Under the pieces are notes generated by a model. It saw only the letters and a program-made list of their open reading frames with translations, was not told the origin of the DNA and searched no databases. Both the position numbers and the translations under genes were made by a program. 41,182 nucleotides of DNA, taken from the NCBI GenBank assembly GCA_026692885.1, contig JAPLNJ010001214.1, forward strand, positions 1 through 41,182, given 5' to 3'. The stretch's first letter is position 1, and the number at the start of each line of letters is the position of its first letter. The DNA comes from Planctomycetota bacterium (GTDB taxonomy: Bacteria; Planctomycetota; Planctomycetia; Pirellulales; Pirellulaceae). Shown here piece by piece: positions 1 through 41,182 of this stretch.

Positions 1-3000
1 GTTGACCAGCACCTGCGTGGCCCCGTTGAAGATCTGCACGTAGGTCGGGATGGCCGTCAGCGTGTAGGTCAACGTCTGGCCCGACTCATCCGCCCCGCCG
101 CCCGGACCGTACGTCACTGCACCCAAGCCCAGCGTGACCGCCGTGCTGTTGGCGCTGTCCTCCGCCACGCCAATCGGCGTCAACGTCCCCGCCGTCTGCA
201 CCGGCACGTCATTCACCGCCGTCACGTTGAACGTGAACTGGTTGGCCGTCGGGTCCAGATCCACACCACCACCGGCTGTCCCTCCGTTATCCTGCACCTG
301 GAACGTGAAGCTGGTATAGGGCGTCCCCGAGGCTTGGGCGGCCGACGCAAACGTCAGCTTGTTCGCGTCGATATCCGCCACCGTCACCGTTTGACCCGCG
401 GTCACTGCCACGCTGTTCAGCTTCAGGCTGCCCACGGCCGGTAACGTCGTGATCTTCACCGCGAGCAACGTGTTCGCCGGGCTGTCGTTTGCGTCTGTCA
501 AGTCAAAGTCCGAGGCGCCGATCGTGTACGTCCCGTCCTCCAACGTCGTCACCGTCTTGTCCGTCCCCGCCGGCGCGTCGTTGACCGGCGTCACGTTGAA
601 CGTGAACTGGTTGGCCGTCGGGTCCAGATCCACACCGCCACCGGCCGTCCCTCCGTTATCCTGCACCTGGAACGTGAAGCTGGCATAGGGCGTCCCCGAG
701 GCTTGGGCCGCCGATGCAAACGTCAGCTTGTTCGCGTTGATATCCGCCACCGTCACCGTTTGACCCGCGGTCACCGCCACGCTGTTCAGCGTCAGACTGC
801 CCACGGCCGGCAACGTCGTGATTTTGACCGCGAGCAGCGCATTGGCCGGGCTGTCGTTCGGGTCCGTCAAGCCAAAGTCCGAGGCGCCGATCGTGTACGT
901 CCCGTCCTCCAGCATCGTCACCGTCTTGTCCGTCCCCGCCGGGGCGTCGTTGACCGGCGTGACCGATAAGGAAGCTGCATCCATAGCGGAACTGAAGGCC
1001 GTGATGCCGCCGTTGATCAAGGTATCCACCTTTGTCCCCTGAGAACCGCTCGTTGTGTCCCATGCCCGATACGTGATGGCGGTGATCTCGCCGCTCTTAA
1101 GGTCGGGTGCGTAACTGAGCTGAGTTCCAACGGGCAGCAACAGGGCCGCGGTAGCGGTGACCGATCCGAATCCGAAGAAGTTTGTGCCATCCAATGAATA
1201 TGACCACACGCCGTTGCCCGAAGTGCCCACTACCGCGATTCCGCCGACGATCGCCCCCGTGTCCGCGTCGGTAATTGTGGTTGATCCCACTCCCTGGTTG
1301 ACGAAGCTTGCCAAGGCAATCGTCACTGCCATGTCCTCGGTGGTCGCACCCAGCGACGGCGTTGCGGGGGTCAGGACCGGCGCGACGTTTATCGTCGCTC
1401 CCGTGATGGATATGTCGTCCAAGTTCCAACCGCAAAAGGCGCCTGAACTGTCCGTGGTACCCAGGCTCCAACGCACGTACACCGTGGCTTGATTGTCGGC
1501 CACGGACGAGATGTCGTATTCCTGGTATGACCAGCTGGTTTCCGTGAAACTCCCACTGGCGTGATTCCAGACGGTGGTCCAAGTCGTGCCATTGTTGGAG
1601 ACCTGCACGCTGGCATGGTCGTAGCCGGAAGATTCGATGCCCAACCATCTCCAGAAGCCGAGTCGCGAGTCCCGATAGCCCCGGGTATTGATGGCTGGCG
1701 TCGTGGCGTACTGCACGCTCATGCCATTGGGATACAGCCCGTTAAGGTTGTAACCGACGACGTTGGTGCCCGTGTGCCCCGAGCTCGGATCGCCGCTGAG
1801 TCCGGCCGGAACGCCCCACTGCCAGCGATAGTTGCCAGTGCCGGCAGTGAAGTTCCATCCCGGATCTGTGTCCATGTTGGCGCTGTAGATGGTCGCCGCC
1901 ACCTGGAATTGCGCAGTATAGCGATCAGCAACTAATTCGCCGGGAACTCCATCTCGATCCTGATCCAAAGGCTGTTGACCACTTGCGTCCACGATCGTCG
2001 GACCGATCAACATGCGATACGGCCCCGGTACAGTTTGCGCCGCGAATGTGACCTGTAATGTGTGGGTGTCCAACCAGGAGTAGCCGGTAACCTGGTTCTT
2101 CAAATCGCCGACAGGCCCCATAAAGTCGACAATGTCGGCGCTGGGCGAGAAGCTGGTCGTGTCCATAGGGCGACTGAAATTGAATTGCAGAGACGAGACC
2201 GAAGTTCCGCGGATGGTGCCAGACGGCATGTTTGAGTCGACGGCTGGCAAGGCGTCTAACAAGGTTCCAGTCACGGCCACGTCGTCCACATTCCAGCCGC
2301 AATAGGTCCCGGAACTGTCAGTACCGCCCATACCCCAACGCACGTAAACCGTAGTATGGTCATCGGCGACGGCCGAGATGTTGTACTCCTGGTAAGACCA
2401 GCTTGTCTCCGTTCCACCGGCTTGGTTCCAGACCGTCGTCCAATTCGTGCCATCGTTGGAGACCTCCACGCTGGCATGATCGTAGCCGGACTCGATGCCC
2501 AGCCAGCGCCAGAAGCCGAGTCGCACGTCCCGGTAACCTCGGGTATTGATGGCCGGCGTCGTGGCGTACTCCACGCCCATTCTATTGGCGTATTGGCCAT
2601 TCAGGTTATACCCTACCACTTTGTTGCCGGTGTGACCCGAGATCGGATCGCCGCCGAGTCCAGCCGGGACGCCCCACTGCCAGCGATAATTGCCACTGCC
2701 GGAGGTGAAGGTCCAGCCCGGGTCCGTATCCATGTTAGCCGCGTAGATGGCCGGCATGATTTGGAAGGTGGCGGTGTAGCGGTCGTCGCCAGCCTCGCCC
2801 AGGATGCCATCCCCATCCTGGTCCATCGGCTTGCGATACGGGGCATCGTCGGTGATGTTTGGGCCAATCACCATGGTGTACAAGCCCCCGGTCGATACGG
2901 CTGAGAACTGTACTTCCAGGGTGTGGTTGTCTACCCACGTGAAACCGCTTACCTGATTCAGGAGGTTCCCCGTAGGGCCGTCAAAGCTGACGATGTCGTC

Positions 3001-6000
3001 GCCCGGAGCGAAGCTGCTGGTGTCCATCGGTTCGTCGAAACTGAACCGCAGTAACGAAACGGGCTCAGGTCGAAGCAGACTCGATGGCGTGTGGGCTTCG
3101 ACAGCAGGGCCCGCGACGCGAACGCGGATGCCATCCCAGGCAAAGACACCCGCATTGTAGCTATTGTGAAAGAACTTGATCCGCACGTCGTCCGTGTAGG
3201 TGAGGCCGAGCGAGTCCAGATCACAGAGATAGTGTTCATACGTTGTGTTGCCGGCAATTGCGACCAACGTGATCCAATCCGCTCCATTCGTGCTGACCAA
3301 TACGGCCCCATCCGAGCCGGCGCCGCCATACTCCTTCACCCAGAAGTCAAGGACCACGTCGTTGGCAGGCGTCGTCCCGTTCAAGAGATCGATGTGCAGG
3401 ATCGCCTCCTGATAATAGGAAGCAGAACCGTGGTTGTAGCTATCGAACAGTTCCAGTGCGTACATGCCGTCCTTGGCGTTGGCGTTGCTGATGCCGATCG
3501 TGCCGCTGGTTCGATTGACACTCCAACCTGGCAGGCTGCCGAGATCACCGGATTCGAAGCTCTGAACGTACGGCACTTGCTGGGGCACTGGGAGTCCACC
3601 CACTTCGAATGTCCATGACTTGACGTCGTAAATGGGGTCGCCGTTGATTGCGTCCTGATTCTGATTCATTTGGTTACTGTTCACGTCTAAAACGTTGGGC
3701 CCGATCCGCACGGAGTACGTCCCTGGCATGACCTGTGGCGCCGCGAAGTTGATCGCGAATGTCTTGCCGTCGCCGCTGTCGACGGGGTTACCCGCCAGAG
3801 TCACCGAAGTGCCGCCCGAATTCGAGACACTGACATCGGCGGTGGTGAAGGTCGATGCGTCGATCCTTTCGTCAAAGGTCACGTCGAGCGAGCTAACGGA
3901 CCCGACGACCTGGCCGGTCGGGGCGAACGCCGTGACCTTCGGCCCCCGCGCGTCCACGTTGCTCACCCGCACGTCGTCCAGCGTCATGCCCTGACCAGAC
4001 ATGTATCCCGTGTGCATGAACCTCAAGTACACGTCTGTATCGCTGGCGACACGAGCGGTGGCCAACGTCGCGTCAAGATCAAACACGTAATGGGTGTACT
4101 TCGACAATCGCGCTGGCTCGATGGTCCCACTGAGGTTCTTCCAGCTGACCCCATCGCCGCTGACCTCAACAACAAACGTGTTGGATGGGTTGGTTGAGCC
4201 CCAACCTCGAATCCAGAAATCCAACTCCAGATCCTGCGACGTCGCCTGCTGTGACAGGTCGACCTTCAGAAAGGCCGCCTGTGATTTGTAGACGTAATTC
4301 TGGTCGGTCGACATCTGCAGACTGGAGTTGCCCGAGTGTGGGAGCGTGGTCACGATGCTCAGCGAGCCGCCGAACTTGTAGAGACTCCAATACGTCGGCA
4401 TGACGTCCGTGTTGGGGTATTCAAAGCGTTCTGTGACGGGGAATGCTGCGGATTCCGCGTCGATAGCGAACGTTTCGTAGAAATTATCGCCGACCTCCCC
4501 GTTGACAGCGTTCTTGTTTTGGTCCATCTTCCTACCCAGAGTGTCCTCGACGTCCGGCCCGACGTAGACCCGGTACGTACCGGGCAACTGCTGCGATTCA
4601 AAGTTGATCGTGAACGTCCGATTGTCGTTCGTGGTGACGCTGTTGACTGCAACGGGACGCTCCAAGCGATCTGTGATGGATACCTTCGAGACGGTGAAGG
4701 TGGAACCGTTGATCGGGCGGTCGAATGTAACGTCGACGCTGGATACGGGTCCTGTCGTTATCGAGGACGGTGACATCGTGCGGACCATCGGGCCGTAAGG
4801 CAGGACATCATCCTCGGCCTTCCAGGAAATCCATCTGGCCTTGGAACCAGAATCCTGCCAAGTGACCAGGAAATCGCCATTGTCTTTCACGGCGACGTGC
4901 GGGCTAGTTTGACTTCCCGATGCGCCCTCGCTGACCCAGATTGCGTCCCCGACCAGCGCCCCGTCGCTGGCAAATCGCTGGGCGAAGATGCCTGTTCCGT
5001 CGCCATCAAAGCGGGGCGTCACCACCACAAATCTGCCATCCGCGGCCATCGCCACCACCCCACCCTGGGAGGCAAAGGCGAGTTGCTCCGGCCCCAGGGG
5101 TTGCCCCAAAACATTGTATCTCCGGCAGTATGTGCTTCCGTTCGTCCAGACGACAACGAACGACCCGTCGGCCGCCATATCGATGCCTGGGAGCGACGCA
5201 CTGCCCGAGCTCACCCGCATGGATTGTCCGAGTACATTGCCGTGGGGATCGAAACGCCTCACGAAGACTCCCGAGCCGTCCGCGTCGCTGCCTTCAAAGA
5301 CGAAGACCACGCTGCCATCGGCGGCCATCGCAACGGCCGGTGTGAATCCGCCGCCGGGGGTCACGGGAAATGGGCCTGCTTTGGCATGTCCTTGGGCGTC
5401 GAAAATCGCAGCCCATGCGTAATGCACGTCGGCGCCGGTTCCCGGCTCCAACATCGAGTGCCACACAAATGCAAAATCGCCGGTGGCATTCATGTCGACA
5501 TTCGGTTGGACCCAATTGCTGTTGCCCCAGGCGCTCGTCACGTAGGTATCGTTCCCTTGCGGTCGGCCATTGGTGTCCAACAGTTGAAAGTGGATCTCGT
5601 ATTGGTCGAAGCCTGATTCTGGGCCTTGCCAGTCGTCGTAGACGACTACACCACCTGAATCGCTAACCGCAACATCCGGGTAAGCGATCCCGTGCGAATA
5701 GCTTTCGAAATCCGAGGGAAGAAAACAACGAAACGGGCCCTGGGACTGCCCGCCTTCGCCGAACTGCCCAACCAGGACTTGCGGCCAATATTCTCGCCAC
5801 ATCACCGGGGTGATCGCATAGACCATCGTGGCACTGCCGTCGGAACGTAAGTCGAAATTGGTGGTCGCACCTGCGATCGCACTCTTTCCCGTAAGCGTAA
5901 GGGGAAAGGCCATGTCGCTGCCGCCCGACAGTGGATTACCGGCTGGGTCATGTAGGCCGGCCGCGCGAAGGGTCAACCGATATTGTCCACTGGCCAATTC

Positions 6001-8019
6001 TGTTACCGGTGCCGTGAAAGTTAGCGTGGCGATCCGCGTTTCGTCGGTATACGCAGCCGCGAGCGTGTACGAAACGTCGTCGGATGTGCCGAACATGGCG
6101 TCAGCGCCCGCTCCGACCAAGCTGTAGTTTGCCGTGTTGGTCGCTACCGACGGCGAGAGCGGCTCGGAGAACTGCAGGTCCATGTGGGAGACGTCCCACC
6201 CGTGCACCGGAATCGGCGAAGTCATCGTGGCGGTAGGTGGGGTGACGTCCGGCGTGGCGAGAGCTGCAGCCAACGCCGCGCTGGCATCGACACGTCCGAA
6301 GCCGTACACCGCATCTCGTCCGGGCGTTCCCAAGTCCAAGGCGGTCGAGGTGATGGCGTTGTACAGTTCGCTGCGTGTGAGATGGGGATTTGCATCCAAG
6401 AGCAGCGCGGCCTCGCCAGCTACATGCGGAGCGGACGCGGAAGTCCCGGAGAACGATGCAAAGACGGTTGTGCTCACCTTGTCCGGCGCGACCACGTCTG
6501 GCTTCTGACGCACTTCCGGGGTGGCTAGGCGAGCGCCTGTCGGGTCGAAGTAGATCGTGGCGTCACCGTGAGAACTGAAGGACTCGATGTTACTTGGATC
6601 ATTGTACGGTACGGCGCCAACCGCGATCGCGCCAGCCGCGGCCGGATGGCCCACGACCGTACCCGAATGGGTAGAGTACTCGGCAACTGTCCCGTTGAAG
6701 AGGTACTTCAGGCGTGAACTGCCGGTGCCAGCCAATCGCTGGATTTCCACTTGGTAGATGCCGGTCCCGCTGGCGGTCCAGGAGAGGACCTCCAGCGGTT
6801 GTTGCGTCGAGAGATTGTTGGTCATGCCCTGCCCGACGGCGACTTCGACCCCCGCCCCGGTGTAGACCTTGACATTGAAGTCCTGTGTTACGCCGCTGGT
6901 CGTGTAGAAGGGGTCATCCCACTGCAGAATCAGCGTCGCGGTGCCACCGGCCGTCACGGTGACCTGCTGCTTGGTATCGACGGCCGCGGAGGGATCGAAG
7001 TCGTGATAACCGCCGCCAGCATCCGTGAAGTCGGCCTCATAGCTGCGATCCGCGTCATTTCCGGCCGCCGAGACATAGGTCACCCCATAGGAGTTGACTA
7101 CGTCATTGACGGCCTGGGCGATGATGCCGTCTTGAAAGAAAGGCTCGGTCAGGTACCCGTCGTCGTCGCAGATGACCTTGGCCCCGGCCGCCGCTAACTC
7201 CCGGATTCCACCTGCAAAGGAAGATTCGCCATAGATCGCCGAGTGATGTGCCAATTGCGCACCGGGTGCGACGTCGTGGACGATCTCCAGCATGGCTCGG
7301 CCTTCATCGGAGGCCGGAAACTCCAGATACCGATCGACGACCGGCGGCAAGTCTCCGGTTGCTTGCGAAGCCGCAATATTCAAGGCCGAGTCGCTCAGCA
7401 CCCCGACCAGGATCTGCGACCCATCGTAGCCTGCGGCACGCACATCATCGGCGTGAATCACCGCGTCGCCTTGGGTCTGAACCGCTCCAGCACGCTGGAT
7501 GGGACGATAGACCGGCGTCAACGACAGCACGCCGGGCAATTGAGCGATGGTCCCGAGGCTGCCGAGATCTAGCCACGCTTCGATCAGCCGGTACTCCTCA
7601 TTCGAGTCCAGAATCTCCACGCCGAGGGCCTCCAACTCGGGCAGCACCGTGCCGGTACCTTCCCGCGTCCAAATGTCGACCAGGGGGCGGCCTTGCGCAT
7701 CGGTCTGCACCAAGTCGGTGGTTGCATTCTTTCCGGATGCCGGCGCGGGATCGGCTTGTGACCCCATGGCCGTGGCACCCGGCACCGTAGCGGTCGTCAC
7801 CGAGGCTTGGTAGTACAACGCCGCCAGGTTGCTGGCCACGTTGTCGGGCAACGGTGTGGCGATCGTGGCGGCAAGGGAGTCGCTTCGCGGTTCCGGCCCG
7901 ATCAACTGATCGAGCGACAACAGCACGCGAGATTCGAGGGATTCCAGCCACAACCGGCGATATCGACGGTGTCGACGGGACGAGCGGGGAAGGAGATCCG
8001 ACCAAATGCGTTTGTTCAT
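1..8019 (-). CDS. Giant exported subtilase/sedolisin-like protein with Ig-like and cadherin-like repeats (3' end beyond window)
   Basis: The frame is open from ATG at 8019 to the left edge (2673 codons, no stop). GGAG sits 8 nt before the ATG. Residues about 25-35 (LESLESRVLLS) resemble the planctomycete LEPxxL-type N-terminus. A subtilase-fold domain follows: Asp210 in VGVLSDSA, an AAGN oxyanion-type motif, and Ser527 in SGTSASAPHVAG. The usual HGT histidine motif is absent; the segment DEGRAML (Asp238, Glu239) lies where it is expected, as in the S53-like branch that uses Glu instead of His. Downstream are SbsA/Ig-like modules (DVTFDRPINGSTF), beta-propeller-like VWT/MAADG strands, two closely similar GNYRWQWG modules, and cadherin-like/tandem-95 repeats (TLEDGTYTIGASDF). 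It is likely a secreted or surface protein; substrate unknown. Catalytic activity is inferred, not certain. Divergent from the next gene. Confidence 0.9.
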   Translation of the reverse strand, partial: MNKRIWSDLLPRSSRRHRRYRRLWLESLESRVLLSLDQLIGPEPRSDSLAATIATPLPDNVASNLAALYYQASVTTATVPGATAMGSQADPAPASGKNATTDLVQTDAQGRPLVDIWTREGTGTVLPELEALGVEILDSNEEYRLIEAWLDLGSLGTIAQLPGVLSLTPVYRPIQRAGAVQTQGDAVIHADDVRAAGYDGSQILVGVLSDSALNIAASQATGDLPPVVDRYLEFPASDEGRAMLEIVHDVAPGAQLAHHSAIYGESSFAGGIRELAAAGAKVICDDDGYLTEPFFQDGIIAQAVNDVVNSYGVTYVSAAGNDADRSYEADFTDAGGGYHDFDPSAAVDTKQQVTVTAGGTATLILQWDDPFYTTSGVTQDFNVKVYTGAGVEVAVGQGMTNNLSTQQPLEVLSWTASGTGIYQVEIQRLAGTGSSRLKYLFNGTVAEYSTHSGTVVGHPAAAGAIAVGAVPYNDPSNIESFSSHGDATIYFDPTGARLATPEVRQKPDVVAPDKVSTTVFASFSGTSASAPHVAGEAALLLDANPHLTRSELYNAITSTALDLGTPGRDAVYGFGRVDASAALAAALATPDVTPPTATMTSPIPVHGWDVSHMDLQFSEPLSPSVATNTANYSLVGAGADAMFGTSDDVSYTLAAAYTDETRIATLTFTAPVTELASGQYRLTLRAAGLHDPAGNPLSGGSDMAFPLTLTGKSAIAGATTNFDLRSDGSATMVYAITPVMWREYWPQVLVGQFGEGGQSQGPFRCFLPSDFESYSHGIAYPDVAVSDSGGVVVYDDWQGPESGFDQYEIHFQLLDTNGRPQGNDTYVTSAWGNSNWVQPNVDMNATGDFAFVWHSMLEPGTGADVHYAWAAIFDAQGHAKAGPFPVTPGGGFTPAVAMAADGSVVFVFEGSDADGSGVFVRRFDPHGNVLGQSMRVSSGSASLPGIDMAADGSFVVVWTNGSTYCRRYNVLGQPLGPEQLAFASQGGVVAMAADGRFVVVTPRFDGDGTGIFAQRFASDGALVGDAIWVSEGASGSQTSPHVAVKDNGDFLVTWQDSGSKARWISWKAEDDVLPYGPMVRTMSPSSITTGPVSSVDVTFDRPINGSTFTVSKVSITDRLERPVAVNSVTTNDNRTFTINFESQQLPGTYRVYVGPDVEDTLGRKMDQNKNAVNGEVGDNFYETFAIDAESAAFPVTERFEYPNTDVMPTYWSLYKFGGSLSIVTTLPHSGNSSLQMSTDQNYVYKSQAAFLKVDLSQQATSQDLELDFWIRGWGSTNPSNTFVVEVSGDGVSWKNLSGTIEPARLSKYTHYVFDLDATLATARVASDTDVYLRFMHTGYMSGQGMTLDDVRVSNVDARGPKVTAFAPTGQVVGSVSSLDVTFDERIDASTFTTADVSVSNSGGTSVTLAGNPVDSGDGKTFAINFAAPQVMPGTYSVRIGPNVLDVNSNQMNQNQDAINGDPIYDVKSWTFEVGGLPVPQQVPYVQSFESGDLGSLPGWSVNRTSGTIGISNANAKDGMYALELFDSYNHGSASYYQEAILHIDLLNGTTPANDVVLDFWVKEYGGAGSDGAVLVSTNGADWITLVAIAGNTTYEHYLCDLDSLGLTYTDDVRIKFFHNSYNAGVFAWDGIRVRVAGPAVEAHTPSSLLRPEPVSLLRFSFDEPMDTSSFAPGDDIVSFDGPTGNLLNQVSGFTWVDNHTLEVQFSAVSTGGLYTMVIGPNITDDAPYRKPMDQDGDGILGEAGDDRYTATFQIMPAIYAANMDTDPGWTFTSGSGNYRWQWGVPAGLGGDPISGHTGNKVVGYNLNGQYANRMGVEYATTPAINTRGYRDVRLGFWRWLGIESGYDHASVEVSNDGTNWTTVWNQAGGTETSWSYQEYNISAVADDHTTVYVRWGMGGTDSSGTYCGWNVDDVAVTGTLLDALPAVDSNMPSGTIRGTSVSSLQFNFSRPMDTTSFSPSADIVDFMGPVGDLKNQVTGYSWLDTHTLQVTFAAQTVPGPYRMLIGPTIVDASGQQPLDQDRDGVPGELVADRYTAQFQVAATIYSANMDTDPGWNFTAGTGNYRWQWGVPAGLSGDPSSGHTGTNVVGYNLNGLYPNGMSVQYATTPAINTRGYRDSRLGFWRWLGIESSGYDHASVQVSNNGTTWTTVWNHASGSFTETSWSYQEYDISSVADNQATVYVRWSLGTTDSSGAFCGWNLDDISITGATINVAPVLTPATPSLGATTEDMAVTIALASFVNQGVGSTTITDADTGAIVGGIAVVGTSGNGVWSYSLDGTNFFGFGSVTATAALLLPVGTQLSYAPDLKSGEITAITYRAWDTTSGSQGTKVDTLINGGITAFSSAMDAASLSVTPVNDAPAGTDKTVTMLEDGTYTIGASDFGLTDPNDSPANALLAVKITTLPAVGSLTLNSVAVTAGQTVTVADINANKLTFASAAQASGTPYASFTFQVQDNGGTAGGGVDLDPTANQFTFNVTPVNDAPAGTDKTVTTLEDGTYTIGASDFDLTDANDSPANTLLAVKITTLPAVGSLKLNSVAVTAGQTVTVADIDANKLTFASAAQASGTPYTSFTFQVQDNGGTAGGGVDLDPTANQFTFNVTAVNDVPVQTAGTLTPIGVAEDSANSTAVTLGLGAVTYGPGGGADESGQTLTYTLTAIPTYVQIFNGATQVLVN
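221..958 (-). repeat. Two tandem 369-bp copies coding cadherin-like domains
   Basis: The same stretch starting gtcacgttgaacgtgaact begins at 221 and again at 590, a period of 369 bp (123 residues). The copies differ only at scattered bases. They encode the ITTLPAVGSLxLN...FTFQVQDNGGTAGGGVD repeat of the giant surface protein. The high DNA identity points to a recent duplication or gene conversion. Confidence 0.8.
1390..2830 (-). repeat. Duplicated GNYRWQWG module plus Ig-like linker, offset 858 bp
   Basis: Matching DNA occurs around 1812 (cgccccactgccagcgata) and 2670, an offset of 858 bp (286 residues). Each copy encodes a segment starting ANMDTDPGW, then WQWGVPAGL, TTPAINTRGYRD, RLGFWRWLGIES and WSYQEY, followed by VDDV or LDDI-type ends. 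This looks like a carbohydrate- or cell-surface-binding jelly-roll module; function unproven. A more divergent third copy lies near 3000-3600. Boundaries are approximate. Confidence 0.65.
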
Positions 8020-8588
8020 GTGTCCGACTCCACGAGTTAAAGGACATGCTTGGTGTCTGGCAGGCCGAGAACGGCCCTCCGGACAGTTAAATCCACTTGT
8101 CAAGCCGCGCGGCCAGCGTAACGGTCAACCGAACAGATCCCTTTACGATGGAACGCTGAATTCCCTGATACGGTGGTGGTTCTATCCGGTTGCGGTTGCA
8201 ATAGCAACATGACTCGGCCTCTTGTCCAGAACGGTCGGTCCTCTGCGTCGCGACCTGCACAACACCAATTTCTAAGCATTCACCGCCGTTGCGGGGGCGG
8301 GTTCAACGAGAAATCGCGAAGCCCTTGGCTGTCGAGCTCTGGCCCACCTAGGACGTAAAGGCAGTTCGCGTCGCATGCTCGCCGAATAAAAGTCGGGGGA
8401 TCAACTCTCGTCAGTGTCCGCTGCAGTGCCTCACCCGTTGCTTTTCTCTGCTGGCTAGGGCACCATAAGGCGGTTTCGATGGGTCGAATGTCTGGCTGGC
8501 GGGAGTTTTTGTTTGGGGAGAAGTACGGAGTGCCTTTAGATACGAGTACCCGCTGCGTTTTTCGCCCGCTGGCCCGAAAGGTGTGGCG
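8020..8588. other. Divergent intergenic region
   Basis: This 569-bp gap separates the minus-strand surface protein from the plus-strand cluster and must hold both promoters. I see no convincing ORF, RNA gene or strong hairpin. A small inverted repeat (gttgc...gcaac) occurs near 8189-8207. No copy of the tRNA-Pro 3' end is visible here. Confidence 0.5.
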
Positions 8589-9893
8589 ATGACGGTACAA
8601 GACCACTGGCGGGACGCGGTTAGGCGAATTGCCGATCGAAACACACAGGTCGCAGCTCGGGTGCTCGCGGAACGCGACCGGGTCTGCCGCGCCGTGCGAA
8701 ACCCAGCTGACACCTCACAGGGGTCGGAAGACTTCAGCGCCGAGATCATGCAGGAGATCAAGAACCTGCACCCGACAGCCGACCTCGCCTTGCTGACGGA
8801 CTTGGTTTGCGAACTGATCTGGCGCAAACTGCGGCGACAGTGGTCGGGAGACGGTGTCGATCCGTTCTTGGGGGTTACTGACTTGATGTTTCACCTCACG
8901 GCACGGGTGCCTCATCTGTATGGAACAGGGAATGATCCAGTGGCTGTCACCGCGTTTCGTCAGGGCCTCACGAACGGCTACGCGATTGGCGACTTGCGGG
9001 CTTGGCTCTGCAAGTCGCGCAGGTTGTATTCGCAACGACACTTGGACGATTCGTTGTTGGAGTGCGAAATCAGTGATTTGCTCATGCGACATCCTCGGTC
9101 GGCCAGCGAGCACGATCGCTCCTTCGCGGAGGCTCTGCCGCGGGGCCTGCCGCAACGAGTTCTGGCATGGTCCTACATCTTGGCCTGTCAGCTCGTGGCC
9201 GGTTCCTGTGACTGCCCACAGTGCTTTGTCACACCCGAGACTCAGTTGCGCGGGTACGGCCGGGCCGAATACCGCTGCCGGAAAAGCCACTTCTTGGTCC
9301 GGGCGAATCTCGCCCGTCATTTCGGCTGCGGAAGAGACGAGCTGGACTTTGTCGAACGCGCGATCACGGGCGGCTGTACGGCGTACCAGGCAAGAGGTTT
9401 CGCCCAATCGATGTTGTGCAACATCTTCGAGACTCCAGGCCTGCGCAAGCTGCGGCTGGCCAGGTACTCCGGTGAGCAGCAACGCTCGGCCTACGTGCTG
9501 GTCGAGGGCGACCGGCACTGTCCCTTCACGACCAGCGACGATGACGAGCAAAGCGGAATCGAGGACATGGCTGCACCTCTGGTCGTCGAGTATCTGTGTT
9601 TCGGCTGTGAGGACTGCGGTTCCTTCATTGGCACCAAAAAGACTCGCACGACTTGCGGTAAGGAATCTCACGCCTGGTCGGTAGGCAAATTGCCCGCCAC
9701 GGAGGATTTGGAAGGCGACTTCTGCATCGTGGACTTCAATACGTGTCCCGCCGGCCACATTTGGCCGACGGGGGCAGTACCGATCTGCCCCGTGGACGGG
9801 CTCGTAGCCCTGGCGGTTAATCGAAGGGTCGAGGTGTTCTTCCCGACCGAGCGGGAATTCGACGATGTCGCGTGGAGCTCCGCGTGGAAATGA
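8589..9893 (+). CDS. Unrecognised cysteine-rich (zinc-ribbon-like) protein, first gene of the STAND cluster
   Basis: The 434-residue frame starts at ATG 8589, chosen because AAAGG lies 7 nt upstream; a GTG two codons earlier (8583) is the alternative. I do not recognise the family. The N-terminal half is helical and charged. From residue about 207 there are clustered cysteines: CDCPQC then YRCRKSH, FGCGRDE, CFGCEDCG (from residue 337), TTCGKESH, and near the C-terminus TCPAGH with ICPVDG. These look like two or three zinc-binding knuckles. No signal peptide or membrane segment, so probably cytoplasmic. It precedes the beta-rich gene by 47 nt and the Lon-NACHT-FGE gene, in the same orientation, suggesting one transcript. 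It may be a nucleic-acid- or ubiquitin-like-binding adaptor, but that is a guess. Confidence 0.8.
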   Translation: MTVQDHWRDAVRRIADRNTQVAARVLAERDRVCRAVRNPADTSQGSEDFSAEIMQEIKNLHPTADLALLTDLVCELIWRKLRRQWSGDGVDPFLGVTDLMFHLTARVPHLYGTGNDPVAVTAFRQGLTNGYAIGDLRAWLCKSRRLYSQRHLDDSLLECEISDLLMRHPRSASEHDRSFAEALPRGLPQRVLAWSYILACQLVAGSCDCPQCFVTPETQLRGYGRAEYRCRKSHFLVRANLARHFGCGRDELDFVERAITGGCTAYQARGFAQSMLCNIFETPGLRKLRLARYSGEQQRSAYVLVEGDRHCPFTTSDDDEQSGIEDMAAPLVVEYLCFGCEDCGSFIGTKKTRTTCGKESHAWSVGKLPATEDLEGDFCIVDFNTCPAGHIWPTGAVPICPVDGLVALAVNRRVEVFFPTEREFDDVAWSSAWK

Positions 9894-9940
9894 ACCGGGC
9901 ACGACGGATCGACCAAGGGAAATAACGCGCGAGGTGGAGC

Positions 9941-10903
9941 ATGTCTGTCAGCAGCGAACGGGAGCGGGTGCGCGTCCACGATCAGTTGAGATCATTCCAA
10001 CTGCTGGAACTGGCTTCGTTCCCTAGCGGTCGCACCCTGTTGCTCGGCAGCGAGCCCTTGCCGTTGTTGATTTCCGTTGGCATCGATCCCCGCGCCCCGC
10101 AACGGCATCTCATCAGTTTTGGGGGCCGGGTGCACGTGCCACCGCTGGTCCAACGGCTGGCGTGCGGTGTCCTTGACGAGGGAGGCGATCTGTTCGCTGT
10201 GCGACGGACGGACACCAATGGTCAGTTCGCGGTGGACCTGCCGGACGGTCAGTACCGACTGCGGTTCGTCGTTGAAGTTCGCGACCCGATCGACGTGCAG
10301 GTGCTGGAGAGACTGGCGGATGACGCCGCGGTCGAGCAGTTGGAAGTGGCCGCGTCGCTGGACACGTTGACCGCCGAACTGCGCGAGGCCGTTCAGCGGA
10401 TGTTGGACGCCCGGCAAGCCACGCCAGCCGAACCTGAGCAAGCTCTGGATTTGCCCCGCATCGCCGCGTCGCTGGGTATGGCCCTGGCCCACAACGATTC
10501 GGAACCGCCTCCCGAACGGGACCGTGGCTGGTGGCTCGCGCCGGAGCAATCGCCGCAGCGGCTGGTGTTTCGCTGTCCGACGAGCCATGCCGAGTTCCCG
10601 TATGGTGTCGTCCTGGTCGAACTGAGGGACGGAGGCCGATCCGTGGCCATGAAGCTGCTGGCCGTTGATCAAAATCTGGAGGGAACCCATTACGGCAACA
10701 GCCTGCCGCTGGAGGCACTGCTCGAAGATCGTCCCTTCACGAGTTCCATGCGGCCGGTGTTCTGGGCCAACAGCGAGGTTATCTGCCGCCGGGGTAAGTT
10801 GGATGAAGTCGACGCGCTGCTCGCGTCACCGTATGTCAGCCAGCGACCGTACCTGGCAGAGCGTTTGCGCAGGCTGCGTGACAAACTGGCCCGTCCGAAG
10901 TGA
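9941..10903 (+). CDS. Unrecognised beta-rich protein between the Cys-rich and STAND genes
   Basis: The 320-residue protein starts at ATG 9941 with GGTGGAG just upstream. Family not recognised. Residues about 60-110 (GGDLFAVRRTDTNGQFAVDL then PDGQYRLRFVVEV) resemble a carboxypeptidase-regulatory-like beta-sandwich, an inference from pattern only. The middle is helical (residues about 115-160) and the C-terminal half has beta-type segments (RLVFRCPTSHAEF, GVVLVELRDGGRS) ending in a basic helix. No signal peptide or TM. The stop codon TGA (10901-10903) overlaps a possible GTG start of the next gene (GTGA), so the two products are probably translationally coupled and may form a complex. Confidence 0.82.
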   Translation: MSVSSERERVRVHDQLRSFQLLELASFPSGRTLLLGSEPLPLLISVGIDPRAPQRHLISFGGRVHVPPLVQRLACGVLDEGGDLFAVRRTDTNGQFAVDLPDGQYRLRFVVEVRDPIDVQVLERLADDAAVEQLEVAASLDTLTAELREAVQRMLDARQATPAEPEQALDLPRIAASLGMALAHNDSEPPPERDRGWWLAPEQSPQRLVFRCPTSHAEFPYGVVLVELRDGGRSVAMKLLAVDQNLEGTHYGNSLPLEALLEDRPFTSSMRPVFWANSEVICRRGKLDEVDALLASPYVSQRPYLAERLRRLRDKLARPK

Positions 10904-10935
10904 CGCGGCGATGCGTCCCAGGAGTTGCACCGGAA

Positions 10936-13900
10936 ATGCAGTTTCATGAAGCCGCGTTGCACGGCGCCTGGTTCAGCGATCCGCGCAGCTATGATTACCT
11001 GGTATTCGGCGATGCGAGCCTGTTGCTGCAAGCCATCCGCGAGGCCGCGCAGCGAGCCGATTTCCGACCGGTGATTCGCGGCATGGACCAGTTGCTGCAG
11101 GAACCGGCTCGATTCGGCGCCTTTCTGGCCGAAGACGCGGAGTACCCCAGCGAGTCGGGCTTGGCGGTGTTGGCAGGGTTGCGTGGCGCGGTCGAAGCGG
11201 CTCAGGTTTGGATCGAACATCACGACGACATTCAGTCGCCGGCCTCAACCCGTGCCAGACTGCGATTGCAGGACCAGCTGCGGGCGGCCGTCGCTGGCTT
11301 CGGACGGGCATGGGGCGACAGCGTACGTTCTGCCTTCGATCGGGACGGGCCGTGGAACCCGGTGCTGGACGCGAACCCCGTTTGGCAGCTGCTGACACAA
11401 TTGAGCCGCGATAACGACCGGGCCGGAATCTGGATTACGTGGGACGTCCTGCAGCGTCTGGTGCCGGTCAGCACTGGCCAAGCGGCTGGGGCCGGGTCGG
11501 TGCGATCCGCCACCACACCCGTGCTCGTCGCGCCGCCTTGGTCGCGACGTGGCTTCGTCATGTGGTTGACCGTGGAGTTGTTGCCCGATTGTCGCGGAGG
11601 GTTCGATCCGGACCCGCTGTCGCTGGGGCTGACGGCGGTTCAGGACGAGCCGACGGCAGGTGCGTTCAATCCTCCGGCGGATCAGGAGCGTGTTTCGGGA
11701 AACCAAGATCGCTGCGATTTACTCCACATCATGCGCCGCGTCTGGGCCGTTTCGGCGGTGGGGGATCGCTTTCGTGGTCGCTGGGGAATTACCTGCCAGT
11801 GTCCCGTCGCCGACAGTCCGTTCTCGCATCTCCCGCCCGTGTTTGTGCGCCGACTCGAGGGGCGGTCGGTGGAGGCGGCGGCCCTGGCGGCCATCTGGGC
11901 GGCCAGCGGCACAGTGCCGTACGACACTCCGTTCGCCGCGGGCCGACCGCTGCCCTTGATGCTGGACGTGGCGGTCACGGCCTGTCTTGATCACTCGGCG
12001 GCGGAGCGGCCTTCCGACATGGCACTCCGCCCCGTTAAATCGATCGGTCCCAAGCTTGTCGGCGCCAGGGAAGCTGGCCTGGATACGGTGCTGCTGGCCG
12101 AGGACGAAGAGCCGTCGGCAGCAGAGGACCAGCCACGGGCGGCGGACCGACCAACCGCCGCTGGGCATCAGCCGTCAGCCAGTGTCCATGTCGTGCGGAT
12201 CAAGACCATCCGTGAGGCATTGGATCGCATGCTGGTCACCAACCGCTTCCTGAACAAGTGGCAGGAGCAGCAGCAGCGAATCTGGCGGGACCAGTGGGAA
12301 TCGGGCACAGCCGAGTTGGAGCCGACGGCGGTGCAAGAACGCATGCCAAGGCACCTCGACAAACCTCCCTACATCGGGGACCAAGGTTGGCGATTGCTGA
12401 CGGACTTCCAGCATCCCGAGGATTATCTGCACGCGGCTTACTTTCGTCATCGACGGGAGGCTTCGGTCGAGGACGACGAATCACCGGACGATCGATGGTC
12501 AGACATTGACTGCCGAGACGATGTCGTGTTCAACCGCTTGCGACTTCCGCCGGTCGGCGCTGTGGACCTCCAGTTGCTGTGCGTGACCAGCGATGCAGGC
12601 GTCGGCAAGTCAGCGACCGTGGATTGGTTGCTCGCCCGCTTCAATCGTCCCGATACCGGCCTGATCGCCTTTAAGTTTCAGATCGGGGCCCTGCCGGTCG
12701 GCGGCGACGCGACCGGCGACGGCCTGCGGGACCAGATGGCTGCGCAGTTGCGAGATGAGAACGAGGGTCAGCTCAGCGCGGATTTGGCGACGGAGATTAT
12801 CGATTTCTATCGCCGGAGCGGGCGGCTGGTTCTGTTGTTCGACGGATTGGACCAAATTGGCGATCGAGCTCAGCTCGACGCGATTCAATCGCTGTTGGTC
12901 TCCCCGCTATGGGAGGCTTGTCGCAAGGTGGTCGCAGGGCGACCGCATGCGGTGCAGCGGGAGTGGCAGCGGCTGTTTGCGGGCCGCCCGTGGCGGTTCC
13001 TGCAAGCGGAGGAACTGACACCGGCGCAGCAGCGACGCTACCTGGGAAACGCGCCGAACGGCAGATCCCGCTACGATCGGCTGCCGGAAGAAGCACGCGG
13101 AATTCTCTCTGTGCCGCGCGTGCTGTATTACCTCTGGCAGATGTCGGAAGATCGCTTTGCCCGGGTGGAAACGGCCAGCGATGTCTACTACTTGGCGATT
13201 GAGGAGATGATTCTACGGGGGATGCAGGGCTCACCGCAGGCCCGCCTGATCGGCTGGCAGCGGCCCGATCCGCCTGACAAGCCGCAGGCCCTCTCGCTAC
13301 GCACCACGTTGGAACTGCTCGGGATCATCGCCTTCGAGATGACGTCGCAGACCCTGTTGCGCCCGCCAGCGGTCGTCGGCGACGAAGTCGCCACCGTTCC
13401 CAACTTCGACCGGATTGGCCGAGCTCAGTTCTCCAAGTTCGAAAAACAGTTGTACCAGCGGTGCCTGCAACTGCGTACGCTGGGTGATTTCGGCCACAAC
13501 CTACGCGGCCTGGGTGCCTTGAACACGCTCCTCGATCGCGGCCTGTTCGACGTAGATGTGGACGGCTTGGATCAGATTCAGTTCCGCAATCGCAGCTTGC
13601 AGGAGTTTCTGTGCGCGTACTACCTGGCGCAACACGCCCTGCCCGACGACGTAGCACGCTTGTGGAATTGGGTCTACCTGCCGGATCAGCCGGCGACCGA
13701 GGAATACTACTTCGTGTGGCAGTACCTCTGCGAAATGCATCCCGGCGCGCGCGATCCGGACTGCTGGTGTCGTGCGATCGAACCGCTGTATCGCCCGGCT
13801 TTTCAGTCTGCCCAGGGAACGTGGGAGGCTAAACGTTCCAATGAAATGATCTTTCGCTCCTGGAGCCGCCTGCAGGAATACTGCGCCGCCGGCCACGCGT

Positions 13901-14916
13901 TGGCGCTGCAGTTGCGCGAGCGGTGGTGGAATGAGTTCGAGAACCTCCCCGCACGCCGTCCGGAGGCACGTGGATTCTGCCAGCAGATCCAAGACAGCTT
14001 GATCACGCTGCCGGTGGGTGACTACGAGATGGGTTCGCCGCCTGACAAGCCCGGCATGGCTCGGGAGCAGGACACCTTCTGGCGGGACTGGATTGCCGGC
14101 GCCCAGGCCGCCCCCGAAGCCGAAATCGAGAAGTTCCTGGAATCGCACGATTGGGGCGTTGGCCGAAAGGCCCGGGCGCGGCGGGAGGAATGGCGTGCCT
14201 TTCTACTTCGCGTCGTGCAGGGCGGGGGCCTGGAACTGGTCAGGCAATGGGTGGCCTCAGCGCACGTTCCCCAGCAGCGTCAGCACACCGTGCAGGCCTT
14301 CCAACTTAGCCGCTGCCCGACGCTCAACGTCTGGTATCGGTTGTACGATCCAGGCCACGGCTTGCGACTGTCGCCCTTCCGGAAGCTCTACCAACAGTTC
14401 AGCCCTGACGCACAGTTTCCGGCGATCCACGTCAGTTGGTTTGATGCGTGGGCGTTTTGCCTCTGGCTCCGCTGGGGCGGGGGCAGCTGCCGCTTGCCGT
14501 GGGAGGACGAGTGGGAATATGCGGCCAAGTTCGGCACGCCCTGGGACCAGAAGTACTGGTGGGGAGACGAATTCGATGCAGCCCGCTGCAACGCGCGGGA
14601 GTCGTCGGTCGGCAGGACGGAACCGCCCTCGGAGACCCACGCCAATCCCGCCACCCAGACGCTCGATCCCGCCGAGATCGGCTTGCAAGACCTGTTGGGC
14701 AACGTCTGGGAATGGTGCCAGGATCAATATCGTGAGCATTACGAGCGGACCGATTCAGACGCCCCGGGCGATACCATTTCGTCGCGTGTCTTACGCGGCG
14801 GCTCCTTCAGCGACTACGCTTGGCACACGTGTTCTGCGACTCGAGACGAGGACCATCCGTCGATCGCGGACCGCGTCAACGGCATGCGAATCGCCCGAGA
14901 TTCGGACCGGCCGTAG
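10936..14916 (+). CDS. STAND NTPase: N-terminal region, probable Lon-like protease domain, NACHT, FGE-sulfatase domain
   Basis: 1326 residues from ATG 10936 (AGGAG 11 nt upstream); GTG at 10900, overlapping the previous stop, would add 12 residues. Residues 1 to about 270 are unrecognised. Residues about 300-395 match the proteolytic domain of Lon: Ser311 in EGRSVEAAAL (Lon GPSAG), DVAVT, then Lys373 in a segment aligning without gaps with E. coli Lon around Lys722, followed by AGLDTVLLAEDEE. About 12 extra residues separate the two catalytic positions compared with Lon. The NACHT/STAND core has Walker A SDAGVGKS (552-559) and Walker B LLFDGLDQI (Asp636), then a long helical region. Residues about 1025-1326 form a formylglycine-generating-enzyme-like fold (EMGSP, WEDEWEYAAKFG, LLGNVWEWC, RVLRGGSFSDYAW, GMRIARD). 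Probably a cytoplasmic sensor/effector with an FGE-fold recognition domain; true FGE activity unlikely. Confidence 0.9.
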   Translation: MQFHEAALHGAWFSDPRSYDYLVFGDASLLLQAIREAAQRADFRPVIRGMDQLLQEPARFGAFLAEDAEYPSESGLAVLAGLRGAVEAAQVWIEHHDDIQSPASTRARLRLQDQLRAAVAGFGRAWGDSVRSAFDRDGPWNPVLDANPVWQLLTQLSRDNDRAGIWITWDVLQRLVPVSTGQAAGAGSVRSATTPVLVAPPWSRRGFVMWLTVELLPDCRGGFDPDPLSLGLTAVQDEPTAGAFNPPADQERVSGNQDRCDLLHIMRRVWAVSAVGDRFRGRWGITCQCPVADSPFSHLPPVFVRRLEGRSVEAAALAAIWAASGTVPYDTPFAAGRPLPLMLDVAVTACLDHSAAERPSDMALRPVKSIGPKLVGAREAGLDTVLLAEDEEPSAAEDQPRAADRPTAAGHQPSASVHVVRIKTIREALDRMLVTNRFLNKWQEQQQRIWRDQWESGTAELEPTAVQERMPRHLDKPPYIGDQGWRLLTDFQHPEDYLHAAYFRHRREASVEDDESPDDRWSDIDCRDDVVFNRLRLPPVGAVDLQLLCVTSDAGVGKSATVDWLLARFNRPDTGLIAFKFQIGALPVGGDATGDGLRDQMAAQLRDENEGQLSADLATEIIDFYRRSGRLVLLFDGLDQIGDRAQLDAIQSLLVSPLWEACRKVVAGRPHAVQREWQRLFAGRPWRFLQAEELTPAQQRRYLGNAPNGRSRYDRLPEEARGILSVPRVLYYLWQMSEDRFARVETASDVYYLAIEEMILRGMQGSPQARLIGWQRPDPPDKPQALSLRTTLELLGIIAFEMTSQTLLRPPAVVGDEVATVPNFDRIGRAQFSKFEKQLYQRCLQLRTLGDFGHNLRGLGALNTLLDRGLFDVDVDGLDQIQFRNRSLQEFLCAYYLAQHALPDDVARLWNWVYLPDQPATEEYYFVWQYLCEMHPGARDPDCWCRAIEPLYRPAFQSAQGTWEAKRSNEMIFRSWSRLQEYCAAGHALALQLRERWWNEFENLPARRPEARGFCQQIQDSLITLPVGDYEMGSPPDKPGMAREQDTFWRDWIAGAQAAPEAEIEKFLESHDWGVGRKARARREEWRAFLLRVVQGGGLELVRQWVASAHVPQQRQHTVQAFQLSRCPTLNVWYRLYDPGHGLRLSPFRKLYQQFSPDAQFPAIHVSWFDAWAFCLWLRWGGGSCRLPWEDEWEYAAKFGTPWDQKYWWGDEFDAARCNARESSVGRTEPPSETHANPATQTLDPAEIGLQDLLGNVWEWCQDQYREHYERTDSDAPGDTISSRVLRGGSFSDYAWHTCSATRDEDHPSIADRVNGMRIARDSDRP

Positions 14917-15221
14917 GAGGCCTCTGACCCGGCGAAGTCGCGTTGCGGCCAGTGACGATGCCCGCGGCCAATCCCCCACGCCCGCGGCCCGCGGTCGCCC
15001 TCCGCCCTTGAGCGTCCCATGCCGCTCGCCAAGAAAGTCGGTCGCGAATTGGCCTGTGAAGTGCCTTTCTTGGATTGGCAGGCGTCCGCGTGGGCCGCCG
15101 CTTACGGGCGCAGACTAGATTCTCACTACCAAGGGGACTGGCAGCAGTCCTCTCCAGCGCGTAACATGACGCGAGGTCTTCCTCTGGTTCCGAGACATGC
15201 AGGTCGAAAGCAGGTGGTAGC
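14917..15221. other. Intergenic gap upstream of the BlaI-type gene
   Basis: This 305-bp gap ends the STAND gene and carries the leader of the repressor gene. I see no convincing gene. An ATG at 15019 opens an 86-codon frame that overlaps the repressor and has no recognisable content. The best structured site is the small inverted repeat at 15158-15173. Confidence 0.45.
15158..15173. promoter_or_regulatory. Possible operator inverted repeat
   Basis: CGCGT-AACATG-ACGCG has perfect 5-bp arms and lies 49 bp before the repressor ATG, a usual place for a self-regulating BlaI-family operator. It does not match the classic TACA/TGTA BlaI box, so the assignment is weak. Confidence 0.25.
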
Positions 15222-15647
15222 ATGGCAAACGAGCCCCGATCCGACCTCCAACTTACCCCGCATCAGTTGCGACTGTTGAAGACGGTGTGGGGGGGGAAAC
15301 GCACCGCTGGTGAAATCCGGGCCGCGATCCAGGACTCAGCTGGGCCGCCTCCCGACTTGGCGATGGTTTCGGCCGGGTTGCAGCAACTGGCGCAAGAGGG
15401 ATACCTACAGCGAGAATTGCACCCCCATGCTGACGACACGTATACGGCGTTAGTCACCGCTGCCGAGGTCCGCGAGTGGCTTTTGTCTCGGTCCAACGAC
15501 CTGCTCAATGAGCCAGCGGGTCTCATGGAACGGTTTGCGGGCCGGAATGATTTGAGCCGAGAGCGAATACGGCTCCGGCGGATTCTGGATAGCCTGGAGA
15601 AACCCGACCAGCCGCCTCTACAGGGCGTTAAGAAGGGTGGGAAGTGA
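15222..15647 (+). CDS. BlaI/MecI/CopY-family winged-helix repressor
   Basis: 141 residues from ATG 15222, with AGGTGG a few nt upstream. The layout is that of BlaI-type repressors: LTPHQLRLLKTVWGG (helix 1), TAGEIRAAI, the recognition-helix region DLAMVSAGLQQLAQEGYLQR, and a wing (HPHADDTYTALVTAAEV) leading to a C-terminal dimerisation segment with SRERIRLRRILDSLE. Length fits the family (about 120-140). In characterised systems this repressor is cleaved when the paired BlaR1/MecR1 membrane peptidase is triggered. The next gene is such a peptidase, starting 19 nt after this stop, so the pair probably forms a signal-responsive switch. What it controls is not shown; the neighbouring cluster is the obvious candidate. 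Confidence 0.85.
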   Translation: MANEPRSDLQLTPHQLRLLKTVWGGKRTAGEIRAAIQDSAGPPPDLAMVSAGLQQLAQEGYLQRELHPHADDTYTALVTAAEVREWLLSRSNDLLNEPAGLMERFAGRNDLSRERIRLRRILDSLEKPDQPPLQGVKKGGK

Positions 15648-15666
15648 ACTTCCGGGAGATGATGTC

Positions 15667-17814
15667 ATGCCGGGCAAGACGACGATCGCGGACTTCCTGA
15701 AGTTGCGGCCACGGCTCCCGCGCCAATTCCTGATGCGGCTGCGCAGCCGAGACGGCTGGGGACGTAGTCTCCGCTCCCTGTCGTCGGTGGCATCGAGCCG
15801 TCACTTGCGGTGGGCGGTCCGGTGTTTGATTCTGGCAGGCGTCGCCTTGCTGACCATGGCCTGCTACGGCGTAGACCCGAGATTCGCGGCCGAGTTAGCC
15901 CTGGTCCCAATTCAAGTCAACTTCTATGCCGTCCTGGTGACCGCCGTCTGCTTCATCCTTGCGCGCGGGGGCGTCGAATTCATCCACTGGAGGCGTTGGC
16001 ATCGGCGACACATGCGACTGGTTTGGCTGGGCGCGGCCGCCGTGCCACTGGTGACGTTCGTGGTCTGCTCCTTGCTTAGCATCGCGCGGTGGCTCCTGAC
16101 GCAAGCCCCGTCCGCCGTCGCTTCATTCCTGCCAGACGCCCCCGCCGTCGCCGAACCCCTGGAGCCGATCAGTTCCGCCGTGTTCGTGACCCTGGGCTTT
16201 CTTTGGGGCGTGTGGGGACTCTGGGGTCTGTCGGAGTTGGGCGGCGAGTTGTCCTGGCTGGCGCGGCATGTGGCCACCCTGCTCGAAGACCCGCGGAGCA
16301 GTGTGGTCAGTCAGCAGGGCGGAGAACTCCAGGCAGACCAGGCACCCAAGCTGTTGAGCTTCCATGTCCGGTCGTCCGCTCGCAAGAAACGGGTGGCCTA
16401 CACCCTCACCTTTGCGGCCCTGCACCGCCTCTATGTCCAGTCCGCCGAACGCCTTGGCATCAGGCCCGACCGCCTACCCCGGCTCGTGGTTACAGACAGC
16501 GAATCCGTCGGCAGGATTGGGCCCCACTATGTGGTGACCTGGAAAGCGGGTGCGGTCATCGTCCTCCCCAGCGACCTGTCGGCGTATGTCCAGCGCACGA
16601 CGGATCGCGGCGCGGACCGGAAGGGGGGCGAGTGGAACGTCGGGCTGGAGAGCCGCTACGTGCGCGATTGCCTCCGGGTGATCCTGCTTCACGAACTATC
16701 GCACCACCGAGCCATCGATCACGTGATGCAGTTTTGGGTTGTCCGTATGAGCCGCATTCTCTGCTGGCCAGCCTGGTTCTTGATGGAGAGTTGGGGCGGC
16801 TATCAGGCGCTCGATCTGGCCGTCGAGGCGTCCTGCGACTGCGATGCGTTCGCCGCGATGACGACATCCCGTGCCGCGGACGATGGTCAACATGTCGTGG
16901 AAGATGTGGTGAGCGGCGTGCTGGCTGACGAAGGCCATCCCGCGCCGGACGCCCGGCAAAAAGAAATCGAGCAGCTGGAACAACTGGCGGCCATCCTGAA
17001 CTCGTTCCAGGGTGCCGGTGGCGAACACGCGGCGCGCGTAAACCTCATCCGGCGGGAAACCACGGGAGCCGGATCGCGTTGGTTCTCGATGCTGCCCTTG
17101 GCGATCGCCGCCCTGCTCGTGTCGTTTCTCACCCTGAGTGACGCTGCGCCCCAGCCTTCATCACCGCTTCGGTGGGAGCGTCCCAGCCGCGACTTGCTGC
17201 TGGGCAACATCAGCAGGGTCATGGACGGATTGGGGGAGCTCGCCAACCGGCCCTTGGTGTTGCCGGCGCGATTTCCACACATCTTGCCCACTCCAACGCC
17301 GTCGCCGGAACTGTTGCCGCCCTCCCACGCCGCGGACATCCGGCATCAGCGGCTGGCCTCGACCGTAGACGCCGGGACGAGGCTGGCGCCTCCGCCAGCG
17401 ATCTCAATTACGCCGTCGCTGGCGAATTGGCGGCCGGAGTCTACTCGGGCCAGTTTCTCTCGCAGCGAACGATTGCCGGGCAACATCGCGTCCATGGCAT
17501 CCGGCGAAAAAAAGTTGACCGACTTCGTCACCCGGCTGAATGATACAAAACTGCAGATGCGGCGCAATGCCCAGGACTGGAATGACCGGTTGGCGGCGTG
17601 GCAAGCGAGAGTACAGGAGATGCGATACGCGCAGGAGGAGCAGCGACGAGAGTCCATGTACCGGCAGATGCAACAGCAACAAATCCAGCAAGAGGCCCAG
17701 CGAGCACAACAGCAGACACAGCTATTGCAAAATGTGCAGCAGATGCAACAGCAGCAACAGTCACTCATTCAAAGCCAGCAGCGGGATCAAATGCAACGGA
17801 TTAACAGGCCATGA
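15667..17814 (+). CDS. BlaR1/MecR1-like M56 membrane metallopeptidase with Gln-rich tail
   Basis: 715 residues from ATG 15667 (GGGAG 9 nt upstream); a GTG 10 codons earlier overlaps the repressor gene. Four hydrophobic segments come first (around LILAGVALLTMACYG, FYAVLVTAVCFILARG, LVWLGAAAVPLVTFVVC, VFVTLGFLWGVWGLWG). The peptidase domain has HELSH at residues 342-346 and the downstream acidic motif with Glu387 in EASCDCDAF, as in M56 peptidases. Another TM (MLPLAIAALLVSFLTL) separates it from a long exported tail that ends in a Gln-rich coiled coil (residues about 645-715). No penicillin-binding sensor domain is visible, unlike BlaR1, so the signal is unknown. Paired with the upstream repressor, whose cleavage it probably controls. 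Confidence 0.85.
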   Translation: MPGKTTIADFLKLRPRLPRQFLMRLRSRDGWGRSLRSLSSVASSRHLRWAVRCLILAGVALLTMACYGVDPRFAAELALVPIQVNFYAVLVTAVCFILARGGVEFIHWRRWHRRHMRLVWLGAAAVPLVTFVVCSLLSIARWLLTQAPSAVASFLPDAPAVAEPLEPISSAVFVTLGFLWGVWGLWGLSELGGELSWLARHVATLLEDPRSSVVSQQGGELQADQAPKLLSFHVRSSARKKRVAYTLTFAALHRLYVQSAERLGIRPDRLPRLVVTDSESVGRIGPHYVVTWKAGAVIVLPSDLSAYVQRTTDRGADRKGGEWNVGLESRYVRDCLRVILLHELSHHRAIDHVMQFWVVRMSRILCWPAWFLMESWGGYQALDLAVEASCDCDAFAAMTTSRAADDGQHVVEDVVSGVLADEGHPAPDARQKEIEQLEQLAAILNSFQGAGGEHAARVNLIRRETTGAGSRWFSMLPLAIAALLVSFLTLSDAAPQPSSPLRWERPSRDLLLGNISRVMDGLGELANRPLVLPARFPHILPTPTPSPELLPPSHAADIRHQRLASTVDAGTRLAPPPAISITPSLANWRPESTRASFSRSERLPGNIASMASGEKKLTDFVTRLNDTKLQMRRNAQDWNDRLAAWQARVQEMRYAQEEQRRESMYRQMQQQQIQQEAQRAQQQTQLLQNVQQMQQQQQSLIQSQQRDQMQRINRP

Positions 17815-17955
17815 CCTCCGCCACCAACAATCTTCCGGCCTCCCGGACGGTAGACGCCGCAGCCAGTGCGGTGGCTCAATTTTCGCCGGGAGGGGAAAGC
17901 GACCGTCGTGCCTGCCTTGATCGATTGCTCAGGTTCTTCCGCACAAAGGAGGAGT

Positions 17956-20900
17956 ATGGTCTGGCAACGCATCTGGCAGCGGACGCGCGGCGTCGGCGTC
18001 ACGGTCTGCACCTTCCTGTCGGACCTGCTCCAGGTGGCGTGGCTCCTGGTGCGAGCCATGTGGGCTCGGCGCAAAGCCATCGGCGCGGTTGTCTTGGTGG
18101 TCGGCTGTGCCACTTTGGCAGTCTATCGCCCGAATCACAGTTCCGCACCTAGCGCGTCGGTAGCCCCTCTCCAACACGCCCCCACGGCCGCGGAGGAGTT
18201 CACCCTCGGCAAAGCGAGTCTGGATGAGGGGCACCGGGAGGAGGCTCTGGACCATTTTACCAGGGCCATCGCCCAGGGCACCGCCGCCCCCCCGGATTCC
18301 CTCCCGCCTGAAATGTCACGCTTGCTCGTGATTGTGCGTTCCCTCCGGGGTGAGGTATCGAGCGCGCAAGACAGGCCGGACGAGGCGATCCAGGATTTCC
18401 GAGCGGTGATCACAGCGGCGGCTTCCGTCTCGCCGCCGCCCGCCGACGCCGAATTGGCGGCTGCGATCGCGGCGGCACGGCTCGGTTGGGGGCAGATTTT
18501 GCTTGACGTCGGCCAAGCGGCGGAAGCCCTGCCGCACCTCGATGAGGCGATCCAGGCGTACCGCGGGCTCGCTCGTACGGCGGGACAGAACACTTGGGCC
18601 AGCCGTTTGACCGCGAGCCTTTTCAATCGAGGAAGATCGTGCTGGGATCTGGGGCGAATCACCGCGGCTTTGGAGGATTTCACCACGACGATCGTGACCC
18701 TGGAGGAAGTGGATCTGGAGTCCGGTGCCGATTGCCAGAACTCGCTGGCGACACTCGCCATGGCACATCAAGCTCGAGGACGTATCCAGCGGGACCAGGG
18801 CCACGCCGAAGCGGCCCTGAACGATTTGGACCAGGCTGTCCACGGCTTCCGGCAGTTGGTGCAGGCTGGGGAATTGTCCAGTCTGCGCAGTTCGCTGGCG
18901 ACCAGCCTCTACCTCCGCGCGAGCCTCTACCTGGACCAGGATCGCACCGCCGATGCGTGGCAGGATTTGGGGGCCGCCTTGGACGCCCTGTCCGGCGTCG
19001 AGACTACGTCGAAAGCCGCACCACGGACCGCCCTTGAGGCGATGGTCCGACAGACGCGCGCCCGCATCTGCCTCACTCGCGGTGACGCGGAGCTGGCCCT
19101 GCAGGACCTGGAGTTCGCACAGCATGCGTATCGCCGCCTGATCCAGGACGAGAAGCAGGAGGCTTGGCGTGGTTCGCTGGCCGCCTGTCTCTGCACGCGT
19201 GCGGGCGCCCTGTTGCAGCGGAAACGTACCGCGGAGGCCTTAGCCGACTTTACGGCCGCGATCGACAGCCTGCAGGGCGGGAAGGCGGTGACCGATGATC
19301 TGCGGCTGCACGCCATGCTTGCGACGGCGTTGGACGCACGGGCCCGCATCCAGCTTGGCCAGGGTGAGGCCGAGGCGGCCCGACGGGACCTCGACGGGGC
19401 CATTGTGGGTTTCGAGCAACTGGTTCAACAGGAAGGGTCACGATCCCAGCGCGAGTCGTTGGCGGCCACCCTCTGCACCCGCGCCAACCTGGCCCTGGAG
19501 CAGAACGACCACAACGCTGCGCAGCAGGACTACGATCGGGCCATCGACGCTCTGGGGGAGACCGATGTCGCGAAGGACGACGCCGCGCGGGTGACCCTTC
19601 TGGCGGTGGCGCGACAGGCCCGTGCCGCCGTCCACTTGGGACGGAACAACGCGGCAGCGGCTCGTCCGGATCTCGACCTCGCCATCGCAGCCTACCGTCG
19701 GCTTGTGTATCAGGAAGGGCAGGAACTCGATCGCTGTTCCCTGGCAGCCAGTTTGTGCAGCCGTGCCAACGGCTTTCTGGAACAAGCCAACCCCGTTGAC
19801 GCGTTCCAGGATTTCGAGGCGGCGATCAAGGCGCTGGGGAGCCTCGGCGTGGAGTCGGACGATGTGCAGGGGCTGGGCCTGTTGGCGCTGGCTCGGCTTG
19901 GCAAAGGCCAGATCCTGCTTGGCCAAGGCAAGGCCGGCGAGGCCAGCACCGAGCTGGATACCGCAGTGAGTGTGTACTCGCTGCTGACTAACGAAAGGCA
20001 GCTGACGGTCGCCCGCGGGTCCTGGGCGCTCAGTTTGTGCGAGCGAGGGTCGGTCAGGCTGGAGCAAGGTCTCGTAGCGCAAGCCATCGATGATTTCTCC
20101 GCCGCCGTCAAGGCGATCGCGGAGACGAGAGCCGACCCCAGCCCGCCATCGGCTCCGATTCTGGCCACCGCTCGTTTTCGACTCGGCACCGCGCTGCGGA
20201 TGGAGGGTAAACTGTCACTGGCCATGGACGAGTTCAGCCGCGCGATCGAGATCTGGTCTGCGCGCGACGACGCCAGCGCCTTTGCCAACTCGATCGCCAC
20301 GGCACACTATTCCCGCTCGCTCGCCCGATCTCAGTCAGGACAAATCGAGGAAGCAATCCATGATCTCGAAGAGGTGATCGCGATCTTGGAACGGGTGGCA
20401 GAACCGCCAGGATCAGAACGTGTCATACCGCAGTTGGCCGCCGCACTCAATGACCTCGCTTGGCTGCGTGCCGTTGCTCCAGAGGCGGACTTGCGTGACG
20501 GAGCGGAGGCCGTCGACTTGGCCACGCGAGCCTTGGATTTGGCTGGCCGACAAGATCCCTTGTTCCTGGCCACGATCGCCGCAGCGCTGGCAGAAGCCGG
20601 TGATTTCGAAGAAGCCGTCAAGATCCAAGAGCAGACGCTCGGGTGCTGTCCAGAGGCGGAGAAGCAAGGTTACGGAATCCTGCTCGAAATGTACAAGGCC
20701 AAGCAGGCCTACCATCTGATCCAGGTCGCCGTGAGGAAGTGGCTGACCGCCTCTGGAGACTACTGGGGCGATGCGGAATTGGCTGACCTGGATAAGGGCA
20801 AGGTGTCGCTGCGCCGGCTCAACGGTGACGTGGCCACGCTACCGGTGGAAGAGATCAGTATCCAGGATCGGGAATACTTGGCGTCGCTGATCGAGCGTGG

Positions 20901-21288
20901 GCAGCGCAACTTCTTGGAGAAATTCAACCGAGCGTCTGGAGAAATGGCCCGCGACGACAAGAGTCCTGGGGCGCCCATCATTTATCTCAAACTGGCCGGC
21001 AGCGAGGTAACGGGAGATACGCTCGAACAGCTTGATGGTCTGGCGTTCCTGCGTCGGCTGGTGCTGCAGAAGGCCGCGATCTCCAACGCGGACCTGGTTC
21101 ATCTGGGACGTTTGCCGCGACTCAAGACGCTCGAAATCGCGGCCGTGGCCATCGATAACGGTGCGTTGGAACATCTGGTGGCCCTGGCCAGCCTAAAGAG
21201 CGTTTCGTTTCGTCAAACCGGAATTACCGTCGATGACGTCAAGCTATTCCGCCAGTTCTGTCCCGAAGTCAAAGTGACTTTACGATAG
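17956..21288 (+). CDS. Membrane-anchored TPR protein with C-terminal leucine-rich repeats
   Basis: 1110 residues from ATG 17956, chosen for the strong AAGGAGGAG directly upstream; an in-frame GTG at 17866 is possible. N-terminal hydrophobic segments (about 15-35, and AIGAVVLVVGCATLAVY) suggest an inner-membrane anchor with the rest outside the cytoplasm. The body is alpha-solenoid TPR: motifs such as LGKASLDEGHREEALDHFTR followed by repeats of the form SLAxSLCxRA...AxxDFxxAIxxL. From residue about 1009 it turns into leucine-rich repeats (LDGLAFLRRLVLQKAAIS, LGRLPRLKTLEIAAVAI, LVALASLKSVSFRQTGIT). TPR plus LRR indicates a protein-binding scaffold or sensor; partner unknown. It follows the M56 gene by 141 bp and may be co-regulated. 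Confidence 0.85.
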   Translation: MVWQRIWQRTRGVGVTVCTFLSDLLQVAWLLVRAMWARRKAIGAVVLVVGCATLAVYRPNHSSAPSASVAPLQHAPTAAEEFTLGKASLDEGHREEALDHFTRAIAQGTAAPPDSLPPEMSRLLVIVRSLRGEVSSAQDRPDEAIQDFRAVITAAASVSPPPADAELAAAIAAARLGWGQILLDVGQAAEALPHLDEAIQAYRGLARTAGQNTWASRLTASLFNRGRSCWDLGRITAALEDFTTTIVTLEEVDLESGADCQNSLATLAMAHQARGRIQRDQGHAEAALNDLDQAVHGFRQLVQAGELSSLRSSLATSLYLRASLYLDQDRTADAWQDLGAALDALSGVETTSKAAPRTALEAMVRQTRARICLTRGDAELALQDLEFAQHAYRRLIQDEKQEAWRGSLAACLCTRAGALLQRKRTAEALADFTAAIDSLQGGKAVTDDLRLHAMLATALDARARIQLGQGEAEAARRDLDGAIVGFEQLVQQEGSRSQRESLAATLCTRANLALEQNDHNAAQQDYDRAIDALGETDVAKDDAARVTLLAVARQARAAVHLGRNNAAAARPDLDLAIAAYRRLVYQEGQELDRCSLAASLCSRANGFLEQANPVDAFQDFEAAIKALGSLGVESDDVQGLGLLALARLGKGQILLGQGKAGEASTELDTAVSVYSLLTNERQLTVARGSWALSLCERGSVRLEQGLVAQAIDDFSAAVKAIAETRADPSPPSAPILATARFRLGTALRMEGKLSLAMDEFSRAIEIWSARDDASAFANSIATAHYSRSLARSQSGQIEEAIHDLEEVIAILERVAEPPGSERVIPQLAAALNDLAWLRAVAPEADLRDGAEAVDLATRALDLAGRQDPLFLATIAAALAEAGDFEEAVKIQEQTLGCCPEAEKQGYGILLEMYKAKQAYHLIQVAVRKWLTASGDYWGDAELADLDKGKVSLRRLNGDVATLPVEEISIQDREYLASLIERGQRNFLEKFNRASGEMARDDKSPGAPIIYLKLAGSEVTGDTLEQLDGLAFLRRLVLQKAAISNADLVHLGRLPRLKTLEIAAVAIDNGALEHLVALASLKSVSFRQTGITVDDVKLFRQFCPEVKVTLR
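18604..20300 (+). repeat. TPR super-repeat, about 94 residues (282 bp), six copies
   Basis: The anchor segments SRLTASLFNRG, SSLATSLYLRA, GSLAACLCTRA, ESLAATLCTRA, CSLAASLCSRA and GSWALSLCERG start near 18601, 18889, 19174, 19453, 19735 and 20020. The spacing is 279-288 bp, so each unit is about 94 residues and holds a pair of TPR hairpins. The regularity indicates growth by tandem duplication. Confidence 0.7.
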
Positions 21289-21574
21289 AACCGCGGTGCG
21301 AGACATCCCTTAGACCTGCCCGCAAGAAGTAGTCTACCCCTAACCGTAAGGTAGCTTGTCCTTGCCACCATCGGCCCTTTTCTCGCACGTCGCCTAGCTG
21401 CGACGCTCCGCCGTGTTCGAAACGCTGCTGGTAGGATTGTCGACAGGAATCAGCGGGTACGATTTTCGAGATTTCGGGCAGCCACCGCCTCCGCGAAGTG
21501 CCTTTCATTATTTGAGGCCGCCGAGCCTCTGGTTCCTGTCCGTTCGGTCCTCATTTTCTAAAGCGGAGATCATC

Positions 21575-22153
21575 ATGAATTGGCGTAACGTCTTCCTGGG
21601 TCTAGTGATTGGAGCCGCTCTGGTAGGGTTTTCTCCGGCCACACCGCCCGTTGGTGCGCAGGTGGTGGTGCGATGTTGCTCCGGATGTGGCGTCGTCGTT
21701 GGTCCGTGGGCAAGGCCTGGGGGCAATTGCCCGAATTGCGGCGCCTACTGGGCTGGGGAGCGATGGGAATCCGGCGGCAGTTCTTCCGCTGGTGGTTCTT
21801 CAACGCCCACCACTCCATTCGACCTGTGGGTCATGCGTGAGGCCCTCCGCCTGCAGCAACTCCAGCAGGAGCAGGAATTGGAAAAGCAGCGGCGGACGGC
21901 GAAGGCGGCGGAACGGCGCGCCGACGATCAGGCTCGGCGGGACGGACGCCGGGAACAGGCCGGGGCGGAAGCGGATGCCTTCCGCGCGAAGGATCTTCCG
22001 AGAACTGCTCCGCTGTTGGCCAACGCGGCCCGGGCAGAGGCCAAGGGTGATTTTATCACCGCTGCCCGCTGGTATCGCAGAGCTCGCGAAGTCGGGGATT
22101 CGGTGGTGACGAGCCACGCCGAAGCCGCACTGCGGCGGATTGCGGCAAAGTGA
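21575..22153 (+). CDS. Small exported zinc-ribbon protein with charged coiled coil
   Basis: 192 residues from ATG 21575; CGGAG lies 6 nt upstream. An N-terminal signal peptide (MNWRNVFLGLVIGAALVGF) precedes a zinc ribbon with Cys35-x2-Cys38 and Cys52-x2-Cys55 (CSGCG, CPNCG). A low-complexity Gly/Ser linker leads to a Glu/Arg/Gln-rich helix (about 100-150) and a short helical end (GDFITAARWYRRAREVGD) that resembles a single Sel1/TPR-like unit. Such ribbon-plus-coil exported proteins are of unknown function. It sits between the TPR-LRR gene and the peptidase-TIR gene on the same strand, so it may be part of the same group. Confidence 0.8.
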   Translation: MNWRNVFLGLVIGAALVGFSPATPPVGAQVVVRCCSGCGVVVGPWARPGGNCPNCGAYWAGERWESGGSSSAGGSSTPTTPFDLWVMREALRLQQLQQEQELEKQRRTAKAAERRADDQARRDGRREQAGAEADAFRAKDLPRTAPLLANAARAEAKGDFITAARWYRRAREVGDSVVTSHAEAALRRIAAK

Positions 22154-22293
22154 GGAGCGTACCGTCCCCCGTACCGTGTGGAATCTTACCGCGTGTTGCC
22201 ATACCATCCAGGCACAGTACGCGGGGCACGGACCTCGTCCTGGTTCCCATGTTTCTGTGCGGTGTCTGCGAGCATCATGACAGGAGAAATCCC

Positions 22294-24162
22294 ATGCCGA
22301 TCGCCTATCCTCCCTCGGCGGCTACACGAGGAAAACCCCGAATAGGTTGCCAGCTCACTCGCCAGGATGACAGGGCCCAACGGCCCTCCCCTCATCGCCT
22401 CGGCTGCCTGGTGCGCATCGGCATCGCGGGGATGCTGATGCTTTGTGCCGGGCCAGCCCTGATGGCCGGCGAGAAGACCGCCGCGAAGGCGATGGCGCCG
22501 GAACGCTCGGCCTTCCCGTTGACCGGGACGCGGGTCCACGTGCAGCTGTCCTCCGGAAAAGTCCTCAAAGACGTGGCTGTGATTGGCCGTCGTCTCGGCC
22601 AACGGCCGGAGACCGTTGCCGCCGTGACCGTCGCGAATCCGGAGGATGGCCAACCGCTGTTGTTGAACGCCCGCGATGTCCAGCAGTTGAAGGCCGTCGA
22701 TGGTTCCTGCCATCTCGTTCTGGACGGCGCCGCAGCCGTTCTAGTGCCGCGTGACACGCTGCGTCCATCCCCCGCCCAGGACGCAGTTCCTCCGGCGACA
22801 AGCCCTGCCTCCAACCGACCGCTCCCGGCCGCAGAAACCACGGCCCAAGATGCGGAAGCTCAGCGTCAGCGCGAGTATGAAGAAACTGGGGTCTGGCGAT
22901 GGCTGCCGCTCACGCCGGAGCAGCAGATGCGGGCGCTGGCGGAACAAAAGAAGTACCTGCAACAGGTCGGGGAGGAGTTCAAACCGACGAAAATGCATTT
23001 GTTCGAACAGCAGCGGTTTCTCTTCTACACCGATATGTCCGGCAAGTGGGTGCTGGCTCACGCGCGCTACTTGGACAATATGTACAAGACGCTTTGCGGT
23101 GTGTTCGGGATCGATCCCCGCTCCAACATCTGGTACGGCAAGGCCCTGGTGATCGCGTTCGAGCAGAAGCCGTCGTATGTCCGTTTCGAACAGAAGTACT
23201 TCCCTCAATCCACGATGGCGGAGAAGACCGTGGGGCTGGCCCATCAAGATCCCGATGGCCAAGTGGTCATCTCCTGCTGGCTGGGCAACAATGCTGCCGA
23301 TTTCGCGAATACACTGGTCCACGAGACGGTGCACGGATTTTTGCACCGCTACAAGTCGCGACAAAACGTGCCGAATTGGGTTAACGAAGGGGCGGCGGAA
23401 TGGATTGCGATTCACGTCACTGGGGGGAGCGGGTTTGCCAAACGCCGGCAACAAGCGGCCGTTTCTGCCCTAGCCGCTGAATCGTGGGAAGTCAAAGGGC
23501 GATTCTTTTCGGCCGCGAATATCAAGGGCGAGGAATACGGATTGGCCTTCAGTCTCACAGATTTCCTCTTGCGGACGGACAAGGCGAAGTACAAGCGACT
23601 TATGGATGGCATCAAGACCGGAGATCACTGGGAAGAATGTCTCCGGGCCGCATACGGATGGTCGGTGGACGATCTCGTCCGCCGTTACGCCGGCGATCCT
23701 GGTTTACTGCCCGACCTCGGCGTCTCAGCGGACGGGATCGCCCAACTGCACGTCGAGGCTGATTGGCGCGAGGCGGGGCAGAAACCTGTCTGGATCATAT
23801 ATGACCACGAGCACGACAGCCCTCTGAAGGACTTGCTTTGCCAAGAGGCAAGACGCGTCGATTCGCCGTTTCGTGTCATCGACTCCTCGGTGGTCTCGAC
23901 CGACCCGGCAGTGGGAGAAGATCCCGTGCGTGAGCTCATCCGGAAGGCCGAACAAGTTGCCGTTCTGTGCGGCGAGCACACGGAAAAGTCTCGCCAGGTC
24001 ACGACGGAACTAACGATTGCGCAAGAGGAGAACAAGCCTTACTTTCTCTTGGCACACGAGACGGTCAAGTCCTGTCGAAGACCGGCCAGCGCCAAGGAGG
24101 ACGACAAGCTGTATGGTTGGACCTGGCTGAACGTCAAGAATCTCGTGTCCGGTGCCCGATAG
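22294..24162 (+). CDS. Exported HExxH peptidase (DUF1570-like) fused to a C-terminal TIR-like (MTH538/DUF1863, ThsB-like) domain
   Basis: 622 residues from ATG 22294 (AGGAG 7 nt upstream). A signal peptide or signal anchor lies at about 35-57 (LVRIGIAGMLMLCAGPALMA). Residues about 70-150 may bind as an SHD1-like beta domain. The middle is a gluzincin-type metallopeptidase: His343-Glu-Thr-Val-His347 and the third-ligand motif WVNEGAAEW with Glu365, as in DUF1570 proteins. Residues about 496-622 (VWIIYDHEHDS, QEARRVDSPFRVIDSS, CGEHTEKSRQVTTELTIA, QEENKPYFLLA, KLYGWTWLNVKNLVSGAR) closely follow the pattern of TIR-like MTH538 domains, including the terminal WTWxNxKxLxxGAR. TIR-like ThsB proteins make NAD-derived signals in Thoeris; whether this one is catalytic is unknown. 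A TIR-like domain behind an export signal is unusual. Confidence 0.88.
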   Translation: MPIAYPPSAATRGKPRIGCQLTRQDDRAQRPSPHRLGCLVRIGIAGMLMLCAGPALMAGEKTAAKAMAPERSAFPLTGTRVHVQLSSGKVLKDVAVIGRRLGQRPETVAAVTVANPEDGQPLLLNARDVQQLKAVDGSCHLVLDGAAAVLVPRDTLRPSPAQDAVPPATSPASNRPLPAAETTAQDAEAQRQREYEETGVWRWLPLTPEQQMRALAEQKKYLQQVGEEFKPTKMHLFEQQRFLFYTDMSGKWVLAHARYLDNMYKTLCGVFGIDPRSNIWYGKALVIAFEQKPSYVRFEQKYFPQSTMAEKTVGLAHQDPDGQVVISCWLGNNAADFANTLVHETVHGFLHRYKSRQNVPNWVNEGAAEWIAIHVTGGSGFAKRRQQAAVSALAAESWEVKGRFFSAANIKGEEYGLAFSLTDFLLRTDKAKYKRLMDGIKTGDHWEECLRAAYGWSVDDLVRRYAGDPGLLPDLGVSADGIAQLHVEADWREAGQKPVWIIYDHEHDSPLKDLLCQEARRVDSPFRVIDSSVVSTDPAVGEDPVRELIRKAEQVAVLCGEHTEKSRQVTTELTIAQEENKPYFLLAHETVKSCRRPASAKEDDKLYGWTWLNVKNLVSGAR

Positions 24163-25264
24163 CCGGGCGCCCCATCATCGCCGGGGAATCAGCCGTCGAT
24201 CGCCGGTTGACTGGTAATGCCTGCAGCAAGGCCGCACTGGGAACGCGGGGGCAAGCCTGGACTTGCCGCCTAAGGCCGACAGGTGGTGTCCAGCAGTAAT
24301 GCTGCGATCTGTCCTCGGTGTTAAACGAGACACGTCTGTACTCCCCACCTTGGAAGAACTGGGACGAGTCCGGTAGCTTTCGCTTCCTGTCCCGAGCCAT
24401 GCTGATCGTGCACGTCCCGCCAGGAATCGGATGTACTCGACAAGGGCCGTGCGTCGGCCAGTCACGTGTTCCCGCAGGTTGAACGGTTTCAGGTTCGGTT
24501 GCGGGATAGAGTGGCACGACGGTGGTGTGACTTCGAGCGGCAACTCGCGTCTCCCCCCATCCAAAATGCCTGTTGTTCTGACTTGGGTCACTTCACGACG
24601 AGTTCAGCACCCCCGCCCAACTTGGGAAACGGTAGGTGTTTCGGCACTCGGGCAGCGAGGTTTAGCGTGCGGACGTCCACGACTGATGGCAAAATGCCGC
24701 GTCAGAATCTCCACGAGGTTTGTGTTAAACGTCGGGAGGAACTGTGGACCTTCTCTGCCGGGCACCGGAAGACCTAAATTTCCGCAAGAAACACGTCATA
24801 ATTATATGATGGGGGAGTCTTAGTACCTACATGGGTTGTAAAACGTGCGCCGCGTTCGCGCTGCGAGCTGATTCGCCCTCCGCCGCACAATATCACAGCG
24901 GTGGGGCACTGGCCCACATCAGCCGCCCGCCGAGTGCCGGAAAGGAAGTCACCGGCGGCGACCGTAGTCAGGGACGCGTCTGACTCCGTGACTACACCCG
25001 CAGTTGGGAGACCGCAGTCGCGCCGCCAATCGGCACCGCGGTATCTGCCTCCGCGAGGAACTGGCGGGTAGAATGTGGGGGATCGCAGATTCCCCGGTGG
25101 TCACCCGCGTGCCAATTAGATGTTGTCGCCTCAGCCCATGATCGTACTTGGTGTAGCGTGGTCACCATGCCTTAAGCAGGTCTTCGACGTCTTGGCGACA
25201 TTGTGGAATTCCTCGACAGTTACGTACTCGCAACTGAACCAACCGAAGCCGAGAAAGCCTGAAA
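24163..25264. other. 1.1-kb region without a recognisable gene
   Basis: Frames here (for example 24431-24823 plus) look like chance: high Arg/Pro, no motif, no clear ribosome-binding site. A short AT-rich palindrome-like stretch, TCATAATTATATGA, lies at 24796-24809 in otherwise GC-rich DNA. This region separates the TIR gene from the integration module and may hold a boundary, a promoter or a small RNA, none of which I can show. No tRNA-Pro fragment is visible. Confidence 0.4.
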
Positions 25265-26248
25265 ATGGCCACTGCTAACATCCCAGATTTGACCCCCTTG
25301 AACTCCGAAGAGCACTGGCCGCAACATAAGCTGGACCTGAGCTACTTCACCGCGGCCGACCGCTGTCCACTGATGGTCCGGCGGCGCGCACGCGGAGCGT
25401 TCGAGTTGTTTCTGTATCTGGCATATCGGTTCATTCATGGTGGTGGCGAACCCGTCGTGGCCGAACACGAGGAGTTGTGCGCTGCCTGCGGGGTGGTCCC
25501 CGACAGTCTCCATTCGTCGTCGGAGATCTCCCGTCTGTTGCGCTCGTTGCGAGAGACCTACCAGGTGATCGATTACCGGCCCGTTCAACGCCGTCAGCCG
25601 AGAATCCGCTTGGCAGCTGCCAAGCCGGGAGCGGATATTTTGAATCCGCACCATTACATCTACTTCAACGAGGGTTGGAGCGGGACGCGTCGAGCGATCT
25701 TCGATGTCTTGGGAAACCGCGCCTTCTGCGCCGAGTACATGTACTTGGTTGGCAAGTACGAGTCGGCTTTGGCTCAGGTGAAACACGGCAGGTCGTATTG
25801 GTTTTTTCCGCTGGAGAGCATTTCTGCGGTGTACCACATTTCGACCCGTTTTTCGGGTGCTGGCTTACGGGGCTTGGTGAGGCTGGGAGTGATGCAGGTT
25901 GTGCCCGGTCAGTTTAGCATCACGGCGCCCGGAGACCAATTCGGAAAAGCCAATCGCTACTACTTTCAGGGCTTGGGAGAGGTGACTGACAGGAAACGGC
26001 GGATCGAGGAGGTACAGGACGAGCACCCTCGTCAGTTCGCGACGGCCGACGAATTGTCGCGAAAGCTAATCAACGGTGCCACAACGAAGAACGTGGCTGG
26101 ATTGTGTGAACTTATGGTCATGTATGGTGAGGAGCCAGTTCGCGCGGCCGTGAAGCATGTGGCAAACCTGTCACCTCGGAGCCTGAAACGCCGGTTGGCC
26201 TACGTCAAGTCGATGTTGGCACGTTCGCAGGCGACTGAGCCCGGATAG
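25265..26248 (+). CDS. Unrecognised protein of the recombinase module, possible winged-helix type
   Basis: 327 residues from ATG 25265 with only a weak GAGAAAG upstream. Not recognised. It is mixed alpha/beta with a helix-rich N-terminus (ARGAFELFLYLAYRFIHGGG), SSEISRLLRSLRETYQVIDY that resembles a winged-helix segment, a central aromatic stretch (NPHHYIYFNEGWSGTRRAI, SYWFFPLESISAVYHIS), and a C-terminal helical part rich in Arg and Lys (LSPRSLKRRLAYVKSML). The general look is of a DNA-binding or replication/regulatory protein of a mobile element, which is inference. It is followed by a terminator-like hairpin, and the next two genes lead to a serine recombinase. Confidence 0.72.
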   Translation: MATANIPDLTPLNSEEHWPQHKLDLSYFTAADRCPLMVRRRARGAFELFLYLAYRFIHGGGEPVVAEHEELCAACGVVPDSLHSSSEISRLLRSLRETYQVIDYRPVQRRQPRIRLAAAKPGADILNPHHYIYFNEGWSGTRRAIFDVLGNRAFCAEYMYLVGKYESALAQVKHGRSYWFFPLESISAVYHISTRFSGAGLRGLVRLGVMQVVPGQFSITAPGDQFGKANRYYFQGLGEVTDRKRRIEEVQDEHPRQFATADELSRKLINGATTKNVAGLCELMVMYGEEPVRAAVKHVANLSPRSLKRRLAYVKSMLARSQATEPG

Positions 26249-26278
26249 CAGTCCACGCAGGAGACTGGGGCATTTTTT
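26238..26278 (+). terminator. Candidate intrinsic terminator
   Basis: Just at the end of the preceding gene, GCCC...CAGTC and GACTG...GGGC can pair around a short loop and are followed by CATTTTTT. The stem has an asymmetric bulge, so strength is uncertain. Confidence 0.45.
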
Positions 26279-26297
26279 CGTACTTGCGCGAGTCCTA

Positions 26298-26333
26298 TTG
26301 ACAAATAGTGACTGGTGGGTACTGTTATATAAT
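26298..26333 (+). promoter_or_regulatory. Possible promoter of the recombinase operon
   Basis: A perfect TTGACA at 26298 and a perfect TATAAT at 26328 occur in an AT-rich patch between two genes. The spacer is 24 nt, longer than the usual 16-18; TGTTAT at 26323 would give 19. It lies 142-177 bp before the next ATG. Confidence 0.3.
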
Positions 26334-26474
26334 AACTTGGCCCAGAGATTCTTTTGTGACGGCCCTGGAGGGCGACACGTTGAATTCCTCACGCCCTCGA
26401 TGAGACCGGAACGAAGCTTCGGCGCGGAGTCCCACGGTTACCTCAGCACCACTTGACGAGACGGATGGCCAAGG

Positions 26475-26972
26475 ATGGTTACTTTGACGACGAGCGACGG
26501 ATCGTTCTGCCTTCCAGACGAGATGGTTCGCGCGATTATCCGCAATTCCGAGTTTCAGGCGGATCTGGCGGCAGCTGTCATCGACGCGATGGGCATCTTC
26601 AAGACCAAACCGATCCGACTTCCCGCTGGTTTCCTGCTCGAATTCGCGGCTGTCGTGCAGTTGGGGTTTTGGGAGCGGCAGGGAGTTCGGCAGCGTCTAA
26701 ACGCTGACCTGCTGACATACAGCGATGCCGCGAAGAGCCTAGCTGCGCGGGCGGCGAAAGGCCCCGCGGAGTTTGCAGACCTGGAGGCCACGCCGATCTC
26801 CCACCTCGTGACGCGAGCCTTCATCGAGAACTTTGCCTGGGAAGGGCCGGACCATCTCGGAGCCGACGTCATCATCGGCCAGGTTGACGAGGAGCAGTTC
26901 GCTGATGTGCTGGCGGAGTTCGTCTGGCAGCACCGGCGCGAATTGTCCACAATGCTCAACGTGCAAGAATAG
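26475..26972 (+). CDS. Unrecognised small protein upstream of the serine recombinase
   Basis: 165 residues from ATG 26475; the AAGG before it is too close to be a good ribosome-binding site, so a later start (for example ATG 26523) cannot be excluded. Family not recognised. It is largely helical and acidic (LPAGFLLEFAAVVQLGFWE, AKSLAARAAKGPAEFADL, FADVLAEFVWQHRRELSTML). No export signal. Its stop is 19 nt before the recombinase ATG, so the two are probably co-transcribed and the product could be a recombination directionality or accessory factor. That role is inferred from position only. Confidence 0.65.
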   Translation: MVTLTTSDGSFCLPDEMVRAIIRNSEFQADLAAAVIDAMGIFKTKPIRLPAGFLLEFAAVVQLGFWERQGVRQRLNADLLTYSDAAKSLAARAAKGPAEFADLEATPISHLVTRAFIENFAWEGPDHLGADVIIGQVDEEQFADVLAEFVWQHRRELSTMLNVQE

Positions 26973-26991
26973 ACTTCGAAGAGAGAAAAAT

Positions 26992-29015
<2,024 letters not shown>

Positions 29016-29249
29016 ATTTCACTTGTGTGAAGCTGTTATCTTAACGAATGTGCGTTTCCGGTCAACGGCGATACGTCGGTCTCTGGCCAACTATTTTTTG
29101 ACGAGTTGCTCTAAGGGCAGGGCAGGGGGGCGCTACGACGTGAATCGGGAGGCCAGGATTCAACCAAACTGTGCGAAACGAACGACTCGGCCGAAGCCCG
29201 CCTTCCCGGGCTGATCCAAGGTTGTTCGAGTCGATTCGGCCAGCCGACC

Positions 29250-29990
29250 TCACGATTTGCCAGAATCGTTGCTGGGCCGTGGGGATTCGGCGGCTCTGGT
29301 CAGATCTGTGTCCAGAATCATGATCTTCTGCCAGATCTTGTGGGTCAGGCCGGCCGTCAGGGCTTCGATGTCGTTGACCGCACTCAAGATCACGTGGTCC
29401 CGCAGGTACTGGGCGTGGAACGCCGCCAGCTTGCTAGTCAGCGAGAGCAGTTCGGAGCAGTAGTCGAGATACCGAGACATCTGAAATGGCGTCATGGTCC
29501 GCTTCGGCGAAGAGGGCGTGGCCAGCTCTGGCGATGGTGTCGCCTCAGGATCCTTGGTCAGCTGGTGCATGTCGATCACATGCGCAATGCTCCGCAATTC
29601 GTGTAACGCCCGCAACGCATCGCGCTGCTTGAGCCGGGTCTCCAGATTGATGAGGAAGTACAAGGCGAGCGCCAGCAGTATGATCTCGTTGACGGCAGCG
29701 TCCAGTCCCTGGAGCAACTCTGCAATGTGCTCGACATGCATCGACACTCGCAGTTGGAGCACCGCGGCCACGGTGACGGCCAGGGATGTCAAAATCACGG
29801 CCGCCACGGTGATCCGCAACGACCAGTAGGGCCGCTGGAGCCGTTGCACCCGGGCTTCGCATTCGGCGGCGATTTCCAACAGCTCTTGACAGATCCGATT
29901 CAGATTCGATTCCGGGAATCGTTCGTGGATGCGGTTCCCGATCATCTTCAACGTCTCGACGATGTGCACAGAGTTCAACTTGCGGTACAT
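29250..29990 (-). CDS. Two-TM membrane protein of unknown function
   Basis: 246 residues from ATG 29990; GAGGGA is 7 nt upstream. Two hydrophobic segments at about 59-80 (RITVAAVILTSLAVTVAAVL) and 100-116 (NEIILLALALYFLINL) separate a cytoplasmic helical N-terminus from a long helical C-terminus. The C-terminal part is rich in helix-forming residues and ends in a polar tail. The family is not recognised beyond a two-helix membrane protein. It lies on the chromosomal side of the tRNA and reads in the same direction as the tRNA. Confidence 0.8.
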   Translation of the reverse strand: MYRKLNSVHIVETLKMIGNRIHERFPESNLNRICQELLEIAAECEARVQRLQRPYWSLRITVAAVILTSLAVTVAAVLQLRVSMHVEHIAELLQGLDAAVNEIILLALALYFLINLETRLKQRDALRALHELRSIAHVIDMHQLTKDPEATPSPELATPSSPKRTMTPFQMSRYLDYCSELLSLTSKLAAFHAQYLRDHVILSAVNDIEALTAGLTHKIWQKIMILDTDLTRAAESPRPSNDSGKS

Positions 29991-30034
29991 GGACAGTCCC
30001 TCAAAGATGCGGAAGGAATTGTCGCTGCTAAGTG

Positions 30035-30129
30035 GCTGTAAAGAAACAACTCCGCAGTTTCGTCGTAGAGTGGACTTTAGGCCGCTCGGGCGGAATGAAT
30101 TCCGCTCTACGAATTTGTTTCTTTACAGC
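30035..30129. repeat. Palindromic (MITE/REP-like) element
   Basis: Outer perfect 15-bp arms GCTGTAAAGAAACAA (30035-30049) and its complement (30115-30129) enclose inner arms CGTAGAGTGGA and TCCGCTCTACG (10 of 11 paired) around a GC-rich centre. It lies in the gap between two minus-strand genes. The nested palindromes suggest a mobile hairpin or a transcription stop for the genes that read toward it. Confidence 0.7.
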
Positions 30130-30191
30130 TGCTCAGCAGGGTAGGCTGCGTCTCCCCCGCGCCACGCGTGGCTCGTGTCGGAGTTGCGCAA

Positions 30192-31643
30192 CTACGAAAG
30201 CCTGTGGAGGGCGGCGGCGGTATCGCGCTGCAGATAACGCGTGCCCCAGAACCAGAAGATAGCGGCCAGGACGAACATTGCGCCGACGACTTGGAAAGCC
30301 AGATCCATGCTGTAGCGGTCGCTAATGATCCCGATGATCACCGGCGAAATGACGTCGCCCAAGGCGTGGATCACGAGGATGTTCAACGCGAAGCCCGCCG
30401 CTCGGATCGACGGATGCGTGACGTTCGCCAGGATGGTGTTGGAGGGACCCGTATTGAAGAACAGACAGAAACAGGTCATGAAGATCATCGCCCAGATCCA
30501 GGGAAACCCTGATCCATCGGGAAACGGCGTCGCGAGCGTCGCGAGCATGAAAGGGAAGCCGGCCAGCATCGCGGCGCCGGAGACGAGGAAGTAGGAGCCA
30601 GGAAAACGCGGACGGAGTCGGTCGCCGACCCACCCGCCCAGCAACGTTGCGGAGAGCCCGGCGACTACGGTCAAGATGCCAAACATGGTCGTCGGCGAGC
30701 CGGTGACATGCGGGCGGTGCTCCAAGTAATAGGGCATCCAGAAACCAATGCCGCCCATGGCGAAGGTCATCGCCGTCATCCCCAGCGTGCATAGCACGTA
30801 GGAGGGCGTGCGGAGCAGCACGAGGTAATCTCGCATGCGGACCGCGGACGGCGCCACCGCCGCCTGGTCGGCTTGGCCGCGCGACGGCTCCCGCATGAAG
30901 AAACTCCACGCGCCCAATGCCAGGCCCGGCACGACGACCAGATAGAAGGCCCAGCACCAACTCTCCGCCCGGATGCCGAGCGCCCCGGATCCCCAGTCAC
31001 CGATGCTGGATTTGGCGACTTGTTCGCCTAGCACGTAGCCCAACGCGCTGCCGACCGGGATGGCCATATAGAACCAGGCTAGCACCTGTCCGCGGCGTTT
31101 CACCGGGTAGAAATCGGAGATTAGTGTGGGCGCCACCGGACCGTAGGCCGCCTCGCCTACACCCACGAAGCAACGTGTGGCAAGCAACACCAAGAAGCCC
31201 GGTCCGAGGAAGGTCAGGCTCGGAGCCAACCCCGACGCGCCGCTGGCCAGACTCCACAGCACGACCCCGATGCCGATCAGGGCCCACCGCGACCAGCGCT
31301 CCGCCAGTTTTCCAAACACTGGCGCACCGATCATGTAGACAACCATGAAGGCCATCGAGAGCACACCGATCAGCGCATTTTCGGGCTTGAACCCCAGGTG
31401 CTCCTGGCACCAATCCAGCATCGCATGGATCGATTGCGTCTCCGCGGGGTCCGCCTGCGGACCGAAAAACGTGTGTTTGATTTGCGGCACCACAGCCGCC
31501 AGCACTTGGCGGTCGATGTAGTTGAACAGGTTGATGAGCAGCAACAGAACGAGCGCCGCGCGGGCGCCAGGTACCGCAGTCTGGCATTCGGACGTTGTCG
31601 GACCGTTTCGGGGACCCGCATCGCCGGGTGGAATCGGTGCCAT
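30192..31643 (-). CDS. MFS transporter, Spinster-like
   Basis: 483 residues from ATG 31643, with an excellent AGGAGGA 4 nt upstream. Twelve hydrophobic segments are expected; visible ones include ALVLLLLINLFNYIDRQV, IGVLSMAFMVVYMIGAPVF, WALIGIGVVLWSLAS and VVAGLSATLLGGWVGDRLR. The opening NYIDRQVLAAVVPQIK and LSMAFMVVYMIGAPVFGKLA are typical of Spinster-like MFS proteins. The C-terminus is on the cytoplasmic side. Substrate cannot be told from the sequence. The gene is divergent from the PSD1 gene across a 738-bp gap. Confidence 0.9.
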   Translation of the reverse strand: MAPIPPGDAGPRNGPTTSECQTAVPGARAALVLLLLINLFNYIDRQVLAAVVPQIKHTFFGPQADPAETQSIHAMLDWCQEHLGFKPENALIGVLSMAFMVVYMIGAPVFGKLAERWSRWALIGIGVVLWSLASGASGLAPSLTFLGPGFLVLLATRCFVGVGEAAYGPVAPTLISDFYPVKRRGQVLAWFYMAIPVGSALGYVLGEQVAKSSIGDWGSGALGIRAESWCWAFYLVVVPGLALGAWSFFMREPSRGQADQAAVAPSAVRMRDYLVLLRTPSYVLCTLGMTAMTFAMGGIGFWMPYYLEHRPHVTGSPTTMFGILTVVAGLSATLLGGWVGDRLRPRFPGSYFLVSGAAMLAGFPFMLATLATPFPDGSGFPWIWAMIFMTCFCLFFNTGPSNTILANVTHPSIRAAGFALNILVIHALGDVISPVIIGIISDRYSMDLAFQVVGAMFVLAAIFWFWGTRYLQRDTAAALHRLS

Positions 31644-32023
31644 TGTATCCTCCTGAAAAGCGGACGGGCACAAGCCCGGATGATTCACCGCGATCCTGCC
31701 CGTAGGGTGCATCGAGCCAGCGATTTGCCTGGTGCATCCGCGCTCGTCAAGCGTTGGCCACGGTTGCGCGTGGGGAATCGCCGTCGGGCACTGGCGGCGA
31801 CGATTCACCAAGGGCTTGGGCGAGCTCGATGGTCCCTACACGAATAATCCAGGTAAGCCTGATCGGCCCGGATTGTCGCACAAGTGAGATACGTAGTCGA
31901 TAGGTGTGAAGTGCTGGAGTCCTGGGTTGCCAAGGGGAGTGGGAGGGCAAGGCTTCGGCCGAGCGGGGCGTTCTTGACGTCCACGGCTTCGCGAGAGCAT
32001 CCCTCCTCCCGGGCCCTAGCCCT

Positions 32024-32213
32024 CAAACAAGCGAGGTTGTCCTTGGAGTGCGGTGACTTGTCACCGCTTTGCCGAGTCTTGCGAAGCTTTCTCTTGTGAC
32101 CCATGTTCACTCGATTTCTCGTCGAACACCGGGCGTACCGAACAAAGAAAAGGCGGAAACGCCAGAATAAGAAAGCGGTGACGAGTCACCGCACTCCAAA
32201 GTCCGCTTGTTTG
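32024..32213. repeat. 190-bp inverted-repeat (MITE-like) element
   Basis: The arms run from CAAACAAGCG at 32024 to the CACCGCTTT at about 32070, and from AAAGCGGTGA at 32172 to CGCTTGTTTG at 32213. They agree over about 40 bp with a few differences; each arm contains its own small palindrome GCGGTGAC-TT-GTCACCGC or GCGGTGAC-GA-GTCACCGC. The centre has no ORF, so it is a non-autonomous element or a strong hairpin. Confidence 0.75.
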
Positions 32214-32337
32214 GTGTTAGTTGGTTTCGCTCACCCACGCGGGAGCGGCCATGCCTGGCGAAATAACCTGCCGTGCTTGGAGCAACGGCCATTGTCGCTA
32301 TAATTATCCGTCCTCGTCTCACACAATTCTCAGTCAG

Positions 32338-32377
32338 CTTGCCTTGACGAAGGACGACTTGCCTTGACGAAGGACGA
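32338..32377. repeat. Perfect 20-bp tandem duplication in the PSD1 leader
   Basis: CTTGCCTTGACGAAGGACGA occurs at 32338-32357 and directly again at 32358-32377. The unit contains the AAGGA ribosome-binding site, so two such sites precede the ATG at 32382. Confidence 0.85.
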
Positions 32378-32381
32378 CGCC

Positions 32382-35300
32382 ATGCAGCAGACCAAGTTAT
32401 CGTTTGGGATCACGCTGGGACTTCTCCTGGTCCTCGGCCGCTCGGCGGCGGCCGACGACTCGCTCGGCTACAACCGGCAGATCCGGCCGATTCTGGCGGA
32501 GCATTGCTTCGCTTGCCACGGTCCGGACAGTGCCTCGCGCAAGGCAGATCTGCGACTGGACCGCCGCGAGGCAGCGCTCAAAGCCCAGGCGTTCGCGCCC
32601 GGCAAGCCAGAGGATAGCGAGGCGATCCGCCGGATCGTCGCGGCTGATCCCGAGGAAGTGATGCCGCCGCCCTCGACACATAAGAAGCTGACCGAACTGC
32701 AGAAGACGCTGCTCAAGCAGTGGGTTGTCGCCGGCGCCGAGTACCAGCCGCACTGGTCGTTAATCACGCCGCAGCGGCCGCCGCTGCCGACGGTGAAGGA
32801 ACCGGCTTGGTGCCGCAACCCGATCGACAACTTCATTTTGGCCAGGCTGGATGAAGACGGGTTGCGCCCTGCAGGCGAGGCCGACCGGCGGACGCTGGCC
32901 CGACGCGTCTACCTGGACCTGCTCGGTCTGCCCCCGCCGCCGGCTGAAGTAGAGACCTTCGTCGCCGATTCGGCGCCGGACGCCTATGAGAAGTTCGTCG
33001 ATCGTCTGCTGCTGTCGCCGCACTGGGGCGAGCACCGCGCCCGCTTCTGGCTGGACGCGGCCCGGTATGCCGACACGCATGGGCTGCACTTCGACAACTA
33101 CCGCGAGATTTGGGCGTATCGCGATTGGGTCATCGACGCCTTTAACCGCAATCTGCCGTTCGATCAATTCACCGTCGAGCAACTGGCAGGCGATCTGCTG
33201 CCCCAGCCGGCGCTGGAGCAGATCGTGGCCAGCGGCTTCCATCGCTGCCAGGTCACAACGAACGAAGGCGGCACGATCCCTGAAGAGAATTTGGTGATCT
33301 ATACGCGGGACCGGACGGAGACCACGGCGCGCGTGTGGCTGGGATTAACGGCCAACTGTGCGGTCTGCCACGACCATAAGTTCGACCCGATCAGCAGCCG
33401 CGAGTTCTATCAAATGTCGGCGTTCTTCAATAACACGACGCTGGGCGCTATGGATGGCAACATCCAGAACACGCCGCCGGTCCTGATGGTGCCGCCGTTG
33501 ACGAACCGCGCCCGGTGGGAGGCCCTGCCCAAAGAAGTGGTGGACGCCCGACAGAAAGTCGACTCGCGCCAACAGGCGGCGCGGGCCGAGTTCGATGCGT
33601 GGATGGCCAAGCCCATACCGGAGCCATTCGCCATGCCCGTGCCTGGCGACCAATTGCAGCTGCACGCAGCGTTGAGCGAAGGCGGCGGCAAATCGTTCCA
33701 GGTGGCATTGGATGGCAAGCCGCAGGAGATCGCACTCGCGGCCGAGCTGGCGTGGGAGGCCGGGTACGTGGCGGCCCAGGCCCTCCAGATTCCGATCCAA
33801 GCCCAACCGGCGCCGGAAATCGCGTCGGCCGGGGACTTCGAGAAAGATCAAGCCGTTTCGTACGGCGCGTGGATCAAGCTGGCCAAGGACCATCTGCTGG
33901 GCGCCATCGTCGCTCGCATGGATGACCAGCAGGCCTATCGCGGCTGGGACCTGTGGTTCGAGCAGGGTCGCGTCGGCACGCACCTCGTGGACCACTGGCC
34001 GGACGACGCCCTGAAGGTCGTCTCGAACAACCCGATCAAGTCGGGCGAGTGGGCACACGTCTTGGTGACCTACGACGGATCGGGCAGGGCAGGGGGGGTG
34101 AGAGTCTATGTCAACGGGCAGCCGCAGCCAACCAGCACCCAGGCGGATACTCTGAAAGGCACGATTCGCACGACGGTCCCCTTGACCATCGGTCAGCGAC
34201 ATACATCCCAGCGTCTGGAGGGCGCGGCGATTCAAAACTTGCGGATCTACGGGCGGGTGCTGACGGCCGAGGAAGTTCAGCAATTGGTCCGCGGCACGCG
34301 GGCGGGGTGGCTGGCGGCCAAACCAGCGGCCCAACGGACCGAGGCCGAGAAGAACGAACTGTTTCCCATCTGGCTGGCGACGACAGACAAGGGATCTCAG
34401 CAGCTGACCGCTCGACTGGCCGCCTTGGAGAAAGAGCAGGCCGACATCAAGGCCCGCAGCACCGCAGCTTTCGTGACCCAGGAACGCAACTCGCCCGCCC
34501 AAGCCTATGTCTTGCACCGGGGCGAGTACGACAAGCGGCGGGATCAGGTCGCCCCGGACACGTTCAGTTGCCTGCCCGCATTCCCGGCCGACTTGCCGAA
34601 GAACCGGCTCGGATTCGCCAAGTGGCTGCTGCGACCCGAACATCCCTTAACCGCGCGGGTCACAGTGAATCGATTCTGGCAGGAGGTGTTCGGGGCGGGG
34701 ATCGTGCGGACCACGCACGATTTCGGAGTGAGTGGCGAACTGCCGAGCCATCCGGAGTTACTGGACTGGCTGGCGGTGGAGTTTCGCGAGTCCGGTTGGG
34801 ACGTGAAGCACCTGTTCCGGCTGCTAGTCACCTCGGCCGCCTATCGCCAGTCGGCCGTCACGACACCGGAGAAGCTGGAGCGGGACCCATCGAATCGCGG
34901 GCTCTCCCGTGGTCCGCGGTTCCGCCTGGATGCAGAGATGATCCGCGACTACGCCTTGGCAGCCAGCGGCTTGTGGGTGCCGAAGATTGGTGGGCCGAGC
35001 GTGAAACCGTATCAGCCGGTTGGTGTCTGGGAGGCGGTAGCGATGAACGTCAGCAACACGAGCGCATATCGCCAGGACAGCGGCGAGGCCCTCTACCGCC
35101 GCAGCGTGTACACGTTCTGGAAACGTTCGGCCCCGCCCGCGTCGATGGACATCTTCAACGCGCCGTCCCGCGAGACGTGTAACGTGCGGCGGGAGCGAAC
35201 GAACACGCCCTTGCAGGCTCTGGTGACGCTGAACGACCCGCAGTTCGTCGAGGCGGGCCGGCACTTGGCTGAGCGAACGCTGAAGGAGGGTGGCGCGACG

Positions 35301-35531
35301 CTGGACGGTCGCCTGGACTTTATGGCCAAGCATCTGCTGGCCCGGCCGTTGCGGCCGGAAGAGAGCCAGACGGTGCAGGCGTCGCTGCAGGGGTTGCTCG
35401 AATATTATGGAGCCCATGCCGATGAGGCGAAGCAGTTGTTGACGGTCGGCGATGTTGACGGTCGGCGAATCGAAAGTGGATCCGGCCCTGGAGCCGCCGC
35501 TGTTGGCCGGCTGGACCATGCTGGCCAATGA
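32382..35531 (+). CDS. PSCyt1/DUF1549/DUF1553 (PSD1) cytochrome-like protein with frameshifted C-terminus
   Basis: 1049 residues from ATG 32382 (AAGGA 7 nt upstream). A signal peptide opens the protein (FGITLGLLLVLGRSAAA). PSCyt1 has a heme-type Cys42-FA-Cys45-His46 motif in HCFACHGPD, DUF1549 follows with a second CxxCH (Cys326, NCAVCHDH), then a LamG-like beta-sandwich (SYGAWIKLAKDHLLG ... AHVLVTYDGSG), and DUF1553 at the end (NRLGFAKWLLRPEHPLTARV, NRFWQEVFGAGIVRT, NTPLQALVTLNDPQF). The protein is probably periplasmic and heme-binding; the family is common in planctomycetes and its role is unproven. A 16-bp tandem duplication at 35437-35468 shifts the frame, so the last residues (from DVDGRRIES) replace the usual LDPAL...AWTM...LNLDEVL end, which is still readable in the next frame to 35565. 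Confidence 0.9.
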   Translation: MQQTKLSFGITLGLLLVLGRSAAADDSLGYNRQIRPILAEHCFACHGPDSASRKADLRLDRREAALKAQAFAPGKPEDSEAIRRIVAADPEEVMPPPSTHKKLTELQKTLLKQWVVAGAEYQPHWSLITPQRPPLPTVKEPAWCRNPIDNFILARLDEDGLRPAGEADRRTLARRVYLDLLGLPPPPAEVETFVADSAPDAYEKFVDRLLLSPHWGEHRARFWLDAARYADTHGLHFDNYREIWAYRDWVIDAFNRNLPFDQFTVEQLAGDLLPQPALEQIVASGFHRCQVTTNEGGTIPEENLVIYTRDRTETTARVWLGLTANCAVCHDHKFDPISSREFYQMSAFFNNTTLGAMDGNIQNTPPVLMVPPLTNRARWEALPKEVVDARQKVDSRQQAARAEFDAWMAKPIPEPFAMPVPGDQLQLHAALSEGGGKSFQVALDGKPQEIALAAELAWEAGYVAAQALQIPIQAQPAPEIASAGDFEKDQAVSYGAWIKLAKDHLLGAIVARMDDQQAYRGWDLWFEQGRVGTHLVDHWPDDALKVVSNNPIKSGEWAHVLVTYDGSGRAGGVRVYVNGQPQPTSTQADTLKGTIRTTVPLTIGQRHTSQRLEGAAIQNLRIYGRVLTAEEVQQLVRGTRAGWLAAKPAAQRTEAEKNELFPIWLATTDKGSQQLTARLAALEKEQADIKARSTAAFVTQERNSPAQAYVLHRGEYDKRRDQVAPDTFSCLPAFPADLPKNRLGFAKWLLRPEHPLTARVTVNRFWQEVFGAGIVRTTHDFGVSGELPSHPELLDWLAVEFRESGWDVKHLFRLLVTSAAYRQSAVTTPEKLERDPSNRGLSRGPRFRLDAEMIRDYALAASGLWVPKIGGPSVKPYQPVGVWEAVAMNVSNTSAYRQDSGEALYRRSVYTFWKRSAPPASMDIFNAPSRETCNVRRERTNTPLQALVTLNDPQFVEAGRHLAERTLKEGGATLDGRLDFMAKHLLARPLRPEESQTVQASLQGLLEYYGAHADEAKQLLTVGDVDGRRIESGSGPGAAAVGRLDHAGQ
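35437..35468. repeat. Perfect 16-bp tandem duplication causing a frameshift
   Basis: TGTTGACGGTCGGCGA occurs at 35437-35452 and again at 35453-35468. Removing one copy restores LTVGESKVDPALEPPLLAGW and the expected C-terminal end of the protein with a stop at 35563-35565. The length 16 is not a multiple of 3. Confidence 0.9.
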
Positions 35532-35617
35532 GTTGCTGAATCTGGACGAGGTGTTGAACAAGTGAGGCGAGTGGTGGGCGTAAGGACCGCGAAAATAACT
35601 GTCGGGTTTTCAATGTG

Positions 35618-35726
35618 GTCATCACGCTCCGCGTGATGACATGTCGTCACGGCGGAGCGTGACGACTACGATGCTGGCTGGGTGGGCTGTGCCCACCAGT
35701 TGATTTTCTGCGGTGGGCACAGCCCA
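35618..35726. repeat. Cluster of three perfect hairpins
   Basis: GTCATCACGC-TCC-GCGTGATGAC at 35618-35640; GTCGTCACG-GCGGAG-CGTGACGAC at 35643-35666; and a 15-bp pair TGGGCTGTGCCCACC with its complement at 35683-35726 (14-nt loop). They fill the gap between the PSD1 and DUF1501 genes and look like REP-type elements. Confidence 0.85.
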
Positions 35727-35746
35727 CTCTACACGATGAGGCGCGT

Positions 35747-37231
35747 ATGAGTCTGTTCCACGAGTGGGTGCGGTTGGAGACGCGACGTCAATTCTTCAGT
35801 CGTGGGGCCAGCGCGGTCGGCGCGGCGGCACTCGCGGCCTTGGCCGGCCAGGACTGGGTGTCCCAGGCAGTGGGCGGCGAGGCGGAGAAGCCTGCGCCTG
35901 CCGCACCGGCCACGCAGCCAAACCTAGCGCATTTTCCCGGCAAGGCGAAGCATGTGATCTACCTGCACATGGTGGGCGGCCCGCCGCAGATGGATCTGTT
36001 TGACTACAAGCCGTTGATGAACGACTTCTACGACAAGGACCTGCCCGATTCGATCCGCCTGGGCCAGCGGCTGACCACCATGACATCCGGGCAGACCCGG
36101 TTTCCGATCGCACCCTCGAAGTACAAGTTCGCCCAGTACGGCCAATGCCGCATGTGGATGAGCGAGCTGCTGCCGAACCTGGCCAAGGTGGTCGACGAGA
36201 TGTGCTTCGTCCGCAGCATGCAGACGGAGGCGATTAACCACGAGCCGGCCATCACCTACATTCAGACCGGGAACCAAATCACAGGCCGGCCGTGTATCGG
36301 AGCGTGGGTGTCGTACGGGCTGGGGTCGCTGAACGACAATCTGCCAACCTTCGTCGTGCTGGTGGCCCGCCCAACCAATACCGAGCAGGTCCAAGCCATT
36401 TCCGCCCGCCTGTGGTCGTCGGGCTATCTGTCCGGCGAGCATGCCGGCGTGGCGCTGCGGTCCGGTGGAGACCCGATCCTGTACATCAACAACCCGCCGG
36501 GGGTGTCTGCGGAGGTCCGTCGCAAGACGTTGGACGGCCTGAGAACGTTGAACGAGATGACCTACCGGCAGGTCGGCGATCCAGAAACGCACACGCGGAT
36601 CCAGCAGTATGAACTGGCCTTCCGCATGCAATCCAGCGTCCCGGAACTGGTCGACATGGCGGGCGAGCCGGCCTCGACCTACACGCTGTACGGCGAGGAG
36701 GCCAAGAAGCCGGGCAGTTTCGCGCACACGGTACTGCTGGCGCGGCGGATGGTCGAGCGTGGGGTACGGTTCGTCCAGGTGTATCACAACAACTGGGACA
36801 CCCACGCGAATGTCGCGGGCCGGTTGCCTGACCAGTGCCGGGATGTGGACCAGGCCTGCTACGGGTTGATCCAGGATTTGAAGCAACGCGGGTTGTTGGA
36901 CGAGACGCTGGTGATTTGGGGCGGCGAGTTCGGTCGGACGATCTACTCGCAGGGCCAGTTGAGCCGCCAGAACTACGGTCGGGATCATCACCCGCGTTGT
37001 TTCACCATCTGGATGGCTGGCGGCGGTATCCGGCCCGGCACGATCCACGGAGAGACCGACGACTTTTCCTACAACATCGTCAAGGACCCGGTGCACCTGC
37101 GCGACTTCCATGCCACGCTACTGCACCTGCTAGGCTTCGACCATCAGCGCCTCACCTTTCGCTACCAAGGTTTGGAGCAGCGTCTGACCGGCGTGGAGTC
37201 GGCTCGGGTGGTCAAAGAGATTCTGGCGTAG
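35747..37231 (+). CDS. DUF1501 family protein (sulfatase-like fold), Tat-exported
   Basis: 494 residues from ATG 35747 (GAGG 6 nt upstream). The N-terminus has a twin-arginine signal TRRQFFSRGASAVGAAALAALAG. The body shows DUF1501 motifs of the alkaline-phosphatase superfamily: HVIYLHMVGGPPQMDLFDYKP, MRSMQTEAINHEPA-type region, VRFVQVYHNNWDTHAN, LVIWGGEFGRT, YGRDHHPRCFTIWMAGGGI. The protein would work outside the cytoplasm with the PSD1 protein, the usual pair in planctomycetes and other bacteria; substrate not known. The gene follows the PSD1 gene after a hairpin-filled gap, same strand. No interruption is seen. Confidence 0.92.
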   Translation: MSLFHEWVRLETRRQFFSRGASAVGAAALAALAGQDWVSQAVGGEAEKPAPAAPATQPNLAHFPGKAKHVIYLHMVGGPPQMDLFDYKPLMNDFYDKDLPDSIRLGQRLTTMTSGQTRFPIAPSKYKFAQYGQCRMWMSELLPNLAKVVDEMCFVRSMQTEAINHEPAITYIQTGNQITGRPCIGAWVSYGLGSLNDNLPTFVVLVARPTNTEQVQAISARLWSSGYLSGEHAGVALRSGGDPILYINNPPGVSAEVRRKTLDGLRTLNEMTYRQVGDPETHTRIQQYELAFRMQSSVPELVDMAGEPASTYTLYGEEAKKPGSFAHTVLLARRMVERGVRFVQVYHNNWDTHANVAGRLPDQCRDVDQACYGLIQDLKQRGLLDETLVIWGGEFGRTIYSQGQLSRQNYGRDHHPRCFTIWMAGGGIRPGTIHGETDDFSYNIVKDPVHLRDFHATLLHLLGFDHQRLTFRYQGLEQRLTGVESARVVKEILA

Positions 37232-37259
37232 GGTACATCAAGCGGAGCGCCGATGTACC
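37232..37259. repeat. Hairpin directly after the DUF1501 stop
   Basis: GGTACATC at 37232-37239 pairs with GATGTACC at 37252-37259 around a 12-nt loop. It starts right after the stop at 37231 and has no T-run. Confidence 0.55.
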
Positions 37260-37317
37260 TTCGGCGTGTATCACAGGGCGCCGTATCACAGCCTCAGAGC
37301 TTGGGAATGGGGCAGGG

Positions 37318-37339
37318 GGGCTCCGCTACGCCGGAGCCC
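37318..37339. repeat. GC-rich hairpin before the small membrane-protein gene
   Basis: GGGCTCCG-CTACGC-CGGAGCCC has perfect 8-bp arms with a 6-nt loop. No following T-run, so it is a hairpin of uncertain role 19 bp before the next ATG. Confidence 0.55.
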
Positions 37340-37358
37340 GTGTGTGTCCGAGGTGACC

Positions 37359-37781
37359 ATGAATCAGCGACCAGAACAAAACGTGGCCGAAGTGAACCCC
37401 TACGCCTCGCCGTCGGCGGAGCGAGGCGTCGTCGTCGATCCGCCGAAAGCGTCAGTCGATGGTGGCCTCTCACGACGCAAATTGAGAACCTTCTTGGCTG
37501 CGAATGCAGTGATCACTTGTTGCGCGGTCGTCACGACTGTGGGCGCGCACATGCTAGGGCGTGAGGCGTTTGCGCGACTGCTCGGCCCATGCTACTGGCC
37601 GTTGACAATCTTTGCGATTCTCAGTGTGCCCACGTTCTTCGGGGGCTTTGGCCACATGCTGTTCCTCTGCATCCGAGGCCTGACCGGCGAACCCCGTTTG
37701 CTGTTTTGGGCAGGGTACAACCTGCCTTTCGTGCTCGCGAACGGCATGTTGTTGTACTGGCTGGATATCCACGCCTCGTAA
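37359..37781 (+). CDS. Small membrane protein with NPYASP motif
   Basis: 140 residues from ATG 37359, chosen for GAGGTGA just upstream; an earlier in-frame start at 37266 would cross the hairpin and has no ribosome-binding site. NPYASP at residues 13-18 is a planctomycete N-terminal signature of many small membrane proteins. Three or so hydrophobic segments follow (FLAANAVITCCAVVTTVGAH, YWPLTIFAILSVPTFFGGFG and PFVLANGMLLYWLDI). Function unknown. It lies downstream of the DUF1501 gene on the same strand but separated by hairpins. Confidence 0.7.
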   Translation: MNQRPEQNVAEVNPYASPSAERGVVVDPPKASVDGGLSRRKLRTFLAANAVITCCAVVTTVGAHMLGREAFARLLGPCYWPLTIFAILSVPTFFGGFGHMLFLCIRGLTGEPRLLFWAGYNLPFVLANGMLLYWLDIHAS

Positions 37782-38247
37782 CGCGGACGAGCCGCGGCCA
37801 AACAGGGGAGCGCGGTGCGTCAGCCCTTCCCCCAGGCCGCTGGCCTGGGCTGGCATAGGGCTGCCACGTTGTGGCGGAAGACAACACCCTGATCGTGAGC
37901 TACAGATTTTCACCCCCAGTTGGGGGCGCGATGCGTGAGCGGCAAGGCGCTAGCCGCCGGTTCCGAACGCCACCGGCGGCTAGCGCCTTGCCGCTCACAA
38001 CCCACGATCTTAGCCTTGACAAAGCACTAGCCAACCGGGCTGATTTGTCTGGGTCCCTTCCGGGCGAGAAAACCAAAAACATCCACCGTCTTTGCCGCCC
38101 AACTTCCGTAAACAATACCTGCCCGATGGCTTGCATGCGCCAACCCCAACTTTGCATCACACTGGCGCTGGGGTGAGGGGCGGAAAAGTAAATGCCGAAG
38201 TCATTTTTCGGCACAACACGGTTGCGCCATTTGCCCCAGTCAACCCG
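37782..38247. other. Convergent intergenic region
   Basis: This 466-bp gap lies between the plus-strand membrane-protein gene and the minus-strand SHD1 gene, which converge. It contains the long perfect hairpin at 37935-37998 and no convincing ORF. A transcription stop is expected here. Confidence 0.5.
37935..37998. repeat. Perfect 27-bp-arm hairpin (REP-like)
   Basis: The arm at 37935-37961 (starts GTGAGCGGCAAGG, ends GCCGCCGGT) is the exact complement of 37972-37998, with a 10-nt loop. It lies between two converging genes and can serve as a bidirectional stop; its perfection suggests a repeat family in this genome. Confidence 0.85.
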
Positions 38248-39753
38248 TCATTCTGGTGCTGGATCTGAAAACTGCAACTCACACTTCACCGAACTCACCG
38301 ACTTCAGTTCGTCCAGCGTCAGTTGCAGATCCTGCTTTAGCGTCACTACTGGGGCGTAGCAGACATACGGATCACTCCGAAAGAAGAGGGGGGAGATAAG
38401 AACACAATTGGAATTCGGATGGATGAATTGCACACGTCGACCAGAAAAGCCCGGTAAAGGGGCCCCCAGTAAAGTTATTTCGAATTTACCCTTTTCATCA
38501 GGTCGGAATAGGTCAGCCAATACCTCATCACCATCGGAGTTCAGCATCGAGATTCTGCATTGGGCCTGCCGCATCGCTGCCTCTACAAATAGCCGCTTCA
38601 AGACCGCATCCAGGCAGTAGTAACTCCATTCTGTGCGATCGCCCAGTTTGCTCATTTTGACGTTTATCGCCACGACAAACTGCTCGTCTTGACGCATCTT
38701 GGCTCGATAGTCAAAGACTTTCGGCATCAGTTTATCAAGCTGGCCTGGAAAAGCCTCCGGTCGAAAAGAAATTGTGGGATCACCCTTGTCACCTGGCACC
38801 ACCTGCTTTGCCGTGAGGAAGAAGGAACCCTTGTCTTTCCCGATTTTCCCAAGCACTTGCTGGAGTGTCACACCAAATGCCTTGGACGCTTGGGCGTCAG
38901 CCTTGAAATCTATTCTTACCCGAATCGAGACATTGTCCCCATCCTTGGTGGCCAGGGCGCCATCCTTGGTAACCAGTTCGGGCTTTCCGACCACTTCTGT
39001 TTTCAGGCAGTTACCGGGAAAACCTTCCAACGCCTTACGAAGCAGGGCTTCGGCGCCTTTCTCTTCGTCAAGCTTCGTTGTCGCTTCGGCAAACAGGCTT
39101 TGCCCGTCGATATTCTTGACCGTGACGTTTTTCGCCTTCAGCTTGGCGATAAGGTTGCGACGCTCCACCGTGGCGCGGATCTTCACCCGGATCAATCCTC
39201 CTTGCATCTTCTCCGAAATACGATCGTAGGCTTTCACGAACCCATTGCTGTACGTGAGAATCGTGTCTTCGATAAGTTGGTCGTTCTTGACGAGTGTTTC
39301 GGCATCCACGACCGACCCAACCACCTGGCAGACGGCTTCTCGAAAGGCATCCTTGAGCGCGTCATCTGCGTTCGTACCGGTACCTTCGGCAATCACGATC
39401 TGTGTCGCATTGTCGCCGGACGGCGGGGTTCCTGTCCGAGGCGGCGTTGTCTTGGGTGGTGCCGCCATCGATTGAGCCCTGCCCGAACGCGGAGCTTGGG
39501 GCGCGGCGACGGGAGCGGTCAATGCCTGTACGTGTTGTTGATCCGGCTCGCTCAGCTTGTCCATCGCGAGACGGATCAACCCACCGTCCGACCGTTTCAA
39601 CAGGACCTCGCCGCCGACCACGCCGACGAAGTCGGCCTCGACGGAGAACTTGCCGGCGCTGTCGGTCCACTTCCTCGCCAACGCTTCGTTGGCACAGAGG
39701 GTGGCGATCATTGCAAGGAGCAAATAGGGCTTTGGTGGAACCCAAACACTCAT
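38248..39753 (-). CDS. Exported SHD1-domain protein with LPP20/FlgT-N-like domain
   Basis: 501 residues from ATG 39753; GGGAG lies 8 nt upstream. A signal peptide (PYLLLAMIATLCANEALA) is followed by an SHD1-like domain at about 27-76 (RKWTDSAGKFSVEADFVGVV ... KRSDGGLIRLAMDKLSEPD), common in planctomycetes. A Pro/Thr-rich linker leads to a domain from about 117 to 200 (GTGTNADDALKDAFREAVCQ, VVGSVVDAETLVKNDQLIED, TILTYSNGFVKAYD) that resembles the LPP20/FlgT N-terminal fold. The C-terminal half is mixed alpha/beta without a recognised family. The protein is likely periplasmic or outer-surface. It follows the next gene (40003-41106) on the same strand after about 250 bp, and both have LPP20-like content, so they may be functionally linked. 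Confidence 0.82.
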   Translation of the reverse strand: MSVWVPPKPYLLLAMIATLCANEALARKWTDSAGKFSVEADFVGVVGGEVLLKRSDGGLIRLAMDKLSEPDQQHVQALTAPVAAPQAPRSGRAQSMAAPPKTTPPRTGTPPSGDNATQIVIAEGTGTNADDALKDAFREAVCQVVGSVVDAETLVKNDQLIEDTILTYSNGFVKAYDRISEKMQGGLIRVKIRATVERRNLIAKLKAKNVTVKNIDGQSLFAEATTKLDEEKGAEALLRKALEGFPGNCLKTEVVGKPELVTKDGALATKDGDNVSIRVRIDFKADAQASKAFGVTLQQVLGKIGKDKGSFFLTAKQVVPGDKGDPTISFRPEAFPGQLDKLMPKVFDYRAKMRQDEQFVVAINVKMSKLGDRTEWSYYCLDAVLKRLFVEAAMRQAQCRISMLNSDGDEVLADLFRPDEKGKFEITLLGAPLPGFSGRRVQFIHPNSNCVLISPLFFRSDPYVCYAPVVTLKQDLQLTLDELKSVSSVKCELQFSDPAPE

Positions 39754-40002
39754 GGCAGTCTCCCTTCGTCTACCGCCGTCGGCCCGGCATCCGCTCGACC
39801 TGGCGACGTTCTGGTGTGACATATCGCTCCCGTTCTCGTCCGCCGTGAAGTTTACGGGAAAGTTGGCCACTCCTCAAGTCGCATTGCTGCCTTGTGCGAA
39901 GAGTTGAGGGCGGTCTTGGGCCATCGTGAAACATCCCTGTGCTTTCGGGTCTGTGGAGTGGGCAATTCCAGCAAGACGGCGATACGTTCGAGCAGTGTCA
40001 GT

Positions 40003-41106
40003 TTACTCCGGTTCGATCTTACCGCTTGGCCCCGGCTTCACGTTATTGCCGGGACGTTTGACGACGGGCGGGGCCTTCTCGTCCGTGAAGCCCGTCCCGG
40101 GGGCGGTACTCGGTCGGTCGCTGTCGTCAATCGGCTGAAGAATAGTGGACTCGCGCATTTCGCGTCCAGCCCCTGCGGCGGCGTTGGTCAGGCTGGAGAC
40201 GTAGACGGACAGGGCGTAGGCCCAGGCGTGGTCGGCGTCAAACCAGGTCTTGGTGTTGATCCCCGGCGGCAGAATGCCTCTGCGAGCGCTGAGGTACGAG
40301 TCGTTGGTCTCCATGCGGGCGACGAATGCCTGCCGGGCCTCATCGAATTTCCGCACTGCAGTGGAATCTTTGCGGGCCAACGGATCGTTCGGGTCCAGCG
40401 ATTCGAATTCCTTCACTTGGTCCTTCATCGATTCGACGACGCTCCCTTCCCACGAGGTCCGGTCGCCGATGATCAGGCCGCAGAGCGCGTCTTTGGCCCG
40501 CATTGAGGCGATCTTCTGCGCCGCCAGATTCTGCTTGAGTTGGACCGCGTTGTTCGTGCTGCTGGCGATAACGGCGCTGCCGAAGCCGACGAACGCCGTC
40601 TCGCCGGTGGAACGCATGGTGATGATCCGTCCGCCGACCGGCGGCACCAGACCGCTACGAACCTCGGCGATCACTTGATTCAGGCCGTCTCGCAGACTCT
40701 CTGCTTCCAGAGCGTTCGGCGCCGGCCGTGCGAACTTGCCGCGAGTCTTGGGCGTGGTCACGATGCTGACCCAGACGGTGTTCTGGCTGGTGTCGTCCTT
40801 GACTTCGTAGATCACAAACCCACGAAGCAGCATCTCGACGGCCTGCTTCAGCGATTCCTCGCTCTGGGTGGAGATATTGGTCATTTCCTCTTTGGGCAGA
40901 TTGATGTTCACCAACGACTCGCGGATCTCCTCCTTGCCCTCGTTGGTCAATCCGCCGAGGATCTCGGCCAGGTTCTTCTTGGCCATCGTGAACGCGATCA
41001 CGTAGGCTTTGCGTTTGGCGATCCTGGTCGCTGTCGGGTTCTCCATGGTGCGGTAGGGGGCGACCCCGCTGGCCACGAACCCCAGGCCGCTGGGGAACTT
41101 GACCAT
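40003..41106 (-). CDS. LPP20-like protein, start uncertain, possibly 5'-truncated
   Basis: 367 residues from ATG 41106, with GAGGT 8 nt upstream. An in-frame TAG lies ten codons upstream, so the frame cannot extend. No signal peptide is visible; the protein opens with KFPSGLGFVASGVAPYRT and TRIAKRKAYVIAFTMAKKNL, which read like the inside of the LPP20-type fold (VxAxGxA...A...A...A). The next frame upstream (ending ENRQLRPRSV) stays open to the window edge, so a frameshift or a lost export signal upstream is possible. A Pro-rich polar tail ends the protein (GNNVKPGPSGKIEPE). Function unknown; the neighbouring SHD1 gene carries a related domain. Confidence 0.75.
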   Translation of the reverse strand: MVKFPSGLGFVASGVAPYRTMENPTATRIAKRKAYVIAFTMAKKNLAEILGGLTNEGKEEIRESLVNINLPKEEMTNISTQSEESLKQAVEMLLRGFVIYEVKDDTSQNTVWVSIVTTPKTRGKFARPAPNALEAESLRDGLNQVIAEVRSGLVPPVGGRIITMRSTGETAFVGFGSAVIASSTNNAVQLKQNLAAQKIASMRAKDALCGLIIGDRTSWEGSVVESMKDQVKEFESLDPNDPLARKDSTAVRKFDEARQAFVARMETNDSYLSARRGILPPGINTKTWFDADHAWAYALSVYVSSLTNAAAGAGREMRESTILQPIDDSDRPSTAPGTGFTDEKAPPVVKRPGNNVKPGPSGKIEPE

Positions 41107-41182
41107 TTTGGCACCGACCTCGGGCGTAGCTGTCTATTTTCCCCAGGTGTTGGGAGGGGTCTCAGAACGGCCGTTGCGGCCG

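Follow-up and report, generated by a model that had tools for sequence, protein, structure and literature searches.

One gene in a 41,182-nucleotide stretch of planctomycete DNA (contig JAPLNJ010001214.1; hereafter the window) encodes a gluzincin-type peptidase fused to a C-terminal TIR-like domain behind a predicted export signal. What is new here is that the fused TIR is related to a group of stand-alone TIRs whose relatives often adjoin caspase genes, and that the fusion recurs in a second protein, P0002. We tentatively favour the reading that the TIR serves as a ligand-binding or assembly switch in cis for the attached peptidase and not as a signal-making NADase. In the literature searched at title and abstract level, we found no description of an exported TIR-peptidase fusion.

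The features of the gene, in window coordinates and all on the plus strand, are the following.

22282..22286, +, AGGAG resembling a ribosome-binding site, 7 nt before the ATG (read in the sequence)
22294..24162, +, whole gene for the putatively exported gluzincin peptidase-TIR-like fusion of 622 aa (open reading frame; same architecture in P0002)
22294..22464, +, predicted export signal, with a positive N-region (residues 1-41) and a hydrophobic core (42-57) (hydropathy, charge)
22528..22752, +, small all-beta domain near the N-terminus, residues about 79-153 (structure model, pLDDT mostly >90)
22960..23724, +, peptidase domain with an M9-collagenase-like gluzincin fold, residues 223-477
23320..23334, +, HETVH, residues 343-347, zinc-binding and catalytic motif
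23383..23391, +, NEG, residues 364-366, with the likely third zinc ligand E365
23725..23781, +, linker QLH...DWREAG..PV, common to P0002 (alignment)
23782..24159, +, TIR-like domain PF08937, residues 497-622 (Pfam, protein search, structure matches, tree)
23791..23799, +, strand-1 W500 and I502, at the ThsB F6 and S8 positions (alignment; ThsB register via 6lhy)
23971..23982, +, GEHT, residues 560-563, kept in both fusions (alignment)
24007..24009, +, E572, aligned with the catalytic E85 of Bacillus cereus ThsB (HMMER alignment to 6lhy)

The fusion is a real single gene. Its open reading frame (22294-24162) has no internal stop and encodes, from the N- to the C-terminus, the predicted export signal, the small beta domain, the peptidase and the TIR-like domain. 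GC at third codon positions is equal in the peptidase part (0.72) and the TIR part (0.71), and beyond the stop the codon pattern breaks down, which argues for a single coding frame. Among about 5.8 billion proteins searched, of which the 7997 candidates with the most words in common were scored, there were six relatives besides the query (P0001). Only P0002, a metagenomic protein of 599 aa from a 34.6-kb contig that is 40% identical to P0001, carries a TIR, with the same domain order and a linker in common; the other five end after the peptidase. The homology search suggested in a preliminary description of this DNA, made from the sequence alone, has therefore recovered one further fusion. Since P0002, on another contig, repeats the order peptidase, linker, TIR and the codon bias of P0001 is continuous, a chimeric assembly, a frameshift or a missed stop or start merging two genes, the last of which that description had named as grounds for refutation, can be dismissed.

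The gluzincin core that had been proposed is indeed present in the reading frame, as HETVH and NEG, and H343, E344, H347 and E365 are invariant in all seven aligned proteins, giving the HExxH plus downstream Glu of gluzincins. By the gluzincin pattern, E365 is the likely third zinc ligand. With HExxH and NEG intact, the peptidase is probably a catalytically active gluzincin that uses zinc. The Pfam matches over the HExxH region (Peptidase_MA_2, BSP, DUF1570 and M9) all lie below their cut-offs, with 13.6 bits against 26 for Peptidase_M9, and neither the fusion nor the peptidase alignment has a sequence-level relative in the PDB at E 1. The structure model does match the peptidase fold of M9 collagenases (7wss, 4ar1 and others), to which the fusion is 11-15% identical, a shared fold that implies no collagen role. 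A scan of genome contigs found 113 stretches encoding a relative, and the 80 loci kept are, as we take it from their names, planctomycete, except for L033 and L048 (named 'bacterium'). Members of this planctomycete HExxH family (P0003-P0007 and the scanned loci) share its peptidase domain, and most of them have a hydrophobic stretch near the N-terminus. In contrast to the fusion, no more than 23 residues follow the family end in any of the 97 family ORFs measured, which come from these loci and from those of further scans, 12 loci matched on the minus strand being left out.

At the other end of the protein, Pfam ThsB_TIR (PF08937) matches residues 503-586 with 22.4 bits (E 1.7e-4), just above the gathering cut-off of 21.2. 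Despite this marginal score, the assignment is far beyond chance, because the TIR part alone (window 23770-24159) retrieves 61 short proteins, with E values from 1e-30 to 1e-13 and 42-49% identity. These stand-alone TIRs are 99-171 aa long, most of them 127-130 aa, in a search that admits proteins of similar length only, and several come from short contigs. Structure models match solved TIRs and ThsB, with the flavodoxin-like TIR fold, so that the lack of a structural match, another way in which the preliminary description could have failed, does not apply; another structure that the model resembles is the nucleotide N-hydrolase DNPH1. Of the MTH538/ThsB-like domain that had been described, the ThsB part stands, with CGEHT at 559-563 and WTWLNVKNL at 609-617, while MTH538, to which the domain may still be akin, is absent from the best 50 structure matches shown. 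What sets the fusion apart from ThsB and PF08937 TIR-like proteins such as B. cereus ThsB (6lhy) and a B. cereus TIR protein (8fz9) is that its TIR is C-terminal, lies behind the predicted export signal and has W and I at the positions of F6 and S8. No PADLOC model matched the fusion protein at E 0.01. In a tree of 80 rows, built on 130 columns only and with both fused TIRs on long branches, these two pair (SH-aLRT 87) and then join P0008 and P0023 (96), within a larger group that holds H1-H4, H6, L142 and L143.

The gene contexts of such TIRs were read from relatives of the 61 stand-alone proteins, not from the 61 themselves. Ten of the 52 records matching in a plasmid search with P0012 were examined. 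In seven of them (H1, H2, H3, H4, H7, H13 and H19; not in H6, H14 and H18) the TIR gene is immediately followed by one for a caspase; the caspase of H2, where no gene is listed, was identified visually from the translated sequence. In planctomycetes, among the best four of eight listed matches to the TIR part, a Peptidase_C14 gene adjoins the TIR in L142, L143 and L145 and not in L144. Overall, 10 of 14 loci have a caspase neighbour: six of the seven closest to the fused TIRs (H1-H4, H6, L142 and L143, the rows with known context in their tree surroundings) and four of the seven more distant ones. By sequence comparison, the fused TIR is thus kin to a TIR group with frequent caspase neighbours. 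The stand-alone TIR genes beside a caspase gene (L142, L143, L145 and the plasmid loci L212-L214, L216, L217, L219 and L221) encode about 130 aa; five of the seven caspase-bearing plasmid cases are on plasmids typed as conjugative or mobilizable, and some have a second TIR gene nearby.

We only liken these caspase pairs to type IV Thoeris, which is outlined as a TIR plus a caspase-like protease (Rousset et al. 2025 as cited in PMC12847820). The fusion resembles that outline in pairing a TIR, from a group often beside caspases, with a protease, and differs from it in being one polypeptide, with a zinc metallopeptidase instead of a caspase and an export signal; none of the 20 neighbouring ORFs scanned around it matches a caspase family. 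VMAP or iSTAND ternary conflict systems, planctomycete ones included, are also comparable in that their effectors, as described by Kaur et al. (2020, PMC7159879), include TIR and caspase-like domains and, in rare cases, metallopeptidase domains. They differ in that the same 20 neighbours hold no vWA or MoxR family match and the domains of the fusion lie behind an export signal.

Residues of the putative TIR active site have been kept unevenly. The glutamate aligned with E572 in 6lhy, taken as E85 from a numbering offset of 2, is given as the catalytic residue of ThsB (PMC10022894), and it is conserved in 57/57 stand-alone TIRs, in P0002 and in 21/21 other TIR ORFs compared. On strand 1, W500 stands where 56/57 stand-alone TIRs have F and I502 where 52/57 have S; the corresponding F6 of ThsB is named in a potential active site (PMC7272460), and S8 would presumably also have a role in the pocket. 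P0001 therefore lacks the F and S usual on strand 1 of TIR NADases, as well as the W present at 541 in 57/57 stand-alone TIRs. P0002 keeps F, S and W and has G for a near-invariant Asp at 530. The 57 TIRs are at least 90% conserved at 71 columns; P0001 keeps 47 of these and P0002 keeps 30, against 31-61 in the eight TIRs with a caspase neighbour that were included. The two copies have thus drifted in different ways, and with the glutamate retained catalysis is possible, not assured. As two strand-1 residues of P0001 have changed, the other option offered in the preliminary description, a non-catalytic recognition role, may hold.

The reading that we cautiously put first would run as follows. 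A planctomycete-type single polypeptide would be exported by its predicted N-terminal signal, so that the peptidase, probably active, and the TIR-like domain would both end outside the cytoplasm, free or membrane-tethered. The TIR has most likely stopped signalling to a partner through a diffusible product and would act in cis: it may bind an NAD- or ADP-ribose-type ligand, or pack with other TIRs, and either event could switch or assemble the attached peptidase. Several observations count against such a switch. Both fusions retain E572 and GEHT, which fits retained catalysis, and they have no pattern of pocket changes in common, since P0002 keeps F and S and loses the near-invariant Asp. The N-terminal hydrophobic stretch of P0002 is weak, a contact between peptidase and TIR is not established by a full-length structure model with a pTM of 0.64, and the two known fusions are too few for selection tests. 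A further-reaching version strikes us as quite improbable: an outward-facing TIR would read NAD or ADP-ribose compounds from lysed neighbours and gate the metallopeptidase, the fusion replacing both the messenger and the partner gene of TIR-caspase immunity. More generally, a TIR akin to caspase-associated ones that is joined to another protease class behind an export signal would suggest a TIR-protease partnership open to rewiring in cis and to relocation beyond the cytoplasm. Bacterial TIR domains have been studied mainly as cytoplasmic NAD enzymes, and the pairing of an immune-type TIR with a predicted exported zinc protease prompts one to ask which task a TIR could have outside the cytoplasm; the fusion offers a small, testable protein for direct TIR gating of a protease.

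That the exported TIR is still an enzyme is somewhat unlikely. It would act outside the cytoplasm on NAD, for instance from lysed neighbours, or on a similar nucleotide, which it would cleave for scavenging or to make a signal, with the peptidase as an independent activity. The retention of E572 and GEHT in the fusions, the glutamate kept throughout the relatives compared and the resemblance of the model to DNPH1 speak for it. It is opposed by W500 and I502, which replace residues kept in nearly all relatives, and by the scarcity of NAD expected outside the cytoplasm.

The peptidase-TIR fusion is rare, which brings up the unlikely case of a decaying passenger, a functionless TIR that was joined to the peptidase by chance and is tolerated there. 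A two-row profile of the fusions matched in 123 of 392 planctomycete genomes, and among the matches listed, with at most three candidates scored per genome and a miss therefore possible, none spans both peptidase and TIR. An initial scan of genome contigs for fusions and one of viral contigs found none; a protein search with the TIR region returned only the query among 1227 candidates, an insensitive result, as P0002 was missed too. This scarcity, the absence of long C-terminal extensions from all 97 family ORFs, the loss of 24 (P0001) and 41 (P0002) of the 71 near-invariant columns and the long branch of P0002 would suit a passenger. Against it, two proteins that share only about 40% identity both retain the TIR, along with the catalytic Glu and the linker, and the TIR of P0001 is still 42-49% identical to the 61 stand-alone TIRs.

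The remaining alternative concerns location. Residues 1-41 hold 8 R/K against 2 D/E and are followed by a hydrophobic core of 16 residues, the best N-terminal 13-mer having a mean Kyte-Doolittle (KD) hydropathy of 2.11, and after residue 90 no 19-mer exceeds 1.29. These values fit the export-type N-terminus (signal peptide or anchor) first noted in the gene. Under the positive-inside rule, a positive N-region places the N-terminus in and the C-terminus out; applied here, hydropathy and charge favour a peptidase and a TIR both outside the cytoplasm, a topology predicted from these two properties only. A hydrophobic N-terminus, defined as a 13-mer of KD at least 1.8 within residues 1-130, is present in 87 of 95 peptidase homologues (the 97 minus 2 failing the ORF filter) and absent from 8, and one of the 95 has an additional strongly hydrophobic segment; P0002 falls just short with 1.78. 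P0004, a thioredoxin by its source name, begins with a clearly hydrophobic stretch, which is followed by an additional N-terminal region.

A reversed anchor or a non-exported protein, with peptidase and TIR forming a cytoplasmic, one-protein defence system like type IV Thoeris, would agree with the stand-alone TIRs, which look cytoplasmic (hydrophobic N-terminus in 0/57) and whose relatives often adjoin caspase genes, with an N-region that is long for a signal peptide at 41 residues, and with the weak stretch of P0002. The positive N-region, the absence of a later hydrophobic segment, the N-termini of most peptidase homologues and of P0004, and the lack of a recognised defence partner in the neighbourhood make it very doubtful, and the same topology evidence disfavours the retained anchor with a cytoplasmic TIR that had been offered as one option. 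Among 85 hand-picked planctomycete PF08937 ORFs, a subset of the matches, four have a hydrophobic N-terminus; from the full sequences, the start of L165 seems to be called too far upstream of an internal Met and L199 crosses the membrane several times, and L167 and L196 were judged from their first 60 residues alone. HExxH occurs in none of the 68 ORFs of at least 290 aa in this survey. By eye, the sequence starts of L167 (G069:C204), L175, L176, L178, L179, L181, L189, L191, L194 and L195 suggest pentapeptide-like N-terminal repeats before a C-terminal TIR, and L167 has such proteins in tandem copies.

The neighbourhood gives no firm functional clue, as no neighbour was found conserved beside the peptidase: tblastn of nine neighbours against 141 loci, which are not all peptidase loci and some of which have short flanks, recovered the C-terminal part of the NACHT/FGE-sulfatase protein in two and that of the TPR protein in one. 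A Thoeris operon around the fusion was rejected, with no PADLOC Thoeris match in nine window proteins (the fusion included) and no caspase in the 20 ORFs. Upstream, two ORFs without a Pfam match at E 0.001 (8583-9893 and 9941-10903) precede a gene (10900-14916, +) for a 1338-aa protein with NACHT (560-715) and a C-terminal FGE-sulfatase domain, reminiscent of the conflict systems of multicellular bacteria. A protease-type regulator pair may be formed by a small ORF without a family match (15222-15647) and a weakly BlaR1-like gene (15637-17814, +; NCBIfam E 0.0033, far below the cut-off). Also upstream of the fusion and on its strand is the gene for a TPR-SHD1 protein (17866-21288). Downstream follow about 1.1 kb without a called gene, an ORF (25265-26248) and a serine recombinase (PF07508; 26833-28959, +) with small unknown ORFs upstream of it, perhaps a mobile element inserted just beyond the fusion. 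Further on (32364-37231, +), a protein with PSCyt1, PSCyt2, PSD1 and Laminin_G_3 is followed by a DUF1501 protein, presumably a typical planctomycete gene pair.
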